Shown here: positions 1 through 64,000 of the stretch, in pieces
How the letters are laid out: the number at the start of each line of letters is the position of its first letter
How positions within the stretch are numbered: the first letter of the stretch is position 1
Source of the DNA: Oscillospiraceae bacterium
GTDB taxonomy: Bacteria > Bacillota > Clostridia > Oscillospirales > Oscillospiraceae
Direction: 5' to 3'
Assembly (NCBI GenBank): GCA_910574635.1
Contig: CAJTCG010000008.1
Span: forward strand, 1-64,000
Length of the DNA stretch: 64,000 bases
Made by a program: the position numbers and the translations under genes
The notes under the pieces: model-generated
Database searches by the model: none
Seen by the model: only the letters and a program-made list of their open reading frames with translations
What the model was told of the DNA's origin: nothing

Positions 1-56
1 TCCTTTAGCTCACCCTTGATTACTTCCTCATTTAGCTGTACAATCTTCTCGGACAT
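1..56 (-). CDS. IS256-family transposase, N-terminal fragment (cut by window edge)
   Basis: Only the first 18 or so codons are in the window, on the minus strand from an ATG at 56 with an AAGGAGA-type ribosome binding site about 12 bases upstream. They read MSEKIVQLNEEVIKGEL, close to the start of IS256/mutator-type transposases (an LNEEVIKGxLKELV motif is known in that family). The rest lies left of the window, so intactness cannot be judged. The base composition is AT-rich like the next 1.6 kb and unlike the host genes further right. Confidence 0.7.
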   Translation of the reverse strand, partial: MSEKIVQLNEEVIKGELK

Positions 57-123
57 AGTTTGCAGTCTCCTTTCAGAATGGTGTGTCGCTACTTCATTCT
101 AACAGAGCTCTGCAAACTATGTC
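52..123. repeat. 13-bp perfect inverted repeat beside the IS256-type transposase start
   Basis: The 13 bases at 52-64 recur as exact reverse complement at 111-123, with 46 bases between. The left arm overlaps the transposase start codon. It may belong to the end structure of the insertion sequence or be a transcript hairpin limiting transposase translation. The true IS end cannot be fixed because the other end is outside the window. Confidence 0.5.
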
Positions 124-229
124 TCTTTTTCTTTTTGCGAAACTTATTCTACCTTATCCTATCATCTGACTATATCTGGGAATATTTTATGAAAAAGCAT
201 CCTCTGGACAGATAGCATCCGATAGTTAA

Positions 230-259
230 GGAGCGGGACAAGTGTCCCGCTCCTTTTTT
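230..259 (+). terminator. Intrinsic terminator-like hairpin
   Basis: An 11-base GC-rich stem (230-240 with 243-253) is followed by six T residues on the plus strand. No rightward gene ends here, so it may shield the metallopeptidase operon from transcription entering from the insertion-sequence side. Confidence 0.6.
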
Positions 260-308
260 GTCCAGTTTCTGATTTTATGCTTACTTTAGATTTCAATGCG
301 TTGCAATC

Positions 309-1238
309 CTATGCCTCGCTGCTATCAATATCATTCCAGCACAAACGATCCAAGTTATCGCATAATTTTTCGTAACCTGCAACCAATGCCATTTGCTTAT
401 CGCTCAATTCTAAGGCAGATAGGGACTTATAGACAGAATCATATCGCTCCATCCAGTTATCCCAAGCTGTAGCTTTTTCTTCATGTGTTGCTTTAGTAGT
501 AACATCGGCAAGTGAAAGATAAGAAAACAACATCATAATTGCGATGACAATATAAAAATTAAGTTTCTGATTTCCAAATGTATAATCATATACGGCTTGA
601 ATGCCATCAGAATCTGATAAAATTTCACCATGTAACCCAGTAATATCGGGATGCAGTAAATGCCCAAGTTCATGGGAGAGTATAAATACGGTTTGAATCT
701 GTTGCAACATCATCAGTAATTGGTATTGTTCGCTTTTGAACGCAGAAAGCGGGTAAAGTGAAGAGAAAAGATTTACACTCTGATGATATCGAAACTTGTT
801 CAGATAGGCTGCCAAAACAGCACATGAATCATTAAAATGTTCATCATAGCTGCTGGAACACAGAGCATTTGTGTTAAGCAAGTCAATGAACTTTATTAAA
901 GGCCACCCTAAGACGATAAATACTTCATCATTTACCGTATCATTTTTAAGGGGAAGTTCGCCAGTAACAATGACGTGATAATTTTTCCCTTTGATGGACT
1001 CAAATCTGTTTGCCCTTGACATGATATTTTTAACAATAAAGGTATAGCATGATTCAATTTCGGAATATGGTGTACGCTGATGAAGTTCACGAATAAACTC
1101 CTGGTTAAAAATTTTGCGTTCCATCAATGAATTTATCCGAGCAGCCCGTTCTACAGAAAATGCTACATCTTGCTCAGTTCTTTTCCCGTCCAAAATTACT
1201 TTTTCGGAATAAAGAATTTCAATGAGATCCGTTTTCAT
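309..1238 (-). CDS. Putative zinc metallopeptidase with HExxH motif (conflict-island gene)
   Basis: A 309-residue protein with a metal-binding HELGH motif near residues 189-193 in a hydrophobic helix (FILSHELGHLLHPD), as in gluzincin-like peptidases. A hydrophobic segment follows (IVIAIMMLFSYLSL), so it may sit at the membrane. The ATG at 1238 is preferred over an upstream TTG because of an upstream GGAAGGG; it overlaps the end of the EACC1-like gene by about 20 bases, implying translational coupling. No named family was recognised with certainty. The AT-rich composition contrasts with the surrounding GC-rich host genes and suggests transfer. Inference: protease effector of a two-component conflict or defence module. 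Confidence 0.7.
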   Translation of the reverse strand: MKTDLIEILYSEKVILDGKRTEQDVAFSVERAARINSLMERKIFNQEFIRELHQRTPYSEIESCYTFIVKNIMSRANRFESIKGKNYHVIVTGELPLKNDTVNDEVFIVLGWPLIKFIDLLNTNALCSSSYDEHFNDSCAVLAAYLNKFRYHQSVNLFSSLYPLSAFKSEQYQLLMMLQQIQTVFILSHELGHLLHPDITGLHGEILSDSDGIQAVYDYTFGNQKLNFYIVIAIMMLFSYLSLADVTTKATHEEKATAWDNWMERYDSVYKSLSALELSDKQMALVAGYEKLCDNLDRLCWNDIDSSEA

Positions 1239-1563
1239 CCGGAAAATCCCTTCCACTTTTAGAAAACAGTTCTTCAATTTGTTTGATTTCGTTCATTGTA
1301 TAGCCTTTATAGGTGTGCTCTTCATTACCGATTTTAATTGTAAGCGATTTGTCGCTGTTCCGCTCAAGATAATTCTTAATTACACTAGCTATGGTTGTTA
1401 TAATGCCTGGAGCAGCAGCAACGATTGCGACAATTATCTCTGTAGAGCCTAACAGACCAACAGATTTGACAATATTAATGTCACAAGCGTTTGATAATTG
1501 CTTTTTTAACTCTACAGCCAGATCTTCATTCGTATTTGCTAAAGCAAATTTCAAAATATACAT
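1219..1563 (-). CDS. EACC1-like small membrane protein (effector-associated constant component)
   Basis: A 114-residue protein: an N-terminal alpha/beta segment (about 1-38), a hydrophobic helix near residues 40-66 (LLGSTEIIVAIVAAAPGIIT) and a C-terminal strand-rich part (LTIKIGNEEHTYKGYT) ending in a short helix. This order resembles the effector-associated constant component EACC1 found next to protease effectors in predicted NTP-dependent conflict systems; the resemblance is from memory of the family and unverified. The ATG at 1563 has GGAGG eight bases upstream. It is the first gene of an operon with the HExxH protein and has its own promoter at 1657-1685. Confidence 0.55.
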   Translation of the reverse strand: MYILKFALANTNEDLAVELKKQLSNACDINIVKSVGLLGSTEIIVAIVAAAPGIITTIASVIKNYLERNSDKSLTIKIGNEEHTYKGYTMNEIKQIEELFSKSGRDFPDENGSH

Positions 1564-1910
1564 TTTCTTGCCCTCCAATTTTGGCGCATTAACACTGCGT
1601 AAAATTCATTGAAGAAAAGAAATGGGAGAGTGGACAAACAAGGAAATCTTTGGCTTATTATACCAGAATCTATCACTCTCTGCAACAGAAAATTATCAAT
1701 TCTCCTTTTTAAGTAACATAGTGTAGGTTCCATCCGTTAACTTCACTTGGCCTATTTGGGAGCGCAGACGCCCTAAAGAAAGAGGCCGGGGCGCGTTTTC
1801 ACGGATTCTTCCTGTGTTCTGGCAGCTCCGCCAAATGCCGTCGAGGGAACTGTCTCCGAGAGGATTCAACGCATTTATCGCCATCAACATTGATTTGGAG
1901 GAATGACATC
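1564..1910. other. Intergenic stretch between the EACC1-like gene and the cysK relic
   Basis: About 350 bases hold the minus-strand promoter at 1657-1685 and, further right, sequence with host-like GC content. The switch from AT-rich to GC-rich composition near 1740-1760 probably marks the edge of the transferred island. No convincing gene was found; the short open frames here have no good ribosome site or recognisable product. Confidence 0.5.
1657..1685 (-). promoter_or_regulatory. SigA-type promoter of the EACC1-like/metallopeptidase operon
   Basis: Read on the minus strand there is TTGCAG (1685-1680), a 17-base spacer and a perfect TATAAT (1662-1657). The predicted start lies near 1650, giving a leader of about 87 bases before the ATG at 1563. 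The module therefore appears to be independently transcribed. Confidence 0.65.
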
Positions 1911-2264
1911 ATGAGCAGCATCTACACCTCCGCCGACCAGCTGATTGGCAAAACGCCCCTGCTGGAGCTGGGCCGTATAGAGAGGGAAGAGGGCCTTCAA
2001 GTCCGGATTCTTGCAAAGCTGGAGTATTTTAACCCCGCCGGGTCCGTTAAGGACCGGGTCGCCAAGGGCATGCGGGGGGCCATCGCCAAAGCCGGGGAGC
2101 TGGTGGGACAAAAGGAGGGGGTGCTGGTGGGCATTTCCTCCGGCGCGGCGGTTTGGGCGGCGGTCCAGCTGGCTAAGCGAGTGGAGAACAAGGGGAAGAC
2201 CATCGTAGCCCTTCTGCCGGATTCCGGCGACCGCTATCTCTCCACACAGCTGTTCACTGATTGA
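1911..2264 (+). pseudogene. cysK: Cysteine synthase (O-acetylserine sulfhydrylase) with large in-frame internal deletion
   Basis: The 117-residue product joins the N-terminus of CysK ([25 protein letters not shown] with the PLP-lysine region near residue 47) directly to the C-terminus ([12 protein letters not shown], then [17 protein letters not shown]). Intact CysK has about 300-310 residues, so roughly 190 central residues are missing, including the substrate loop TSGNT and much of the PLP pocket. The junction falls near 2070-2100. Start ATG and GGAGG site are intact and the frame is open, so a short protein may still be made, but it cannot fold as a working fold-type II enzyme. Called a pseudogene. 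Confidence 0.85.
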
Positions 2265-2392
2265 AGACAGCCCTCCTAATCGTTTGGCTGTGGGTTTTTG
2301 GCAGATTTGAAAGACGGTTCTCCTTTTCAACTTTCTACCGGCATTAGGACTTGAAAGTAAGCCCCTGGATGGAGGGAACCCAAGATCGAAAC

Positions 2393-2427
2393 CGCCCCAG
2401 GCGATGCGAAGCGCATGGCCTGGGGCG
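2393..2427. terminator. Strong hairpin downstream of the sigma/anti-sigma operon
   Basis: A 10-base stem CGCCCCAGGC/GCCTGGGGCG (2393-2402 with 2418-2427) encloses a second small hairpin. It lies 30 bases behind the stop codon of the leftward operon, with only a weak T-rich stretch after it. Likely a terminator for the minus strand. Confidence 0.5.
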
Positions 2428-2457
2428 ATTTATATTCGCGCTGGAACCGCAAGCGCT

Positions 2458-3468
2458 TCACGCGGCGTTTTCCAGGGGGAAGGTAATGCGCCAGTTCCCG
2501 TCAATCCGGGCGGAGGCGGTGTAAAAGTCAGCATGGAGCGTATAGTTTGCCAAGTCCTCCGGCTCGACATCGAAGACAAATTCTTGGTAATCCAGCCGCG
2601 CGCCCTCCTCTGTCAAATCAGTAAAAGAAGCGGAAGCGAGGCTGTCCAAACGCTGTCCCCTCTCGCTTTCCAGCCACAGCCGTCCGTGGTTGTCCAGTTC
2701 TACGGCGTTGCCCTGGCAGAGCTGGACATGGAACAGGCCGTCCGCGTACCCGGCGGCAGTGACGGGAAGGCTGGGGGCCGGTTCCGCCAGGGCCTCGCCG
2801 GGCCGGAGCATAGAGATCGAGTCCGCCATCTCCAGGTTTCCGCCGCCGCCGGTGCGGAAGAACCCCTCCACGGTTTCTGCCTCCGCGGCGTGGTCCGCCA
2901 GCGCCAGAGGAACCGCCACACCTTCCAGCGCCTGTTTGCCGGAGAGGAAGCAGCCCAGGGAGAAGGTCATCTTTCGTCCCTGGGGGATGGCGGAGCCATC
3001 CATGGTCTGGGTGGTCACCAGGAAGAGCGCGGTATTGGTGGCAGGGTCAAAGCCGGCCCGCTCGCAGTGGCCGGTCTGGTCAAAGGGGAAGTGAAAGCTG
3101 GCGCTGTCAAAGAGGTCGCAGTTCGCGTCCACCGTGTTCCCCCGAAGGGCGATGTACGCCTGTGCGGTATCGCCCTCCACACGGACGGAAACCACCTCCG
3201 CCGTCACGCCGTTGTCTGCGCAGGATCTTTGCACAGGCTGAAAGAACTGAGCGGCGGCGGGGGAGAGAGCATAGAGCAGATGGTAGCCCGCTTCGGTCTG
3301 CGCCGCCAAAGCCGGGGTGGCCAGGAGCACCGCCGCCGCTGCGGCAATGCCGATCAGGCGGCGGAGGGGAAACGAGGGACGCCGTGCTTTTGCCAGGGTC
3401 TTTTCGATTAAGCGGGGGGAGGGAGCAATGGGGGCGTTGAGACGCTGGTAAGTCTCTGTAAAGTTCAT
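2458..3468 (-). CDS. Membrane-anchored anti-sigma factor-like protein (DUF4179-type)
   Basis: 336 residues: a cytoplasmic N-terminal segment of about 36 residues, one transmembrane helix near 37-58 (RLIGIAAAAAVLLATPALAA) and a long extracytoplasmic region rich in beta strands. The architecture matches anti-sigma proteins of the DUF4179 type encoded with ECF sigma factors in Firmicutes. Its ATG overlaps the sigma stop codon by four bases (ATGA), so the two are translationally coupled. Inference: it holds the sigma factor at the membrane until an unknown envelope signal releases it. Confidence 0.75.
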   Translation of the reverse strand: MNFTETYQRLNAPIAPSPRLIEKTLAKARRPSFPLRRLIGIAAAAAVLLATPALAAQTEAGYHLLYALSPAAAQFFQPVQRSCADNGVTAEVVSVRVEGDTAQAYIALRGNTVDANCDLFDSASFHFPFDQTGHCERAGFDPATNTALFLVTTQTMDGSAIPQGRKMTFSLGCFLSGKQALEGVAVPLALADHAAEAETVEGFFRTGGGGNLEMADSISMLRPGEALAEPAPSLPVTAAGYADGLFHVQLCQGNAVELDNHGRLWLESERGQRLDSLASASFTDLTEEGARLDYQEFVFDVEPEDLANYTLHADFYTASARIDGNWRITFPLENAA

Positions 3469-3920
3469 AAATCCTCCTTCAAAAGGCGGGCCAGGGCCTG
3501 CCGGGCCCGCGTCAGCTGGGCGCGGACGGTGGAGGGCTTGCGCCCCAGAATACGGGCGGTTTCCTCCGTGTCATAGCCCTCATAGTAGTAAAGATGGATG
3601 ACGGCCCGGTACTTGGGCGGCAGCTGGGCCAGGGCGGCGTCCAGGCCGGACTCCTCGGGCTGGCTGTACGAATGGACGTCCTCCAGCGGGACGCTGCGTT
3701 TCCGCCAGGGAGAGACGGCAAGGCTGTTCGCGCGGTTGGCCGTCACCCGCAAAAGCCAGGCCTTTCGGTGCTCCTCGCTTTCAAAGGGCGGGGCGGCGCG
3801 GTGGTAGCGGAGGAAAACCTCCTGAAAGACGTCGTCGGCGTCCTGGCGGCTGCGGAGCTGGGCATAAGCCAGGCGGTAGACCATGGTTCCATACCGCTCC
3901 ACGGCGGATTCCGTGTCCAT
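3465..3920 (-). CDS. ECF-type RNA polymerase sigma factor
   Basis: A 151-residue sigma-70 family protein. Region 2 is visible at about residues 8-65 (Y.RLAYAQLRSRQDADDVFQEVFLR, the classic DA-DVxQEVF signature) and region 4 with its helix-turn-helix near 95-145 (LPPKYRAVIHLYYYEGYDTEE). No region 1 or 3, as expected for ECF sigmas. The ATG at 3920 with AAGG upstream is chosen over an earlier start because the family begins close to this point. It heads a two-gene operon with the anti-sigma protein. Confidence 0.92.
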   Translation of the reverse strand: MDTESAVERYGTMVYRLAYAQLRSRQDADDVFQEVFLRYHRAAPPFESEEHRKAWLLRVTANRANSLAVSPWRKRSVPLEDVHSYSQPEESGLDAALAQLPPKYRAVIHLYYYEGYDTEETARILGRKPSTVRAQLTRARQALARLLKEDL

Positions 3921-4008
3921 TTTGCACCTTCTTCCTATTTGGCGGATGGTGAGCGCTCTATCAGGAATACCGTCCAGAGGGGGAAAATGCTGCACGCTCA
4001 GGCTATTT

Positions 4009-4063
4009 TTTTAGGACCCGGCTGAAAACCGGCGTTTCGCCGCCTTTCAACCAAGTCCTAAAA
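4009..4063. other. Long imperfect hairpin between radical SAM gene and sigma operon
   Basis: TTTTAGGAC at 4009-4017 pairs with GTCCTAAAA at 4055-4063, and the arms continue inward through GGCTGAAA/TTTCAACC-like and GGCG/CGCC pairs around a small loop. There is no T-run behind it on either strand in the usual terminator place. It overlaps the stop codon of the radical SAM gene. It could terminate the leftward transcript or be a small mobile palindrome. Confidence 0.5.
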
Positions 4064-4945
4064 TAAGCTGAGCTGGTCCGTCTCGTGCCCCCGCCGGGAG
4101 GCGGTGACAATGCGGCCCATGGAGTACAGCATCCCCCGGCGGTTACAGGCCTCTTGAAAGACCTCCCACAGCGCCCGGGCTTTTGGGCTGGCGCATTCGT
4201 ACCGGGGACCGTACCGCCTCTGGTATTTTTCCGCCAGGCCCTGACCAGGGAAATGCTCCTCTAATTTCCGGTAAAAATACTCCCGCTGTCCCGCCCGGCA
4301 GGTCATGCCCAGGGCGGGGTAGACAAACCGGGCTCCCGCGTCCGCCGCCCGGTTCAAGATATCCCGGATGTTCTCCGGGCGGTCCTCCAAAAAGGGAAGA
4401 ATGGGCATCATCAAAATGCCGGTAAACAGCCCCGCCGCGCTGAGCCGCTCCACCGCCGCCAGACGGCGGGAGGGGGAAGGGGCGTGGGGCTCCACCTTGG
4501 CGGCCAGAGCGTCGTCGCAGGTGGTGAGGGTGATTTTGCAGATAGCGGGCATGGTCCGGTTAATGGAAGCCAGCACGTCGGCGTCCCGGACGATGAGGTC
4601 GCTTTTCGTGGCGATGGCCACGCCGAAGCCATAGGCCTCCAGCAGCGTCAGGGCCCGGCGGGTAAGCTGGAGCTCTTCCTCAAAGGGATTGTAGGGGTCG
4701 CTCATGGAGCCTGTACCCACTACGCCCACCTTGACCTTGCTTTCCAAGTCGTCCCGGATGATCCGCAGGGCATCCGCCTTGGCCTTGACCCGGTCAAAGT
4801 CCTCGTTGTGGTAGCAGTCGCTCCGGCTGTCGCAGTAGATGCAGCCGTGGCAGCAGCCCCGGTAGATGTTCATATTGTACTCCGTGCCGAACCAGCTGGG
4901 GTCCTTGGTCCGGTTCACGATGGATTTGGCGGGGATATATTCCAT
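4058..4945 (-). CDS. SplB-like radical SAM protein
   Basis: 295 residues with the radical SAM cluster motif CxxxCxxC near residues 31-38 (CCHGCIYC) preceded by the NIYRGC sequence typical of the SplB/Rv2578c-like group. Further conserved parts are the GTGSMSDPYNP stretch, which contributes to SAM binding, and a DRPENIRDIL region. The substrate is unknown for this group; SplB repairs spore photoproduct, but this protein lacks enough distinguishing sequence to claim that activity. The gene stands alone and faces left, with the lipoprotein gene just upstream. Confidence 0.85.
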   Translation of the reverse strand: MEYIPAKSIVNRTKDPSWFGTEYNMNIYRGCCHGCIYCDSRSDCYHNEDFDRVKAKADALRIIRDDLESKVKVGVVGTGSMSDPYNPFEEELQLTRRALTLLEAYGFGVAIATKSDLIVRDADVLASINRTMPAICKITLTTCDDALAAKVEPHAPSPSRRLAAVERLSAAGLFTGILMMPILPFLEDRPENIRDILNRAADAGARFVYPALGMTCRAGQREYFYRKLEEHFPGQGLAEKYQRRYGPRYECASPKARALWEVFQEACNRRGMLYSMGRIVTASRRGHETDQLSLF

Positions 4946-4973
4946 CCACTTCTCCTCTCATGGGCAGGGCGGT

Positions 4974-5564
4974 TCAGGCTTCCAGGGCGATTTCCTCACG
5001 GTATACAATGTGGAATGGAATGTGGTCCTCTAGCCGGGAACTGGCAAGACTGCCGAGAAGCTGGTCGTAAGTAGCCTCGGCGTCATCCGTCAGTATATAG
5101 GAGATGCAGGAATCATAGGGGAGCAGGTCGGATTGAACCTCCTCCTCAAACCTTCGAAGGAGGGAATAATTCCATTCACACCGCTCGCCCTCCTGATAGA
5201 AAACAGAGGTAAAGCTCTCCCCGTCATAGGACAGGTCCTCAAGAGACATCTTGGGATAGTCGTTCTTGATGGACGCATAATACTCCGGGTCATACCGGGA
5301 GGAAACGCCCAGCGAATCCAGTGTGAAGTAACCGCATAGCCGCACCGAGGCGGCTTTTCCGGCGGCAACAGCTTCTAAAAAATCCTCCCAGCTCTCCCGC
5401 CCGCTGGTGACGGTACAGTCCTCTGTGACGAGACAGCCATCCGCCTTGGCCTGTTCCAGGCTGTAGTCCTGGGGAAGCTCCTCCAAAGGAATCGGTTCCG
5501 GCTTCCCTCCGCAGCCGGAGAGGAGGATCAGGCAGAGCAGCGCAGCAAACATTCCCTTTTTCAT
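4974..5564 (-). CDS. Lipoprotein of unknown function
   Basis: A 196-residue protein with a lipoprotein signal peptide: MKKG, a hydrophobic core and the lipobox LSGC at about residues 16-19. The rest is soluble, acidic and has no recognised family. The ATG at 5564 has AGGAGG seven bases upstream, which rules out a much longer in-frame extension. It lies 28 bases upstream of the radical SAM gene in the same direction and may be cotranscribed with it. Confidence 0.7.
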   Translation of the reverse strand: MKKGMFAALLCLILLSGCGGKPEPIPLEELPQDYSLEQAKADGCLVTEDCTVTSGRESWEDFLEAVAAGKAASVRLCGYFTLDSLGVSSRYDPEYYASIKNDYPKMSLEDLSYDGESFTSVFYQEGERCEWNYSLLRRFEEEVQSDLLPYDSCISYILTDDAEATYDQLLGSLASSRLEDHIPFHIVYREEIALEA

Positions 5565-5812
5565 GGCGGACCTCCTCTTTTTGATATATCCATCATAGCA
5601 CGTATTTTCAAAAATCACAAGGGCGGGATCCGCCGGAAAAGCGCCCGCGCCCAGTTTCCCACTCGATTTCCCGTATTGGGGAATTACGCCGCCGGGCAGG
5701 CCTCCTCGGAGATTCCATGCAAAATTTCCTCGTCTTTTTCCGCCGGATGTGGTACAATACAGAAAACAGGCTTTGGGGACGCCGGAAAACCGCACGGAAG
5801 AGGGGACTCTGA

Positions 5813-6130
5813 ATGGATGGAAACATCTCGGTTCGATATTTGCAGGAATATATCAGAAAAAAAGATTATAAGCCGGAATTGCTGAAAGACTACTTTTTGA
5901 AGCTGTCGGAGGAAGTGGGCGAGTTGTCCCGGGCGATGCGGAAAGGGCTCAGGGCGGCGGACAAAGGAGAAATCAGCGGCACGGTTGACGAAGAAGTGTG
6001 GGATGTCATGTACTATGCCATTGCGATTGCCAATTTGTACGGCGTGGATCTGGAACGGGTCATCCAAGTAAAGTCGGAGATAAGTCAAAGCAAATATCCC
6101 TCCGCCGCTGTGTTTGAGGAAAACCGGTAG
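5813..6130 (+). CDS. MazG-like nucleotide pyrophosphohydrolase family protein
   Basis: 105 residues, all helical, with the MazG-type metal-binding pattern ExxE near residues 33-37 (LSEEVGELSRAM) and a second acidic pair in VDEEVWDVMYY near 60-70. MazG-like enzymes hydrolyse non-canonical or alarmone nucleotides to monophosphates. The size matches single-domain members. DUF5662 lies 35 bases downstream, so the two probably share a transcript. Substrate unknown. Confidence 0.75.
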   Translation: MDGNISVRYLQEYIRKKDYKPELLKDYFLKLSEEVGELSRAMRKGLRAADKGEISGTVDEEVWDVMYYAIAIANLYGVDLERVIQVKSEISQSKYPSAAVFEENR

Positions 6131-6165
6131 GCTTTATAAAAACAACCAGACCGAGGGGACGCAGT

Positions 6166-6699
6166 ATGGACTTTTGGAAACACTTAAAGACCGTAAACCG
6201 CCACCGCGCCCTGGTGCGGAAGCACTGCTTCCGCCTGGGGCTCTATTGGCAGGGGCTGACCCACGACCTCTCCAAGTATTCCCCGGTGGAATTTTGGGCG
6301 GGGGTGAAGTACTTCCAGGGCGACCACAGCCCCAATGACCAGCAGCGCCGGGAGGAGGGCTTCAGCGCCGCCTGGCTCCACCATAAGGGCCGGAACCGGC
6401 ACCATTTTGAATATTGGACCGACTACCAGCAGGACGGCAGCGGCATCGGCGGCGTGGAAATGCCGTCCAAGTACGTGGCGGAGATGTTCTGCGACCGTCT
6501 GGCCGCCAGCAAGGTCTACCAGGGGGAGAGGTTTGACCCGAGCCATCCCTACAAGTTCTTTGAGCGGGGGAAGGGGCGGCAGCTCCTGCTTCATCCCAGC
6601 ACGGCAGCGCTGCTGGAAAAAATTCTGATCATACTGCGGGACCAGGGGGAGGACGCGGCCTTCGACTACGTCCGCCAGGAGGTCCTGGGGAAGAAATAA
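6166..6699 (+). CDS. DUF5662 family protein
   Basis: 177 residues with many conserved histidines: RLGLYWQGLTHDLSKYSP near residues 22-40, then WLHHKGRNRHHFEYW near 70-85. The THDLSK sequence recalls an HD-type metal site, so a metal-dependent hydrolase fold is possible, but no activity is established for this family. GAGGGG precedes the ATG. A terminator hairpin follows the stop codon directly. Confidence 0.7.
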   Translation: MDFWKHLKTVNRHRALVRKHCFRLGLYWQGLTHDLSKYSPVEFWAGVKYFQGDHSPNDQQRREEGFSAAWLHHKGRNRHHFEYWTDYQQDGSGIGGVEMPSKYVAEMFCDRLAASKVYQGERFDPSHPYKFFERGKGRQLLLHPSTAALLEKILIILRDQGEDAAFDYVRQEVLGKK

Positions 6700-6730
6700 C
6701 GCGTGGAGGCTTGACCTCCACGCGTTTCGT
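6699..6730. terminator. Bidirectional terminator between convergent genes
   Basis: An 11-base perfect stem, ACGCGTGGAGG (6699-6709) with CCTCCACGCGT (6715-6725), separates DUF5662 from the leftward XRE gene. Only a short T stretch follows. Confidence 0.65.
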
Positions 6731-7527
6731 CACTTGATGTTCGCCCCGAAGAGGGCCAGCAGCTTCAAGAGGGGTCTCCAGAGCCTCGGATGGTGTTCCA
6801 GAAGGAACGCCTCCACCTCCGCCTGGGTCAAACCGTCTCCCCAGAGAAGAACCTGGTTTCCCACCGCGTCATAGCCCACGGCGGTATCCCCGGCGGCGGC
6901 TACTCCTACGGCGATCTTCCCGCCCAGGGCGGCCACGCCTCCGGCGTACCACAGCCCGAGGGCCACGGGGCCGAAGGCCAGCAGGCCGGCGGCCACCGGG
7001 CCAAATGCAGCCAGGCCGAATGCCAGACAGCCGATGGAAAGGAGACCTGCCGAGATCAGGCCGAGGCTGAGCAGCCCTGCGCTGATAAGCCCAAAGGAGA
7101 CCAGCCCTACGGCAATGTTGCCGATAGCGAAGACACCCCGGGCCACATCCCGGGTGCGCATCGGATGTCCGTATAGGCGGAAGCGGATGGAAACCAGAGG
7201 CAGACCCCAAAGCCTGGCTTTACTGTCGTAGGCATAGCCCCGGAAGTAACTGGAGATTTCCTCCACCTGCTCCTCCAGCCGCGCCGTGGAGGGAGGCGTA
7301 GCTTCGGCGGGGCGCTCCGGCTCCTCCAGGCGGTCCTTGACCAGATAGTCCACGCTGACGGAGAACAGGTCTGACAGGGCCACGAGCTTTGTAAGCTCCG
7401 GCGCTGCCGCGCCGCTTTCCCATTTGCTGACGGACTGCCGGGTTACGCCCAGCCGGTCCGCCAGCTGCTCCTGGGACAGGCCCTCCCGGCGGCGGAGCTC
7501 CAGCAGTTTTTCGGAAAATGTCTTCAT
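6730..7527 (-). CDS. XRE-family regulator with glycine-periodic hydrophobic repeat domain
   Basis: 265 residues. Residues 1-60 form a clear helix-turn-helix (LSQEQLADRLGVTRQSVSKW). A linker follows, then about residues 125-225 show a short periodic pattern with a glycine roughly every five to six residues (SxGLxSxGL; AFGPVAAGLLAFGPVALG), suggesting a beta-helix-like or membrane-associated stack. No standard ligand domain is seen. It may sense a membrane or envelope state. Two palindromes in its upstream region (7612-7624 and 7628-7644) are possible operators. Confidence 0.75.
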   Translation of the reverse strand: MKTFSEKLLELRRREGLSQEQLADRLGVTRQSVSKWESGAAAPELTKLVALSDLFSVSVDYLVKDRLEEPERPAEATPPSTARLEEQVEEISSYFRGYAYDSKARLWGLPLVSIRFRLYGHPMRTRDVARGVFAIGNIAVGLVSFGLISAGLLSLGLISAGLLSIGCLAFGLAAFGPVAAGLLAFGPVALGLWYAGGVAALGGKIAVGVAAAGDTAVGYDAVGNQVLLWGDGLTQAEVEAFLLEHHPRLWRPLLKLLALFGANIK

Positions 7528-7611
7528 GGTATCCTCTCGCTTTCTCTTGAGTTGGCCTTATGTTAGTCCGCTTCACCCCAAAAAGCAAGAACGCGGCGGG
7601 TGGAACTTTGT

Positions 7612-7644
7612 CAACCAGTGGTTGCGGCCATTGCGGGACAATGG
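7612..7644. promoter_or_regulatory. Paired palindromes upstream of the XRE gene, possible operators
   Basis: CAACCAGTGGTTG (7612-7624) is a perfect palindrome about one base, and CCATTG/CAATGG (7628-7633 with 7639-7644) is a second inverted repeat three bases away. They lie about 85-115 bases before the XRE start codon and 290 before gdhA. Binding by the XRE protein is inference. Confidence 0.45.
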
Positions 7645-7845
7645 TTTCCGGATTTTTAGGAATCAGGCGGAAGAGCCGCAGGCCCGGACGGGCCTTCACC
7701 GCTATTATAGGAGCTTTCCCGGGAAAATCAAGCGTCCGGCGTCCCTTTCCCGGCACGGGCGGAGTTTATGGACATTATGTACAAAGGTTTTCCGGCATTT
7801 TTTGAATTATCGGAAAAAAATTTCTCCGGATTTTGGATTGGGCCC

Positions 7846-7874
7846 TTGTTTATTTTCGCCGTAAATGTTACACT
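7846..7874 (+). promoter_or_regulatory. SigA-type promoter of gdhA
   Basis: TTGTTT (7846-7851), a 17-base spacer and TACACT (7869-7874) lie about 60 bases before the gdhA start codon in a locally AT-rich stretch. The leader contains a short CCCCTAGGGG palindrome. Confidence 0.55.
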
Positions 7875-7934
7875 AAAAGCAACACCCCTAGGGGGGATTT
7901 GCGGATACCTTATGTTTTAGAGGAGGATGTTTAT

Positions 7935-9284
7935 ATGAACGCCTATCTTTCCAGTGTCATCGAGCATGTAAAGACCCGGCACGCCAACGAGCCGGAGTTT
8001 GTCCAGACGGTGGAGGAGGTTTTGTCCTCTTTGGAGCCCGTCATCGAGAAGCACCCTGAATATGAAAAGGCCGACCTGCTGACCCGCATGGTAGAGCCGG
8101 AGCGGATGTTCACCTTCCGGGTCTGCTGGATGGCGGACGACGGCACCTGGCACACCAACATCGGCTACCGCTGCCAGTTCAACGGGGCCATCGGCCCCTA
8201 CAAGGGCGGCCTGCGGTTCCAGAAGAACGTGTACCCCGGCATTATCAAGTTCCTGGGCTTTGAGCAGGTCTTCAAGAACAGCCTCACCGGCCTGCCCATC
8301 GGCGGCGGCAAGGGCGGCAGCGATTTCGACCCCGCCGGGAAATCCGACGCGGAGATCATGCGTTTTTGCCAGAGCTTCATGCAGGCCCTGTACCGCTACA
8401 TCGGGCCCGACGTGGACGTGCCCGCCGGAGACATGGGTGTGGGGGCCAAGGAAATCGGCTACCTGTACGGCGAATACCGCCGCCTGAAGGGCGCGTTCGA
8501 GAACGGTGTGCTGACCGGCAAGGGCTTCAGCTACGGCGGCTCCCTCATTCGTCCCGAGGCCACGGGCTTTGGCGCAGTTTACTACTTGGAGAATGTCCTC
8601 AAGCACGAGGGCGAGGAACTAAAGGGCAAGACCATTGCCTGTGCGGGCTTCGGCAACGTGACCTGGGGCATCTGCAAGAAGGCCACGGAGCTGGGGGCCA
8701 AGGTCGTCACCTTGTCCGGTCCCGACGGGTATGTGTACGATCCCGACGGCGTGGCCACGGCGGAGAAGATCGCCTATCTGGTGGAGATGCGGAACAGCGG
8801 GCGGAACGTGGTGAAGGACTACGCGGATAAGTTCGGTGTGGAGTTCCACGCGGGGGAGAAGCCCTGGGGCGTGAAGGTGGACGTGGTCATGCCCTCCGCC
8901 ATGCAGAACGATGTGCACATGGAACAGGCGAAGCAAATTGCCGCCAACGGGGTGAAATACTATATCGAAGTGGCGAACATGCCCACCACCAACGATGCGC
9001 TGAAATTCCTGATGGAGCAGCCCGGTGTGATTGTGGCTCCTTCTAAGGCGGTCAACGCGGGCGGCGTGGCCACCTCCGCCCTGGAGATGGCCCAGAACAG
9101 CGAGCGGCTGGTGTGGACCGAGGAAGAGGTCGACAAGCAGCTCCACCAGATCATGGACACGATTTACAGCATGAGCGTGGAGGCCGCGGAAATGTACGGC
9201 CTTGGCTACAACCTGGTGGCGGGCGCCAACATCGCGGGCTTCCAGAGAGTGGCCGACGCCATGATGGCGCAAGGCGTATTTTAA
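7935..9284 (+). CDS. gdhA: NADP-specific glutamate dehydrogenase
   Basis: 449 residues, the normal length for hexameric NADP-type enzymes. It interconverts 2-oxoglutarate plus ammonia and glutamate in the cytoplasm. Visible are the N-terminal substrate domain with GPYKGGLRF and the catalytic-lysine region LPIGGGKGGSDFDP near residues 120-135, then PAGDMGVGAKE, and the nucleotide-binding fold GFGNVTWG near 240. The ATG at 7935 with AGAGGAGG upstream is used rather than an earlier frame extension. A strong terminator follows. It is a single-gene unit with its own promoter. Confidence 0.97.
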   Translation: MNAYLSSVIEHVKTRHANEPEFVQTVEEVLSSLEPVIEKHPEYEKADLLTRMVEPERMFTFRVCWMADDGTWHTNIGYRCQFNGAIGPYKGGLRFQKNVYPGIIKFLGFEQVFKNSLTGLPIGGGKGGSDFDPAGKSDAEIMRFCQSFMQALYRYIGPDVDVPAGDMGVGAKEIGYLYGEYRRLKGAFENGVLTGKGFSYGGSLIRPEATGFGAVYYLENVLKHEGEELKGKTIACAGFGNVTWGICKKATELGAKVVTLSGPDGYVYDPDGVATAEKIAYLVEMRNSGRNVVKDYADKFGVEFHAGEKPWGVKVDVVMPSAMQNDVHMEQAKQIAANGVKYYIEVANMPTTNDALKFLMEQPGVIVAPSKAVNAGGVATSALEMAQNSERLVWTEEEVDKQLHQIMDTIYSMSVEAAEMYGLGYNLVAGANIAGFQRVADAMMAQGVF

Positions 9285-9306
9285 TCATCGTTCAGATAAT
9301 AAAGCA

Positions 9307-9341
9307 GCCGGTCGATGTCTTTATCGACCGGCGCTTTTTTT
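9307..9341 (+). terminator. Terminator of gdhA
   Basis: Stem GCCGGTCGAT (9307-9316) with ATCGACCGGC (9323-9332), then GC and seven T residues (9335-9341). The right arm overlaps the end of the convergent ruvX gene. Confidence 0.9.
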
Positions 9342-9743
9342 ATAGGTCAGATAGCCCTCCAAGATTAGGGACGCCGCTACGGCGTCTACAGTCTTCTTCC
9401 GCTGTCTGCCGTTTTTTCCGGCGTTGAAGAGAATCTGGTGGGCGTCAATGGTGGTCCTGCGTTCGTCCCAGAGGACCACCGGCAGGCCGGAAACCTCCCG
9501 GAGCAACTCCGCCAGGGCCTCCGCCTTCTCGGCCCGGGGGCCCCGGGTGCCGTCCATGTTCCGGGGATGGCCCAGCACCAGTTCCTCCGCGCCGTGCTCT
9601 CGGGCCAGGGCGGTGATTTGCTCCGCCACCGTTTCCGGCCGGTAGGCGGTGATGGTAGTAGTAAAGCCCGTCAGGAATCCGGTGGGGTCGGAGATGGCGA
9701 CGCCGGTGTGGGCGTCTCCGTAGTCGATGGCCATGATGCGCAT
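9321..9743 (-). CDS. ruvX: Holliday junction resolvase-like YqgF/RuvX protein
   Basis: 140 residues of the RNase H-like YqgF fold. MRIMAIDYGDAHTGVA at the start gives the first metal-binding aspartate, followed by LVLGHPRNMDGTRGPRA near residue 55 and the WDERRTT motif near 95 with the remaining acidic residues; VDAVAASLIL at the end completes the site. In bacteria the family is linked to 16S rRNA 5-prime end maturation. The start at 9743 is chosen because the family begins with this MRI sequence. Confidence 0.93.
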   Translation of the reverse strand: MRIMAIDYGDAHTGVAISDPTGFLTGFTTTITAYRPETVAEQITALAREHGAEELVLGHPRNMDGTRGPRAEKAEALAELLREVSGLPVVLWDERRTTIDAHQILFNAGKNGRQRKKTVDAVAASLILEGYLTYKKSAGR

Positions 9744-9803
9744 GGGAGCCCTCTTTCCGCGGCCTGGGCCGCTGGTGATGCCGCCGGACCCGGCGGGAAG
9801 GGA

Positions 9804-9838
9804 AAAAGAGGCCATGGCGGACTGCCACGGCCTCTTTT
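9804..9838. terminator. Terminator of the rplJ-rplL operon
   Basis: AAAAGAGGCC (9804-9813) pairs with GGCCTCTTTT (9829-9838), with further pairing ATGGC/GCCAC inside. On the minus strand the hairpin ends in a T-run. It closes the operon, so rpoB does not follow directly here. Confidence 0.85.
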
Positions 9839-9858
9839 GAATGTGCGGATAAGCGGAA

Positions 9859-10230
9859 TTACTTCAGCTCGACCTTGCCGCCGGCTTCCTCGATCTGCTT
9901 CTTGAGAGCCTCGGCGTCGTCCTTGGAAGCGCCTTCCTTGATGGTGGCGGGAGCGCCTTCCACGGTGGCCTTGGCCTCGGCCAGGCCCTGGCCGGTGATC
10001 TCGCGGACAACCTTGATGACCTTGATCTTGGCGGCGGCGTCGAAGCCGGTCAGGACCACGTCGAATTCGGTCTTCTCCTCAGCGGCGGGAGCGGCGCCAC
10101 CGGCGGCGGGGGCGGCCATGGCGGCGGCGGAAACGCCGAACTCCTCCTCCAGGGCGTGGACGAGCTCACTGAGCTCCAGAACGGTCAGGCCCTTGATCTC
10201 TTCGATCATGGCGGTAACTTTCTCAGACAT
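9859..10230 (-). CDS. rplL: 50S ribosomal protein L7/L12
   Basis: 123 residues: N-terminal dimerisation helices (about 1-35), an alanine- and glycine-rich hinge near 36-52 and the globular C-terminal domain (TEFDVVL, KVIREITG-like [15 protein letters not shown]). This is the stalk protein that recruits translation GTPases. It lies 49 bases downstream of rplJ and shares its promoter. Confidence 0.98.
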
Positions 10231-10279
10231 TGTATGGAACCTCCTGATAGTAAATTTTTATGAAAGGATGGGGGGCCGC

Positions 10280-10804
10280 TTACTCGGCGGCGGGGGCTTC
10301 TTCGGCGGGCGCGCCCTGCTTCTCGGCAATCTGCTTCAGGACCACGGCCAAGCCGGTGATGGGGGCCAGCATGGTGCCCAGGACCTGGGCCTGGAGGACG
10401 GGCAGAGCGGGGATGGAGGCCAGGGACTTGATGGTGGCCAGATCCACGGGCTTGCCGTCCATAAAGCCGCCCTTGATCTCGAACTTGTCCTTCAGTTTCT
10501 CGGCGTAGTTGTTCATGACCCGGGCGGGAGCCACGGGATCGTCGCACAGCGCCAGGGAAGTGGTGCCGTTGAGCAGATCGTCCAGATCGCTCAGGCCGGT
10601 GTTGTTGAAAGCGAAGCGGAGCAGCGTATTTTTGATAACGGCGTAATCCACCGCGTTCTCACGGCACTCCCGGCGCAGGGCGGTATCCTCTTCGACGGTG
10701 ATTCCCTTATAGTCGACGATGACGCCCGCGGTGGCCTTCTGGATCTTCTCGGTCAGTTCGGCGACGATGGCCTGCTTCTCGGATAAGACTTTCGCGTTAG
10801 GCAT
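10280..10804 (-). CDS. rplJ: 50S ribosomal protein L10
   Basis: 174 residues with the L10 N-terminal rRNA-binding domain (ITVEEDTALRRECR; VIKNTLLRFA) and the C-terminal helix with AAE-rich end that anchors L7/L12 dimers. The ATG at 10804 is preceded by GGAGGTG, which excludes a much longer extension through the leader. The upstream leader is a recognisable L10 leader RNA with an attenuator, so expression is probably autogenously controlled. Confidence 0.97.
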   Translation of the reverse strand: MPNAKVLSEKQAIVAELTEKIQKATAGVIVDYKGITVEEDTALRRECRENAVDYAVIKNTLLRFAFNNTGLSDLDDLLNGTTSLALCDDPVAPARVMNNYAEKLKDKFEIKGGFMDGKPVDLATIKSLASIPALPVLQAQVLGTMLAPITGLAVVLKQIAEKQGAPAEEAPAAE

Positions 10805-10825
10805 GGTTGTTTTCACCTCCATAGG

Positions 10826-10955
10826 AATGGGAATGCGCGTTCTAAAAAAAGGAACGCCCCTGTGTCCGCGAAGGCACAAGGACGCATAGCAAATACACAT
10901 TTGCCGCCCTCGGCAGGATTTACAGGCAAAGCCCACCTGCTGTCTTTGGAACGCA
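10826..10955 (-). ncRNA. L10 leader RNA (autoregulatory r-protein leader)
   Basis: The minus-strand leader contains the conserved AGACAGCAGGTGG and AATCCTGCCGAGG segments of the Firmicutes L10 leader, which bind the L10-(L7/L12)4 complex. Downstream lies a GC-rich stem plus T-run that can act as attenuator. Boundaries are approximate. Confidence 0.85.
10844..10882 (-). terminator. Attenuator in the L10 leader
   Basis: CCTTGTG-type arm (10881-10875) pairs with the CACAGGGG arm (10864-10857); seven T residues follow on the minus strand (10850-10844), 40 bases before the rplJ start codon. Confidence 0.7.
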
Positions 10956-10961
10956 ACTGTT

Positions 10962-10990
10962 ATTATATGCATGCGGAGGGGAATTGTCAA
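10962..10990 (-). promoter_or_regulatory. Consensus SigA promoter of rplJ-rplL
   Basis: Perfect TTGACA (10990-10985) and perfect TATAAT (10967-10962) with a 17-base spacer on the minus strand. The predicted start near 10955 coincides with the beginning of the L10 leader. Confidence 0.92.
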
Positions 10991-11107
10991 TACCCAAAAC
11001 AAAATTTTCCGTAACGGGTTGTAAAAAAATGTTACCGTTTTGAGATTACAGCGGAGCGGGCGGGACGTATACTGCTGATACAATATTATTATAAAGGAGC
11101 GGGGAGC

Positions 11108-12274
11108 ATGAAAAGACTGCTGGGCGTTTTGGCGCTGGTGCTGCTGCTGGCGGCTTGCGGGCAGGCGAAGATGTCGGAAATGCCGCCGGAGGAGGCGAAA
11201 ACAGAGGCTCCGGCGGAAACGCCGGAGGAGATGGACGAATATGAGACTTTGATTGCGGCTGCGCCGGTTGCCCAGGTAGCAGGGGAGCCTCTTTCACCGG
11301 ATGGACGCTTTGAGGCCAGGGCCGAGGGGGCCAGCGGCGAGTATGTCAGCGGCATACAACCCCCGGAGTATCTGCAAATCATAGACCGGGAGACGGGTGA
11401 GGTGCTGTGGCAGGACCATGGCTGGCTGGAGCAGTCCATCCTCTGGTCCCCGGAGGGGGGCTTTGCCGCCCTGGCCCGGAGCGCCCGGACGTGGTGCTGT
11501 ATCACTATTCTTGAGACGGAGAACTGGACCAGCTGGGACGTTGCCCTGCCGGACGGAAGCTCTATCCCGGAGTATACGTTTTTGCCGTACAACGAGCCAT
11601 GGGGAGAGTGGAAATCCGAGAACAGCCTGGATTTGACCATTGGCTGGGGCGGAGACGCTGGAGAGCAGAGCTTCTATCAGTGCGATGTTTGGGTGAAACC
11701 AGACGGTGTGACCGGGGAGTCCCGGGAGAGGACCCTGGAAACCCTGGGAAGCTGGGATTTTACCCACGACGGACAACCGGAGACGGTGGAGCTGGAGACG
11801 CTCCTGTTTCCCGGTGGAGAAGCGCCGGAATACTTGGAGCTGCGGGTCCTGGACGGAAAGGAGGTTCTCTGGCAGGATACCGCTTCGGCGCATCATGTGG
11901 GTGAAAACAGCTTTTACGCCCTTCAATTGGACGGGCAGGACTACCTGCTCCAGTATGTTCCCAGCATGGGCCAGGGATTCGGTTCCTACCAGTATCGGGT
12001 CTTCTCTCTGGACAGCGCGGGGGAGCCGGTGATTTTCCGGGAAAACCATATGGAGTTCGACATCAACTTCGGCAGTCCGGTCCATGAGAGCTTTGACATT
12101 CCGAAGATCGCCGCCTTCTTGCGGGAGGTCCACGGGTATCTGGACCAGGGCCAGGAGCTGGTGAACACGCTTTGGGGAGAAATCGACTTGGGCAATGTGG
12201 ACTACAGCGATGTCACCGCACTGGAACAAGCGCTGAAACAATTTCAGAAAGAGTACGGGGGACCAGTGGAATAA
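11108..12274 (+). CDS. Lipoprotein of unknown function
   Basis: 388 residues with a signal peptide and lipobox LLLAAC near residues 12-17, an acidic Pro/Glu-rich linker to about residue 45, then a long beta-rich domain with repeated ITGEVLW- and VLWQD-like segments that could form propeller-like or TolB-type blades. No named family recognised. AAAGGAG lies upstream of the ATG. A terminator follows. Single-gene unit, probably displayed on the outer face of the membrane. Confidence 0.7.
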   Translation: MKRLLGVLALVLLLAACGQAKMSEMPPEEAKTEAPAETPEEMDEYETLIAAAPVAQVAGEPLSPDGRFEARAEGASGEYVSGIQPPEYLQIIDRETGEVLWQDHGWLEQSILWSPEGGFAALARSARTWCCITILETENWTSWDVALPDGSSIPEYTFLPYNEPWGEWKSENSLDLTIGWGGDAGEQSFYQCDVWVKPDGVTGESRERTLETLGSWDFTHDGQPETVELETLLFPGGEAPEYLELRVLDGKEVLWQDTASAHHVGENSFYALQLDGQDYLLQYVPSMGQGFGSYQYRVFSLDSAGEPVIFRENHMEFDINFGSPVHESFDIPKIAAFLREVHGYLDQGQELVNTLWGEIDLGNVDYSDVTALEQALKQFQKEYGGPVE

Positions 12275-12280
12275 GAGACT

Positions 12281-12312
12281 GCCGTCCAAGAATTCCTGGA
12301 CGGCATTTCTCC
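12281..12312 (+). terminator. Terminator between convergent lipoprotein and dapA genes
   Basis: GCCGTCCA (12281-12288) pairs with TGGACGGC (12297-12304), followed by ATTTCTCCTTT. Confidence 0.75.
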
Positions 12313-12313
12313 T

Positions 12314-13201
12314 TTACACCACAAGCCCATACTGGGACAACGCGGTTTTTATGCGCTCCAGATTCTCGGGCACAGGCGGGCACATGGGAGAGCGGAGCGC
12401 TCCGACCCGCCAGCCCAGCAGAGAAAGGGCGGTCTTTACCGGGATGGGGTTCACCTCGCAGAACATGGCGTCGCAGAAGTCCTTTAAATGCACCTGCAAT
12501 TCCCCGGCGGCGGCGAAGTCGTTTTTCAGGCACAGCTGAGTCAGCCGGTGCATTTCCGCCGGGAGGATATTCGCCGCCACGGAGATAACCCCCTTGCCCC
12601 CCAGGGCACAGATAGGGACGGTTTCGTCATCGTTGCCGGACCAAATGGTGAAGTCCTTTGGGCAGAGGGACCGGGTCCGCTGGATGTTCCCCAGGTTTCC
12701 CGACGCCTCCTTAACTCCCGCGATGTTGGGGTGCTCCGCCAAGGCGGCGTAAGTCTCCGGGGCAACGCTGACCCCGGTGCGGGAGGGGACGTTATACAGG
12801 ATGATGGGCAGGGAAACCGCGTCCGCGATGGTTCGATAATGCCGGATCAGCCCCGCCTGGGTGGCTTTGTTGTAGTAGGGCGTCACCACCAGCAGGGCGT
12901 CGGCCCCCCGGCGCTCCGCCTCCCGGGAAAGGGTGACGGCGTTTTCCGTAGAGTTGGACCCGGACCCGGCAATGACCGGGACCCGGCTTCCCACATGCCG
13001 GACGCAGAAGGCGACGGCCTCCGACCGCTCCTGGTAGGTCATGGCGCTGGCCTCGCCGGTGGTGCCGCAGACGACCACGGCGTCCGTCCCGTTCTCCAGC
13101 TGGAAGTCCAGCAGCTCCCCCAAGGTCTCAAAGTCCACGCCGCCGTCCTTGAACGGCGTGACAATTGCAACCGCAGAGCCTGTAAAGATAGGATGCTTCA
13201 C
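12314..13201 (-). CDS. dapA: 4-hydroxy-tetrahydrodipicolinate synthase
   Basis: 295 residues, TIM-barrel of the DapA family. It condenses pyruvate with aspartate semialdehyde, the first committed step to diaminopimelate, lysine and dipicolinate. Visible are CGTTGEA near residues 45-51, the YNVPSRTG tyrosine motif near 137 and the Schiff-base lysine in GVKEASGN near 165. The asd gene, which supplies its substrate, lies directly upstream in the same direction with a hairpin between them. Confidence 0.96.
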   Translation of the reverse strand: MKHPIFTGSAVAIVTPFKDGGVDFETLGELLDFQLENGTDAVVVCGTTGEASAMTYQERSEAVAFCVRHVGSRVPVIAGSGSNSTENAVTLSREAERRGADALLVVTPYYNKATQAGLIRHYRTIADAVSLPIILYNVPSRTGVSVAPETYAALAEHPNIAGVKEASGNLGNIQRTRSLCPKDFTIWSGNDDETVPICALGGKGVISVAANILPAEMHRLTQLCLKNDFAAAGELQVHLKDFCDAMFCEVNPIPVKTALSLLGWRVGALRSPMCPPVPENLERIKTALSQYGLVV

Positions 13202-13225
13202 AGATAAAACTCCTTTCTTTGTATA

Positions 13226-13258
13226 GAAAAAGGCTCGCCGCGCGTCTGCGGCAAGCCT
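13226..13258 (-). terminator. Hairpin with T-run between asd and dapA
   Basis: AGGCTTGCCGC/GCGGCGAGCCT stem (13258-13248 with 13241-13231) followed by five T on the minus strand. It can terminate or attenuate transcription from asd into dapA, whose start is 25 bases further. Confidence 0.75.
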
Positions 13259-13278
13259 CTTCCTTGGTGAAAACGGAT

Positions 13279-14370
13279 TTATTTCGCCTCAATATAGCCC
13301 TTTGCGCACAGCAGTTCGGCCAGGAGTACCGCGCCGCCCGCCGCGCCCCGGAGGGTATTGTGGCTCAGACCCACAAACTTATAGTCATATTGGGTATCCT
13401 CCCGCAGACGGCCCAGGGAGACGGCCATGCCGTTTTCCAGGTTCCGGTCCAGCCGGGTCTGGGGGCGGTCCGGCTCTTCGAAGTAGTGGAGGAACTGCTT
13501 GGGGGCGGAGGGAAGGCCCAGCTCCTGGGCGGGGCCCCGGAAGGCGGCCCAGTCGGCCTTAATCTGCTCAATGGAGGGTTTTTTGCCCTCCCGGAACTTT
13601 ACAAATACCGCCGCCATGTGACCGTCCTGGCAGGCCACCCGGAAGCACTGGGCGGTGATGGCGGGGCCCTGAGCCTTGACGATTTTGCCGTCTTCCACCT
13701 TGCCCCAGAGTTTCAGAGGCTCCTGTTCGCTCTTTTCCTCCTCGCCGCCGATGTAGGGGATGCAGTTGTCCACCATCTCCGGCCAGCGCTCAAAGGTTTT
13801 CCCCGCGCCGGAGATGGCCTGATACGTACAAACCAGGGCTTTTTCCACACCGTATTTCAGAAGGGGATGCAGGGCCGGGACATAGCTCTGGAGGGAGCAG
13901 TTGCTTTTCACGACGATGAAACCCCGTTTGGTGCCCAGGCGCCTGCGCTGGGCCTCGATGATCTCAATATGCTCCGCGTTCAGCTCCGGCACCACCATGG
14001 GTACGTCGTCCGTCCAGCGGTGGGCGGAGTTGTTAGAGACAATGGGGCACTCCAGCTTGGCGTATTTCTCCTCCAGAGCCCGGATGTCTTCCTTTTTCAT
14101 GTCCACGGCGCAGAAGCAGAAGTCCACCTGGGACGCCAGTTTCTCCGCGTCGGCTTCAGCGTCCAGAATGACCAGGTTCCTGGCCTCCTCCGGCATGGGG
14201 CAGGTCATGGCCCAGCGGGGGGCCGCGGCCTCCTCGTAGGTTTTTCCGGCGCTTCGGGCGCTGGCGGCCACCGCCGTCAGCTGGAACCAGGGATGGTTTT
14301 CCAAAAGGGTGACAAAGCGCTGGCCCACCATGCCGGTGCAGCCGATCACGCCGGCCTTGTACTGTTTCAT
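13279..14370 (-). CDS. asd: Aspartate-semialdehyde dehydrogenase
   Basis: 363 residues. It reduces aspartyl phosphate to aspartate semialdehyde for lysine, threonine, methionine and diaminopimelate synthesis. The N-terminal nucleotide-binding GCTGMVGQR (residues 10-18), the catalytic cysteine in VVKSNCSLQS near residue 154 and the histidine region near GLSHNTLRG fit the yeast/archaeal-type subfamily. The ATG at 14370 with GGGAGGAG upstream is preferred to a longer frame extension. Confidence 0.94.
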   Translation of the reverse strand: MKQYKAGVIGCTGMVGQRFVTLLENHPWFQLTAVAASARSAGKTYEEAAAPRWAMTCPMPEEARNLVILDAEADAEKLASQVDFCFCAVDMKKEDIRALEEKYAKLECPIVSNNSAHRWTDDVPMVVPELNAEHIEIIEAQRRRLGTKRGFIVVKSNCSLQSYVPALHPLLKYGVEKALVCTYQAISGAGKTFERWPEMVDNCIPYIGGEEEKSEQEPLKLWGKVEDGKIVKAQGPAITAQCFRVACQDGHMAAVFVKFREGKKPSIEQIKADWAAFRGPAQELGLPSAPKQFLHYFEEPDRPQTRLDRNLENGMAVSLGRLREDTQYDYKFVGLSHNTLRGAAGGAVLLAELLCAKGYIEAK

Positions 14371-14556
14371 AGTATGCTCCTCCCGCCGCGCTGGTGCTTG
14401 TACGCTCTCGGATTTCCTGGTTGAATTCAACGCGGTCTTGTATTATAATATGGGCATGTGACAACAATTGTGCCTGACATGTGGACAAATGTTTTCTGTA
14501 CGTAATGGTATCATGATTTTCCCGGCGCGTCAAGCCGGGGAACATTGGGAGGTTCC

Positions 14557-15954
14557 ATGAAAAATAAGCTGCTGCCCCTCTTTTTCGTTGTGACATTTTT
14601 TCTCCTCAGCGCGCCGTCCGCTTCCGCCGTGACCAACGGCGTGGTAAAGGTGGGGCTGCGCTACGGCAGCTCTGCCCTGGCCTCCGCAAACCTGGAGAAC
14701 GCAGAGGGGGCGGGTTATGAGTTCGGCTATTATGACGGGGACCGGAGGTTCGTGGCCCTGGGACAGACGGATGTAACCACTATCACCATGAGCCCCTCCG
14801 GAGGCTCCTCCGTTACCGTGACCCGGACCGGCACCTCGGAGGTCCTCTATGAGCACTTTGATCGAGACCATCCGCTGGGCGTCCGCCCCTTTGGAACGAT
14901 TACCTGGTTCAAGGGCTGCCAGTATGCCGGAGGCTTTGAGTATGTTCCAGAGAGTGCGGGAAGCCTGAGGGTCATCAATGTAGTGGACCTGGAGGACTAT
15001 GTAAAAGGCGTGGTTCCCTATGAGATGCCGGGGGACTGGCCCCTGGAGGCTCTGGAGGCCCAGGCCGTCTGCGCCCGGACCTTTGCCCAGGGACACAGCA
15101 AGCACTTGCGGGAGTATGGCTTCGACGTGTGCGGCGGCGTGGACTGCCAGGTCTACAACGGCCACGGCAGCGGCGGGGCGGGCCCCTCGGAGACCAGTGA
15201 CAGGGCGGTGGAAAACACCGCGGGGCTTTGCATCTACTACAACGGAACCTTGGTGCAGGACGCGGTCTACCACTCCTCCGACGGCGGGGCCACGGAGGAC
15301 GGGGCCAACGTCTGGGGCACGGAGACCGGGTATTTGAAAGGGAAGGCCGACCCCTACGAGGCCCAGACCTCCGTTCCCAACAACAGCTATTCCGTCACCT
15401 ATACCGCCGGGGAGCTGAGCTGGATTCTGGATCAAAAGGGCCATTCGGTGGGCACGGTCCAGGATGTGTATGTCTCGGAGTACACCCCCCTGGGGAACGT
15501 GAAGCAGGTGACCTTTGTGGGAACCGCCGGGACGAAGACCTTCACCGGCGACGACTGCCGGATGATCTTTTACAGCAGCACCTATCAAAAATCCGTCAGC
15601 AGCATGCGTTTCGACATCAACGGCCGGAGGGGCGGAACCGGAGGCCTCTCCGTCAACGGCACCGGGCAGCTTTCCTCTTTGGACGGCGTTTCCGTGATTT
15701 CCGGTGGCGGAACAGTGAGCACGCTGTGGGGAAACTCTGCCTCAGCCATCACCTCCTCCGGCACTGCAACCGTTTCCGGCGAGGCTCGCCAGCCCTCCGG
15801 CGGCGGGAATTCCAATGGGAATTTTGTCATCACCGGCACCGGAAACGGACACAACGTAGGCATGAGCCAGTACGGGGCCAAGGCCATGGCGGAACTGGGC
15901 TACAGCTCTCAGGAGATTTTGAACTTCTACTACACAGATATTACCATCAGATAA
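14557..15954 (+). CDS. SpoIID/LytB domain protein, probable cell-wall lytic transglycosylase
   Basis: 465 residues with a signal peptide (cleavage after SAPSASA near residue 24). The SpoIID/LytB domain is clear: VVDLEDYVKGVVPYEMPGDW with its catalytic-region glutamate near 150-170, ALEAQAVCARTFA, and near the C-terminus GHNVGMSQYGAKAMAELGYS, the family signature. SpoIID itself is a denuding transglycosylase of engulfment; this longer version with a serine- and glycine-rich insert is exported but the exact role is not shown. The ATG at 14557 has GGGAGG six bases before it. It is divergent from asd and 9 bases upstream of queA. Confidence 0.9.
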   Translation: MKNKLLPLFFVVTFFLLSAPSASAVTNGVVKVGLRYGSSALASANLENAEGAGYEFGYYDGDRRFVALGQTDVTTITMSPSGGSSVTVTRTGTSEVLYEHFDRDHPLGVRPFGTITWFKGCQYAGGFEYVPESAGSLRVINVVDLEDYVKGVVPYEMPGDWPLEALEAQAVCARTFAQGHSKHLREYGFDVCGGVDCQVYNGHGSGGAGPSETSDRAVENTAGLCIYYNGTLVQDAVYHSSDGGATEDGANVWGTETGYLKGKADPYEAQTSVPNNSYSVTYTAGELSWILDQKGHSVGTVQDVYVSEYTPLGNVKQVTFVGTAGTKTFTGDDCRMIFYSSTYQKSVSSMRFDINGRRGGTGGLSVNGTGQLSSLDGVSVISGGGTVSTLWGNSASAITSSGTATVSGEARQPSGGGNSNGNFVITGTGNGHNVGMSQYGAKAMAELGYSSQEILNFYYTDITIR

Positions 15955-15963
15955 GGATATGAC

Positions 15964-16989
15964 ATGAAGACAAGCGATTTTTACTATGACCTCCCCCAGG
16001 AGCTCATCGCCCAGACGCCCATGGAAAAGCGGGACGGCTCCCGGCTGATGACCCTGGACCGCCGGACGGGGGAGACCGGACACCGGCATTTCTACGACCT
16101 GCCGTCCCTGCTGCGGCCCGGGGACTGCCTGATTATGAACGACTCCCGGGTCCTGCCCGCCCGGCTTCTGGGGCGGAGGCTGCCGGGAGGCGGGGCCTGT
16201 GAGGTGCTGCTGCTGACCGATAAGGGGGAAAATGTCTGGGAGTGCCTGGTCCGGCCTGGGCGGAAGCTGCGCGCCGGGGCCCGGATGACCTTTGGCGACG
16301 GCTCCCTTACCGCCGAGGTGGCGGAGGAGCTGGCGGACGGAAACCGCCTGGTCCGCTTTGCGTATGAGGGAATTTTCCTGGAGGTGCTGGAGCGCCTGGG
16401 GAAGATGCCCCTGCCGCCTTACATCAAAGAAGAGCTCCAGGACCAGGAGCGGTATCAGACGGTTTACTCCAAGGTTCTGGGCAGTGCCGCCGCCCCCACG
16501 GCGGGGCTCCATTTTACGCCGGAGCTGCTGAGGGAACTTGAGTCCAAGGGTGTGAACCTGGGCTATGTGACTCTTCATGTGGGACTGGGAACCTTCCGCC
16601 CGGTGAAGGAGGAGGCCATCGAGGACCACGATATGCACAGCGAGTTCTGCACGGTTCCGCCGGAGACGGCGGAGCTTATCAACCGCACCAAAGCGGCCGG
16701 AGGCCGGGTCATCTGCGTGGGAACCACCTCCTGCCGGACGCTGGAGAGCTGGGCAGGGGAGGACGGGCACATGGAGGCCCGGTCCGGCTGGACGAATATC
16801 TACCTTTATCCCGGCTCCCGGTTCAAGGTGATGGACGGCCTGGTAACGAACTTCCACCTGCCGGAGAGCACCCTGATTATGCTGGTGTCCGCCTTCGCGG
16901 GACGGGAGGCGGTGCTGGCCGCCTACCGGGAGGCGGTGAAGGAGCGATACCGCTTTTTCTCCTTCGGCGATGCCATGTTTATTGGATAA
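15964..16989 (+). CDS. queA: S-adenosylmethionine:tRNA ribosyltransferase-isomerase
   Basis: 341 residues, full length. It transfers and isomerises the ribosyl part of SAM onto preQ1 in tRNA, giving epoxyqueuosine. Characteristic segments are [12 protein letters not shown] at the start, [11 protein letters not shown] near residue 58, [12 protein letters not shown] near 175, THVGLGTF-type [11 protein letters not shown] near 205 and the end [10 protein letters not shown]. The usual downstream partner tgt is not here; a terminator and the prophage follow at once, so the prophage probably separates queA from its old neighbours. Confidence 0.97.
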
Positions 16990-17014
16990 AGGATGGTCCA
17001 GCAGAAAATGACGA

Positions 17015-17053
17015 GCCCGGAACCCCTTGAAATCAGGGGCTCCGGGCTTTTTT
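17015..17053. terminator. Strong terminator between queA and the recombinase
   Basis: GCCCGGA (17015-17021) with TCCGGGC (17041-17047), an inner CCCCT/AGGGG stem and six T residues (17048-17053). It ends rightward queA transcription; the convergent recombinase stop codon overlaps the T-run. The prophage junction lies in or next to this region. Confidence 0.85.
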
Positions 17054-18804
17054 CACGCTTCCGGCTGCTTGTAGATAAATCGGTGCTCTATGCCGTTTTT
17101 GAAGGTGATGGACCGAATTTTGCCGTCCAAGATACAAAAGTTTTGAATTACGGATGTGACAAAATCCCGGACTATTTTCGGGTCCGACGCCTTGATGTAT
17201 GCCTCGTAGTTGATGAACCTCCGCTCGGCCAACTGCTGGCTGATTATGAACAGGCTGGCCTTCGCCATGAAGTCCTCGTCGGACAGGTCGAAGGAGTTTG
17301 CTATGCGGCTATCCAGGGCAGCGATCCTCTCGTCCATGTCTGCCATAGCATCGTTCAGCCTCTTCCGTTCCAGTATGAAGTCTTTCTCCGGCATCCCGTC
17401 CTCGTCGTATAGGTACGCTGCCATCAGGCGCTTCATGGCCCGCTCAGTCCGGCGCCGTTCGGATAGCATCAGGGCCCGTTCTTCGATGGAGCTGTCCCGG
17501 CTCTCTTCGCCATCCGTCATACTGGTCAATATAACGCCGCTCTTTCCGTTTTTAACAAGCTGGTACATCTCTTCTAACCCCGGCCGTTCAATGGCCTCCA
17601 CATCGGCAAATACGTCGCCTCTCAGCAGCTTCTTCTCAAAGGTCTTAATGCTGGTGGTCTTCCCGAAGCTCTTGCGAGCCTTCATGAGGTTGGAAATGTA
17701 GTTCAGTACGAACGGACCAAGGGTTACATCAGAGACGTATTTGTTGTTGCAGGTATTGAACCTCCTATGAGACTCGCAGTTATAGATGGATGGGCGCCAC
17801 CCGTCCGCCCTGGCCTTGTCCAAGGTTGCAGACATATTCCGCCCGCAGCACCCGCAGGTCAGTAGCCCGGCAAAGATATGTGTGTTCTTCCGGGTGTATG
17901 CCCGGTTCTTCCCTGGGCCGTTCCTCTGATTGGCTTCGAGCTGCTTACAGGCCCCGTGCCAGTCCTCCTCGCTCACGATGGCGGGGTGGTGGTCATCGAA
18001 CACGATCCACTCCGACTCGTCCCGGACGGACCAGTTTTTCAGGCCCTTTTTCTCGTTGCGGTAATTGTACCTCATTTTCCCGCAGTAGAAAGGACTCTTC
18101 AGGATGTGAGATACCGTCGTCGGGTTCCACGGGTTGCCTGATCGTTGGAACATTCCCTTCTCGTTCAGCTCCCGCACGACTTTGAGGGTAGAGCGATAGC
18201 TCCGGTACATATCGTATATCATGCGGACCACGGCGGCCTCAGCCTCGTTGATGGAAAATTCACCGGCCTCTTTGTCGTAGTCATATCCGAAGGGGACCTT
18301 GCCGCCGTTCCACTGGCCCTGCTCGGCCCTGGACAACATGACGGCGGTGACGCGCTCGGAGGTCATGTTTCGCTCCAGCTCAGCGAAGACCAGGATGATT
18401 TTCAGCATGGCCTCGCCTATGGCCGTCGAGGTGTCAAATTGCTCGTTCTTGGACACGAAGGTCACGCCGTAGTCCTTGAGCTCCTGGTACATGGAGGCAA
18501 AGTCCAGCAGGTTCCGGCTTATGCGGTCTATCTTCCATACCAGGATGTGGGAAAACTCCCCGGAGCGGACCCTCGCCATCATCCGCTGGTAGGCTGGCCG
18601 GTCGGTGTTCTTGGCGCTGTACCCGGCGTCCTCGAAGACCTCGTAATTCCTGATGCCCAGCACCAGCTCTGCGTACTTCGGCAGCTCATCCCGCTGGAGT
18701 GGAAGGCTGTCCCGGTCTATCTGCCATTTGGTGGACACCCGGATGTAGATTGCCACCTTCTGCTCGTTCACGATGTCGATGATGCGCTTTTTCGTTTTGC
18801 TCAT
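17053..18804 (-). CDS. Large serine recombinase (phage integrase)
   Basis: 583 residues. Residues 16-165 form the resolvase catalytic domain with the nucleophilic serine in YIRVSTKWQ near residue 24 and the IDRISRN arginine motif. The recombinase domain (about 180-290; VPFGYDYDKEAGE) and the zinc ribbon (CGCCGRNM ... CESHRRFNTC near 355-395) follow, then a coiled-coil of about 440-520. This is the layout of phage and transposon large serine integrases. The ATG at 18804 with GGAGGTGG is preferred over the 41-codon extension. It points toward the host junction, as usual for a prophage end gene. Confidence 0.95.
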   Translation of the reverse strand: MSKTKKRIIDIVNEQKVAIYIRVSTKWQIDRDSLPLQRDELPKYAELVLGIRNYEVFEDAGYSAKNTDRPAYQRMMARVRSGEFSHILVWKIDRISRNLLDFASMYQELKDYGVTFVSKNEQFDTSTAIGEAMLKIILVFAELERNMTSERVTAVMLSRAEQGQWNGGKVPFGYDYDKEAGEFSINEAEAAVVRMIYDMYRSYRSTLKVVRELNEKGMFQRSGNPWNPTTVSHILKSPFYCGKMRYNYRNEKKGLKNWSVRDESEWIVFDDHHPAIVSEEDWHGACKQLEANQRNGPGKNRAYTRKNTHIFAGLLTCGCCGRNMSATLDKARADGWRPSIYNCESHRRFNTCNNKYVSDVTLGPFVLNYISNLMKARKSFGKTTSIKTFEKKLLRGDVFADVEAIERPGLEEMYQLVKNGKSGVILTSMTDGEESRDSSIEERALMLSERRRTERAMKRLMAAYLYDEDGMPEKDFILERKRLNDAMADMDERIAALDSRIANSFDLSDEDFMAKASLFIISQQLAERRFINYEAYIKASDPKIVRDFVTSVIQNFCILDGKIRSITFKNGIEHRFIYKQPEA

Positions 18805-18826
18805 ATCCACCTCCACGGCTGCGGAA

Positions 18827-18940
18827 TGTCCACGGGACACCATGCGGGACCGTAGCGTGACATCCCTATACCATTTCCGCAACTTTTCCGAAGAAAATCT
18901 CTCGCAACCAAACCATAACCAAACCAAACCATAACCAAAA
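18827..18940. repeat. Recombinase upstream repeat region (palindrome, GACCGT-GACATCC motif, AACCAAACC repeats)
   Basis: TGTCCACGGGACA (18827-18839) is a palindrome. GGACCGT..GC..GACATCC follows (18847-18865) and then a run of AACCAAACC/AACCATAACC units (18905-18936). Similar motifs in the same order stand at 54404-54470 inside the baseplate gene cluster. The role may be binding of the recombinase, a directionality factor or a regulator. Confidence 0.5.
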
Positions 18941-18958
18941 GAAAATATTACGAATATA

Positions 18959-18985
18959 GGCCCTGCCCGAAGGCAGGGCCCTTTG
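18959..18985. terminator. Terminator between repressor and recombinase
   Basis: GGCCCTGCC (18959-18967) with GGCAGGGCC (18972-18980) around a CGAA tetraloop. On the minus strand an A/T-rich stretch follows. It probably ends the repressor transcript. Confidence 0.75.
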
Positions 18986-19032
18986 TCATTTTCCCCTGAA
19001 ATCCACGACGGTCACGTTGCCTCTCTTGTGCT

Positions 19033-19425
19033 TTATACGGCCTCGGATTTCTGCTCGTTCGACTGCTTCGGAGCCAATGCTTTTTCTTCGTCCGTGAGAA
19101 CGAGGTCGAGCTGCATCCATATCATCTTCTTCGTATGAGGGTCAGCCCGCTCATACCCGGCGATGAGGGCCCGTATCTCAGGAGAGGGGGGCTGGTCCGG
19201 GATGGAGGAGGTTGAGAGCCCCAGCATATAGTCCACCGATACCCCCATGGCGGCAGCCATCCTTGCGACGTACTCGATTTTGGGATTGTGGACCCCGGTC
19301 AAGTACCGGGAGATGGTGGCGTCCGGTATGTCGGTCTGAACAGAGAGCCATTGTTGAGTAAAGCCCTTCTGCTTCATGATGTCCCGCATATTCTCCCGCA
19401 GCACCTTGGAGAAGTCGATGTCCAT
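19033..19425 (-). CDS. CI-like XRE-family prophage repressor
   Basis: 130 residues with an N-terminal helix-turn-helix near 18-60 (FTQQWLSVQTDIPDATISRYLTG) and a charged C-terminal part without a peptidase motif, so it is not a LexA-type self-cleaving repressor. The ATG at 19425 has AAGGTG upstream. It faces away from the early genes and is divergently arranged with them, the classic lysogeny switch. Its own promoter is at 19452-19480. Confidence 0.88.
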   Translation of the reverse strand: MDIDFSKVLRENMRDIMKQKGFTQQWLSVQTDIPDATISRYLTGVHNPKIEYVARMAAAMGVSVDYMLGLSTSSIPDQPPSPEIRALIAGYERADPHTKKMIWMQLDLVLTDEEKALAPKQSNEQKSEAV

Positions 19426-19451
19426 GAAAATCACCTTCCGTTTCTGTAAAG

Positions 19452-19480
19452 ATTGTACCCGAAGACTACGCTATTATCAA
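19452..19480 (-). promoter_or_regulatory. Repressor promoter
   Basis: On the minus strand: TTGATA (19480-19475), 17 bases, TACAAT (19457-19452), 27 bases before the repressor start codon. Confidence 0.75.
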
Positions 19481-19508
19481 GCATATTTACGAACTTGGGA
19501 ATTTTTGA

Positions 19509-19540
19509 TTGACAACTTCGTTTCGGTATGTTAAGATACC
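19509..19540 (+). promoter_or_regulatory. Early lytic promoter with overlapping palindromic operator
   Basis: TTGACA (19509-19514), 17 bases, TAAGAT (19532-19537). The inverted repeat GGTAT/ATACC (19525-19540) covers the -10 region and is a natural repressor target. It drives the rightward early genes from 19595. Confidence 0.78.
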
Positions 19541-19594
19541 ATCATCCAACCCAAACCTGCACCGCAGGAACGACAGAGAAGAGGAGGGTCATGA

Positions 19595-19984
19595 ATGACT
19601 ATTGACCAGAAGGTTGAGGCATACCGCATGAGGCTGGAAGGAGCCACCCTCCAGTCGATTGCGGACCACTTCGAGGTATCGCTGGAATGGATACGGCAGA
19701 TCGTACCGCCCATCGAGGGCAAGACCTGGAGCCTGGAAGGTATGAGGAACCGGTGTGTGTATCCTGGTATCGCCCAGTGGCTCTATGAGAACCGCTGCAC
19801 CTACGCAAAGCTGGCCGAGCTCATCGGAGCTCCCCAGGCATCGGTATCCCGCTGGATGAATGGCGTCCACAAACCGAACAAGCCCACCATCGACAAAATC
19901 CTGAAAGTCACTGGCATGACGTATGAACAGGCGTTTGGCGAGGAAGAGAGCTCCCAGCCCGAAGAGGCTGCGGGGCTTGGGTGA
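19595..19984 (+). CDS. Cro-like phage regulator with two helix-turn-helix segments
   Basis: 129 residues. An N-terminal helix-turn-helix (LEGATLQSIADHFEVSLEWIRQI, residues 14-37) resembles sigma region 4, and a second XRE-type one lies near 68-110 (TYAKLAELIGAPQASVSRWMNG). It is the first gene of the rightward early operon opposite the repressor, so a Cro-like role is likely. Confidence 0.75.
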   Translation: MTIDQKVEAYRMRLEGATLQSIADHFEVSLEWIRQIVPPIEGKTWSLEGMRNRCVYPGIAQWLYENRCTYAKLAELIGAPQASVSRWMNGVHKPNKPTIDKILKVTGMTYEQAFGEEESSQPEEAAGLG

Positions 19985-20019
19985 TATTTTTTTGCCCCGC
20001 TCCTACGTTTTCGCAGGAT

Positions 20020-20033
20020 GTTTCACACGAAAC
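20020..20033. promoter_or_regulatory. Palindrome before the second early regulator
   Basis: GTTTCACACGAAAC has 5-base inverted arms and lies 40 bases before the next start codon in an AT-rich gap. Possible operator; no protein can be assigned. Confidence 0.4.
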
Positions 20034-20073
20034 TTCATTATCGTAATTATACCAGGAAGAGGTGAAATGATAT

Positions 20074-20580
20074 ATGCCTAAAATGGCGACGAAAGCCGCA
20101 GACAACGTGTTCTACAAAGCACGAATGGAGGCGGCAAAGTGGAATGACAAGCTCAGCTCCAGGGAAGGGGCCGCAGAAGTCACCGGCCTGGACAGAACGA
20201 GGATCGCTTACATAGAGCTTGGGACCATTACCCCGTACCCGGAAGAAATCCTCATCCTGGCAGACTGCTACAACGCCCCCGAGCTGTGCAATCACTACTG
20301 CGCCCGGATGTGCCCCATTGGGTGCCAGACGGTGGAGCCCCTGGAGGTAAAGGAAATCGAGGCGGCAACACTTCAACTCCTGTCAGCGATCCGCAACCTG
20401 CCGAAAATCACGGACGAGCTGGTGGACATCGTGGAAGATGGCCGCATAGATGAAAACGAGCGTGAAGGCATGGAGTCCATCCTGAAGACGCTTCGACAGG
20501 CCGCCAACCGTATCAAGGCCCTGGAGCTGGTGTATGAGAAATGTCTCCGTCCCCACAGGGAGGGCCAAGATGGACAGTAA
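20074..20580 (+). CDS. XRE-like phage regulator
   Basis: 168 residues with an N-terminal helix-turn-helix-like part (LSSREGAAEVTGLDRTRIAYIELG, residues 25-50), a cysteine-containing middle (CNHYCARMCPIGC near 70-83) and a helical C-terminus. Proteins of this shape are common in early operons of clostridial phages and are annotated as XRE regulators. GAGGTGA lies upstream. Confidence 0.7.
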   Translation: MPKMATKAADNVFYKARMEAAKWNDKLSSREGAAEVTGLDRTRIAYIELGTITPYPEEILILADCYNAPELCNHYCARMCPIGCQTVEPLEVKEIEAATLQLLSAIRNLPKITDELVDIVEDGRIDENEREGMESILKTLRQAANRIKALELVYEKCLRPHREGQDGQ

Positions 20581-20737
20581 GGAGAAGGCCATGAAGATAA
20601 AGATGCTGCAAAACATCCTGGAGAAGGAGTACGGCATCACCAGTCCGGCGGAGCTCATGGAGGCCATGAGGAATATGCCGAAGCTGGACATCTCCATCTT
20701 CGTAACCACTCCGTCAGGGAAGGGGTGTTTGTCATGA
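20570..20737 (+). CDS. Small phage protein of unknown function
   Basis: 55 residues, MDSKEKAMKIKMLQN at the start, amphipathic helix followed by a short strand region. GGGAGGG precedes the ATG, which overlaps the end of the regulator gene; its own end overlaps the transglycosylase start (ATGA). Confidence 0.6.
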   Translation: MDSKEKAMKIKMLQNILEKEYGITSPAELMEAMRNMPKLDISIFVTTPSGKGCLS

Positions 20738-21429
20738 CCAGAACCTACGAAAACGTAGGAAGGGCGGCCAGAAACCGCAGGACGGTAAGACGACGCCGTA
20801 GGCGCTCGGCATGGGCAGCCGCAATCGTATCGGCAGTTACATATGCGGCGGGCGTCCTCGTCATCGTCATGTACGCAAGGGCCGTCTGGTTCGACACCGT
20901 GGGCGCCGAGCTTCCGCCGGAACCGCCGCCGGTATCCACCCATCAGCCTGTCCAGACCCCTCCACCGACGGAACCGGCCAGTGAAGAGCCGGTGGTCGAG
21001 AGCCGGTATGTGCTCTACGACATCCAGCTCTCCGAAGAGCTCCAGCATTACACGCAGGATGTGTGTGAGGAATACGGAGTGAGCTACCCCCTGGTCATCG
21101 CCATCATGAAGAAGGAGCCCGAGTTCCGGTCGGATGCCGTCAGCGCCACCAACGACTACGGCATCATGCAGATTAACGGCTGGAACCACGAGTGGCTGGA
21201 AGGGGCGCTGGGCATCACTGACTGGTTCGACCCCCAGCAGAACATCCTCGCCGGCGTTTATATGCTGGCCCAGTTCAATGGGTACGAGGATGTCCACCAA
21301 ATCCTGATGAGCTACAACTGCGGCCCGTCTGGAGCCAAGAAGCTCTGGGCGGAAGGCGTTTACAGTACGGCTTACAGCCGGTCAGTGGTAGAAATCCTGG
21401 AAGGATTGGAGGTGATGAACGATGGATGA
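20734..21429 (+). CDS. Membrane-anchored lytic transglycosylase
   Basis: 231 residues: an arginine-rich cytoplasmic N-terminus (residues 14-24), one transmembrane helix (about 26-48), a proline-rich linker (about 55-85) and an SLT-type domain (about 100-225). The putative catalytic glutamate lies in PLVIAIMKKEPEF, followed by DYGIMQIN and the SYNCGP motif typical of family 1 lytic transglycosylases. Its place among early regulatory genes, far from the tail and lysis genes, is unusual. It may act in DNA entry control, superinfection or lysogen surface change. Confidence 0.8.
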   Translation: MTRTYENVGRAARNRRTVRRRRRRSAWAAAIVSAVTYAAGVLVIVMYARAVWFDTVGAELPPEPPPVSTHQPVQTPPPTEPASEEPVVESRYVLYDIQLSEELQHYTQDVCEEYGVSYPLVIAIMKKEPEFRSDAVSATNDYGIMQINGWNHEWLEGALGITDWFDPQQNILAGVYMLAQFNGYEDVHQILMSYNCGPSGAKKLWAEGVYSTAYSRSVVEILEGLEVMNDG

Positions 21430-21691
21430 GAAACTGAAGGCGGAGCTGGTGAAGGCCATCGAAACCGCAGAGCTCAGGACCGGCCGTAAGTTCGACCCCG
21501 CTGTGGTCTATGATGTTCTGAAGTACAGCATCAACAAGCTGAGCTACATCGGGAAGGACATGGACTACCTGCCCCTGCTCTTTGAGAACGAGCTCAGGGA
21601 CCACGTTATGCGTGAGAAAATCAACTGGAGAGGAGCGATGAACGATGTGCTCAATCTGCGGCCATGTCCCGTGTCTCAGCCGGTGTCCTAA
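21422..21691 (+). CDS. Phage protein of unknown function
   Basis: 89 residues, helical N-terminal half, start overlapping the transglycosylase end and preceded by GGAGGTGA. No motif recognised. Its last 47 bases overlap the next gene. Confidence 0.55.
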   Translation: MDEKLKAELVKAIETAELRTGRKFDPAVVYDVLKYSINKLSYIGKDMDYLPLLFENELRDHVMREKINWRGAMNDVLNLRPCPVSQPVS

Positions 21692-21878
21692 CGCCCCGGA
21701 CCCGCCGGCGATCTACACCTGTAAGGTGTGCGGCGAGAGCATCGTGTCCGGCGACGACTACTACAAGCTGGACGGAGAGTATTACCACGATGACTGCTTC
21801 GAGGATAAGGCCGTGGACATCCTTCTGGACCAGTTCGGGGCCATGAAGAGCGTTGCGGAGGTGGACCAATGGGACTGA
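21645..21878 (+). CDS. Small zinc-binding phage protein
   Basis: 77 residues with CSICGHVPCLSRC at the start and CKVCGES ... YYHDDCF further on, that is two CxxC pairs plus an HDDC, as in LIM-like or treble-clef zinc folds. GAGGAG upstream of the ATG. Function unknown. Confidence 0.6.
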   Translation: MCSICGHVPCLSRCPNAPDPPAIYTCKVCGESIVSGDDYYKLDGEYYHDDCFEDKAVDILLDQFGAMKSVAEVDQWD

Positions 21879-22486
21879 ATATCCCGCAGCTCCCGGAGTT
21901 GACCTTTGAGGAGGACAGCCACACCTACCGGCTGGATGGTCTCATCATCCCCAGCGTGACAACACTGATGAAACCGCTCTCGCAAGCGTACTACGGCGGT
22001 ATCGACGCCAAGGTCCTGGGTCAAGCCGCCGACCGGGGCTCTGCGGTCCACAGCGCCATCGACCTCTATTCCAAGTACGGCGTCATCGACATCGAGCCGG
22101 AGCTGGAAGGGTACTTCGAGGCGTTCCGGGCCTGGGCCAAGGATTTTGAAGTGAAACCCTACGCTACCGAGACCAGGACGTACAACCGGTCCCTGCTGTA
22201 TGCCGGGACGGTAGACATGAGCTGCTCCGAGAAAGGCGTGGACACCCTGGCCGACTTCAAGACCACGGCGTCGTTCTCGCCCATGCTCTGCGGTGTGCAG
22301 CTCGAAGCATATGACCGGGCTCAGGAGAGCCACGGGGTCAAGTACCAGAACCGGGTCATCATCCAGCTCAAGAAGGATGGCACCTACCGGCGGCACACCG
22401 ATTTTCCCCCGAGGGCGGAGTGCTGGAGGGTGTTTACCTCTCTGCTGAATGTGTCCGGCTTCATCGCAAAGTACAGCAATAAGTAG
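21869..22486 (+). CDS. PD-(D/E)XK nuclease, RecB/Cas4-like phage exonuclease
   Basis: 205 residues. The RecB-type active site shows as HSAIDLY near residues 61-67, GTVDMSC near 112 and LADFKTT near 126-132 (D and ExK/DxK pattern), then QLEAYDRA near 145. Such exonucleases make single-stranded tails for the annealase; a Bet-type annealase follows two genes later, so the three form a recombination module. Confidence 0.85.
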   Translation: MGLNIPQLPELTFEEDSHTYRLDGLIIPSVTTLMKPLSQAYYGGIDAKVLGQAADRGSAVHSAIDLYSKYGVIDIEPELEGYFEAFRAWAKDFEVKPYATETRTYNRSLLYAGTVDMSCSEKGVDTLADFKTTASFSPMLCGVQLEAYDRAQESHGVKYQNRVIIQLKKDGTYRRHTDFPPRAECWRVFTSLLNVSGFIAKYSNK

Positions 22487-22497
22487 GAGGAGTGAAT

Positions 22498-23214
22498 ATG
22501 GCAGAAAACGTCAACGAGAAGGTCATGTCCGTCATCGAGAACCCGGCGGTCATCGACGAGAGCGCCCTGAAGACGCAGACCATCGACCTGGAGGTCCGGG
22601 CGGACGCCCTGGTGGTCACGAACGACGAGGAGTACCAGGACGCCGCTGAGTTCCTGAAGGTGCTGAAGGATCAGGCCGGAAAGGTCAAGGATTTCTTCAA
22701 GCCCATCAAGGACGCCGCTCACAAGGCCCACAAGGAGGTCTGTGACCGGGAGAAGATGATGCTGGAGCCCCTGACCAGGGCTGAGTCCGTCATCAAGAAG
22801 GCTGCGGGCGGATACCTCGCCGAACAGGAGCGCAAGCGCAAGGAGGCTGAGGAGCGGGCCCGGAAAGCGGCCAAGGAGGAGGCCGACCGCCGGATGGCCG
22901 AGGCCATCGAGCTGGAGAACCAGGGCAGGGTGGAGGAGGCTGCCGCCGCCATGGAAGAGGCGGAAATCATCGACAGCGCCACCGTCGCCGTTCCCACCTC
23001 CCCGGCCAAGAAGGTAAAGGGTGTCAGCTCCAGCAAGGATTGGGAGATCGTCAGCATAGACGAGTCCAAGGTCCCTGTGGATGTCGCTGGAACCGTTATC
23101 CGGCCTGTGGACTCCGGGGCCATCATGCGCCTCGTCCGGGCCAGCAAGGGCACCATCAAAATCCCCGGCGTCACCTACAAGGAAACCGTGAGAATGAGCG
23201 TTAGGAGGTCGTGA
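22498..23214 (+). CDS. Coiled-coil phage recombination-associated protein
   Basis: 238 residues, with a long charged coiled-coil (about 100-165, rich in Glu, Arg and Ala) between a helical N-terminus and a small C-terminal domain. Proteins of this form sit between the exonuclease and the annealase in many clostridial phages; DUF1351- or Gam-like has been used as label, which cannot be confirmed here. AGGAGG lies seven bases before the ATG at 22498. Confidence 0.6.
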   Translation: MAENVNEKVMSVIENPAVIDESALKTQTIDLEVRADALVVTNDEEYQDAAEFLKVLKDQAGKVKDFFKPIKDAAHKAHKEVCDREKMMLEPLTRAESVIKKAAGGYLAEQERKRKEAEERARKAAKEEADRRMAEAIELENQGRVEEAAAAMEEAEIIDSATVAVPTSPAKKVKGVSSSKDWEIVSIDESKVPVDVAGTVIRPVDSGAIMRLVRASKGTIKIPGVTYKETVRMSVRRS

Positions 23215-23216
23215 AA

Positions 23217-24113
23217 ATGTCCAATGAGCTCAGGAAGGTGGAGTATCAGTCCATCTCCGGCATCCAGGTCGAATTGGATGCGGATACCGTTATCAAGTAT
23301 TGCGCCAGGGGCAACGGCAACATCACGCCGCAGGAGGTGGCCCTGTTCCTCCGCACCTGTCAGGCCAAGCGCTTGGACCCCCTGGAGAACGGCGAGGTGT
23401 ACCTCATCAAGTATGACAACACCAAGCCCGCCCAGATTGTCGTGGGCAAACACGCCTACCTCCGCCGGGCGGACCGCAACCCGGAGTACCGGGGCAAGAA
23501 GAGCGGCATCGTCATCGTCCGGGACGGCAAGGTCATCCAGAAGGAAGGCTGCTGCCTGTATAAGGTTCTGAACGAGACCCTCATCGGCGGCTGGTGCCGG
23601 GTGTTCCGCCGGAGGGCTGGGGCCGATGTCGATGAGGAGTTCTACCGGGAGGTGGCCTTGGAGGAGTATAGCAGCGGACAAGCCAACTGGAAGGTTAAGC
23701 CCGCCACCATGATTGAGAAGGTCGCCGTCAGCCAGTGTTTGCGGGATGCCTTCCCGAATGACTACGAGGGCCTGTACTCTGAGGACGAGATGCTGGCGTC
23801 CGGGGCAATCCCGGCGGAGTACACCGTGGTGGAGGACGGGGACGCCCCTGCGCCGGAACCTCCCCCGGAAGACCCCGTTATCTCTGTCAAGCAGCGTGAG
23901 GCCCTGTTCGAGTTGGCCCGCAACCACTTCGACGCCGATGTTGTCAACGATGTGGTCAGGAGCATCATCAGCGAGTTCGGTATGAACAGCACCAAGGGTA
24001 TGACCACCAGCGTCTACAACCAGGTCATGGACCGGCTCAAGGAGACCATCGAGAACCTCTCGGAGGACGCCCCCGGTGGCGAGGAAGGCCCCGGCTCCGG
24101 CCAGGACCAGTGA
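23217..24113 (+). CDS. Bet/RecT-family single-strand annealing protein
   Basis: 298 residues. The Bet-type core is clear at about 5-190: NGNITPQEVALFLRTCQAKRLDP, then AQIVVGKHAYLRRADRN, YRGKKSGIVIVRDG and WKVKPATMIEKVAVSQCLRDAFP. A proline-rich linker and a C-terminal helical domain (about 225-285) follow. It anneals complementary strands after exonuclease action. ATG 23217 with AGGAGG eight bases upstream fits better than a GTG two codons earlier. Confidence 0.92.
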   Translation: MSNELRKVEYQSISGIQVELDADTVIKYCARGNGNITPQEVALFLRTCQAKRLDPLENGEVYLIKYDNTKPAQIVVGKHAYLRRADRNPEYRGKKSGIVIVRDGKVIQKEGCCLYKVLNETLIGGWCRVFRRRAGADVDEEFYREVALEEYSSGQANWKVKPATMIEKVAVSQCLRDAFPNDYEGLYSEDEMLASGAIPAEYTVVEDGDAPAPEPPPEDPVISVKQREALFELARNHFDADVVNDVVRSIISEFGMNSTKGMTTSVYNQVMDRLKETIENLSEDAPGGEEGPGSGQDQ

Positions 24114-24118
24114 ACAAC

Positions 24119-24150
24119 TCAGGGGGGGGCGGGTCCTCCGCCCCCCGTAA
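24119..24150. other. G/C-rich hairpin between annealase and replication genes
   Basis: A G-rich arm ending GGGGGGGCGG pairs with CCGCCCCCC around a short loop. No T-run follows, so it is more likely an RNA stabiliser or translational barrier than a terminator. Confidence 0.4.
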
Positions 24151-24165
24151 AGGCAGGTGATACGA

Positions 24166-24975
24166 ATGGTGTGGATAAGTATGTACCGGGAGCTCCTGAC
24201 GCACCCGAAGCTCCGAAAGTTCATGCGGTCATCCGGGCTCTCCAGAAACGAGGCCGCCGGTACGCTCTTCTCCGTATGGGCCTGGGGGGTTGATAACGCC
24301 GAAAGGAACGGAATGATCCTGGAGGCAGACAGGCGGGACATAGCTGATGTCATTTCCGCCGGTTCCGGTCTCTCGGACGGAGTGAAGCCGTCCAAGGTGG
24401 TTGACAGCATGGTCGAGTCCGGCTGGATAGATGAGCTCGACGGCCACCTGTATCTGCACGACTGGGATGAATGGCAGGAGATGTACTACCGCTTCATCGA
24501 CAAGAGGGAGAAGGATACGGCCAGAAAGCGTCGGGCCAGGGAAGCAGAGAAGGAAGCGGCTGGGCTCCCCCCGCCGTCCCCACCTGCCCCGCCTCCGCCC
24601 GTTCCTCCCCCGTCCTCTGAGGAGGAACGGGCGGAAGAGCCCAGGGATAAGTCCAAGAAGGCGACGAAGCCGAAACCGGAGAAGAAGAAATACGGCGATT
24701 TCGTCAGCATGACGGAGGAGGAGTACGGCAAGCTCGTCAGCGAGTATGGGCAGGAGGCGGCCAAGCGTATGGTCGAAATCCTGAACAACTACAAGGGGGC
24801 CACCGGTAAGCCGTACAAGAGCGACTATCTGGCTATCCTGAACTGGGTGGTCAAGCGCATCAAGGAGGAGTCCCCGACCCTCATCAGGCCGAAACCGTCA
24901 GAAACCTCGGCATCTGGTCATGATGGCTCCCCGGTCCCGGAAGAATGGAGGAATTTCAGACGTGGAGAGGCTTAA
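24166..24975 (+). CDS. Phage replication initiator / replisome organiser-like protein
   Basis: 269 residues. The N-terminal 100 residues look like the winged-helix domain of phage replisome organisers (MYRELLTHPKLRKFMRSSG; VDSMVESGWIDE; LHDWDEWQ). A proline-rich linker (about 125-150) leads to a small C-terminal domain (about 180-240) like those of DnaD-type proteins. The helicase loader gene follows immediately, as in other Firmicutes phages. It probably binds the phage origin. Confidence 0.78.
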   Translation: MVWISMYRELLTHPKLRKFMRSSGLSRNEAAGTLFSVWAWGVDNAERNGMILEADRRDIADVISAGSGLSDGVKPSKVVDSMVESGWIDELDGHLYLHDWDEWQEMYYRFIDKREKDTARKRRAREAEKEAAGLPPPSPPAPPPPVPPPSSEEERAEEPRDKSKKATKPKPEKKKYGDFVSMTEEEYGKLVSEYGQEAAKRMVEILNNYKGATGKPYKSDYLAILNWVVKRIKEESPTLIRPKPSETSASGHDGSPVPEEWRNFRRGEA

Positions 24976-25837
24976 TTTTGGTCTGCTGTCCCCCGTCATC
25001 GAAGCGGCGGCCAGGGAGAACGCCAAGGTGGAGGGTGACTACTTTGACGAAGAGGGGTTCCTGTGCTGCGGGAAATGCCACACCAGAAAACAGTGTGAGG
25101 TCAAACTCCCGGAAGGTCTGGGCCGGGGCAGAACGGAGCGGTTCCCCGTCATGTGCGAGTGCCGCCGTAAGGCCGTCGAAGCTGAGGAAGCGGCGGAGCT
25201 CAAGCGCAAGGAGATGGAGGTCGTCCAACGTCTCAGGAAGGAGAGCCTGATGAGCCCCCGGTTCGAGGAAGCTACCTTCCAGAACTTCCGGGTGGATCAG
25301 GCCAACGCCTACAACCTGAAGCTGTGCCGCCGGTATGCGGAGCACTTCGACAAGATGGTGGAGAAGAACCAGGGGCTCATCTTCTATGGAGATGTGGGGA
25401 CCGGGAAGACCTTTGCGGCGGCCTGTATCGCCAATCACCTTCTGTCCCGTGGGGTCCCGGTGGTGATGACATCCTTCATCAAGCTGCTGAGCTCCATGCA
25501 GACCTTCGGTAACGACAACGAGCGCCTGATTGCCAACCTGAACCGGGCGAAGTTGCTTATCATCGACGACCTGGGGGCTGAGCGGGATACGGACTTCGCA
25601 CAGGAGCACGTCTACAACATCATCGACAGCAGGTATCGGGCCAAGCTGCCCCTCATCATCACCACGAACATGACCATCCAGGAGATACGGGAGCCCAACA
25701 GCACCCGGTACGCAAGGATTTATGACCGGCTCTCGAAGATGCTCCCCATGGAATTTGCCGGCGGTTCCTGGCGCAAGGATGATGCAGCCCGCAGTCTCAC
25801 GGAAATGAAGAAATTTTTGGAGGGAAACGATGGATAG
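24962..25837 (+). CDS. DnaC-like replicative helicase loader
   Basis: 291 residues from the GTG at 24962 (GGAGG ten bases upstream); an ATG at 24920 is an alternative. An N-terminal cysteine cluster (CCGKC ... C ... CEC, residues 28-65) may bind zinc. The AAA+ core has Walker A GDVGTGKT near 141-148, Walker B LLIIDDLGAE near 205 and sensor I ITTN near 240. It loads the host or phage helicase at the initiator-bound origin. Confidence 0.9.
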   Translation: MERLNFGLLSPVIEAAARENAKVEGDYFDEEGFLCCGKCHTRKQCEVKLPEGLGRGRTERFPVMCECRRKAVEAEEAAELKRKEMEVVQRLRKESLMSPRFEEATFQNFRVDQANAYNLKLCRRYAEHFDKMVEKNQGLIFYGDVGTGKTFAAACIANHLLSRGVPVVMTSFIKLLSSMQTFGNDNERLIANLNRAKLLIIDDLGAERDTDFAQEHVYNIIDSRYRAKLPLIITTNMTIQEIREPNSTRYARIYDRLSKMLPMEFAGGSWRKDDAARSLTEMKKFLEGNDG

Positions 25838-26021
25838 AATTTACATCGGACTGGAGGCCGACCGGCTGGCCGTTGCCTCCATCCTGGTCAAGAACAAGTA
25901 CACGGTCCGGCAGGGCTCCCAGCGCCGGGGCACCGGCAAGAGCTACGATTACTTCCTGGAGTACGATCGGAACCCGGACGCCGACACCCCGAAGAAGGGA
26001 GCCGGGACGGATGAGGGCTAA
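25830..26021 (+). CDS. Small phage protein of unknown function
   Basis: 63 residues, overlapping the helicase loader by eight bases, GGAGGG before the ATG. Charged, no recognised motif. Confidence 0.55.
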   Translation: MDRIYIGLEADRLAVASILVKNKYTVRQGSQRRGTGKSYDYFLEYDRNPDADTPKKGAGTDEG

Positions 26022-26445
26022 CTTCTGCATCCTCGGAGAGCCACAGGGGAAGGGGCGTCCCAGGTTCTCCACCGTCTGCGGCCACGCAAAGCCCAGGACG
26101 CCGGAAGAGACGGTCCTGTATGAGAATTTGGTCAAGACCGAGTACCGCCGCCAGACCCACGAGCTCCGGTTCCCGGATGACGCCATGCTGGATGTCAGGG
26201 TAATCGCCTACTACTCCATTCCGAGGTCCGTCAGCAAGAAGAAGCGTCAGGCCATGCTTGACCACAAAATCCGCCCCACGAAGAAGCCCGACTTCGACAA
26301 CATCGGCAAGGTCATCTGCGACGCCCTGAACAAGATCGCCTACCGGGATGACTCCCAGATTGTGGACGCTCAGGTTCGGAAGTTTTACAGTGACCGGCCC
26401 CGTGTGGTCGTCACAATCATGGAATGTGGAGGTGCGACGCCATGA
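26011..26445 (+). CDS. RusA-family Holliday junction resolvase
   Basis: 144 residues, the usual size. The RusA signature is present: FCILGEPQGKGRPRF at the start, then KPDFDNIGKVICDALNKIAYRDDSQI near 88-115 with the aspartates of the metal site. It cleaves four-way junctions in phage recombination and before packaging. The start overlaps the previous gene. Confidence 0.92.
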   Translation: MRANFCILGEPQGKGRPRFSTVCGHAKPRTPEETVLYENLVKTEYRRQTHELRFPDDAMLDVRVIAYYSIPRSVSKKKRQAMLDHKIRPTKKPDFDNIGKVICDALNKIAYRDDSQIVDAQVRKFYSDRPRVVVTIMECGGATP

Positions 26446-26669
26446 AAGATGTGGCCTGGGGTGTCATCCACGGGGAGGGCACCATCGTCTGCAAGTGTGA
26501 CCGGTGTGGGAAGAAGGAGGAGTACCCCTTCGACAACGGCCACCCAGACTTCAAATCGTTCCAGAAGAAGCTCTTCGGCATGGGCTGGAAATCGGCCCAG
26601 GTCTTCGGAGAGTGGCACGACTTCTGCTGCGAGGATTGCCGCAACGAGTACATCAAGAACAACACATAG
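26442..26669 (+). CDS. Small zinc-ribbon-like phage protein
   Basis: 75 residues with CKCDRCGKK near residue 20 and CCEDCRNEY near 63, two cysteine knuckles of a zinc ribbon. GGAGGTG precedes the ATG. It overlaps the end of the resolvase gene by four bases. Function unknown. Confidence 0.6.
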   Translation: MKDVAWGVIHGEGTIVCKCDRCGKKEEYPFDNGHPDFKSFQKKLFGMGWKSAQVFGEWHDFCCEDCRNEYIKNNT

Positions 26670-26681
26670 GAGGAACAGATT

Positions 26682-27569
26682 ATGACAGCTCAGAACATCT
26701 ACCCGCTGTCCCTGAACGGGGACACCTTCAACGCCCTGAAGTCCGACTACGACGCCATGCTCCGCCAGACCCTCACCAAGATGGAGGACCTGAAGGTGGA
26801 GGACGCTACCATCACCGTCAAGGTGGCTGTGACGCTGGAGAAGGATCAGGCCCGTGACTTCCAGGCCAACGGCTACGATGCCATGCGGGACATCGTGAAG
26901 CCCGCGTTCAAGCACGAAATCAGTACCGTCATGCAGGTCAAGGACAAGAAGAGCGGCTCACTGGGCGGGACCATGGAGCTGGTCTGGGACCAGGAGCTCG
27001 GCCAGTACGTCATGCGGCCCATCGACAACGGCCAGACCACCTTGTTCGACCAGCCCGGCGGAAGCACCGGCTCCGTCGTGGATGCCGAGTACACTGTCGT
27101 CGATGATACCCCGGCGCTCCCGGCCGGTGCCTCCGCTCTCCCGGCCCCGCAGGAGGAGCCCGAGGACGGAGGCCAGGAGAGCGAGGAGCTCAAGGAGCGG
27201 TGGGACACCTTCTACTGGCTCCTAAATTTCGATGGCACCCCCATGAAGGTGCTGGAGGCCATGGGCAACTACACGGTGCGTACGGAGGCCAACAAGGTCA
27301 TCCTCACCTCGGCCAACCATCATACCACCCTGTACTGTTCCGGCGAAATCCTGAGCTCCCACGTCGGTCACAGGCTGGTTTGTAAGGCATCTGGCAAGGT
27401 GGAAGGCAACCCGAACACCATCTCCATCATCTGCGAGGAGTGCGACGAGACCCTGTTTGAGCTCCATTCCCCGGCGTGGACCGCTGACGAGGAGCCTGTG
27501 GAGCCCGTCGAGGAGGACCCGGAGGACTACCCGTATGAAGAGCCGGGCGAGGAGGGTAAAGAGGAATGA
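26682..27569 (+). CDS. Phage protein of unknown function (two-part)
   Basis: 295 residues. The first 110 form an alpha/beta part with alternating strands; an acidic linker rich in Pro and Glu (about 130-170) separates it from a second part with a CEECDETLF zinc-like knuckle near 250, and the C-terminus is very acidic. Similar proteins occur beside replication genes in phages, but no function is known. AGGAGG upstream. Confidence 0.6.
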   Translation: MTAQNIYPLSLNGDTFNALKSDYDAMLRQTLTKMEDLKVEDATITVKVAVTLEKDQARDFQANGYDAMRDIVKPAFKHEISTVMQVKDKKSGSLGGTMELVWDQELGQYVMRPIDNGQTTLFDQPGGSTGSVVDAEYTVVDDTPALPAGASALPAPQEEPEDGGQESEELKERWDTFYWLLNFDGTPMKVLEAMGNYTVRTEANKVILTSANHHTTLYCSGEILSSHVGHRLVCKASGKVEGNPNTISIICEECDETLFELHSPAWTADEEPVEPVEEDPEDYPYEEPGEEGKEE

Positions 27570-28324
27570 ACGACACCAAGATCGAGTGGTGCGACATGAC
27601 CTGGAACCCCGTTACCGGCTGCCTCCACGGGTGCGAATACTGCTACGCCAAAAAAGTCGCCCATCGCTTCGACGGCAAGGTATTCGATACGTCGCCTCTT
27701 CCCGGTGGCCTCCATGTTTTGGAGGACAGACCGCCGTGGCCCCCGTACCCCTACGGCTTTGCCCCCACGTTTCACCGCTACCGGCTGGGAGACCCGGCCA
27801 GTAAGACCAAGGGCAAGACCATTTTCGTCTGTTCCATGGCGGACCTCTTCGGTTCGTGGGTCCCGACGAAATGGATTGTCGATGTCCTGGATGCCTGTCT
27901 CGCCGCTCCTCAGCATCGCTATCTGTTCCTGACGAAGAACCCCAAGCGGTATCTGGAGCTGGATGAGATGGCGCTCCTTCCGCTCCAGGGCAATTTCTGG
28001 TACGGCTCTACTGTCACCTCCCCGTCTACGGATTATTTTACATGGTCATATACATTCAACACATTCGCCAGCATTGAGCCGTTGCTTGAGCCGTTTGGTA
28101 ATTCGTACAGCGACCAAACTAGGTCTCTTGGATGGGTCATTATCGGCGCTGAGACCGGGAACCGGAAGGGAAAGGTGATCCCGGATAAGGCATGGGTTCA
28201 GGAAATTCAGGAGTATTGCCGGGAGAATGACATTCCGGTATTTATGAAGGATAGCCTTATCCCCATCATGGGAGAGGCTGGTATGGTCAGGGAGTTCCCG
28301 TGGGAAGGAGGATGCAGGGCATGA
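27566..28324 (+). CDS. DUF5131 (phage Gp37/Gp68 family) radical-SAM-like protein
   Basis: 252 residues. It starts with TKIEWCDMTWNPVTGC followed by CLHGCEYCYA, a CxxxCxxC cluster motif near residues 19-26 as in radical SAM enzymes, then VCSMADLFG and FLTKNPKRY, all typical of the DUF5131/Gp37 group. Activity unknown; a nucleic-acid or tRNA base modification role has been suspected because of the fold. Overlaps its neighbours by ATGA on both sides. Confidence 0.85.
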   Translation: MNDTKIEWCDMTWNPVTGCLHGCEYCYAKKVAHRFDGKVFDTSPLPGGLHVLEDRPPWPPYPYGFAPTFHRYRLGDPASKTKGKTIFVCSMADLFGSWVPTKWIVDVLDACLAAPQHRYLFLTKNPKRYLELDEMALLPLQGNFWYGSTVTSPSTDYFTWSYTFNTFASIEPLLEPFGNSYSDQTRSLGWVIIGAETGNRKGKVIPDKAWVQEIQEYCRENDIPVFMKDSLIPIMGEAGMVREFPWEGGCRA

Positions 28325-28692
28325 CGATTAAGGATTTTACGGTCGGCCAGACCGCCTACGCCATGGGCGACGGTTACAGCACCATGATAGATAAATATAG
28401 CGTTTCGGAAGTGCGGGTCGAAAAAGTCGGCCGCAAATACGTTACCATCGCCGGGAATTGGGGAGAGCAGTTTGAGGAAACTTCTGCGAGCAGGTCATAC
28501 CTCATTGAGCATAGGGATTGTGGTACGCCCAGGCTCCTTTTCCCGTCCCGCAAGGCGGTGGACGACTACATTGAGCGTGAGGAGCTGAAAACGTGGGTGC
28601 GGACGGCGGCTGGATGGGGTAACATCGACCGATACACTCTTCATCAGCTTCGTGCCGTCAAAAAGATTTTAGAAGGAGAAAATGAGGAATGA
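28321..28692 (+). CDS. Phage protein of unknown function
   Basis: 123 residues, beta-rich N-terminal 60 residues and helical C-terminus (WVRTAAGWGNIDRYTLHQL). Start and stop both overlap the neighbouring genes by four bases, so translation is coupled. Confidence 0.6.
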   Translation: MTIKDFTVGQTAYAMGDGYSTMIDKYSVSEVRVEKVGRKYVTIAGNWGEQFEETSASRSYLIEHRDCGTPRLLFPSRKAVDDYIEREELKTWVRTAAGWGNIDRYTLHQLRAVKKILEGENEE

Positions 28693-29294
28693 AAGAAAAG
28701 TTCCTGGAAATCTACCGTGAGAATATCACCCGGCCCGGTGCCGAGGAGTTCCTGAAGTGGCTGGAGTCCACAGACTTCTTCACGGCCCCGGCCAGCACCC
28801 GCTTCCACCTGTCCCGCCCTGGCGGGCTGGTGGAGCACAGCGTCCACGTCTATGAACGGTTGCGGGCCATGTATATCCACGAGCGTGTCATGGGCGGTAT
28901 GGAGGCTGAAGCATATGACCTCGATTCCCAGCAGGAGGAGACCGTCGCCATCTGCGGCCTCCTGCACGACATCTGCAAGGCCAACTTCTATGGTGTGGAA
29001 ATGCGGAACCGTAAGAACGAACAGGGCCAGTGGGAGAAGTACCCGTTCTATGTCGTGAACGACCAGCTCCCCTACGGCCACGGTGAGAAATCGGTCTACA
29101 TCATCTCCAGCTTCATGAAGCTCAGCAGGGAGGAGGCCATGGCGATCCGCTGGCACATGGGCTTCTCCGACAACGAGTTTAAGGCCGGCGGGTATTCCGT
29201 GGGCAACGCCTTTGAGATGTTCCCCCTGGCGGTGCTGACCCACATCGCCGACCTCCAGGCTACCTACCTGGACGAAGGAGATGGGGAGGCATGA
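28689..29294 (+). CDS. HD-domain phosphohydrolase-like phage protein
   Basis: 201 residues. The HD metal-site pattern is present: GLVEHSVHV near residue 50, LLHDICKANF near 98 (the HD pair), and a later histidine RWHMGFSD and aspartate HIADLQA. HD proteins of this type hydrolyse nucleotides or cyclic nucleotides; a role in nucleotide pools or in degrading immune signals is possible but unproven. Confidence 0.78.
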   Translation: MKEKFLEIYRENITRPGAEEFLKWLESTDFFTAPASTRFHLSRPGGLVEHSVHVYERLRAMYIHERVMGGMEAEAYDLDSQQEETVAICGLLHDICKANFYGVEMRNRKNEQGQWEKYPFYVVNDQLPYGHGEKSVYIISSFMKLSREEAMAIRWHMGFSDNEFKAGGYSVGNAFEMFPLAVLTHIADLQATYLDEGDGEA

Positions 29295-29695
29295 AGAAAG
29301 GTGATGGAGATATGTATGCAGATCAGTACAGACATATTGCAAAAGAGATTGGAGGGGCAGGGATGAGCGAAGTAATCCGTGTCCCCGCCCGGCTGTCCGG
29401 CATATCGGATGCCGTGGAGCTCCGGGCCCAGTGTTCCGTCGCCAGATACCGCACCAAGAACAGCGTGGCCGTCAGCGTTAAGGGGAGGCCCAGGCTCCAC
29501 CCCTGCAAAATCATGGCGAGCTACTCGGAGGGCACGGTGTCGGTGTCGGTCCCGGAGACAGCGTTCAGCGTTACCGTCCGGCTGGAGGAGATGATGGCCG
29601 TCCTGAAAGAGGCGGCGGAGGCCAGCCGGTCGGTCGAGGAAATTCTTCAGGAGGAAAGAGACCATGCCCAAGAATGTTCAGCCCCGCAGGGGTGA
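29291..29695 (+). CDS. Phage protein of unknown function upstream of PemK toxin
   Basis: 134 residues from the ATG overlapping the previous stop; an ATG at 29363 with a strong GGAGGGG site is a credible alternative giving 110 residues. Beta-rich centre and a helical C-terminus (about 100-125). Its last 32 bases overlap the toxin gene, a typical antitoxin position, but no antitoxin DNA-binding motif is visible. Confidence 0.55.
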   Translation: MKKGDGDMYADQYRHIAKEIGGAGMSEVIRVPARLSGISDAVELRAQCSVARYRTKNSVAVSVKGRPRLHPCKIMASYSEGTVSVSVPETAFSVTVRLEEMMAVLKEAAEASRSVEEILQEERDHAQECSAPQG

Positions 29696-30020
29696 CATCT
29701 TCATGGCGGACCTCGCCAGGGACCCGCTCACTCGTCAGAGCGGGGTCCGCCCGGTGGTCATCATCCAGAACGACCGGGGCAACGCAAACAGCGGCAGCGT
29801 GATTGCTGTCATCGTGACCAGCAGTCACAAGAAGAAGCTGCCCACCCACGTCCACCTGTACCCCCGCCACGGGGTCAAGCGTCCAAGCACAGCCCTGTGC
29901 GAACATATCATCACCATCGAGAAGAGCTGTCTGCTGAACCACCTGGGGACCATCGTGAATACGGACGCTGAGTGCCAGCTCGATGACGCTCTCCGGGTCA
30001 GCATCGGGCTGAAGGCATAA
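29664..30020 (+). CDS. PemK/MazF-family mRNA interferase toxin
   Basis: 118 residues of the PemK/MazF fold: RRGDIFMADLA at residues 8-18, GVRPVVIIQNDRGN near 27-40, then ITIEKSCL-type strand near 85. Toxins of this family cut single-stranded RNA at short motifs. AGGAGG lies upstream. The expected antitoxin is either the overlapping upstream gene or missing. Confidence 0.88.
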   Translation: MPKNVQPRRGDIFMADLARDPLTRQSGVRPVVIIQNDRGNANSGSVIAVIVTSSHKKKLPTHVHLYPRHGVKRPSTALCEHIITIEKSCLLNHLGTIVNTDAECQLDDALRVSIGLKA

Positions 30021-30117
30021 AAAGAGCAGCCCCGCCTCCCGAAGGAGCCGAAGCCGCTACATAATCTGCAACTTCATTGTAGCATAATTCCTTGAGAAGT
30101 CAAGAGGAGGCAAGGGC

Positions 30118-30684
30118 ATGAAGAAACAATCTGGTAGCACCACACTCACCGCTGAACAGCGCCGGGAAATCATCGGTATGGCTTCTCAGGTCGCCATAGA
30201 GCAGTACCAAAAGGCAGCCGAGCGAGCGAAGCAGACTGCCAGGGACAAGCGCCTCCACAACACGAAGCTGTTGATGGAGAAGTACCGGAGCTTTGTCATC
30301 CACAGCGAGACCGCCGTCCACGAAGCGTCCCAGGTCGAAGATGACTTTGACCTGGATGACCTGCTGGAGCTCATGGACTGCGGAACCGGGGACAAAGAGC
30401 TGGCCGTCACCAGCGTCCGGGAGAGCGCAGCCCGCACCCGTATCCTGGTCCACCACATCGACCGGATGTTGGATTACTTCAAGTACCGCTGCGACCACTC
30501 CTCGAAGCCGGAGGACGCCAGGAGATACCGCATCGTCTACTACTCCTACCTCGCAGAGGAAGCGGAGCAGAAGACGTTTCAGGAGCTCGCAGAAGACGAG
30601 AACGTGGACATCAGCACCATCTATCGGGACCACAAAGCCGCCCTCCGCCAGTTGAGCGCCCTGATTTTTGGATACTTCGAGTAG
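30118..30684 (+). CDS. Phage late-transcription regulator with sigma-region-4-like C-terminus
   Basis: 188 residues, mostly helical. The C-terminal 45 residues (QKTFQELAEDENVDISTIYRDHKAAL) form a helix-turn-helix like sigma region 4, as in ArpU/RinA-type activators that switch on late genes in Gram-positive phages. Located between early and late blocks after an AT-rich gap, the expected place. Confidence 0.68.
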   Translation: MKKQSGSTTLTAEQRREIIGMASQVAIEQYQKAAERAKQTARDKRLHNTKLLMEKYRSFVIHSETAVHEASQVEDDFDLDDLLELMDCGTGDKELAVTSVRESAARTRILVHHIDRMLDYFKYRCDHSSKPEDARRYRIVYYSYLAEEAEQKTFQELAEDENVDISTIYRDHKAALRQLSALIFGYFE

Positions 30685-30746
30685 CCCTGCGAAAATCGTG
30701 CCATTGACACGCAAAACTACGATATGGTAGGCTGTAAAGCGAAAAA

Positions 30747-30778
30747 GACCGCAGAGGCGTAACGGCCCCTGCGGTCTC
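30747..30778. terminator. Bidirectional terminator
   Basis: GACCGCAG (30747-30754) pairs with CTGCGGTC (30769-30776). Five A before and TCCCTTT after give T-runs in both directions, serving the regulator gene and the antisense NucS-like gene. Confidence 0.75.
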
Positions 30779-30815
30779 CCTTTACCTCCTGATTTTGTGC
30801 ATTTCGTCAAAAGTG

Positions 30816-31973
30816 CTAAATTCGGGGGGGGGGGGTAACTTCTTGTTGTATATTATATACAATACCCTCTCTTTGCCTCTCGGCGGCAGCTTCGGCCAGC
30901 TTTCGGATGGCCGACTGGAAGGAAGCCATGTCCTCGTCTCCGGTAAGAGCCCGTAGGTCTATGTAGAGATACTGAGGCGAGTCCCATATGAGCTTCTGGG
31001 CGTAATGTTGGGCCCGGCCCGGCATATCCGTCAGCAGCTCACGGATGGCAGCCTCGGTCCAGCTCCCGCCCAGGTAGTTTGCCACGTCCGGTACGCACAC
31101 ATCGAAAGTGCATAGCGGGCGATCCGACTTCCGCCAGAAGCTCACCGTGAATAGCCTTACCTCGCCGGCCCTGGCAAAGAACGTGGGGAATTTGGTCCCC
31201 CGCCTGTGTTCGCACACCAGACCAATGCTGGTGGCATAGGACTTTAGAGTATCGGCCACCGGTATGGCGTCCTGACGCCCCTCAGCAAGCAGGAAGGCCG
31301 AGAAGTTGGCAGCGTTCCACTCCACATTCCGGGCAGGTGTTCGCTTTGTCTTCAGCGGGGTCTCGCCCACCACGCTGGAGGTCAGCATCGTCGCCTCCTC
31401 GGTTTTGTACTGCCGCAGCTCCACGCCGTACACCTCGATGCCCTCCATGTTCCGGTCCATGAACTCGATTAGGGTCTTCAGGGTGGAGGGGATACGATCC
31501 GCAGCAAAGACCAGTTTCACCCTCTCAGCCTTCAGGCAGTTTGCCACCTGCATCCAGAACTCGTCCGTGTCGTATGCCTCGAGGGTCCCCGGCTCATCGT
31601 TGTTCTGGCGGAACAGCTCCCTTAGCTCGTCAGCGTCCCAGGCCGACACCCTGGAGGCGTAGTCAAGCATCTGGGCCACCACCTCACGGCGGGTCCTGGT
31701 GTCGGTGCTCCGCTTCACCTCGACCAGCACCGGGACCCCGCTCTGGTCCACAAGCAGATGGTCCAGGAAGTAGGCGTTGGAGCTGTCGTCGCCCTCGGAT
31801 ACCTCAAACTCCCTCGCTACCAGCATCAGCCGGGAACCGTCCGGGTCCGCATCCCTCAGCAGTAGGCCGGGGTTGTCGGCGATGATCTTCTGGAGGATGT
31901 CCTCGGAGTCGTAGCGGTGTTCGCTCATCCCCACCGCCCGGTCCCCGGACATGAAGTATAGATTTGCGCCCAT
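30816..31973 (-). CDS. NucS/DUF91-like PD-(D/E)XK nuclease domain protein, antisense accessory gene
   Basis: 385 residues. The N-terminal 110 residues match the endonuclease NucS/DUF91 type: FLDHLLVDQSGVPVLVEVKRS near 68-88 supplies the acidic and ExK residues. A long C-terminal region (about 200-385) has no recognised family. AAGGAG precedes the ATG. It is transcribed against all its neighbours and bounded by a terminator and a promoter region, the usual form of an accessory or defence gene carried by a prophage. Confidence 0.7.
   Translation of the reverse strand: MGANLYFMSGDRAVGMSEHRYDSEDILQKIIADNPGLLLRDADPDGSRLMLVAREFEVSEGDDSSNAYFLDHLLVDQSGVPVLVEVKRSTDTRTRREVVAQMLDYASRVSAWDADELRELFRQNNDEPGTLEAYDTDEFWMQVANCLKAERVKLVFAADRIPSTLKTLIEFMDRNMEGIEVYGVELRQYKTEEATMLTSSVVGETPLKTKRTPARNVEWNAANFSAFLLAEGRQDAIPVADTLKSYATSIGLVCEHRRGTKFPTFFARAGEVRLFTVSFWRKSDRPLCTFDVCVPDVANYLGGSWTEAAIRELLTDMPGRAQHYAQKLIWDSPQYLYIDLRALTGDEDMASFQSAIRKLAEAAAERQREGIVYNIQQEVTPPPRI
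30824..30835. repeat. 12-G homopolymer tract at the 3-prime end of the antisense gene
   Basis: Twelve G on the plus strand, read as C codons (Pro-Pro-Pro) just before the stop of the minus-strand gene. Slippage would change only the last residues and stop position. Confidence 0.8.
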
Positions 31974-31988
31974 GGCAGGTCTCCTTTC

Positions 31989-32049
31989 GTAAACAATCTG
32001 TTAATGTGGCTAAACTCGATTGACGCTGGCGGAACCCTTGTGGGACAAT
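31989..32049 (+). promoter_or_regulatory. Prophage promoter element copy 1 (with AACAnnnTGTTAA operator)
   Basis: AACAATCTGTTAA (31992-32004) lies upstream of TCGATTGACG, an 18-base spacer and TGTGGGACAAT (-35 TTGACG 32020-32025; -10 GACAAT 32044-32049). The same layout recurs at 36469-36529. It faces right toward the modification cassette and left borders the antisense nuclease gene. Confidence 0.72.
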
Positions 32050-32194
32050 GGATTTAAGGAGGTAAAAGGAACCGGCCACCGCTGCTGGAACAGCGACGAC
32101 CGGCGGGGCCCGATAATCGAGCTCAGTCACAGTTTGATTATAACACCAGCGGGCTCCTTGTCAATCGGAGAAAACGTAAGAAAGGAGCTTGGAA
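32050..32194 (+). other. 145-base leader with hairpin potential
   Basis: Between the promoter and the first small gene lies a leader with an imperfect stem (CCGG .. CGCTG/CAGCG .. CCGG, about 32071-32115). No coding sequence found. It may hold a control element for the cassette. Confidence 0.4.
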
Positions 32195-32362
32195 ATGAGC
32201 GTATCGCAGATATTGCAGGTCATCGTCATCGTGACCGATACCCTGTCGGACGCCACCGTGGGACCTCTCGATAAAGAGAAGGTTGCCGGCGCTGTTGGCA
32301 TCCTGGGTATGCTGGAAGATACCCTGATGGCCCAAGCGAACGGAGGGATGGAAAATGCGTGA
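32195..32362 (+). CDS. Small phage protein of unknown function
   Basis: 55 residues beginning MSVSQILQVIVIVTDTLSD; hydrophobic N-terminal helix and a second short helix. AAGGAG precedes the ATG by seven bases and the end overlaps the next gene by eight bases, so it is a credible short gene. Confidence 0.6.
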   Translation: MSVSQILQVIVIVTDTLSDATVGPLDKEKVAGAVGILGMLEDTLMAQANGGMENA

Positions 32363-32864
32363 AGTGTCCATCCGGGAGCTGGGGCACTCCCAGTACCTCG
32401 TGTCCTACGGCGGCAAGTTCTCCTTCCGGGCGGCGGTCGAGAACGGGGTGAGCTACGTTGGCCTGTCCGATCTGGCCGGGTGCTGCGGTTACACCTCCGG
32501 GACGAAGATGGCCCAGCGCACCAATGTCCCCAAGGTCAAGATTGATGTCAGGCACCGGGACGGCCGCAAGGTGGGCAAGACATCGCCCATGTGGTTCCTG
32601 ACGGTAGACGATGCCGTTCAGTTCGTCCAGGAACGAGCCGTAGACGATGGCTTCAGGAGATGGTTCACCGGCTACGCCGACACGCTGCGGAAGCTGCCTA
32701 CATCCGTCCAGAACGATACCGCCCCCGCATCCACCTGCCCGGCGCAGGGTAAGACCAAGGTGCCGGAAGCGAAGCCGAACACCGGCGTGAATATCTCCCC
32801 GGAGCTGATAGACCGCATCATCGTCGATCTGCTGGCTCTGAAGCAGGGGATGACATCAGCGTAA
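32355..32864 (+). CDS. Phage protein, possibly Bro-N/antirepressor-like
   Basis: 169 residues. The order V.GLSDLAGCCGY ... PMWFLTVDDAVQFVQ in the first 100 residues recalls the Bro-N/KilA-type DNA-binding fold of antirepressors, with a helical C-terminal part. The match is weak. It starts the transcript from the 32020 promoter together with the small gene. Confidence 0.5.
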   Translation: MREVSIRELGHSQYLVSYGGKFSFRAAVENGVSYVGLSDLAGCCGYTSGTKMAQRTNVPKVKIDVRHRDGRKVGKTSPMWFLTVDDAVQFVQERAVDDGFRRWFTGYADTLRKLPTSVQNDTAPASTCPAQGKTKVPEAKPNTGVNISPELIDRIIVDLLALKQGMTSA

Positions 32865-32880
32865 CACCTACCCCCAGGGG

Positions 32881-32903
32881 GCCGGCCGTAAGGCCGGCTC
32901 TCT
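32881..32903 (+). terminator. Weak terminator-like hairpin
   Basis: GCCGGCC (32881-32887) pairs with GGCCGGC (32892-32898) around GTAA, then TCTCTCACGTTTT. It may reduce transcription into the cassette. Confidence 0.5.
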
Positions 32904-32926
32904 CACGTTTTATAGGAGGAAGCACA

Positions 32927-33544
32927 ATGGAGAAGCGTATTGAACGCTGCACGATGAGGGCCGGGGACATCAAGACCGGGTTCGGGAACCCCCGGAAAAT
33001 CATCCGCAACAAGATGGATGAGCTGGAGCAGAGCTTTGAGATGTTCGGTGACTTCGGCATCTACCTCATCGACGAGCAGGACAACATCATCGCCGGCAAC
33101 CAGCGGCTCAAGGTCGTCCTGCGGAAGTATGGCCCGGACGTGGAGCTGGACTGCAAGCGGCTCATCGGCTACACCGAAGCGGAGCTGCGGGCCATCAACA
33201 TCAAGGACAATACCCACGCCGGCGAGTGGGACCTGGACCTACTGGCAGACTGGACGGCTGACCTGACCCTGGACCTGGGCATCGACCCGAAGGAGGCCAA
33301 GAAGAACCCGGAAGAGATGACCGTCAAGGACATGGAGCTCATCCGCTATGAGAAGTACGACTACGTTCTCATCGTCTGCCGGAACGAAATTGACTACAAG
33401 AACCTCCAACGGGCCCTCGGCCTGGAGAAGCGGAAGATGATTGTCTCGCAGAAGCGCAAAATCCAGGCAAGGGCCGTCTGGTTCGATGACATCAAGGCCC
33501 AAATCGTTTCAAAGGACGAAATACAGGAAAGCGAGGATGTATAA
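32927..33544 (+). CDS. ParB/sulfiredoxin-fold protein
   Basis: 205 residues. The ParB N-terminal domain is at about 8-85: NPRKIIRNKMDELEQSFEMFG and DNIIAGNQRLKVV, where GNQR replaces the usual GERR/GHRR box. A helical second part follows. In phages such domains are often paired with DNA methylases just before the terminase; here they precede an ATP-grasp gene instead. Probably targets DNA or acts as a nucleotide-dependent enzyme. First gene of a compact four-gene cassette. Confidence 0.82.
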   Translation: MEKRIERCTMRAGDIKTGFGNPRKIIRNKMDELEQSFEMFGDFGIYLIDEQDNIIAGNQRLKVVLRKYGPDVELDCKRLIGYTEAELRAINIKDNTHAGEWDLDLLADWTADLTLDLGIDPKEAKKNPEEMTVKDMELIRYEKYDYVLIVCRNEIDYKNLQRALGLEKRKMIVSQKRKIQARAVWFDDIKAQIVSKDEIQESEDV

Positions 33545-33546
33545 GT

Positions 33547-34590
33547 ATGAAAGTGGTCATTACCGGCTGCGGCCGGCACAGCAAGAGCTTAGTCCAGTCC
33601 CTCAAGAACAATGTGGACGGCAGGGAGGTTGAGGTCATCGGCATCAACAACAGCCCCGCCAACATCCTGCGGTCCGATGTGGATGAGGCCATCATCGCCC
33701 CGTCCATCACGGACCCGGACTACATCGACTGGCTCCTGGACCTCTGCACCAGGGAGAAGGTCGATGTCATCCTTCCGTACATCACGGCGGAGCTACCCAT
33801 CCTGGCGGCCAACCGGGAGAGGCTGGAGTCCGAGGGCACTAAGGTATCCGTGGCCTCAGAGCGAACCCTCATGGTGGCGAACGACAAGGTGGAGCTGGCC
33901 CGTATGTTCCCAAAGGTCATGCCCAGGCAGACGGTGGTCCGGTCGTCTGCCGAAGTCCGCAGCTTCGCCCGTAGCATCGGATATTACACTGGTATGCCGC
34001 TCTGCTGCAAGCTGGCCGATAAGTGTGGTGGCACCGGTTTTGCCATCCTGGACGAGAAGAAGTACCTGGACATCGGCTCCTTCAACAAGATGGGCGTGAG
34101 CCGCTACATCAGCATTGACCAGCTCTGCGAGATCGCCGACAAGGTGGATGTTGACATCATTCTCCAGGAATATGTGGCCGGCACCGATTACAGCGTATGT
34201 ATTCTGGCAAACAAAGGCAGGGTGGAGCTCGAATGTGGTTTTGCCGGATATGCCATGGAGTACGGCGCTGTAACCCAGGGGGAAATCGTGAAGAACGAAA
34301 TGGCCTATGATTTTTGCAGAGCCATCACGAAGGTTCTGGAACTTGATGGTAATGCCTGTTTCGACTTCATACTACGAACGAAAGATAACACTCCCCTTGA
34401 GGTATGCAGCCCTGTCCTGCTGGAGTGCAACCCCCGCATCAGCGCCACCATCCCCTTCATCGCCAAGGCCGGCGCCGATCTGGTCTACCTGCGCTGTAAG
34501 CAGCTCCTCGGCGAACCTATCGACACGAACGTCTCCTTTGACTACGGACTGAAGATGGTGAAATACTATGACGCCCACTACTACCGCTGA
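33547..34590 (+). CDS. ATP-grasp ligase (carbamoyl-phosphate-synthase-like)
   Basis: 347 residues. The N-terminal preATP-grasp part (MKVVITGCGRHSKSLVQSL, SDVDEAIIAPSITDPDYIDWLLDLC) leads into the ATP-grasp core: K in MVANDKVELARMF, LCCKLADKCGGTGF, ILQEYVAGTDYSVCIL and VLLECNPRISATIPF, with the metal-binding E and N. It forms an acyl phosphate on a carboxylate and joins it to an amine. Substrates unknown; the neighbouring amino-acid decarboxylase-like gene suggests an amino acid or polyamine. Two bases after the ParB-like stop. Confidence 0.88.
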   Translation: MKVVITGCGRHSKSLVQSLKNNVDGREVEVIGINNSPANILRSDVDEAIIAPSITDPDYIDWLLDLCTREKVDVILPYITAELPILAANRERLESEGTKVSVASERTLMVANDKVELARMFPKVMPRQTVVRSSAEVRSFARSIGYYTGMPLCCKLADKCGGTGFAILDEKKYLDIGSFNKMGVSRYISIDQLCEIADKVDVDIILQEYVAGTDYSVCILANKGRVELECGFAGYAMEYGAVTQGEIVKNEMAYDFCRAITKVLELDGNACFDFILRTKDNTPLEVCSPVLLECNPRISATIPFIAKAGADLVYLRCKQLLGEPIDTNVSFDYGLKMVKYYDAHYYR

Positions 34591-35311
34591 GAAGCCGGAG
34601 AACTTCGGCATCTACTGTATGTCCATGAGCCGGTGGGATGCCATCATGACCAAGAACCTGTTTGAATACTGCACCTATGTCGTCAGGGAGGAACAGGCCG
34701 AGAAGTACCGGGCCGCCGGGGTAGAGGACCTGCTCATCATCCCGGCGGGTGCTGTCCACGATTTCATGACCACCTTCTACTGGATTATCGAGAACACGCC
34801 GGAGGATGTCATCTGCATCGTGGATGACGACGTGAAGGTCATGTGCTACCGGAACGATAAGCGGTATCCCATCGTGGACAGCGACGGGAACCCGGACGTG
34901 GAGACGGCCACCATGGAGTGCGAGCGCATCGGGCAGCTCCTCTCGGACCTGGGCCTGGGGCTCGCCTTCGACAACCCCAACTACGCATCCTACATCTACG
35001 ACCGGGAGTTTGGCTTCAAGGGTATGCCGGGCCACATCCGATGGGTGAACAAGGCCGGCTTCAAGGCCAAGCTGAATGAGGAGGACCCGGCCACCAGCGA
35101 CATCGACATGGCTATGCAGGAGCTCCTCCTGAACCGTATCATCCTTCTGCCGAAGTATTACTGTACCACGGCCCTGATGGACACCAACGCCGGGTCCGCC
35201 GAGGCCAGACGAGAGCACATCGACATGACGATTGCCATGCACAATAAATGGGGAGTGTATTATGAGTACGACTATCGAAAAAATATTGCACGAATTGGAG
35301 TCAAGAGATAG
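34568..35311 (+). CDS. Glycosyltransferase-like protein (TAGT/GREB1-like candidate)
   Basis: 247 residues. It contains VICIVDDDVKVMCY near residues 78-91, a DDD triplet as in the metal-nucleotide sugar site of GT-A-type transferases, plus NFGIYCMSMSRWD at the start. The pattern resembles the TET/JBP-associated glycosyltransferases of phages that build complex DNA bases; that resemblance comes from memory and needs a profile search. It overlaps the ATP-grasp gene by 23 bases and the decarboxylase gene by 50, so these act together. Confidence 0.55.
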   Translation: MTPTTTAEKPENFGIYCMSMSRWDAIMTKNLFEYCTYVVREEQAEKYRAAGVEDLLIIPAGAVHDFMTTFYWIIENTPEDVICIVDDDVKVMCYRNDKRYPIVDSDGNPDVETATMECERIGQLLSDLGLGLAFDNPNYASYIYDREFGFKGMPGHIRWVNKAGFKAKLNEEDPATSDIDMAMQELLLNRIILLPKYYCTTALMDTNAGSAEARREHIDMTIAMHNKWGVYYEYDYRKNIARIGVKR

Positions 35312-36464
35312 GGGCCCGTCCACGCCCCTCTACATCGTAAGCGAGGAAATCCTCAAGGATAACATCGACGCCATGAACCGGGCCTTCTTCAGCCGGTTCG
35401 ACAGGTTCATCCTGGGATACTCCTACAAGACCAACTACGCCAAAGATGTCCTCCGTATGGTCCACCAGGAAGGCGGCTATGCGGAGGTCGTTTCGCCCAT
35501 GGAACTGGACCACGCCCGCACGTTCGTCGATGACAGCAAGATCATCTACAACGGCGTCATCCGGGATGTCGAGGGCAAGGTGGAACTGGCCGCCCACGGG
35601 GGCATCGTGAACGTGGAGAACCTGACGGAGCTCCAAGACATGGACGCCCACGCTGACCGCATGGGCCTGGACATCCAGGTGGGCATCCGGGTCAACCTCC
35701 GGCTGTCTGGGGCCGAGTTCTCCCGCTTCGGTATCGAGGTCAATACAAATACCCTGGAGGAGCTGTCCTCGCTCAAACACATCGAAATCACGGGCATCCA
35801 CTGTCACATCACGAAGAGCCGGGCCCTGAGCTTCTGGCGGGAGAAAGCTGAGAAGATGGCCCGAATCGCCAAGCAGCTCGGAGCTAAGTACATCGACTTC
35901 GGCGGGAATATGTACGGTCCGATGAACCCGGCCCTGGCCGCACAGTTCTTCGGCTACATCCCATGCTTCCAGGACTATGCCGACTGCCTGTACGATGAGC
36001 TGTCGCAGCTCTTCTCCGACGAAGATATGCCCACCGTCATTGTCGAGCCGGGGACGCCGCTCATCTCCAACGCCCAGTCCTACCTCACGACCGTCACCGA
36101 CATCAAGACCGTGGCCGGGAAGACCGTCTGCACCCTGGACGGGAAGAGCCTGGATGTCACGATGATAGGCGACTCCGGTAAGCAGTTCCCGTTCTACGTC
36201 GTCAGCAGGGGGGAAGGCCATGTGGAGGACGCCGCCATGTATGGCTGCACCTGCCTGGAGCCCGACAAGTTCGCCGACGGGTACTCCGGCCCCCTGAGCG
36301 TCGGAGATTACGTCCTGTTTGACAACATCGGCTCCTACTCCAACACGCTGGCCCCCCGGTTCATCCAGGGGGTCCCTGCCATGGTCAGGTTCGACCGGAA
36401 CGGCAATTTCATCTTCACGAAGCGGATGGATACCAGAAGGACCATCTTCGGAGAGTACCTGTGA
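35262..36464 (+). CDS. PLP-dependent LysA/ODC-fold decarboxylase
   Basis: 400 residues, fold-type III. The PLP lysine lies in ILGYSYKTNYAKDVL near residue 52, with GGYAEVVSPMEL, GIHCHITKS near 181-189, a glycine-rich DFGGNMYGP and the C-terminal CLEPDKFADG/VGDYVLFDNIGSYS motifs of diaminopimelate and ornithine decarboxylases. It could decarboxylate or interconvert a basic amino acid. The ATG at 35262 has GGGAG upstream. Last gene of the cassette; the host dapA/asd route upstream supplies lysine precursors, but no link is shown. Confidence 0.88.
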   Translation: MSTTIEKILHELESRDRGPSTPLYIVSEEILKDNIDAMNRAFFSRFDRFILGYSYKTNYAKDVLRMVHQEGGYAEVVSPMELDHARTFVDDSKIIYNGVIRDVEGKVELAAHGGIVNVENLTELQDMDAHADRMGLDIQVGIRVNLRLSGAEFSRFGIEVNTNTLEELSSLKHIEITGIHCHITKSRALSFWREKAEKMARIAKQLGAKYIDFGGNMYGPMNPALAAQFFGYIPCFQDYADCLYDELSQLFSDEDMPTVIVEPGTPLISNAQSYLTTVTDIKTVAGKTVCTLDGKSLDVTMIGDSGKQFPFYVVSRGEGHVEDAAMYGCTCLEPDKFADGYSGPLSVGDYVLFDNIGSYSNTLAPRFIQGVPAMVRFDRNGNFIFTKRMDTRRTIFGEYL

Positions 36465-36468
36465 GCCC

Positions 36469-36529
36469 GTGAACAAATTGTTAAATGGTCACAATTCGAT
36501 TGACGTTCGGCCGTCTCATGTGGGACAAT
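36469..36529 (+). promoter_or_regulatory. Prophage promoter element copy 2
   Basis: AACAAATTGTTAA (36472-36484), then TTCGATTGACG (-35 TTGACG 36500-36505), an 18-base spacer and TGTGGGACAAT (-10 GACAAT 36524-36529). It is the second copy of the element at 31989-32049 and drives the gene at 36587 and possibly the late operon. Confidence 0.72.
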
Positions 36530-36586
36530 AAAGTTACGGAAAATCCCACAAATCCGTATGAAACCGAAGAAATGGAGGCCGAAGAT

Positions 36587-37219
36587 ATGGAATTGACCAC
36601 GACGCATGGATACAATCTGTACGACATCTCCTCGATGTTGCAGAAGGCGATCCGGCGGGCGGATGTGTACCACGCAGCATACGCCGCAGCGGAGATGCAC
36701 CCGAAGTTCCGCACCTACCTGTGGAAGCGGCTGCTCACCGTGTCCGCCGAGGACTGCTACGGCATCATCACCAAGGAAATCATCGCCCTGCAACAGGCGG
36801 ACGAGTTCGTGAACGGCAAGAAGGGAGACAACTGGCTCTTCATCGCCAAGGCCGTCACGCTCCTCTGCATGGCCCGGAAGAACCGGGACGCCGACTACGT
36901 TACCTGCAACTTCATGTGCCCCGACCGGAACCTCAGCCCCGAGGAAATCAAGGAGTTCGACTTCAACGAGCTCCACGCCACCTGCCAGCTCCCCGATTGG
37001 GTGTACGACGTTCACACCCGCACCGGCAAGGCGATGGGCAAGACCAAGATAGACATGATACGGGACGAGCAAGCTGCCCTCACTCCCCACCAAACCAGTC
37101 TGTTTGATGATGGGGACTGGGGGCAGTTTGTGGAGTCTGAGCGGGCGGAGGGTCACATGAGCCGGCGAGAAGAGGCCCAGTACAAACCATTCGCCGCCGG
37201 CAAGAAGCGGTACTACTGA
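36587..37219 (+). CDS. MgsA/RarA C-terminal-like domain protein
   Basis: 210 residues without any ATPase motif. Residues 8-100 (LQKAIRRADVYHAAYAAAEM, LLTVSAEDCYGIITKEI) resemble the C-terminal tetramerisation part of MgsA/RarA-type ATPases, as a free-standing domain. The remainder is unique and basic. The ATG at 36587 with GGAGG eight bases upstream is chosen since the promoter lies at 36500-36529. Role unknown, perhaps binding host replication-repair proteins. Confidence 0.65.
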   Translation: MELTTTHGYNLYDISSMLQKAIRRADVYHAAYAAAEMHPKFRTYLWKRLLTVSAEDCYGIITKEIIALQQADEFVNGKKGDNWLFIAKAVTLLCMARKNRDADYVTCNFMCPDRNLSPEEIKEFDFNELHATCQLPDWVYDVHTRTGKAMGKTKIDMIRDEQAALTPHQTSLFDDGDWGQFVESERAEGHMSRREEAQYKPFAAGKKRYY

Positions 37220-37233
37220 TGGGAGGGGTCAAC

Positions 37234-37470
37234 GTGGCAGAGCCGATTAAGAAGACCGACATCGTTCGGGGACTGGTGTCCGATGGGGATATGAAGAAGG
37301 CCCTGTCCATCGCTAAGGACTTCCGCCTGGGCATCACGAAGGCGCAGCGCAGCGCCATGACCAAAGCCTATGAGTGCATGGTCCACCCGGCGTTCTACAT
37401 CTCCATCGGAACCGACATCCCCACGGCCATTCAGGAGGGCGTTACGGTCCTCACTGAGCTGTATGGATAA
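37234..37470 (+). CDS. Small phage protein of unknown function
   Basis: 78 residues from the GTG at 37234 (GGAGGGG five bases upstream; an ATG at 37219 is possible). Helical, no recognised motif; commonly such a protein sits just before the terminase small subunit. Confidence 0.55.
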   Translation: MAEPIKKTDIVRGLVSDGDMKKALSIAKDFRLGITKAQRSAMTKAYECMVHPAFYISIGTDIPTAIQEGVTVLTELYG

Positions 37471-37502
37471 CTCTACATCCATGTGAATATCGACGTTTCT
37501 AC

Positions 37503-37534
37503 GGCCTCTCATGGGCATCCATGAGGGGCCTTTT
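37503..37534 (+). terminator. Terminator before the terminase genes
   Basis: GGCCTCTCATGG (37503-37514) pairs with CCATGAGGGGCC (37519-37530) around GCAT, followed by TTTT. Confidence 0.8.
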
Positions 37535-37560
37535 CATGTCCGCAGAAGAGAGGTGGTGAT

Positions 37561-38037
37561 GTGGCTAACCCGAAGGGTAATCCTCAGAACCTACAACCGG
37601 TCCGAACCAAGGAAGAAGCGAAAAAGCGGGGAGCTGCCGGCGGGAAGAAGAGCGGGGCGGCCAGACGCAAGAAAAGGGACGCTCGACAGGCCATCCGATA
37701 TGTCCTGGACATGGCCGCCACGGGCAAGCTCGATGAGAAGCTGGAGGGGCTCGGATTTGATGAAGAAGATCGCACCAACATGACCGGCCTTACCGTTGCC
37801 ATGATGATGAGGGCGGCCAGCGGGGATGTCTCGGCCTACAAAGCCCTGATGGACTACGGCGGCTTCCACCCGGACCAGAAGCTCAAGGAACGAGAGAGCA
37901 AGGCTCGCATCTCTTCGATGGAAGCCTCTGCAAGAAGAGACACTGGTATGCTGGTCCCCCCTGGAGCCGGGGACGATGGTGAGGAAGCAGAGGACACCAT
38001 CATCTATATGCCAGAAATCGAAAAGGGCGGTGAATGA
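37561..38037 (+). CDS. Terminase small subunit
   Basis: 158 residues from a GTG with AGAGGTGGTGAT upstream. A basic N-terminus with KEEAKKRGAAGGKKSGAARR, then helical core (AIRYVLDMAATGKLDEKL; MMMRAASGDVSAYKALMDYGG), as in small subunits of Firmicutes phages. It recognises phage DNA for packaging; the large subunit gene overlaps its end. Confidence 0.75.
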   Translation: MANPKGNPQNLQPVRTKEEAKKRGAAGGKKSGAARRKKRDARQAIRYVLDMAATGKLDEKLEGLGFDEEDRTNMTGLTVAMMMRAASGDVSAYKALMDYGGFHPDQKLKERESKARISSMEASARRDTGMLVPPGAGDDGEEAEDTIIYMPEIEKGGE

Positions 38038-38039
38038 CC

Positions 38040-39437
38040 ATGGCTACACGGATACTCAGGCCACAGCCTGGGCCGCAGGAGCGGTTCCTTGCATCTTCCG
38101 CAGATATAGTAGTCTACGGTGGAGCAGCCGGCGGAGGAAAGACCTACGGCTTGCTCCTGTCCGCCCTTCGGTATAAGAATGTCAGGGGATATAACTGCAC
38201 AGTGTTCAGAAAGACCTACAAACAGGTATTCTCTCCAGGCGGCCTATGGGACGAGACGCTTGATATGTACTACGGGATACGGGGCGCACAGTCCAGAATA
38301 TCCAACGGAGAGTGGCGCTTTACCGATAAACGTGGGTATATCACATCAAGGGTGCTGTTCAAACACATTGGCAGCGACGATGAGCTGTACGATTATCAGG
38401 GAAGCCAGATTTGCGGATTGTGCTTCGACGAGCTCACCCACTTCACTGAACACCAGTTTTTCTATATGCTCTCCCGAAACCGCTCCGTCTGCGGTGTGAA
38501 GCCCTTTGTCCGGGCCACCTGCAACCCAGATGCCGACAGTTGGGTCGCTACGTTCATTGAATGGTGGATTGACCAGAAGACCGGATACCCTATCCCGGAA
38601 CGCAGCGGCAAGATTAGATGGATGATCCGCCGCAACAATATCATCCACTGGGCAGATAGTAAATCGGAGCTGGTTGAGCAGTTCAATCTCGTAACGGAGG
38701 AGGAGCTGCATGAACCGAAGAGTGTCACGTTCATTGCAAGCTCCGTCTACGACAATAAGATACTGCTGAAGCAGGACCCCGGATACCTCGCCAACCTGAA
38801 GGCCCTGGCCCTCGTGGAGCAGGAACGGCTCCTCCATGGCAACTGGAAAATCAAGCCCGCCGCCGGCCTATTCTTCAAGCGGACGCAGGTGGGGGAGATG
38901 CTCCAGAACGTCCCCCTGGATGTGGTCAAGTGGGTACGGGCCTGGGACCTCGCTGCTACGTCGGAAGACGAGGGAGGCAACCCCGCCTACACCGCCGGCG
39001 TCCTCATGGGCAAGCGCAGCAACGGCCGGTACGTCATCGCCAACGTGGTCAATGTACGGCTCTCCGCCTCGGAGGTACGCCAGACCGTAAAGATGAACGC
39101 TGCCATGGACATCGCCCGGTACAGGCGGGTCCGGGTCAGGCTCCCGCAGGACCCCGGCCAAGCCGGTAAGGATCAGGCTCAGAGCTACATCAAGTTCATG
39201 GCCGGGTACGATGTCTGCGCCATCGCTGAGAGCGGTAGCAAGGAAGCACGAGCTGAGCCCGTTGCCGCCCAGTGGCAAGCGGGCAATTTCGATGTTGTCA
39301 TCGGTGACTGGAACGAAGAGTATTTTGCCCAGCTTGAGAGCTTCCCCGCCAGCCGGTACAAGGACATGGTGGATGCCACCAGCTCGGCCTTTGCGGAGAT
39401 TGAAAACGTATTCGATATTGGAGGGCTTATCACATGA
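38040..39437 (+). CDS. Terminase large subunit
   Basis: 465 residues. Walker [10 protein letters not shown] near residues 27-35 and Walker [10 protein letters not shown] near 126-132 form the packaging ATPase; the RNase H-like nuclease starts at [20 protein letters not shown] near 300 with further acidic residues near the end ([11 protein letters not shown]). ATG 38040 is preferred to one two codons earlier for ribosome-site spacing. Confidence 0.96.
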
Positions 39438-41683
39438 GTAATGAAATCCGTCAGGATGGCTATGTCAACCTGATGAACAAGTGGGGGACCAGCCAGGACG
39501 CCTCGGAGGGCTACCGCTTCCAGCGGGAGCTCGTCACGCCCGATATGGAGTTGACCACCCTCTACACCGATAACGGTCTGTTCACGAAAATCATCGACGC
39601 TCCGGCGGAGGAGGCTCTGAAGCAGGGATTCGACCTGGGGCTGAACAACCCGGACATCGAGAAGTTCGTCACCCGGTCCCTGGATGATCTGCGGTGGGAG
39701 GAACACGCTGCCACCGCCATGAAGTGGTCACGGCTCTACGGCGGCTCCATCATCGTCATGCTGATTGACGATGGCCGGGGTCTGGAGGAACCGCTCAACT
39801 GGAAGAATATCCGCAGCATCGACGAGCTGCACGTCTTCGAGCGTCCCGTGGTCTGGCCCGACTACAACAGCCTGTATGCTGGGGACATCAGAAACTACCG
39901 GGGGCGGCGCAGGGGCGGCGGCTTCATGCAGCCCCAGTTCTACGATGTCTCCAGTATCTACGGTACGTTCCGGGTCCATGCCAGCCGGTGTCTGGTCTTC
40001 CGCAACGGCGTGGTCCCTGAGAGTGTGGGCAACGAGAATTACCGGTACTGGGGCACCCCGGAGTACATCCGCCTCCGTCGGGCCATCCAGGATACCATCA
40101 CGGCGCACAGCAACGGCCCGAAGCTGCTGGAGCGCAGCGTCCAGGCTGTCTACAAGATGAAGGGTCTGGCCCAGCTCCTCGCCTCCGAGCTCGGCGAGAA
40201 CCAAGCCCTGAAGCGTCTGGAGCTCATTGACCTCGCCCGTGGCATGATGAATACCATCGCCATTGACGCTGACGGAGAGGACTATGGCTTCCAGACGTTC
40301 CAGTTCTCCGGGGTCAAGGATGTCATCGACGCCACCTGCAATATGCTGTCTGCCCTGACGAACATCCCGCAGACCATCCTCTTCGGTCGGGCCCCCGCCG
40401 GGGAAAACTCCACCGGAGAGAGTGACATGGAAAACTGGTACAGCTTCGTCGGTCGCCTCCAGCGGCTCACGGTTCGCCCGGTTCTGCTGAACCTGCTGGA
40501 TGTCATCTTCATAGCGGGCAGGGCCAGCGGGGAAATCGAGGAGGAGCCGGACTACGAGCTGAAGTTCAACCCGCTCTGGACCATGAGCGACACGGAGAAG
40601 GCCACGGTGGACAAGACCAAGGCAGATACCTCCTACGTCAAAGCGCAGACCGCCCAGATTTATGTAGGGTTGCAATCTCTCGACCCGTCCGAGGTCCGTG
40701 GGGCCCTGGCAGACAGCGGAGAGTTCCAGGTGGAAGACATCCTGGACGGCATCCCGCCGGAAGAGCTGCTCCTGGAGCCCCAGGATGACACCACAATGGA
40801 TTTGTCGGAGGACCAACCACCTACACCGGAATATGGTCTTCCGCCTGTTCCTGAGCCTCCCAAGGCTAACCAGGACGCTTCCGATGGCCCGCCCAAAACC
40901 ACCGGAAAGGGCGTGGGGGTCCTGGTAGTCCGTGACGGGAAAATCCTCACCGGCCTCCGCCGGACTGAAGGTACGTTCTGCGGTCCCGGCGGCCACATCG
41001 AGGCCGGAGAGACCCCGGAGCAAGCTGCACTCAGGGAAACGCAGGAAGAGTTCGGCATCACCCCCACGGAGCTCATCCACATCGGAAGCACCAGCGGGGC
41101 GGCAAAGCCGTACTTGCCCTCGGAGATTTACCTCTGCACCGAGTACGACGGAGCTCCGAAGGCAGATGGTAACGAGATGGAGTTTGCCCAGTTCATGGAA
41201 CCGGCGAAGGTCCTGTCTCTGATTGACGCCGGCGTTGCCTTCCCTCCATTTGCGGAGTCTGTTAAACTTCTGTTACACGGCTTGACACCCGGAAGCCCCT
41301 CCGATACAATTAACCCTATCCCCACCAACACCGATGGAGGCCCTGGTAGCGGAAACTTCGGGCACGAAGGCCGCAAGGGACAGGTCGGCGGAAGTGGAGG
41401 CTCTCTTGGGCAGAAGGAGAAAGACAAGATAGTCAAGCGCCTCGTTGGGCAAAGTACCCATGATGGGGTTGTGATCCGTTCTGTATCCGCTCACGCATTT
41501 GACCGTATCGGTGGCAGGAAGCTATCGGTTGGTCGTATCGACAGCATGAGAACGCAGGGCACGATAAGCCCCGGACACCAGCCAGACACCAGATGTTATG
41601 ACGTTCCTGGAAGCCGAATGGTCATCAACACGAAGACCGGCAACGTCATCACCGTTATGTGGAGAAGAGGAGGAAAGAAATGA
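39434..41683 (+). CDS. Portal protein fused to Nudix domain and C-terminal toxin-like domain
   Basis: 749 residues in three parts. Residues 1-470 are a DUF1073-type portal ([55 protein letters not shown]). Residues about 490-615 are a Nudix hydrolase with a complete Nudix box from 518 ([19 protein letters not shown], then EEFG). After a glycine-rich [19 protein letters not shown] linker the last 90 residues ([31 protein letters not shown]) look like a BECR-type (barnase/EndoU/colicin/RelE-like) nuclease domain of phage proteins. The small acidic gene downstream may be its immunity protein. Confidence 0.85.
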
Positions 41684-41946
41684 CCGAAGCGAAAACAGTG
41701 GAAGGGCTGCTCAGCAAGGCCCAGCTTGAATTTATCCAGTCTGAGTTTGGTCATGAACCGGATGCCCTCGGTGTTCTCAGCGATGATGACATCGACAACC
41801 TGTATGACCGCATCTGTGACATCGAGGTAGAGGAAACCATGAACGCTGGGGACGGCGAGCTCTCGGAACGTGGAAAGATGGCAGAAGGCATTGTTACGCT
41901 TATTGGCGATGCACTTTACCGGCCGAAGGATGAGCCGGAAGAATAG
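41680..41946 (+). CDS. Small acidic protein, candidate immunity partner of the portal C-terminal domain
   Basis: 88 residues, strongly acidic ([26 protein letters not shown]), overlapping the portal stop by four bases with AGGAGG before its ATG. Small acidic genes directly behind nuclease-toxin domains are usually immunity proteins; the role here is inferred from this position only. Confidence 0.6.
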
Positions 41947-41958
41947 CAGTCCTGCATG

Positions 41959-41989
41959 AAGGGTGACGGAGAAATCCGCCACCCTTTTT
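41959..41989 (+). terminator. Terminator inside the head operon
   Basis: AAGGGTGACGGA (41959-41970) pairs with TCCGCCACCCTT (41975-41986, one A-C mismatch) around GAAA, followed by T residues. Placed between the portal/immunity pair and the minor head gene. Confidence 0.75.
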
Positions 41990-42003
41990 CTATGCCCTCT
42001 CAG

Positions 42004-42106
42004 GCGGCCTACAAGGGCCGCTTTGCTTTGCCCATCAAATTACCCACCCGAAAGTGTCGGGAAAAATCCTGGAACCCTCTATGCGTTCACAGGACGGTTC
42101 CAGCAA
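42004..42106. other. Two further hairpins in the 200-base gap before the minor head gene
   Basis: GCGGCC/GGCCGC (42004-42009 with 42016-42021) and CTGGAACC/GGTTCCAG (about 42069-42076 with 42099-42106). With the terminator at 41959 they make three hairpins in one gap of an otherwise gap-free operon. Confidence 0.45.
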
Positions 42107-42145
42107 TCACACCCCAACAACACCCGTCAGGTAGGAGGCGGACCC

Positions 42146-43054
42146 ATGAACAACCTCATCCACCAGCAAGCCACCAGGGAGGTGGTCAAGGCCCGTTTCG
42201 GCAGCCATAAGCGGCTCCGGTGCAAGACCACCCTCCAATATCCCGTAAGCGTGGAACGGGAATACCAGAGGCTCACAAACGCCTACATGAAGCTCCTGAA
42301 CGACACCCTCAAGAAGCACCTTCCCGAGATACGGGCGGCGGCCAGCAGGGAGGAGGCCACCCGCCACGATGACATCGGGGATTTGGTCAGCATCGTTCAG
42401 CAAGCCTTCCTGGAGATGGGCGTGGAGCTGGACAACAGCGCCCACCGGTTTGGGCTCCGGGAGAAGGTGGAGCGCATGGCCCACCTCACCCGGAAGCTCA
42501 GCATCAGCGAGTGGAAGCGGGCGATCCGGGCCACGCTGGGCATCGACATCCTGGATGACTACTACCTGGGGGAGTTTTACCGGGAGGCCCTGGCCCGGTG
42601 GGTAGACCAGAACGTCAACCTCATCAAGACCATCCCGAAGAGCACCCTGGGGGATATGCAGAACATCGTCCTGGACGGCTTCAGGAACGGCAGAAGCACG
42701 AAGTCCATCATCCAGGAAATCCAGGATGTCTACGGTAAGAGCAAACGCCACGCCCGCCTCATCGCAAGGGACCAGATTGGCAAGCTCAACGGCGAGCTGA
42801 CCAAGAAGCAGCAGGAGGACGCCGGCATAGAGGAGTACGAGTGGTCGGACTCCGGCGATGGCCGGGTCCGGGACGACCACAAGCATTTGAACGGGAAACG
42901 CTTCAGGTGGAGCGACCCGCCAATCGTAGATGCCAAAACAGGTAGGCGCTGTCACCCCGGCCAGGACTATCAATGCCGGTGTGTGGCCCTGCCTGTTTTT
43001 GACATAGATACCATCGACCTTCCGTTTGCAGGGAAAGGGGGGAAGGCAACATGA
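42146..43054 (+). CDS. Phage Mu F-like / SPP1 gp7-like minor head protein
   Basis: 302 residues. The Mu F-type domain occupies the C-terminal half: IARDQIGKLNGELTKKQQEDAGIEEYEWSD in outline near 205-235, HLNGKRFRWSDPP near 245 and HPGQDYQCRCVALPVF near 272-287. It assists head morphogenesis. ATG 42146 with TAGGAGG upstream rules out the longer frame that reads through the hairpin gap. Confidence 0.9.
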   Translation: MNNLIHQQATREVVKARFGSHKRLRCKTTLQYPVSVEREYQRLTNAYMKLLNDTLKKHLPEIRAAASREEATRHDDIGDLVSIVQQAFLEMGVELDNSAHRFGLREKVERMAHLTRKLSISEWKRAIRATLGIDILDDYYLGEFYREALARWVDQNVNLIKTIPKSTLGDMQNIVLDGFRNGRSTKSIIQEIQDVYGKSKRHARLIARDQIGKLNGELTKKQQEDAGIEEYEWSDSGDGRVRDDHKHLNGKRFRWSDPPIVDAKTGRRCHPGQDYQCRCVALPVFDIDTIDLPFAGKGGKAT

Positions 43055-43111
43055 AGAAGTTTTTGTCGTGACCCGGCAGAACAGGACAGGCAGAAAGGAG
43101 GAACGAGCAAA

Positions 43112-44461
43112 GTGGAACCCCCTGTTCTCAAGCGTGTCGAGCGTCTGGACAGCATCCCGCTCAGCGATACCTACTGGACCGAGGAAGGCTATCTGATTGA
43201 TAAGCCCATCGTCACGTCCGTGGGTATCTTCGAGTACCGGAACCCCGACGGCAGCACCCGAAGGGAGCTGCGCTTGCCGGAGTACGTCTTCGACAAGGAC
43301 AGCCTTGCCAGCTACCGGGGCAAGCCGGTCATCCTCACCCATCGGGCGGGAAGCGTGGACAAAGACAACGTGGACCGGGAGCACATCGGCACGATCCTGT
43401 CTGAGGGCATGGCGGACGGCGATGACGTTCGTGTGGAAATCATCATCCACGACACGGACATCATCAAGCAGACCGGTCTCCGAGAGCTCTCCCTGGGCTA
43501 CTCGCTCGACCTGGACGAGACCCCCGGCACCTGGAACGGCCAGCACTACGACGCTATCCAGACGAACATCCGCATCAACCATTTGGCCCTCGTCGATAAG
43601 GCGAGAGCCGGAGAACAAGCCCGGCTGAACATCGACAGCCGGGACGAAAATTCAGAAGGAGGAACCAATATGGACCCCAAGTACGATCTGACCCCCGAGG
43701 AGATGGACGAGGCTGTCCGGCAGTTCAAGGCCCGGCGGGCCGACGGCAGCGACCCGGCCCCTGCTGATCCCAAGAAGGACGGCGGCGACCCGCCCGACAA
43801 GAAGACCGACGGCGGCGACAGCAACACCGACGGCAACGAGCCCAAGAAGGATGGCGGCGATGCCCCCGGCAGCAACACCGATGGCGGCGATCCCGTGAAG
43901 ATGGTCAAGGACCGCCGGGACGGGCGCAAGGCCGACGGCGCCCCCAAGGACACCGAGAGCGCCAAGAAGGTCATCGCTCAGCAGGACGCCGACATCGACG
44001 CTCTGCTGAAGGTCATTGAGCAGATGAAGGCCAAGAGCGACTTCGACTCCGCCCCCGCCGTGAAGAAGGACGGTGAGGACTGCGTCAAGACCGACGGCGG
44101 CGACAAGGGCAAGGCCATGAACGCCGATTCCGTGGACGCCATCGTCCAGGAGCGCATCAGCCTTCTCCGCCTGGGCGACCGGCTGAACCTGGACGGCACC
44201 GATGCCATGACCATCCCCCAGCTCAAGCGGGCCATCATCAAGGCTGTGAAGCCCACCCTGCGGCTGGACGGCCAGAGCGAGGTCTACATCGACGCCGCCT
44301 TCGCCATCGCCCGTGACGAGGTGGAGGCCCGCAAGGGCACCGAGTACCAGCGTCGGCAGATGTTCAACACGGACTCTGCCCAGAAGAAGGCTCCTGAGCC
44401 CGCCGGTGCTACCGCCCGGCGCCACCAGATGATCGAGGACATGGATGGAGGTAACGAGTAA
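43112..44461 (+). CDS. DUF2213 prohead protease fused to scaffold-like region
   Basis: 449 residues from GTG with AGGAGG nine bases upstream. Residues 1-190 are the DUF2213 protease part (PEYVFDKDSLASYRGKPVILTH; LRELSLGYSLDLDE). The middle (about 205-275) is a low-complexity run of KKDGGD/NTDGGD-type repeats, and the rest is a helical scaffold (about 280-449). It probably cleaves itself and capsid during head maturation. Confidence 0.82.
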   Translation: MEPPVLKRVERLDSIPLSDTYWTEEGYLIDKPIVTSVGIFEYRNPDGSTRRELRLPEYVFDKDSLASYRGKPVILTHRAGSVDKDNVDREHIGTILSEGMADGDDVRVEIIIHDTDIIKQTGLRELSLGYSLDLDETPGTWNGQHYDAIQTNIRINHLALVDKARAGEQARLNIDSRDENSEGGTNMDPKYDLTPEEMDEAVRQFKARRADGSDPAPADPKKDGGDPPDKKTDGGDSNTDGNEPKKDGGDAPGSNTDGGDPVKMVKDRRDGRKADGAPKDTESAKKVIAQQDADIDALLKVIEQMKAKSDFDSAPAVKKDGEDCVKTDGGDKGKAMNADSVDAIVQERISLLRLGDRLNLDGTDAMTIPQLKRAIIKAVKPTLRLDGQSEVYIDAAFAIARDEVEARKGTEYQRRQMFNTDSAQKKAPEPAGATARRHQMIEDMDGGNE

Positions 44462-44964
44462 TGAGTATTTGGACTGAGTACAACAACAGGACCCCCGCAG
44501 GTGTGGCCGGCGGTCTCTACGACCTTACTGACCACGCCGTTGACTCCTTCCGCATCGACGCTGCGGATGGCAAGGTCAAGTTCGGCATGGGCGTCGTGAT
44601 GGGCACCACCCCCGGCACCGACGTAACCGTTCCGGCGGACGCCAGCACCTTGGACAAGTTCGTGGGCATCGTCATGAACGGCGGCGCCAACGAGATGGAC
44701 GTGAAGGGCGTCATCGTCGTCCGCAACAGCTCCACCCAGAGCGTCATGCGCCATGGCCGGGTCTGGGCCCGGCTGGCCGCTGAGGCTGAGCCCGCCTACG
44801 GCGATCAGGTCCACCTCATCACCAGCGGGGCCGACGCCGGCTGCTTCAGCACCACCGGCGGCATCGCCATCAACGCCCGGTTCATCACCACGGCCCAGAA
44901 CGGCATCGCCGCCATCGAGCTGTATAACCAGCTCAACGCAGCTCCCGCCGCCAGCGGGAACTAA
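44461..44964 (+). CDS. Capsid decoration / cement protein (DUF2190-like)
   Basis: 167 residues, beta-rich with many Gly, Ala and Thr. Its start overlaps the stop of the protease-scaffold gene by one base, with GGAGG upstream, and it lies just before the capsid gene, the usual place of decoration proteins. Confidence 0.65.
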   Translation: MSIWTEYNNRTPAGVAGGLYDLTDHAVDSFRIDAADGKVKFGMGVVMGTTPGTDVTVPADASTLDKFVGIVMNGGANEMDVKGVIVVRNSSTQSVMRHGRVWARLAAEAEPAYGDQVHLITSGADAGCFSTTGGIAINARFITTAQNGIAAIELYNQLNAAPAASGN

Positions 44965-44988
44965 TCGGAGATAGGAGGAAAAGACACT

Positions 44989-46053
44989 ATGAGCAAGATG
45001 AGATACGACGCCAATATGCCGTCCAAGACCTACGACTACGCCGATGAGCGGGCGCTGCGGGCATCCAACATCCCGTCCACCCTGGCGAGCTCCCCCGCCA
45101 TGCGGTTCGACAGCGAGGAGGATGCCAGCGTCTTCTTCGCCCGTGAGCTGGACTACATCAAGTCCAAGGCGTATGACAAGCGGTATCCCGAGTTCACCGC
45201 CCTCCAGATGTTCCCCGTCACCCATGAGGTGCCGGAGGGGGCCGAGAGCTTCACCTACTACGGCTACGAGCGGACCGGCATGGCGAAGATCATCAGCAAC
45301 TACGCCACTGACCTGCCCCGTGTGGACGTGAAGGGTGAGATGAAGACCGGCTACGTCAAGAGCATCGGCGACAGCTACGGCTACAACGTCCAGGAGATGA
45401 GGGCTTCCCGTATGGCCGGCAAGTCCCTGGACAGCCGTCGTGCGGACTCCGCCCGTTACCACATCGACCGTCTTACCAACTCCATCATCTGGGTCGGCGA
45501 CAAGGCCAACAAGCTGGTGGGCGTCCTGTCGGATGACAACGACATCCCTGTCTACACCCTGACCCCCGGCGCCAACACCAAGAAGACCTCCTGGCTGGAG
45601 AAGGACCCCGATGAGATCGTCGAGGACGTGAAGTCCTGGCTGACCCAGATGGAGCTCTCCACCCAGGGCGTCGAGAAGCCTGACCGCCTGGGCATCCCCT
45701 CCGATGTCTACATCGCCCTGTCCCTGCGCCGCATCGAGAGCACCGAGAGCTCTGTCCTGAAGTACCTCCAAGATAACCTCCCCGGCATCAAGATTACTTC
45801 CTGCCACGAGCTCAACTCCACCAGCGTGGACACCAACCCCTACGCCAAGGCCACCGGCTCCACCACCCACGGCCAGGGTGTCGGCATCCTCTACAAGTAT
45901 GACGCCGACAAGATGTCCGCCGAAATCCCCATGCCCTTCCTCCAGCACCCCGCCCAGTACAAGAACCTGGAGGTCGAGATTATGTGCGAGGCCCGTGTCG
46001 TCGGCGCTGTCATCTACTACCCCATGTCCGCCATGATTATCGTGGGCATCTGA
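44989..46053 (+). CDS. Major capsid protein (DUF2184-like)
   Basis: 354 residues of a capsid family with the DUF2184-like segments FFARELDYIKSKAYDKRYPEF near 49-69, EGAESFTYYGYERTGMAKI near 83-101 and a beta-rich end with FLQHPAQYKNLEVEIMCEA. AGGAGG upstream. Most highly codon-adapted gene in the region by eye. Forms the HK97-fold shell. Confidence 0.9.
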   Translation: MSKMRYDANMPSKTYDYADERALRASNIPSTLASSPAMRFDSEEDASVFFARELDYIKSKAYDKRYPEFTALQMFPVTHEVPEGAESFTYYGYERTGMAKIISNYATDLPRVDVKGEMKTGYVKSIGDSYGYNVQEMRASRMAGKSLDSRRADSARYHIDRLTNSIIWVGDKANKLVGVLSDDNDIPVYTLTPGANTKKTSWLEKDPDEIVEDVKSWLTQMELSTQGVEKPDRLGIPSDVYIALSLRRIESTESSVLKYLQDNLPGIKITSCHELNSTSVDTNPYAKATGSTTHGQGVGILYKYDADKMSAEIPMPFLQHPAQYKNLEVEIMCEARVVGAVIYYPMSAMIIVGI

Positions 46054-46069
46054 GAAGGAGGAAATTGAA

Positions 46070-46420
46070 ATGCTGCTCAAGAACAACAGCCAGAAGGTCA
46101 TCCACGTCGGCAATGTGATGATCCTGCCCGAAGAGACCAAGTCCGTTGATGATAGCCTGTCCACCGCTCCTGCGGTGGCGGCTCTCATCTCCCGCAAGGC
46201 CCTGGCCGTCGTCAAGTCCACGGCCAAGGAGTCCGCTGGCGAGGAGACTGGCGGCGAGACCACCGGGGGAGAGGCCCCCGGCGGGGGTGGCAAGAAGGCC
46301 CTGTCCCGGATGAACAAGCAGGAGCTCATTGATGAGTGTCTGAAGCTGGGCCTGGACATCGTGGAGGACGACACCAAGGAGACCCTGGCCGAGAAAATCC
46401 GGGCCGCCACCGCCGAGTAA
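46070..46420 (+). CDS. Head-associated protein with SAP/Rho-N-like C-terminus
   Basis: 116 residues: a beta-rich N-terminus, a glycine/glutamate-rich linker (about 68-90) and a 35-residue helical end (LSRMNKQELIDECLKLGLD) like SAP or Rho-N domains, which bind nucleic acid. Commonly follows the capsid gene in this phage group. Confidence 0.65.
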   Translation: MLLKNNSQKVIHVGNVMILPEETKSVDDSLSTAPAVAALISRKALAVVKSTAKESAGEETGGETTGGEAPGGGGKKALSRMNKQELIDECLKLGLDIVEDDTKETLAEKIRAATAE

Positions 46421-46432
46421 GGAGGGCCAGTC

Positions 46433-46873
46433 ATGGCAAAGGCCAGGACCCCGGCCAAGTTTAAGGCCGTAGCGCCCATCCTCGACATCTTCCGCATTTT
46501 GGCCGCAGAGTTCGCTTCGGTCGAGGACCCCACGGTTCTCCAGTGGATTGACCTCACAACCCCCATGGTCAGTCGGAAGCAGTTCGGGAACCTGTATGAA
46601 CAGGCCGTGGCGCTCCTGGCTGCCCACCGGATGAAGATTGCTGGCTGCGGGGAGGATCAGTCCGCCGGGGAAGGCGGGCTCCAGCTCGGTATCGGGGACA
46701 CCCTTCGGGTAAGCAGTTACTCGGAGGGTGAAACCTCCATCTCGTTCAACAGCTCCGCAGCCAGTACGCTCTCGGACGCTGAGCTGACCCTCACGGCCTA
46801 CGGTATGCAATACCTGTCCCTGCGCCGCATGGTCATCATGCCCATCCGGTGCTCCGGGGAGGGAAGGCGATGA
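46433..46873 (+). CDS. Head-tail adaptor (DUF4054-like)
   Basis: 146 residues. FRILAAEFASVEDPTVLQWIDL and FGNLYEQAVALLAAHRM match the N-terminal helices of DUF4054 connector proteins. GGAGGG lies upstream. Overlaps the next gene by four bases. Confidence 0.78.
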   Translation: MAKARTPAKFKAVAPILDIFRILAAEFASVEDPTVLQWIDLTTPMVSRKQFGNLYEQAVALLAAHRMKIAGCGEDQSAGEGGLQLGIGDTLRVSSYSEGETSISFNSSAASTLSDAELTLTAYGMQYLSLRRMVIMPIRCSGEGRR

Positions 46874-47343
46874 GCGGCGGTCACGACCGGCTCACCCCGG
46901 AAGGCCGCCGGTTCCTGGCCGAGCTGGAGAAGATGAAGCGCCTGGAGGTCAGGGTCGGCTATCAGGCTGGCGAGGCCACCGACGACGAAGGTGTCGATAT
47001 GTGCGACATCGCCCTATGGAACGAGCTGGGCACGAGTGGGGCTCACCCCATACCGGCCCGGCCGTTCCTTCGCCAGAGTGTTGATGGTAACGAGGACAAA
47101 ATCAGAGCGCATTGTGCGCAACAGGCCAGGGCCATAGCCCGTGGTGGCACCGCCGAGGAAGCCCTGAAGAAAATCGGCATCCACATGAAGGGCATCGTCC
47201 AGAAGACCATCAAGGAAGGCTCCTTCGTTCCCAACGCTCCGTCCACCATCAGGAAGAAGGGCTCGGATAAGCCCCTGATTGATACCGGCCGGCTCCGCCA
47301 GTCGGTGAATTACCACATCAAGCCGAAGGGAGGAGGAGGATGA
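46870..47343 (+). CDS. HK97 gp10-like connector protein
   Basis: 157 residues: RRFLAELEKMKRLEVRVGY, IALWNELGTSGAHPIPARPF and LRQSVNYHI are typical of gp10-like tail-completion proteins. Coupled to its neighbours by overlapping start and stop codons. Confidence 0.82.
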   Translation: MSGGHDRLTPEGRRFLAELEKMKRLEVRVGYQAGEATDDEGVDMCDIALWNELGTSGAHPIPARPFLRQSVDGNEDKIRAHCAQQARAIARGGTAEEALKKIGIHMKGIVQKTIKEGSFVPNAPSTIRKKGSDKPLIDTGRLRQSVNYHIKPKGGGG

Positions 47344-47345
47344 CC

Positions 47346-47747
47346 ATGGGCGGCCTGAATATTTTCCGCCGCAAGTACACCGTCCGCAGGTTCGGCCCCC
47401 AGGAAGATGTCCCCGGCGGCTACACCACGGCACCGTATGAGGATGTGGTCACGTTCCTCAACGTCCAGCCCCTCTCCACCAAAGAGCTCCTGGCCCTGCC
47501 GGAGGGGGAGCGCAGCACCAAGCGGGTCAAGGCGTTCGGGGACCTCCAGCTCACCGCAGCGGACCAGTACCAGGGCATCCCTGGAGACTGGCTGTTTTAC
47601 CGTGGGTCGTGGTACAAATGCGTGTCGGCGTTCCCGTGGGACCATACGATGCTGGCCCATTGCAGGTCCGAGTTCGCCATCATCCCGGAAGGGGAGCTGC
47701 CGGACAACGTAGAGCCCCCCGGCGGGTACACGAAGGAGGAAGAGTGA
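47346..47747 (+). CDS. Head-tail joining protein of unknown family
   Basis: 133 residues from ATG 47346 (an ATG at 47340 overlaps the previous stop). Beta-rich, with LNVQPLSTKELLALPEGERS and DWLFYRGSWYKCV. It fits the minor tail-proximal connector position; no specific family claimed. Confidence 0.65.
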   Translation: MGGLNIFRRKYTVRRFGPQEDVPGGYTTAPYEDVVTFLNVQPLSTKELLALPEGERSTKRVKAFGDLQLTAADQYQGIPGDWLFYRGSWYKCVSAFPWDHTMLAHCRSEFAIIPEGELPDNVEPPGGYTKEEE

Positions 47748-48490
47748 TGGATGTCAAGGAAGCCCGCAGTCTCATCTATGAGCTGCTGGGTGTTTTTTAT
47801 TCCAAGGCCAGTGTCAAACACTCCAAGCAACCGAACACGGTCAAATCTAAGCCCCCTCTCGCGACCCTCACGACGATTTCGGTGAAGCGGCCACTCAATC
47901 CCCCTCAGAAGGTCATCGACGGCACCACGGTCAGCTACTACCCCACCAGGATGGCCCTCCAAATCGACCTCTGCACGAAGGGAGCCCCCGTGGAGCAGCG
48001 CCCCGGCTTCATCACACCGGCGGAGAACACCGCCCTGAGTGATCTGCTGGAGTTCGCCAACTTCGTCGCCTCGGACTATGCCGTTAATTGGTGCCACCAG
48101 CACGATGTTTCAATCGTCCTGACCGGAGAGGCCCACGACACGTCGGAGCTCATCAACGATGCCAGCTACCAGTTCCGGGCAACCATGGAGCTGGCGATGA
48201 ATTTCACCCAGAAGGCCGTCGGTTACACCGCCATGCTGGACCCGTCCAGCATCAAGCACAGCTCCGCCCCCGGCGAGACCCCTGGTGGCCCCGGAACCCC
48301 CGGAACCCCTGGTACACCCAGCACACCAGATACCCCCGTCATCCCCGATACAGACCCGGACGAGGCGGAGGATGTCTACATCGAACCGGTCTTCGTTCCT
48401 TCTGCCAGCGGCGGGGCAAACGAAGAGCTGGCGAAGGAAACCCTCGGCTACTTCACGTCGGCCGAAATCACCAACAAGGAGGAAAAGTAG
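47747..48490 (+). CDS. Tail terminator-like protein (LIC_12616-type)
   Basis: 247 residues. The first 175 form an alpha/beta unit (YYPTRMALQIDLCTKG; TALSDLLEFANFVASDYAV) of the neck protein type found before the sheath. A collagen-like Gly-Thr-Pro run (about 187-205) precedes an acidic tail that ends just before the sheath gene. Confidence 0.7.
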   Translation: MDVKEARSLIYELLGVFYSKASVKHSKQPNTVKSKPPLATLTTISVKRPLNPPQKVIDGTTVSYYPTRMALQIDLCTKGAPVEQRPGFITPAENTALSDLLEFANFVASDYAVNWCHQHDVSIVLTGEAHDTSELINDASYQFRATMELAMNFTQKAVGYTAMLDPSSIKHSSAPGETPGGPGTPGTPGTPSTPDTPVIPDTDPDEAEDVYIEPVFVPSASGGANEELAKETLGYFTSAEITNKEEK

Positions 48491-48493
48491 AAA

Positions 48494-49576
48494 ATGGGAA
48501 ACAATCTCGACCGGATTGTCACTGTTTCTATCGACATCGCATCGCCCATCATCGACAGCAACAGCTTCGACAATCTTCTCATCTTCGGCCCCGCCCCGGC
48601 CAAGGCGGACCATAAGGCCCCCGCCGTGGGGGTCTACAACAGCCTGGAGGAGGTCACGGGCACCGGCTACGTCGCCGTTGGCAAGGACGCCGACATCGTG
48701 GGCGTGGCCGCCCGTATCGCCTTCTCCCAGAGCCCGTCCCCGTCCAAGGTGTTCATCGGGACCCTGGCGGAGGATGGCGACCTCGCTTCCACCCTGGATG
48801 GGCTCCTGGGTATGAACGGCTGGTATGTCATCTGCCCTGTCGGGCTCTCGGAGGAGCAGCTCAACACCGTCATCGAGTGGACAGAGGCCCAGAAGAAGAT
48901 GTGCGGCTTTGCCTCGTATAAGCCGGCCACCGCTTCCCAGACCATTTACCAGCGCAGCTTCGGTATGTACTGCAAGGAGAGCGACGATCAGGCTGACGCC
49001 GATGTCTCCCCGGCCAACCAGTGCATTGCCGTCGGCTGGACCGCCAAATGCCTGAATTACCACGCCGGCAAGGAGACCTGGGCCCACAAGACCATCAACG
49101 GGGTCGCCCCGTCCTCGCTCACCAGTACGAAGATTGCCGCTCTGGAGGCCGGCAATATCAGCTACTTCATCCCGACCGCCTCCAAGAACATCAGCTACCA
49201 GGGCAAGACCCTGGCCGGCGAGTGGATTGACACCATCCGCTTCCGGGACTGGCTGGAGAACGATATGCAGGTCCGGGTGGCGAACCTGTTTATCACGAAC
49301 CCGAAAATCCCCTACACGGACAAGGGCATCGGGCTCATCCAGAACCAGATGATTGCCTCCCTGAAGTCCGGCGTCTACTACGAGGGCATCGCCCCCGACG
49401 AGTACGACGAGGACGGGAACCTCATCCCCGGCTTCACCACCCACGTCCCCCTGTCCGCCAACCTGACCGCCTCGCAGAAGGCGTCCCGCAAGCTGACGGA
49501 CTGCACCTTCACGGCCCGGCTGGCCGGTGCCATCCACTTCACAGAAATCAAGGGCACCCTGACCTACAACCTGTAA
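48494..49576 (+). CDS. Contractile tail sheath protein (DUF3383)
   Basis: 360 residues of the DUF3383 family: LDRIVTVSIDI at the start, FDNLLIFGP, AVGVYNSLEEVTGTGY and near the end ADQMIASLKS-like QNQMIASLKSGVYY. It shows that the phage has a contractile tail. AAGGAGG upstream. Confidence 0.9.
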   Translation: MGNNLDRIVTVSIDIASPIIDSNSFDNLLIFGPAPAKADHKAPAVGVYNSLEEVTGTGYVAVGKDADIVGVAARIAFSQSPSPSKVFIGTLAEDGDLASTLDGLLGMNGWYVICPVGLSEEQLNTVIEWTEAQKKMCGFASYKPATASQTIYQRSFGMYCKESDDQADADVSPANQCIAVGWTAKCLNYHAGKETWAHKTINGVAPSSLTSTKIAALEAGNISYFIPTASKNISYQGKTLAGEWIDTIRFRDWLENDMQVRVANLFITNPKIPYTDKGIGLIQNQMIASLKSGVYYEGIAPDEYDEDGNLIPGFTTHVPLSANLTASQKASRKLTDCTFTARLAGAIHFTEIKGTLTYNL

Positions 49577-49593
49577 GGAGGTAAGAACCAGCT

Positions 49594-50004
49594 ATGACTA
49601 AGACTTATGACCCTCGCCTCGTCACCATGTCCTTTGGCAGCCACATCGTCACCGGCTTTGCGGATGACTCTCATATCACCATCGAGGCGAACGGCGACGG
49701 CATTACCAAGAAGGTGGGGTGCGACGGGGAAGTGGCCCGAGCCCTTCCCACCGACCGCACCCACAAGGTCAAGTGCGTCCTGCTTCAGACTTCCGACAGC
49801 AACAGCGTTTTTCAGGCTGCCTACAAGCGGGACCTGGAGACCGGGGAGGGCAAGGCTCCTCTCCTTATCAAGGACCTGAAGGGCGGTCTGCTGTATAGCT
49901 CTGAGGAAGCCTGGATCACCAAGGACGCCACCCGCACCCGTGGCAAGGACACCAACAACAACGAGTGGGAGTTCGACAGCGGCTCCGACGACCTCAGCGA
50001 GTAA
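49594..50004 (+). CDS. Tail tube protein (DUF3277-like)
   Basis: 136 residues with TKTYDPRLVTMSFGSHIVTGFADD at the beginning and a beta-barrel pattern typical of tube proteins; a sheath gene directly before it supports the role. Forms the inner tube under the sheath. Confidence 0.85.
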   Translation: MTKTYDPRLVTMSFGSHIVTGFADDSHITIEANGDGITKKVGCDGEVARALPTDRTHKVKCVLLQTSDSNSVFQAAYKRDLETGEGKAPLLIKDLKGGLLYSSEEAWITKDATRTRGKDTNNNEWEFDSGSDDLSE

Positions 50005-50019
50005 GGGGAGGGATAGAGG

Positions 50020-50547
50020 ATGAAACAGCAAGACGCTACTCCGGTACTGGTCGGCGACACCACGTTCTACATCCGGCCGTTCCCCGCCTTCAAGTCCGCC
50101 AACATCTTCGGCCAGCTCACCAAGACCATTACCCCCGTCGCCGGCGGGCTCCTGTCCCTGGTCGGGGGCACCGGCGATGAGAAAAGCATTTTCGACCTCA
50201 ACCTGGAAGAGGCGGCTCCGGCTTTGGCCGGGGCCGTTTCTGGTCTCTCCGGCACCGTGGTGGAGACCCTGCTCAGGCAGCTCTTGGTCGATTACGGCAA
50301 CATCGCCTATGACGACCCGGAGACCGGCGCCACCCCGAAGCTGACCATGGACAAGGCCAATGATCTGTTCTGCGGCGAGGTCCAGGATATGTTCATCCTG
50401 GCGGTGGAGGTCATCAAGGTCAATTACAACGGTTTTTTCAAGAAGCTCGCCGCCCAGTTTGGCGCTGCCATCGCCAAGTTCAAGGACCTGATGGCGGCGA
50501 GTTCAGCCAGTACGGAGACTTCGACGCCTCCCAGTTCGGAGAGTTAG
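50020..50547 (+). CDS. Tail assembly chaperone, short (zero-frame) form
   Basis: 175 residues. Position between tube and tape measure and the helical shape (FLLRQLLVDYGNIAY-type; FILAVEVIKVNYNGFFKKL) fit tail assembly chaperones. The last 17 or so residues are a serine-rich tail. A slippery TTTTTTC (50433-50439) is in the right frame, and the -1 frame is open from there to 50717, suggesting a frameshifted long form. Confidence 0.78.
   Translation: MKQQDATPVLVGDTTFYIRPFPAFKSANIFGQLTKTITPVAGGLLSLVGGTGDEKSIFDLNLEEAAPALAGAVSGLSGTVVETLLRQLLVDYGNIAYDDPETGATPKLTMDKANDLFCGEVQDMFILAVEVIKVNYNGFFKKLAAQFGAAIAKFKDLMAASSASTETSTPPSSES
50433..50439 (+). promoter_or_regulatory. Candidate -1 frameshift site (T TTT TTC)
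   Basis: The heptamer fits X XXY YYZ in the zero frame (codons TTT TTC of Phe-Phe). Slipping would join the chaperone to the -1 frame ending at 50717. Another site between here and 50495 is possible, because the zero-frame codons up to there look normal. Confidence 0.5.
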
Positions 50548-50555
50548 AGCTCCGA

Positions 50556-50717
50556 ATGTATTCCCTCATCAAAGCGAAGCTGGCGACGATGTGGGAGCTG
50601 AAGAACGTCTACACCCTGGACGAGGCCCTGAAGCTCTATGCCCTGTACTGCATGGAGCTGGATGTGGAGCGTTGCAGGGCGGACGACGCTCAGGCAGAAC
50701 GGGACAGGAGGAGGTGA
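50556..50717 (+). CDS. Tail assembly chaperone, -1 frame part (T segment)
   Basis: 53 residues from ATG 50556: MYSLIKAKLATMWELKNVY and KLYALYCMELDVERCRADD. The same frame stays open upstream to about 50440 and reads GGEFSQYGDFDASQFGELEL before the ATG, so it is most likely made as a frameshift fusion with the upstream gene. There is no good ribosome site for separate translation. It ends just before the tape-measure gene. Confidence 0.72.
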   Translation: MYSLIKAKLATMWELKNVYTLDEALKLYALYCMELDVERCRADDAQAERDRRR

Positions 50718-50727
50718 GCCATGCGCT

Positions 50728-53226
50728 GTGACTATCCGTGACATAATGATCCTGCTGGGCTTCGACATCGACGAGCAGTCCCAGAACGAAGCCGAGAACA
50801 GCGTCAAAAGCCTGAAAGACATGGCTACCAAGGCCCTGGGCGCCATCGGCGTGGCCTTCTCCGTAGCTGGTGCAGCATCCTTCGTCAAAGATTGCGTGTC
50901 CGTGGCATCTGAGGTGGAGGAGATGCAGAACAAGTTCGATGTCGTCTTCCAGGGGATGACCGACGAGGTGGAAGCGTGGGCTCAGTCCTACTCCGACGCC
51001 ATCGGTCGGAACAAGAATGACATCAAGACCTATCTGGCCGACCAGCAGAATTTGTTGGTCGGCTTCGGCATGACCCGGCAGGAGGGCGCTGAGCTGTCCA
51101 AGCAGATGACCACGCTGGCCCTGGACCTCGCTTCCTTCGCCAACCTGGACGAGACGGCTGCCGTGAACAACATGACCAAAGCTGTTATGGGCGAGTCCGA
51201 GGCGGCCAAGGCCCTGGGTGCTGTCCTTAACGATGACACGAGGGCAAGAGCTATGCAAGCTATGGGGCTGTCCGGCACCTACGAGAAGCTGGACCAGCTC
51301 ACGAAGATGCAGGTCAACTACAACGCCATCCTCGCTCAGAGCCCAGACGCCATCGGAGACTGCGAACGCAGCCTCGGCTCCTACAAGAGCACCGTCGTTC
51401 AGTTCCAATCCAAGCTGAAGGAAATCAAGACACTCGTGGGTCAGTTCTTCATGCCCACATTCCAAAAGGTCATCAGCTTCGGAGCGAAGGGCCTCACGGT
51501 ATTGCGGGACGGGGTGCAGAAGCTAAATGACTTCGCCGCCAAGATAGGTGGGGCCGAGAAAATCATCGGCGTCCTGGGCGTGACCATCGGGGCCACGCTC
51601 GCCATCGTCAACTTCCAGAAGATCGCCGACGGGCTCAAGCTCATCGGCAAGGGTCTCGGCAACGTCAACCTGAAGGTATTTGCCATCGCCGCCGTCGTGC
51701 TTATGCTGGCCCTCATCGTGCAGGACTTCATCGCCTTCATGAATGGGGACAACAGCGTGATAGGCGCTCTCTTTGAGAAAGCCGGCATCGACGCTGACGA
51801 GGCCAGGGCCACCATCCAGAAGGCATGGAGCACCATCAAGGACTTCCTGCTGTCGATATGGGGGACCCTCCAGGGGGCGGCCCAGGCCATATTCGGCGCC
51901 CTGTCCGACTGGTGGGCCGAGAACGGCGAGGCGGTCAAGGATACGCTTCTGGGCATCTGGAAGGCCATCGTCGGAGCGGCCAAGCAGATTTTCGGTGCGC
52001 TGTCCGGCTGGTGGAAGGAGAATGGGGCCCAGGTCATGGAAACCTTCTCCAAGCTGTGGGAAGGCATCAAGCAGCTCTGCGAGACCCTGTGGAACGCCCT
52101 GGTATCTGCGGCCCAGACCATTTTCGGGGCCCTGAAAGCCTTCTGGGACACCTGGGGCTCTACCATCATCGCCGTGTTCAGCATCCTATGGAATACCCTC
52201 ATCTCGCTCATCCAGCCGTTCCTCGACTACCTATCGGCCCTCATCGACTTCCTGGCGAACGTCTTCACCGGCAACTGGGAAGGGGCCTGGAACGCCATCA
52301 AGGATATGGCTGCGGCGGCGTGGGAAATGCTCGTCGCCATCCTCAGCGGTGCGTGGGATACCATCACCACCATCTGGGGGGCGGTCATCGACTTCTTCGC
52401 CGGTATTTTCCAGGGCGTTTGGGATGTCATCGTGGAAAAGGTCACTGGCATCAAAGACGCCATCGTGAACGGCTTCCAGGCCGCCATCGACTGGATTACA
52501 GCCCTTCCCGAGCAAGCCCTGAAATGGGGCTCCGACATCGTGGACAACATCGTCAACGGCATCACCGGGGCGGTGGGCAAGGTCGGAGAGGCCGTCAAGT
52601 GTGTGGCCGACAAGATTAAATCGTTCCTCGGCTTCTCCGAGCCGGAGGACGGCCCCCTGAGTGACTTCCACACCTATATGCCCGATATGATTGACCTGAT
52701 GACCCAGGGCATCGCAGCGGGGAAGGAACGGGTCCGCAACGCAGTCGAGGAGATCGCCGCAGGTATGTCCGACGGCATGAACCTCGAAGACAACAGCGGC
52801 TCCGTCACCGGCATGGTGGGCAACCTGCTGGGCGGCATCAAGGCGGCCAAGACCAAGGCGAACAAAATGCTGGGCTCCATGAAGGACGACGGCATGACCT
52901 TCAATCCGAAGATTGCGCCGGTATCTGACCTGGGCAATTTTGTCCAGGGCATCGCAGCGGGGAAGGAAAAGCTCAAGAGCTTCCTCCAGGGCTTCAGCGG
53001 GGACCTCTCGTTTATGACCCAGGCCAACGTGGTGCAGCCCGAAACCGTGTCCAAGGTCGGCGGCGGCAACGACAGCAAAACCGTCAGCATTACGCAGAAC
53101 GTCAACATCGACAACCAGTTCAACGGGGACCGGGCGGGCCAGGAGAAGAGCTCGGAGGCCATGGACAAGGCCGCCGACGACTCCACCAGCGAGATGGCTC
53201 GGGCCCTGCAATTCGCAAGGGGGTGA
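50728..53226 (+). CDS. Tape measure protein
   Basis: 832 residues from GTG 50728. The N-terminus (VTIRDIMILLGFDIDEQSQN) is typical of myovirus tape measures of this group. Long helical part with several Trp-rich repeats (ALFGALSDWWAENG / IFGALSGWWKENG / IFGALKAFWDTWG, about residues 385-480) and membrane-like helices near 310-365. It sets tail length and is probably ejected with DNA. Largest gene of the window. Confidence 0.93.
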   Translation: MTIRDIMILLGFDIDEQSQNEAENSVKSLKDMATKALGAIGVAFSVAGAASFVKDCVSVASEVEEMQNKFDVVFQGMTDEVEAWAQSYSDAIGRNKNDIKTYLADQQNLLVGFGMTRQEGAELSKQMTTLALDLASFANLDETAAVNNMTKAVMGESEAAKALGAVLNDDTRARAMQAMGLSGTYEKLDQLTKMQVNYNAILAQSPDAIGDCERSLGSYKSTVVQFQSKLKEIKTLVGQFFMPTFQKVISFGAKGLTVLRDGVQKLNDFAAKIGGAEKIIGVLGVTIGATLAIVNFQKIADGLKLIGKGLGNVNLKVFAIAAVVLMLALIVQDFIAFMNGDNSVIGALFEKAGIDADEARATIQKAWSTIKDFLLSIWGTLQGAAQAIFGALSDWWAENGEAVKDTLLGIWKAIVGAAKQIFGALSGWWKENGAQVMETFSKLWEGIKQLCETLWNALVSAAQTIFGALKAFWDTWGSTIIAVFSILWNTLISLIQPFLDYLSALIDFLANVFTGNWEGAWNAIKDMAAAAWEMLVAILSGAWDTITTIWGAVIDFFAGIFQGVWDVIVEKVTGIKDAIVNGFQAAIDWITALPEQALKWGSDIVDNIVNGITGAVGKVGEAVKCVADKIKSFLGFSEPEDGPLSDFHTYMPDMIDLMTQGIAAGKERVRNAVEEIAAGMSDGMNLEDNSGSVTGMVGNLLGGIKAAKTKANKMLGSMKDDGMTFNPKIAPVSDLGNFVQGIAAGKEKLKSFLQGFSGDLSFMTQANVVQPETVSKVGGGNDSKTVSITQNVNIDNQFNGDRAGQEKSSEAMDKAADDSTSEMARALQFARG

Positions 53227-53232
53227 CAGGGT

Positions 53233-53853
53233 ATGGGAAGAGCTATGCAGCCCGTGAGTGTGGACGGCATCGAGTTCGACGCTCTCATGAGCTCGACCGA
53301 GGCGTATGACGCCACCGTCCCGGAGTATTCGGTAGAGACCGGCTTTGCCGTCAGCGACACCATCATCCTGTCCCCGGAAACCCTGGACATGACCCTGCTG
53401 GTCAGCAACAGGCCCGTGACCTGGGCCAAGCGGTTCGGCAATTCGGGCGACCGGGTGGCGGAAGTGGTGAAGCGGCTCAAATCCCTGTACTTCCAGAAGA
53501 AGCTCATCACCGTCACCACCAGTTCCGAGACCTACACCGACATGGCTATCCTCAGCCTCAGCATCCCTAAGACCAACGCCATGATGGAGGCCATGGAAAT
53601 CCCCATCAAGTTCAAGAAGGTCCGGGTCACGGCCACGAAAACGGCCACCATCCCGGACAGCTACGGAAAGAGCGGAGCCTCCGCTGCCTCCGCCGGGACC
53701 GCCAGCACATCCAAGGGGTCCAGCGGGGGTGGCTCGGGCTCCGGCTCCAGCTCTGGATCGGGTTCTAATTCCGGCGGGGGCTCATCCGGTGGCGGCAATA
53801 AGTCTGGGTCCATCCTGTACTCCGCCGCCGCCGGCATGGGCCTCATGAAGTGA
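53233..53853 (+). CDS. Baseplate protein (DUF6046-like)
   Basis: 206 residues: a beta-rich N-terminal 140 residues (MQPVSVDGIEFDALMSSTEAYDA; LDMTLLVSNRPV) and a Gly/Ser-rich tail (about 150-190). The position directly after the tape measure marks a distal-tail or hub-adaptor protein. Confidence 0.72.
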   Translation: MGRAMQPVSVDGIEFDALMSSTEAYDATVPEYSVETGFAVSDTIILSPETLDMTLLVSNRPVTWAKRFGNSGDRVAEVVKRLKSLYFQKKLITVTTSSETYTDMAILSLSIPKTNAMMEAMEIPIKFKKVRVTATKTATIPDSYGKSGASAASAGTASTSKGSSGGGSGSGSSSGSGSNSGGGSSGGGNKSGSILYSAAAGMGLMK

Positions 53854-53861
53854 GGTGCGGT

Positions 53862-54176
53862 ATGGACTATATCATCATCGAGGTCCCCGATATGAACGAT
53901 AGCGTGTCCCGCATCGTCCTGAACGGGAAGCAGTACCTCATCCGCTTCACCTACAATGACACCGGCGGCTACTGGAGCTTCGGCCTGTCCGACGCCCTGG
54001 GCGAGCCCATCGTCATGGGCGTGAAGGTCGTCCCCCGGTTCCCCCTCAACGTGTTCTACTACGGCGTGGCCGAGCTGCCCATGGGCGTCTTCGGTGTCAT
54101 GACCGAGCTGGACAAGGTGGGCCGGGCGGATTTTAGGGAAGGCCGGGCCAGCTTCATCTTCGCCCCGGTCCAGTAA
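53862..54176 (+). CDS. Baseplate plug-like protein (DUF6983-type)
   Basis: 104 residues, entirely beta-rich (MDYIIIEVPDMNDSVSRIVLNG; YLIRFTYNDTGGYWSF). Such small proteins lie between tape-measure-associated genes and the hub in this group. GAGGTG upstream of ATG 53862. Confidence 0.68.
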   Translation: MDYIIIEVPDMNDSVSRIVLNGKQYLIRFTYNDTGGYWSFGLSDALGEPIVMGVKVVPRFPLNVFYYGVAELPMGVFGVMTELDKVGRADFREGRASFIFAPVQ

Positions 54177-54186
54177 TTTCTTCCGT

Positions 54187-54438
54187 GGATTTTCCGTGGG
54201 ACATCCTGCGGACGGTCCAAACGTCGTCCAACACGGCATCCGCCACAAATCCATCCATCATCCCGAAAAAGCGTGGTGGTAGGGGAAAAGGGCATCTCAG
54301 CCATAGAGGGTGAGCGAGACAGGCCAAAACCTGAAAATCTCGCTCATCCTCCCTTTTTCTCCGTTTTTCGTACCCTTTTGATTTTTGTCCCACGTCTCGT
54401 CCGCACGACCGTCCGCAGGACATCCGGTGGAAATCCGC
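54187..54438. repeat. Imperfect inverted repeat (about 32 bp, 14-bp perfect core) flanking a noncoding insert
   Basis: TCCTGCGGACGGTC (54204-54217) recurs as exact reverse complement at 54407-54420, with further similarity outward (GGATTT near 54187 and AAATCC near 54431-54435). The right arm resembles the sequence upstream of the recombinase (18847-18865), followed in both places by AACCAAACC repeats. Confidence 0.7.
54311..54357 (+). terminator. Terminator between baseplate plug and hub genes
   Basis: TGAGCGAGA (54311-54319) pairs with TCTCGCTCA (54338-54346), with inner AGG/CCT pairing, followed by TCCTCCCTTTTTCT. It would cut the tail transcript in two. Confidence 0.78.
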
Positions 54439-54521
54439 TCGTAACCAAACCAAACCTAACCATAACCCTTTATATAGAAAGAAAATTATTAAAAGAAAGC
54501 CGAGCAAAGGAGGCGACAGCC

Positions 54522-55370
54522 TTGCAAAACTTTGACCGCCAGTACCGCCTAATCGCTGGTCAGGCCGGACAGGTAGGCTTCGAGATAGGGGAAGGGCCAA
54601 CACCCCTCCATGTCTCCTTTTCCTTCCAGAAAGCGGACCTCAAGAGCCAGAACACCGGCAAGGTCTCCATCTGGAACCTGAACCCCCAGCACCTCGCAGA
54701 GCTCAGCAAGGACGATTGCGTGGTATCCCTGAAGGCGGGGTACGGCTCCGTCATGCCCCTCATCTTCACCGGGGTCGTCACCTACACCAGCACGTCGCTG
54801 GACGGGGCGGATCGCTGCACCCAGCTTGAGTTGGTGGACAACCGCATCGAGGTCCGGGACACCTACGCCTCCGTCTCCTACTCCGGCACCGTGAATACGA
54901 AGACCCTCATCCAGGACGCAGCCGACCAGATGGGCGTGGCCGTCACGTTCTCCTACAACGCCGAGTTCGTGGACCTGCCCAACGGCTTCAGCTTCGTCGG
55001 CCCGGCCAAGGATGTCCTGACCAAGGCTTGTGATTGCAGCAGCCTTCAGTGGTCGATACAGAATGGCGTCCTCCAGGTCAAAAAGCCTGGGGATGTCATG
55101 TCGAAGGAGGTCTACGTCCTGAGCCCGGACACCGGGCTCCTGGGCATCCCGAAGCAGATACAGGTATCCGATGACAAGGACACCTCGAAGGCCCAGCACG
55201 GGTGGGACGTGGAGTACCTGATGAACGCAGCTATCAACATCGACGATTATGTCAAGCTGGAGAGCAAGATGGTCACGGGCTTCTTCCGGGTCTACTCGCT
55301 GGAAATCGAGGGGGATAACGTGGAGGGCTCCTGGACCTGTACGGCCCGGCTTCTGGAGGTGAGCGGCTGA
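54522..55370 (+). CDS. Baseplate hub protein (gpD/gp44-like)
   Basis: 282 residues from TTG 54522 with AAGGAGG eight bases upstream; a longer frame through the insert is ruled out by this site. Beta-rich hub fold (FDRQYRLIAGQ; VEIRDTYASVSYSGTVNTKTL-type LVDNRIEVRDTYASV; KTLIQDAADQMGV) and LVLSGA-like stretches typical of hub proteins. Confidence 0.82.
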   Translation: MQNFDRQYRLIAGQAGQVGFEIGEGPTPLHVSFSFQKADLKSQNTGKVSIWNLNPQHLAELSKDDCVVSLKAGYGSVMPLIFTGVVTYTSTSLDGADRCTQLELVDNRIEVRDTYASVSYSGTVNTKTLIQDAADQMGVAVTFSYNAEFVDLPNGFSFVGPAKDVLTKACDCSSLQWSIQNGVLQVKKPGDVMSKEVYVLSPDTGLLGIPKQIQVSDDKDTSKAQHGWDVEYLMNAAINIDDYVKLESKMVTGFFRVYSLEIEGDNVEGSWTCTARLLEVSG

Positions 55371-55371
55371 T

Positions 55372-55902
55372 ATGATGCAAGAGCTCGTTGAACGGCTCCA
55401 GCAGATGGCGGAGGGTGCCGTCAACTGTATCCACACGGCCATCCCTGGCTCCATCGTGGACTTCGACCCGGCAACCTGCCTCGCCACGGTGTCCCCGAAG
55501 ATGAAGTACACCAAACCGGACGGGAGCAAGATGGACTACCCGAATATCGCCGGGGTCCCCGTCTACTTCCCGCAGGGGGCGGGCCAGAAGGCATCCATCG
55601 CCTACCCGGTAAAGCCGGGGGATGGGTGCATCCTCTTCGCCGCCGAGCAGTCGCTTGACTTCTGGATGTATGGCCGGGAGACCGCCACCGATCTGCGGTA
55701 CGACCTGACCAACAGCATCGCCCTGGTGGGCCTCTTCGTCAAGCCTGGGCCCGGCGTCCAGAAGGCTTGTGATGAGAACGCCGTGGTCATCAAGGCTGAG
55801 AGCACCACGGTCACGATAAAACCAAGCGGCGTGGTCATCGACGGGGATGTAACTATCAACGGCAGCCTGACCACCCAGGGCGGAACCGTCAACCTAAATT
55901 AG
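55372..55902 (+). CDS. Baseplate spike protein (Gp138/gpV-type)
   Basis: 176 residues: an N-terminal OB-like domain (TAIPGSIVDFDPATCLATVSP; YPNIAGVPVYFPQGAG; PVKPGDGCILFAAEQSLD) and a short C-terminal beta-helix (VVIKAESTTVTIKPSGVVIDGDVTI) as in gpV-like spikes. It carries the PAAR tip coded next. Confidence 0.86.
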   Translation: MMQELVERLQQMAEGAVNCIHTAIPGSIVDFDPATCLATVSPKMKYTKPDGSKMDYPNIAGVPVYFPQGAGQKASIAYPVKPGDGCILFAAEQSLDFWMYGRETATDLRYDLTNSIALVGLFVKPGPGVQKACDENAVVIKAESTTVTIKPSGVVIDGDVTINGSLTTQGGTVNLN

Positions 55903-55920
55903 CGGAAGGAGGTAATGACC

Positions 55921-56208
55921 ATGAACGCTACACGGCAAGGGGACTGCTGCACCGGTCACGACGCTTGCCCGCCGGTCCCCCTGGTGGAGTACAGCTCCGA
56001 TGTCAAAATCAACGGCCGTGGCGCTGGCCGGGTCGGAGACCATTACGCCTCCCATGGCTGCGTCTCCCACCCCGGCCACCAGGACGTGATTGCCGCCGGC
56101 AGCTCCTCAGTCTTCATCAACGGCCGCCCGGCGGCCCGCATCGGCGATGCCGTTTCCATCGGAGGCTCTGTCCAGGATGGGAGCGGCGACGTGTTTATCG
56201 GGGGGTGA
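55921..56208 (+). CDS. PAAR-repeat spike tip protein
   Basis: 95 residues with PAAR-type segments (GCVSHPGHQDVIAAGSSSVFINGRPAAR in outline, DAVSIGG, GSGDVFIGG) that fold into the pointed tip on the spike. ATG 55921 with AAGGAGG eight bases upstream fits better than one two codons earlier. Confidence 0.88.
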   Translation: MNATRQGDCCTGHDACPPVPLVEYSSDVKINGRGAGRVGDHYASHGCVSHPGHQDVIAAGSSSVFINGRPAARIGDAVSIGGSVQDGSGDVFIGG

Positions 56209-56213
56209 TCCGT

Positions 56214-56567
56214 ATGGTGGACTTCAAAATCACGCCAGACGGGGACCTGGAAATCACCCCCGTGGGGGACATCGTTCCGACCGAGAGCGTCGCTCAGGCT
56301 GTCCTCATCCGCCTCAAATGGTTCCTGGCCGAGTGGCGGCTGGGGCCAACCCTGGGCTTCCCGTACTTCGAGGAGGTGTTCATCAAGAACCCGAACCTGA
56401 CGAAAATCCGCTTCCTGCTGCGGGACCTCGTGCTGGGCGTGGAGGGAGTGACCAGCGTCACGAAGGCTGACATCATCCCGGACCCACGCACCAGGGAGGC
56501 GGAAATCATCGTCGTCTTCACCGTCGAGGATGAAATTTTCCAGAAAGAGGTGAAAATCTGTGCCTGA
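56214..56567 (+). CDS. gp25/GpW-like baseplate wedge protein
   Basis: 117 residues: DGDLEITPVGDIVPTESVAQAV and RLKWFLAEWRLGPTLGFPYF are the gp25-like lysozyme-fold wedge signature. Starts a few bases after the PAAR gene stop. Confidence 0.88.
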   Translation: MVDFKITPDGDLEITPVGDIVPTESVAQAVLIRLKWFLAEWRLGPTLGFPYFEEVFIKNPNLTKIRFLLRDLVLGVEGVTSVTKADIIPDPRTREAEIIVVFTVEDEIFQKEVKICA

Positions 56568-58008
56568 CTATGGCCTGACCCCCAAAGGCCCCAACATCAA
56601 GCGGCTGGATGTCATCCTGGAGGAGATGCACAGCTCCTTGACGGAGAAGCTGGGGATAAACACCCGCCAGAACCCCCAATCCCTCCTGAACCACCTTCTG
56701 ACCAATGTGGCCGATAAGATCGCCGAGCTCTGGGAGTACGGCAGCGACATCTACTACTCCCAGTACCCGGCCACGGCGGAGGGCATCAGCCTGGACAATG
56801 CGGCCCAGTACGGGGGCTCCACACGGGGCTCCCCGGCGCCGTCCTACTACCACGTCCTCTGTACCGGCATCGACGGCACCGTCATCCCGTCCGGGACGCT
56901 GATTGCCTCCGATACCAACCCGGCTACGCAGCTCGTCATCAGCGAACAGAAGGAGATAACCCGCAGCTCCTTCAACAAAGCAGCCGTCAAGGTCACATCC
57001 ACGCAGCTCTCCGGCGTCTTCACGGTGGCCCTGAACGGGAACCCATACTCTATCACCCCCACGGGAACCCCGACCACCATGGACGTTCTAAAAGCTCTAT
57101 CGGCCGCCATCAACGACGACGCCTTCCTGGTATCCGTCGATGAAGAGGCGGCCCTGCTTCGCATCGAGGCGGTGGTTGAGGCTTCTGCCAACGTCCTGCT
57201 GCTGTCCGAGAACCTGACCACCGATACCGTGGGCAGCGTCATCACCTTCGCCACCGAAGAGGCGGGGGACATCCTTCTCCCGAACGGCGTCATCACGAAA
57301 ATCGTCAAGGCTGTGCCTGGGCTCCAAAGCGTGGTGAACGTGGGCTCCTACATCGCCGGCCAGCTCACGGAAACCGATACCGAGTTCCGCCAGTCGTATG
57401 CGGATAAGATTTTCTCTATGTCCTCCCGGATGCTGGAGAGTATCCGCAGCGCCATCCTGGACAACTGTCAGGGCGTCACATCGGTGGCCCCCTATGAGAA
57501 CGACTCCAACGAGGTCGATGACATGGGCCGGTGGCCCCACTCCGTCGAGGTCGTGGTGGACGGCGGAGACGCCAACGAAATCGCCCGCCAGATACTCAAC
57601 ACGAAGGCCGGCGGCATCAACACCTTCGGCTCTGTGGAAGTCTCGGTCCCCGGCGAGTACGGCGAAGAGATTACCGTCCGCTTCAACCGCCCGACCTACC
57701 TGAAGGTCTGGATGAGGGTGGGCGTCACCATGAGCCGGAGCTCCACGCTGCCGTCCAACTATGCCGACCTCATCAAGGCCGCCATCCTGGACAGGATGGA
57801 CACGCTGGACACCGGCTCCGATGTCGTCCCGCAGAAGCTCTTCCTGGGCGCCCTGTACTCCACCGTCACCGGCATGGACTACGCAGACATCACCATGGCG
57901 GCGGGGGAGAGCAAGCCGGCCACGCTGGACCAGCGCAGCATCACCGTAACGCCCAGGGAACGGGCCATCCTGTCGGAGGAGAGGATCGAGGTGGTCATCA
58001 GTGGTTGA
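56560..58008 (+). CDS. Baseplate J-like protein
   Basis: 482 residues from GTG. It carries the GpJ pattern: EGISLDNAAQYGGSTRGSPA near 85, IPSGTLIAS near 110, ETDTEFRQSYADKI near 275 and VEVVVDGGDANEIARQIL near 325. Builds the ring of baseplate wedges that lock the sheath. Confidence 0.92.
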   Translation: MPDYGLTPKGPNIKRLDVILEEMHSSLTEKLGINTRQNPQSLLNHLLTNVADKIAELWEYGSDIYYSQYPATAEGISLDNAAQYGGSTRGSPAPSYYHVLCTGIDGTVIPSGTLIASDTNPATQLVISEQKEITRSSFNKAAVKVTSTQLSGVFTVALNGNPYSITPTGTPTTMDVLKALSAAINDDAFLVSVDEEAALLRIEAVVEASANVLLLSENLTTDTVGSVITFATEEAGDILLPNGVITKIVKAVPGLQSVVNVGSYIAGQLTETDTEFRQSYADKIFSMSSRMLESIRSAILDNCQGVTSVAPYENDSNEVDDMGRWPHSVEVVVDGGDANEIARQILNTKAGGINTFGSVEVSVPGEYGEEITVRFNRPTYLKVWMRVGVTMSRSSTLPSNYADLIKAAILDRMDTLDTGSDVVPQKLFLGALYSTVTGMDYADITMAAGESKPATLDQRSITVTPRERAILSEERIEVVISG

Positions 58009-58864
58009 CTACTTCGCCAGCCTGAAAGCTGACCTCGTGGAGCAGTTCAAGGGCCAGCCGAACATCGAGGCCGTCATGGAGGTCATCGCTGAACAACTCC
58101 AGGACGTAGCGGACTTCTATGAGGACCTGCGGACGCAGCGTTCCATCAGCACCGCCGTCGGCTCTCAGCTTGACGGCGTGGGGGACATCGTGGTCCTCAG
58201 CCGGGCGGAGGCCGGGGAGCTCTCCAGCTTCGTCAACCCCGGCGAGCCCATCAACGATGAAACCTACCGGAAGTACCTGTTCTACAAGGTCCTGAAGAAC
58301 ACGAACACCTGCACCTACCCAGACCTCATCCGGGCCTTCCGTATGTTCTGGGAGAAGCCCCTGTACTACCACGAGGACCCGGAGTACCCGGCGGTCATGT
58401 TCCTGGACGCTGGCATCCTCAGCCCGGAAGACCATGCGGAGAACCTGCTGAGCGCCCCCATCATCAAGGCCGCCGGCGTGGGCATCCACATCACGGCCAC
58501 CACGGAGTCTCCGCCCATGGAGTCGGAGCTGCACGTCACCCCGGTCATGGGCCGGGGAATGGCTATCACGAAGCTCCCGGAGCTGGAGCCGGAGCTCCCG
58601 GCCGCCGTCATCTCCGTCGTCCCGGTCATCGGGCGGGGCCTGAGTATCACGAAGCTCCCGGTCATCGAACCGGACCTGGGGATCGCCGCCGTGGTGGGCC
58701 ACGCTTCCGCCGCCATGGTCGGCACCATCATGGAGACCCGGCTCCCCACGCTGAAAGACTTTGATACCGAAATCCAGGCGGCCACGGTGGGCCGCTTTTC
58801 TGCTGCTTCGCACGGCACTATCATGGAGACAAGACTACCAGAATTGAAGGAGGAATTTGCATGA
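58001..58864 (+). CDS. Baseplate gpI-like protein (DUF2612-type) with C-terminal repeats
   Basis: 287 residues from GTG. Residues 1-120 are the DUF2612-like wedge part (VDYFASLKADLVEQFKGQPN; LDGVGDIVVLSRAEAGE). From about residue 178 there are two kinds of repeats: PVMGRGMAITKLPELEPEL and PVIGRGLSITKLPVIEPDL, then twice GTIMETRLP(T/E)LK. The repeats probably form an extended arm linking to the fibre. Confidence 0.78.
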   Translation: MVDYFASLKADLVEQFKGQPNIEAVMEVIAEQLQDVADFYEDLRTQRSISTAVGSQLDGVGDIVVLSRAEAGELSSFVNPGEPINDETYRKYLFYKVLKNTNTCTYPDLIRAFRMFWEKPLYYHEDPEYPAVMFLDAGILSPEDHAENLLSAPIIKAAGVGIHITATTESPPMESELHVTPVMGRGMAITKLPELEPELPAAVISVVPVIGRGLSITKLPVIEPDLGIAAVVGHASAAMVGTIMETRLPTLKDFDTEIQAATVGRFSAASHGTIMETRLPELKEEFA

Positions 58865-59631
58865 ACCCCATGGTTATTGACCCGATGAACCCCGTTGAGA
58901 ACGAGAACTACGGCTGCACCACCACCAAGCGGGGTCGGGCCCTGATTGCCAAAATCCTGGCCGAGAAGATGCCCCTCACCCTCACCCGGACCATGGTAGG
59001 GTCCGGTATCTGCCCGGATGGGCTGTTTCCCGGCGAGCTCCAGGACCTTGTTGAGCCGGTGGCCGCCGCCACCTCCAACGAGCCCATGTACGACGGCGAT
59101 ACCGTCCACATGACGGTGGAGTACCGGTCCGACCTGAACGGCGGCCTGGACCACGGTTTCTGGATCAGGGAGTTCGGTGTGTTTGCCCGTGACCTGGAGG
59201 GGGAAGAGGTACTGCTGTACTACGGCACCCTGGGGGATTACCCTCAGTGGGTCAGCGCCTACTCCAAGAACGGCATCGACACCCGCCGGTTCCCCATCAG
59301 CATCACCGTCGGCGAGGGGGCCACGGTCATCATCGACTACTCCCCGGAGGCGTTCATGACGGCGGAGGACGTGAAGGAATACTGCGTCGTGGTCATGCTG
59401 CCCCAGTTCCTCGTGGAGGCCCAGAAGCTCATCGACCTCCACAACGGGGACATGGAGGCCCACCCGTTCCTCCAGAACCTCAATGCTGCCATGGACTCCC
59501 GGCTGTCCCTGCTGGAGCTGATGTATAACACCGATGTGTCCGGCAACCCGTTCACCGTCACCTTCGACAGCCTGACCGGGCTGGTGGTTACTGGTGTCTG
59601 GAACACCAACCAGAAAAGGCTTGAGTTCTGA
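58861..59631 (+). CDS. Tail fibre-like protein
   Basis: 256 residues. The N-terminal 170 residues (YGCTTTKRGRALIAKILAEKM; GFWIREFGVFARD; VEYRSDLN) are typical of proteins that attach fibres to the baseplate, followed by a short coiled region and a small C-terminal part. AAGGAGG precedes the ATG, which overlaps the previous stop. Confidence 0.82.
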   Translation: MNPMVIDPMNPVENENYGCTTTKRGRALIAKILAEKMPLTLTRTMVGSGICPDGLFPGELQDLVEPVAAATSNEPMYDGDTVHMTVEYRSDLNGGLDHGFWIREFGVFARDLEGEEVLLYYGTLGDYPQWVSAYSKNGIDTRRFPISITVGEGATVIIDYSPEAFMTAEDVKEYCVVVMLPQFLVEAQKLIDLHNGDMEAHPFLQNLNAAMDSRLSLLELMYNTDVSGNPFTVTFDSLTGLVVTGVWNTNQKRLEF

Positions 59632-59888
59632 TGGAGGAAGTAACATTTTCCCGGCCACCGAATGAGCTGTCCTGCATCATCGGGAACCTGTTCACATCGG
59701 TGGAGCCACCCTGCGATTTGTGTGACCATGGACGCACGACCGATCTTGTCATTACCGGCATCACCCACAGTCAAAATTATGGGAGGCTGACCATCAAGAC
59801 CGATTGCTGCATCTTTTACGGCAGGCCCGAAGATTTGGCCGCCGTCATGACCGGGCGCTGCCCGAAAGGAGGATGCGGAAATGGCTGA
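59631..59888 (+). CDS. Small cysteine-rich protein next to the DGR
   Basis: 85 residues with CDLCDHG near 28-34, DCCIFYG near 60 and CPKGGC near the end. Possibly zinc-binding. It overlaps the tail-fibre gene by one base and the DGR accessory gene by eight bases, so it may belong to the DGR unit. No family recognised. Confidence 0.55.
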   Translation: MEEVTFSRPPNELSCIIGNLFTSVEPPCDLCDHGRTTDLVITGITHSQNYGRLTIKTDCCIFYGRPEDLAAVMTGRCPKGGCGNG

Positions 59889-60486
59889 AAAGGAATACCT
59901 GCTTGGCAACAGGGCGAGGGAGCTCCTGCGATACACCAATCAGGCGACAAGGATCGTGTCCGATGATGTCAGCCAGCGTGACGTTCGGGCGATTATCAAG
60001 CGTATCGCCGAGCTCGATGACATCCGGGAGGTCAGGTCGGTGTGCTCCATGGTCACACACCAATTAGACGAAAAGAGCAACGAGGGCTTCACCAAGAGCA
60101 AGTTCCGGCTCTACGGCGAGGATATGCGGCAGATTGCCAAGAACATCGTTCGGGATGTCCATTCTGCGAACAACAAGCATTTCCAGACCGAGTATGACGC
60201 ACGGCTCAAGAAGATAGACGACGTTCTGGACGGCTGCACCCTGCTCCTGGAGTACATCCAGATTTGTGTCGAGGAGCACATCATCAGCGTGAAGAAGTCC
60301 GGCGTCTGGACGAAGAAGGTCACTGACGTGAAGTATATGGCCGCCTCCTGGAGAAAGAACGACGGAGGCAGGGCCCGGAAGCTGAGGGAGGAGGCTCAGG
60401 CCCAGGCAGACAAGCGGCAGGTCGAGGTCGTGAAGGCTGCGATCCGCCAGTACAACGCCGAGAGGCAGACCCGCCCCACACAGTAG
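59881..60486 (+). CDS. DGR accessory protein candidate (helical, Avd-like role)
   Basis: 201 residues, nearly all helix: RARELLRYTNQATRIVSDD, KFRLYGEDMRQIAKNIVRDV, DDVLDGCTLLLEYIQICVEE and a basic helix at the C-terminus (ARKLREEAQAQADKRQVEV). It stands where the avd gene stands in the BPP-1 DGR, just before the template repeat and the reverse transcriptase. Avd is a smaller four-helix protein (about 130 residues), so this is either a longer relative or a separate accessory type. Inference: binds RT and template RNA. Confidence 0.62.
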   Translation: MAEKEYLLGNRARELLRYTNQATRIVSDDVSQRDVRAIIKRIAELDDIREVRSVCSMVTHQLDEKSNEGFTKSKFRLYGEDMRQIAKNIVRDVHSANNKHFQTEYDARLKKIDDVLDGCTLLLEYIQICVEEHIISVKKSGVWTKKVTDVKYMAASWRKNDGGRARKLREEAQAQADKRQVEVVKAAIRQYNAERQTRPTQ

Positions 60487-60902
60487 GGATACCCGGCGGT
60501 GGCGCCCGCCTTGTATCAAGGGTATGACTCGTTTTCGGCCGCCAACTGGTGGCTCCGCTCCCCGAACACCAACAACTCCAACAACGCTTGGAACGTGAAC
60601 TCCAATGGCAACTCCAACAACACGAACAACTGCTCGAACTCCTATGGCATCCGCCCCGCTCTGATGGAATGTGAGACGTGTAACCCCCGCAAGGGGGCGA
60701 AAGCAGTACGCCATCATCAAAGGGAGTCATATCCTGTCGCCGCTCTGCGCCACGGGGCGACGACGAACACATCACGCCGAGGCCAGCCACCCCCGCCGGG
60801 GGTGCCGTTGGCTGCCTGGGGGAAGGAGGGCCGGCGTTAGGCATGAGGGCCGGTCGGGAGCTTCCCCTACACCCCGGCCGGCGGAAGCAAAGGAATGGTT
60901 GA
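60487..60902 (+). ncRNA. DGR template RNA region (TR and downstream spacer)
   Basis: A 416-base segment with no credible gene; an open frame through it exists only because the TR copies the target reading frame. It contains the TR (60534-60660) and a downstream spacer with hairpins: CCCCC-GCAA-GGGGG (60684-60697), GTCGCC/GGCGAC (around 60737-60762) and CACCCCCGCCGGGGGTG (about 60788-60804). In known DGRs the RNA spacer next to TR folds to prime cDNA synthesis. The transcript ends are unknown. Confidence 0.8.
60534..60660 (+). repeat. DGR template repeat (TR)
   Basis: 127 bases matching 62605-62731 without gaps. Thirty-four of its bases are A, mostly in AAC codons. All 21 mismatches to VR are at TR adenines, none at C, G or T. 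The last 21 bases (60640-60660) are identical in VR and GC-rich, as expected for the initiation-of-mutagenic-homology end. Similarity stops sharply at both ends. Confidence 0.97.
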
Positions 60903-62093
60903 ATGACCTATCAGGAAATGTGCGCTTTTGACGTGTTGTATGCCGCCTACCTGGAGGCCAGAAGCGGGAAGCGCAAAAAGGTCAGCACCGCCCAGTATGA
61001 GGCGAACGCCCTGGCCTGTACCGAGAAGCTGTCCCGTATACTTGCGTCGAAGACCTATATCCCAGGAAAATTCGAGACTTTCTACGTCTACGAGCCGAAG
61101 AAGCGGCTCGTCCAGGCCCCGGCGTTCGTGGACAAGGTTGTGCTCCATGCCGTGACCGATAACATCCTGTACGAAGCCGTGACGAAGAGCTTTATCCGTG
61201 ACAACTACGCCAGCCAAAAGGGAAAAGGAACCCATGACGGTCTGATGCGGCTGAAGCAGTTCATGGTGGACTACTACCGGCAGTACGGCACAGCCGAAGG
61301 CTGGGTGCTGAAATGCGATGTCCACCACTTCTTCGCCTCCATCGACCATGACAAGCTGAAGGTGAAGCTGAAGGCCCTGCTTGACCGCCGGGGAGTAGAC
61401 CCGCAGATTTATGAGCTGCTGTGCATCTACATCGACACCACGGCGGGACTGCCCCTGGGCTACCAGACCAGCCAGCTCCTCGCCCTGCTGTTCCTGGATG
61501 AGTTTGACCACATCGTCAAGGAGAAGTACGGCGTCAAGAAGTATGGCCGGTACATGGATGACTTCCTCGCCATCCACCCGTCGAAAGAGTTCCTGAAGAA
61601 CCTGTTGGCAGACTTCCGGGTGTTTATGGGCAGCTACGGTCTGGAGCTGAACGAGAAGACCGGCATCTTCCCTCTGAGGAACGGCATCGACTTCCTTGGA
61701 TTCCATAGCTACCTGACCGAGACCGGCGGTGTTGTCCAGAAGCTCCGCAAGGACGGTATCGACAGGATCAAGAAGAACATCAAGATATGGCGGGTCGAGT
61801 ATCCCGCCGGGAACATCACCAAAGAGAAGATACTCGAAAAGTTCGGTTCATGGGACGCTCATGCGGCCCACGGTGACACTCACGCCTTACGGACGAAGTA
61901 TGCCAAGCAGGTCGAGGAAATCATCGGCGAGAAGGTTCCCGTCCACCGGAAAATCAACTCGACGAGGGAGGTTCGGGCGAAGCGGCGAGTAAAGCAGATG
62001 CAGAACATCTACAAGAAGCAGCACAGGGCGCAGGAGCAATCCGGCGCCTTTTCGCCTGTCCCGAGGCCGGCCGACATACCGCCGTGGCAATAA
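60903..62093 (+). CDS. DGR reverse transcriptase
   Basis: 396 residues. RT motifs: KCDVHHFFASIDH near 138-149 with the first catalytic Asp, LPLGYQTSQ near 184-191 where LGxxxSQ replaces the QGxxxSP of other RTs (a DGR-RT hallmark), and the active-site YMDD at 217-220 followed by GIDFLGFHS. A basic C-terminal extension (about 290-375) may bind RNA. It copies TR RNA into cDNA with errors at adenine. The stop is 20 bases before the target gene start. Confidence 0.96.
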   Translation: MTYQEMCAFDVLYAAYLEARSGKRKKVSTAQYEANALACTEKLSRILASKTYIPGKFETFYVYEPKKRLVQAPAFVDKVVLHAVTDNILYEAVTKSFIRDNYASQKGKGTHDGLMRLKQFMVDYYRQYGTAEGWVLKCDVHHFFASIDHDKLKVKLKALLDRRGVDPQIYELLCIYIDTTAGLPLGYQTSQLLALLFLDEFDHIVKEKYGVKKYGRYMDDFLAIHPSKEFLKNLLADFRVFMGSYGLELNEKTGIFPLRNGIDFLGFHSYLTETGGVVQKLRKDGIDRIKKNIKIWRVEYPAGNITKEKILEKFGSWDAHAAHGDTHALRTKYAKQVEEIIGEKVPVHRKINSTREVRAKRRVKQMQNIYKKQHRAQEQSGAFSPVPRPADIPPWQ

Positions 62094-62113
62094 ATTTTGA
62101 AGGAGGAAAAGAC

Positions 62114-63973
62114 ATGGCATCAGTTGCCCTCAGCAGCAAAGCCGTTGGCAGTATCGTCAAGATTAAAGTCAATGGCACCCTGCGGGACTTCATCGTTGTC
62201 CAGCAGGGGAAGCCGTCGTCCATCTACGACGAGTCCTGCAATGGCACATGGTTGTTGATGAAAGACCTGTACGAAAGCCGCCAGTGGCATAGCTCCAACG
62301 TCAATGACTATGCCAACAGCACCATCCACAAGTGGCTCAACAACGAGTTCCTCAACCTGATCGACGCAAATATCCGGGCCCAGATCAGGCAAGCGAAAAT
62401 CCCGTACCGTCCCGGCAGCGGCACCAGCATGAGCGTCAACAGCGGGGCGAACGGCCTGAGTGCGAAGATTTTCCTGTTGTCCAACATCGAGGTCGGCGGC
62501 CAGACCGATTGGAGCTATATGCCCCATGACGGCGCAAGGCTGGCCTACTTCGAGTACGGCACCGGCACCTCGGCCAACAACAAACGCCTCGCCTATCTCA
62601 ACGGTTCGGCCGCCCTCTGGTGGCTCCGCTCCCCGGGCGCCCACTACTCCTGCGACGCTTGGCGCGTGGACTCCAATGGCCACTCCCACTACGCGAGCTA
62701 CTGCTCGGGCTCCTATGGCATCCGCCCCGCTTTGATACTTCCCTCTTCTCTCTTGGTCTCTGATGACGGCTCCGTATCGACGAACACGGCCCCGACCACG
62801 CCCAGCAGCATCTCCGTCCCCAGCAGCATCCAGGGGGGAAGCACCATCACCGTGTCCTGGGGGGCCAGCACCGACAAGGAGAGCAACCTGGAGGGGTATA
62901 TCCTGGAGCGCAGTACCGATGGCGGAAAGTCGTGGTCGCAGATTTACCAGGGCAACAGCCGGAGCACGACCAACACCGTGCCGTTTGGCACGGGAAGCGT
63001 GATGTACCGGGTGAAAGCCTATGACAGCGATGGGCTGGCGTCCGGGTACAAGACCAGCGGCCAAGTGACGGTAGTAAACAACACCGCCCCGACCGCCCCG
63101 AATGGCATCACGGTCCCGAATACCGTCCTGGGCGGTGCGACGCTCACCATTACATGGGGAGCGGCCACCGACCAGGATGGTAATTTGTCTGGGTACAGCC
63201 TGGAGCGGCAGGTGGACGGCGGCGAATGGGAGGTGGTCTACACCGGCAACACCCTGAGTTACACCGATACCATCACGAAGGGCTGGGCGACCGTGGCCTA
63301 CCGGGTCCGGGCCTACGACAGCAACAACGCATACAGCAGCTACACCGTGTCGCCGGAACGGACCGTGAACAACAACACCGCCCCGGCCATCATCTGCGGT
63401 TCCCCCAGCGGGAGCGACCTGGGGGAGAAGGACGCCGGGTTCATGGTGTCCTACTCCGTCTCCGATGTGGACGGCGATGAGATCACTGTGACCGAGGCCA
63501 TCGACGGCGTGACAAAGCGGACGTTCACGGCCACGCTGGACGGGAGCAACAGCTTCAACGTCACCGGCGAGTATTTCATGAAGCTGCTGAACGGCAATCA
63601 CACTCTGACCATCACGGCCAGCGACGGTAAGGCCAGCACCGTCCACACCCTGGTCTTCGCCAAGAAAGTCACCGGGGCCTCTATCACACTGGAGACGCCC
63701 ATGGCGGCCGACGACCAGATCAGCATTTGCGTTCTGTCCGTCATCGGCCTCATCCCGGCGGACGCCGAGTACAAGGTCGAGGTCACGAACAACGCCAATG
63801 ACGAGACCCCGGTGTGGGAGGACTGCACCACCGCCGTGAAGACCGGCGCCAACTATGTCTTCGAGAACAAGACCGCCGCCAATGGCTTCGCCTTCAACTT
63901 CCGGCTGACCGCCGAGCGTGGTCCCAGCGGGGAGGGCGGCTACATCACGTCTGTGCAAGGAGGGTTCCAGTAA
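62114..63973 (+). CDS. DGR target protein: DUF6273-type scaffold with VR, then fibronectin-III-like repeats
   Basis: 619 residues; ATG 62114 with AGGAGG seven bases upstream. Residues 1-225 resemble a DUF6273 domain (WHSSNVNDYANSTIHKWLN; ALWWLRSP; SYGIRPALILPS), probably a C-type-lectin-like scaffold. VR codes for residues 167-206; 16 of its codons differ from the TR. After it come fibronectin-III-like repeats (two similar about 85-residue units from 235 to 415 with ISVPSSIQGGSTITVSWGA and ITVPNTVLGGATLTITWGA) and two beta-rich C-terminal domains. Presumably a displayed receptor-binding protein. Confidence 0.9.
   Translation: MASVALSSKAVGSIVKIKVNGTLRDFIVVQQGKPSSIYDESCNGTWLLMKDLYESRQWHSSNVNDYANSTIHKWLNNEFLNLIDANIRAQIRQAKIPYRPGSGTSMSVNSGANGLSAKIFLLSNIEVGGQTDWSYMPHDGARLAYFEYGTGTSANNKRLAYLNGSAALWWLRSPGAHYSCDAWRVDSNGHSHYASYCSGSYGIRPALILPSSLLVSDDGSVSTNTAPTTPSSISVPSSIQGGSTITVSWGASTDKESNLEGYILERSTDGGKSWSQIYQGNSRSTTNTVPFGTGSVMYRVKAYDSDGLASGYKTSGQVTVVNNTAPTAPNGITVPNTVLGGATLTITWGAATDQDGNLSGYSLERQVDGGEWEVVYTGNTLSYTDTITKGWATVAYRVRAYDSNNAYSSYTVSPERTVNNNTAPAIICGSPSGSDLGEKDAGFMVSYSVSDVDGDEITVTEAIDGVTKRTFTATLDGSNSFNVTGEYFMKLLNGNHTLTITASDGKASTVHTLVFAKKVTGASITLETPMAADDQISICVLSVIGLIPADAEYKVEVTNNANDETPVWEDCTTAVKTGANYVFENKTAANGFAFNFRLTAERGPSGEGGYITSVQGGFQ
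62605..62731 (+). repeat. DGR variable repeat (VR)
   Basis: Matches the TR at 60534-60660 over 127 bases with 21 substitutions, all where TR has A. Changes include AAC to CTC, GGC, CAC, TAC, TGC, GAC, CGC and AGC. One AAT codon is unchanged. The substituted sites are concentrated in the surface-loop part of the scaffold. VR lies internal to its gene. Confidence 0.97.
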
Positions 63974-64000
63974 TGGGGCTGAATGTTATCAGGAAGGACT
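63973..64000 (+). CDS. Start of next tail gene (cut by window edge)
   Basis: ATG at 63973 overlaps the target stop codon (TAATG) and codes MGLNVIRKD before the window ends. Likely translated by coupling with the DGR target; function cannot be told. Confidence 0.6.

What the first reader, a model, noticed from the sequence alone, without database searches (positions are those of the whole stretch)
60534..62731. Complete diversity-generating retroelement in a prophage tail module
Seen: a 127-bp TR and a 127-bp VR align without gaps; all 21 differences fall on TR adenines (34 A in total) and no other base differs. The RT between them has YMDD and the DGR-specific LGxxxSQ. Known: these are the defining marks of adenine-directed mutagenic retrohoming. 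Inference: the phage diversifies a receptor-binding protein. At least 16 codons have been changed, so it has been active in this lineage.
Basis: partly seen in the sequence, partly recalled or inferred. Interest (0 to 1): 0.95.

Follow-up and report, generated by a model that had tools for sequence, protein, structure and literature searches.

The report
Prophage DGR with structured guide RNA
A prophage, likely of a gut bacterium, carries a cassette that is predicted to rewrite one patch of a likely surface-binding phage protein: among 117 closely related proteins that patch occurs in 97 versions while the rest hardly changes, and the cassette holds a base-paired RNA segment, conserved in its relatives, that likely guides the copying.

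Summary
TR (60534-60660) and VR (62605-62731) align without gaps over 127 bp, and all 21 differences fall on the 34 TR adenines. The RT's best solved match is the BPP-1 DGR RT; an Avd-like gene lies upstream. The cassette is collinear with that of Faecalibacterium phage FP_Brigit. Its target has the make-up of the published 'tentaclins' (DUF6273 plus Ig/FN3 domains). It is a new member of a known kind.

The element has been active: a near-identical phage contig has 0/127 TR differences but 23/127 in VR, 22 on TR adenines, and in 117 related proteins variability sits on TR-adenine codons.

Three things I did not find in the papers seen. The TR-RT spacer is a covarying RNA without an Rfam match; searched alone in 394 genomes it hit 8, and all 7 outside this genome lie between a TR and an RT. 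The hairpin expected 3' of VR is not there. The 13 codons after VR have the gene's highest synonymous conservation. Receptor and virion location remain unknown.

The parts
59881..60486 (+). Avd-like accessory gene, 201 aa, predicted helical bundle
60534..60660 (+). Template repeat (TR), 127 bp, 34 adenines, all at target codon positions 1 (18) or 2 (16)
   Evidence: identical (0/127) in L012
60661..60864 (+). Structured spacer RNA between TR and RT; inferred RT/Avd-binding and cDNA-start region
   Evidence: 24 of 46 predicted pairs have compensatory changes in 11 sequences, 0 of 500 shuffles as high; covariance models R1/R2; no Rfam match. Alone the window's spacer folds no better than shuffles (z -0.29)
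60903..62093 (+). DGR reverse transcriptase, 396 aa
   Evidence: PHROG 1423 E 4.9e-122; best PDB match BPP-1 bRT 8ub7_A E 2.3e-27, next group II maturase 3.4e-8; Pfam RVT_1 1.6e-18
62114..63973 (+). Target gene, 619 aa: DUF6273 (residues 43-211) followed by Ig/FN3-like domains; tentaclin-like
   Evidence: Pfam DUF6273 E 7.1e-36; PHROG 10993 'Hoc-like head decoration' E 7.4e-210, best stretch residues 316-619; FN3/titin matches for residues 226-403
62605..62731 (+). Variable repeat (VR), residues 165-206, inside the target gene
62732..62770 (+). Coding stretch directly 3' of VR with the gene's highest synonymous-site conservation; no hairpin
   Evidence: identical codons in 455 of 595 same-residue pairs (0.765) vs 0.510 (residues 1-160) and 0.530 (225-618) in 11 loci; hairpin tests
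17053..18927 (-). Serine integrase at the left side of the prophage (context)
   Evidence: Pfam Resolvase, Recombinase, Zn_ribbon_recom; 58% identical to the FP_Brigit integrase
58861..59631 (+). Tail fibre protein gene upstream of the cassette (context)
   Evidence: PHROG 7037 tail fiber protein E 3.2e-45

Best explanation
This is a complete diversity-generating retroelement of a Brigitvirus-like prophage, in the order avd - TR - spacer RNA - RT - target, whose RT likely copies the TR transcript with errors opposite adenines and whose cDNA is predicted to replace the VR inside the neighbouring tentaclin-like gene. Shown here: the A-only TR/VR differences; an invariant TR with a changed VR in a near-identical phage; about 2.2 bits of variability on the 19 TR-adenine codons against 0.03 on the other 23 VR codons in 117 proteins; and a conserved, covarying RNA at the TR-RT junction. 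Inferred: by analogy with BPP-1 the spacer RNA recruits RT and Avd and holds the start of cDNA synthesis; the cDNA enters VR through the shared GC-rich 3' end; because the hairpin used by BPP-1 is missing, the conserved 39 nt 3' of VR may take over part of target recognition; the varied patch would alter what the C-lectin-like tip binds.
For: TR/VR. L012: TR 0/127, VR 23/127 with 22 on TR adenines, 4 differences in the 1,944 nt between TR and VR. Population: 117 proteins incl. the window's own, 97 distinct VRs, 5 of 2,223 cells unreachable by A>N (all at residue 201). RT and Avd. RNA. 26 TR/VR pairs: 402 of 412 differences on TR A. Collinear FP_Brigit cassette.
Against: No expression, cDNA or read-level data were available. 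Metagenome assemblies could mix VRs. The protein list is the best 120 of 7,986 hits (3 of other lengths dropped), so it says nothing of the rest. The DUF6273 domain was not modelled confidently (pLDDT below 50 over residues 86-223), so its C-lectin fold rests on the tentaclin paper. Avd is below two curated cut-offs. The lone spacer is not unusually stable.
Confidence: 0.93

Rival explanations
1. A once-active, now decayed DGR whose TR/VR differences are a fossil.
For: The window alone shows only past change; nothing here measures present activity.
Against: RT, Avd-like and target frames are intact; TR is unchanged while VR differs between 98%-identical phages; 97 distinct VRs in 117 proteins with constrained surroundings.
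Confidence: 0.04
2. VR diversity comes mostly from recombination among phages or from assembly mixing, not from retrohoming.
For: Against L012 the target gene also diverges 3' of VR (78 differences in 62750-63999, bins), which suggests exchange of that gene part.
Against: Recombination does not confine differences to TR adenines nor keep 2,218 of 2,223 residues within what A>N in TR codons can reach.
Confidence: 0.03
3. The conserved spacer RNA serves transcription or translation (leader, terminator) rather than reverse transcription.
For: It sits directly upstream of the RT start; searches do not show what it binds.
Against: It starts at the TR end in each of 7 genome hits and 5 held-out other-order loci, and BPP-1's spacer at this place recruits bRT-Avd and primes cDNA (passages of PMC12875486).
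Confidence: 0.12
4. The synonymous conservation 3' of VR reflects a recombination junction or local codon constraint, not target recognition by the DGR.
For: L012 and the window diverge 3' of VR, as expected if breakpoints lie near it; the residues (LPSxLLVSDDG) are conserved too; in the nd4/nd12-like loci the motif is only partly kept.
Against: Ser TCT at residues 211 and 216 in 11 of 11 loci, although TCT is 12 of 253 Ser codons elsewhere in four of the genes.
Confidence: 0.45
5. The diversified protein is a capsid-decorating adhesin that holds the virion in mucus, not a host-receptor-binding tail protein.
For: PHROG and RefSeq names 'Hoc-like head decoration'; proposed in PMC5883640 (passages).
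Against: Gene lies next to tail fibre genes; the tentaclin authors leave bacterial, epithelial or immune-cell binding open (PMC10743442).
Confidence: 0.45

Closest known systems
Faecalibacterium phage FP_Brigit DGR (NC_047909)
   Same: Collinear Avd - TR - RT - Hoc-like target over the 4.1-kb query, 67.1% DNA identity; RT 65%; TR/VR with 14 of 15 differences on A
   Different: Own TR/VR sequence; other host (F. prausnitzii)
Tentaclin DGRs of phages nd4 and nd12 (PMC10743442)
   Same: DUF6273 N-terminal domain carrying VR, then Ig domains; avd - TR - RT - target order; spacer RNA found by model R1 in both (E 9.3e-5 and 1.3e-9); rare A>C at the second A of AAC
   Different: nd4/nd12 have a second target gene; the window's TR finds only its one VR in the whole genome; RT 41-45% identical
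Bordetella phage BPP-1 DGR
   Same: A-specific TR/VR, Avd, RT (E 2.3e-27), TR next to the RT
   Different: VR at the gene's 3' end with an 8-bp hairpin; order target-avd-TR-RT; no match of R1/R2
Canonical-order DGRs L017-L023 of IMG/VR
   Same: RT 36-43% identical; R2 finds the spacer RNA in 5 of 7
   Different: VR upstream of TR, 4-68 nt before the stop codon, with an 8-10 bp stem in 7 of 7

Membership tests
Diversity-generating retroelement | TR and VR differ at TR adenines only | tested here: met
   21 of 21
Diversity-generating retroelement | RT of the DGR type | tested here: met
   best PDB match BPP-1 bRT; PHROG 1423; no RT tree was made
Diversity-generating retroelement | Avd or analogue | tested here: inconclusive
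Diversity-generating retroelement | VR varies between relatives while TR is constant | tested here: met
   population
Diversity-generating retroelement | IMH/IMH* at the 3' ends of VR/TR | tested here: inconclusive
   shared CCGCCCCGCT, then TR CTGATG vs VR TTGATA; no function tested
Diversity-generating retroelement | Hairpin/cruciform 3' of VR (found in a subset of DGRs per one passage of PMC3521204; so not defining) | tested here: not met
   no perfect stem of 6 or more nor one-mismatch stem of 7 or more in the 60 nt 3' of the window's VR
Diversity-generating retroelement | cDNA synthesis and retrohoming | not testable with these tools
   needs experiment
Tentaclin (PMC10743442) | N-terminal C-lectin domain carrying VR | tested here: inconclusive
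   DUF6273 met; fold not modelled
Tentaclin (PMC10743442) | Ig-like domains after it | tested here: met
   FN3/titin sequence matches; strand-rich model with pLDDT mostly above 80 for residues 231-410
Tentaclin (PMC10743442) | seven-residue consensus of the C-terminal Ig domain | not tested
   consensus letters not in the text seen
Brigitvirus | Shared genome organisation with FP_Brigit | tested here: met
   integrase, portal, tape measure, baseplate, RT and target match in order; no species or genus metric computed

The most novel reading that the evidence does not exclude
Tentaclin-type DGRs find their internal VR without a DNA hairpin: a conserved coding-sequence element just 3' of VR, read together with a distinct, covarying spacer RNA that defines a new RNA family spanning several DGR lineages, replaces the BPP-1 hairpin/cruciform.
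Probability: 0.4. Interest if true: 0.7.

Novelty: new member of a known kind. Interest (0 to 1): 0.5.

Why it matters
It gives a natural repertoire of one DGR target (97 VRs on a nearly constant scaffold), an RNA model that picked out DGRs from sequence alone (7 of 7 hits outside the own genome), and a lineage that diversifies an internal VR without the hairpin that Guo et al. propose as a conserved requirement (passages of PMC3240598). That makes 'how does the cDNA find its target?' directly testable in a second system.

Tried and rejected
AF2 of the whole target failed for the DUF6273 domain (pLDDT below 50), so no surface mapping of VR was done. The spacer alone is not more stable than shuffles; the case for RNA rests on covariation. 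R1 gave two off-site matches (L034:2836-2955, E 0.052; L038:7785-7837 minus strand, E 0.77), comparable with the weak on-site ones (L023 0.045, L021 0.19, L020 0.29); these three became E 1e-3 or better only with R2. R1/R2 found nothing at the DGR site of BPP-1, FP_Taranis, Pioen, FP_Mushu, L027, L017, L019, nor in the two other DGR regions of this genome. Alignments A4 and A7 were fitted to the model and lean towards its structure; A1 (MAFFT) is the fair one. No attachment-site repeat: the longest exact match between 16401-17060 and the sequence right of 66 kb is 13 bp. The target-protein scan of viral contigs found only the contig of L012, as did the VR/TR pattern scan. Chance was rejected as explanation of TR/VR. 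Hairpin counts are not independent: L018, L020, L021 and L022 share one hairpin sequence, and L033/L037 the same imperfect stem. In the same genome the C20 DGR has an internal VR (665 nt before a stop) with an 8-bp hairpin, so an internal VR does not by itself exclude a hairpin; the VR of C15 was not tested. In one search the coding starts of several loci were cut or extended wrongly by my script (frames right, N-terminal parts less reliable). Loci without a counted TR/VR pair: L014, L015, L016, L024 (contig ends before the place of VR), L027 and L067 (none found), L038 (pair with a gap, left out); the C20 and C15 pairs (12 of 13 and 14 of 14 on A, one gap each) are not in the 412 either.

The rarity of A>C at the second A of AAC is not claimed as new: PMC10743442 reports it for nd4/nd12-like phages. 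My counts: 3 of 1,159 unambiguous cells in 97 VRs (199 Ser cells left out); DNA pairs 2 of 104 changed second As (both in L064) against 9 of 35 in L017-L023, Fisher p 6e-5. The synonymous test (Ser AGC 31, TCC 0) is weak, as few TCC are expected; selection is not excluded.
Full report
OBSERVATION. All TR adenines fall on target codon position 1 (18, of which 15 changed) or 2 (16, of which 6 changed), none on position 3. TR lies between genes; VR covers residues 165-206 of a 619-aa protein (62114-63973) and ends 1,239 nt before the stop codon. The whole-genome DNA search with TR finds TR and this one VR only.

PROPHAGE. A serine integrase (17053-18927, minus strand), terminase and portal, tape measure, baseplate and tail fibre genes match FP_Brigit in order; a SpoIID gene lies outside the integrase. 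The right end and attachment sites were not found. Near relatives of the target are named 'uncultured Oscillibacter sp.' in public sources (P0023, P0044), hence 'likely gut bacterium'.

ACTIVITY. Contig L012 (IMG/VR) is 98.3% identical over 8 kb with an identical RT protein. TR differs at 0 of 127 positions, VR at 23 of 127, 22 of them TR adenines and the other the first base; only 4 differences lie in the 1,944 nt between TR and VR. The protein search gave 7,986 hits, the best 120 listed; I used the 117 of 619 aa, the window's own included, and dropped 3 of other lengths. The 19 TR-adenine codons average 2.20 bits, the other 23 VR codons 0.03, the rest of the protein 0.08; 5 of 2,223 residues at TR-adenine codons cannot arise by A>N, all at residue 201; 97 VRs are distinct. 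Across 26 TR/VR pairs 402 of 412 differences are on TR adenines: 301 of 309 in 19 pairs of the avd-TR-RT-target order, 101 of 103 in 7 with VR upstream. The pairs were found with a filter for A-directed mismatches (at least 70%, 75%), so the share is somewhat favoured by selection; some pairs are close relatives.

SPACER RNA. In 11 spacers aligned by MAFFT, 24 of 46 predicted pairs show changes on both sides that keep the pair; 94.5% of cells pair; 0 of 500 shuffles reach the covariation score of 0.350 (shuffled mean 0.176), and slid controls give at most 0.076. Rfam has no match. Model R1 found loci it was not built from: L044 1.4e-21, nd12 1.3e-9, L038 3.4e-6, nd4 9.3e-5, besides L012 and L024, which are near-copies of the window. 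Searched alone in 394 genomes of the order it hit 8; the 7 outside this genome all begin within 4 nt of the end of an A-specific TR and run up to, or up to 19 nt into, an RT match, with an Avd match upstream and VR downstream. Model R2 then scored the spacers of 5 of 7 canonical-order DGRs it had not seen (E 1.1e-5 to 4.5e-3), each starting within 8 nt of the TR end. It did not match BPP-1, FP_Taranis, Pioen, FP_Mushu, L017, L019, L027 or the two other DGR regions of this genome. On its own the window's spacer folds no better than shuffles. In BPP-1 the spacer recruits bRT-Avd and primes cDNA (passages of PMC12875486; the structure paper itself is not held), so I infer the same role.

TARGET SITE. 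PMC3240598 (passages) shows that a hairpin 3' of VR is needed for efficient BPP-1 homing and proposes it as a conserved requirement; PMC3521204 (one passage) speaks of a subset of DGRs. My scan recovers the BPP-1 hairpin. In the 60 nt 3' of VR, perfect stems of 6 or more occur in 1 of 19 loci of this type and 3 of 7 canonical-order ones; stems of 7 or more with at most one mismatch in 3 of 19 (shuffles 0.03-0.18 per locus) and 7 of 7 (Fisher p 0.00018, relatedness not corrected: four of the seven share one hairpin). Instead, the 13 codons after VR (62732-62770) have the highest synonymous conservation of the gene in 11 loci: 0.765, against 0.510 and 0.530 elsewhere; 0 of 362 other 13-codon windows reach it. 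Ser is TCT at residues 211 and 216 in 11 of 11, though TCT is 12 of 253 Ser codons outside this stretch in four genes. In the nd4/nd12-like loci the motif is only partly kept. A DGR recognition element, a recombination junction, or protein and codon constraint could explain it.

WHAT IS KNOWN. DGRs in Faecalibacterium prophages, with FP_Brigit's Hoc-like target, are in PMC5883640 (passages) and PMC11792537 (passages and one section); tentaclins with N-terminal VR are in PMC10743442 (parts 1-3 of 6 and passages). Searches for a conserved DGR spacer RNA, for hairpin-free or internal VRs and for tentaclins in the held library listed no paper that, from title, abstract start or passages seen, describes the spacer RNA family or the 3' element; most subscription papers are not held, so this is weak evidence of novelty.

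VERDICT. A real DGR with strong evidence of past and recent activity, a new member of a known kind. Its interest lies in the repertoire, the RNA model and the hairpin-free internal target.

Noticed in passing
G000 contig C20 (L040, RT 9459-10700; target 6434-8665) and contig C15 (L041 minus strand, RT 8449-9621; target 11004-13814): Two further DGRs in the same genome, RTs 28-30% identical to the window's, targets hitting phrog_37900 with DUF6273, TR/VR differences 12 of 13 and 14 of 14 on A with one gap each.
   Followed up: partly
L040 8163-9146 (+) and L041 10076-10600 (-): A protein matching phrog_30516 (unknown function) lies between target and RT in both, where Avd sits in other DGRs; a candidate Avd analogue.
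   Followed up: no
window 39434-41683: Portal protein with a C-terminal NUDIX domain (Pfam Phage_portal_3 8e-77, NUDIX 8.7e-15).
   Followed up: no
window 62750-63999 against L012: The target gene 3' of VR differs at 78 positions between two phages that are otherwise nearly identical around the cassette (bins), suggesting exchange of the Ig part with a breakpoint near VR.
   Followed up: partly
AAC codons of VR: Second A rarely becomes C (3 of 1,159 unambiguous cells), unlike the 26.8% G misincorporation at NAC given for BPP-1 bRT (passages of PMC12875486); Tyr, Ser and Gly are the commonest new residues.
   Followed up: partly
window 10840-10967 (-): Ribosomal protein L10 leader (Rfam RF00557, 49.9 bits), chromosomal side of the prophage.
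   Followed up: no
G000:C4:155881-156720 (L006): RT-like stretch in a 1,054-aa open frame, 24% identical to the query (E 8.6e-6).
   Followed up: no
L024 (CANPFP010000066.1): A MAG contig with 99%-identical RT ends inside the target gene, before the place of VR, as if the hypervariable stretch had broken the assembly.
   Followed up: no
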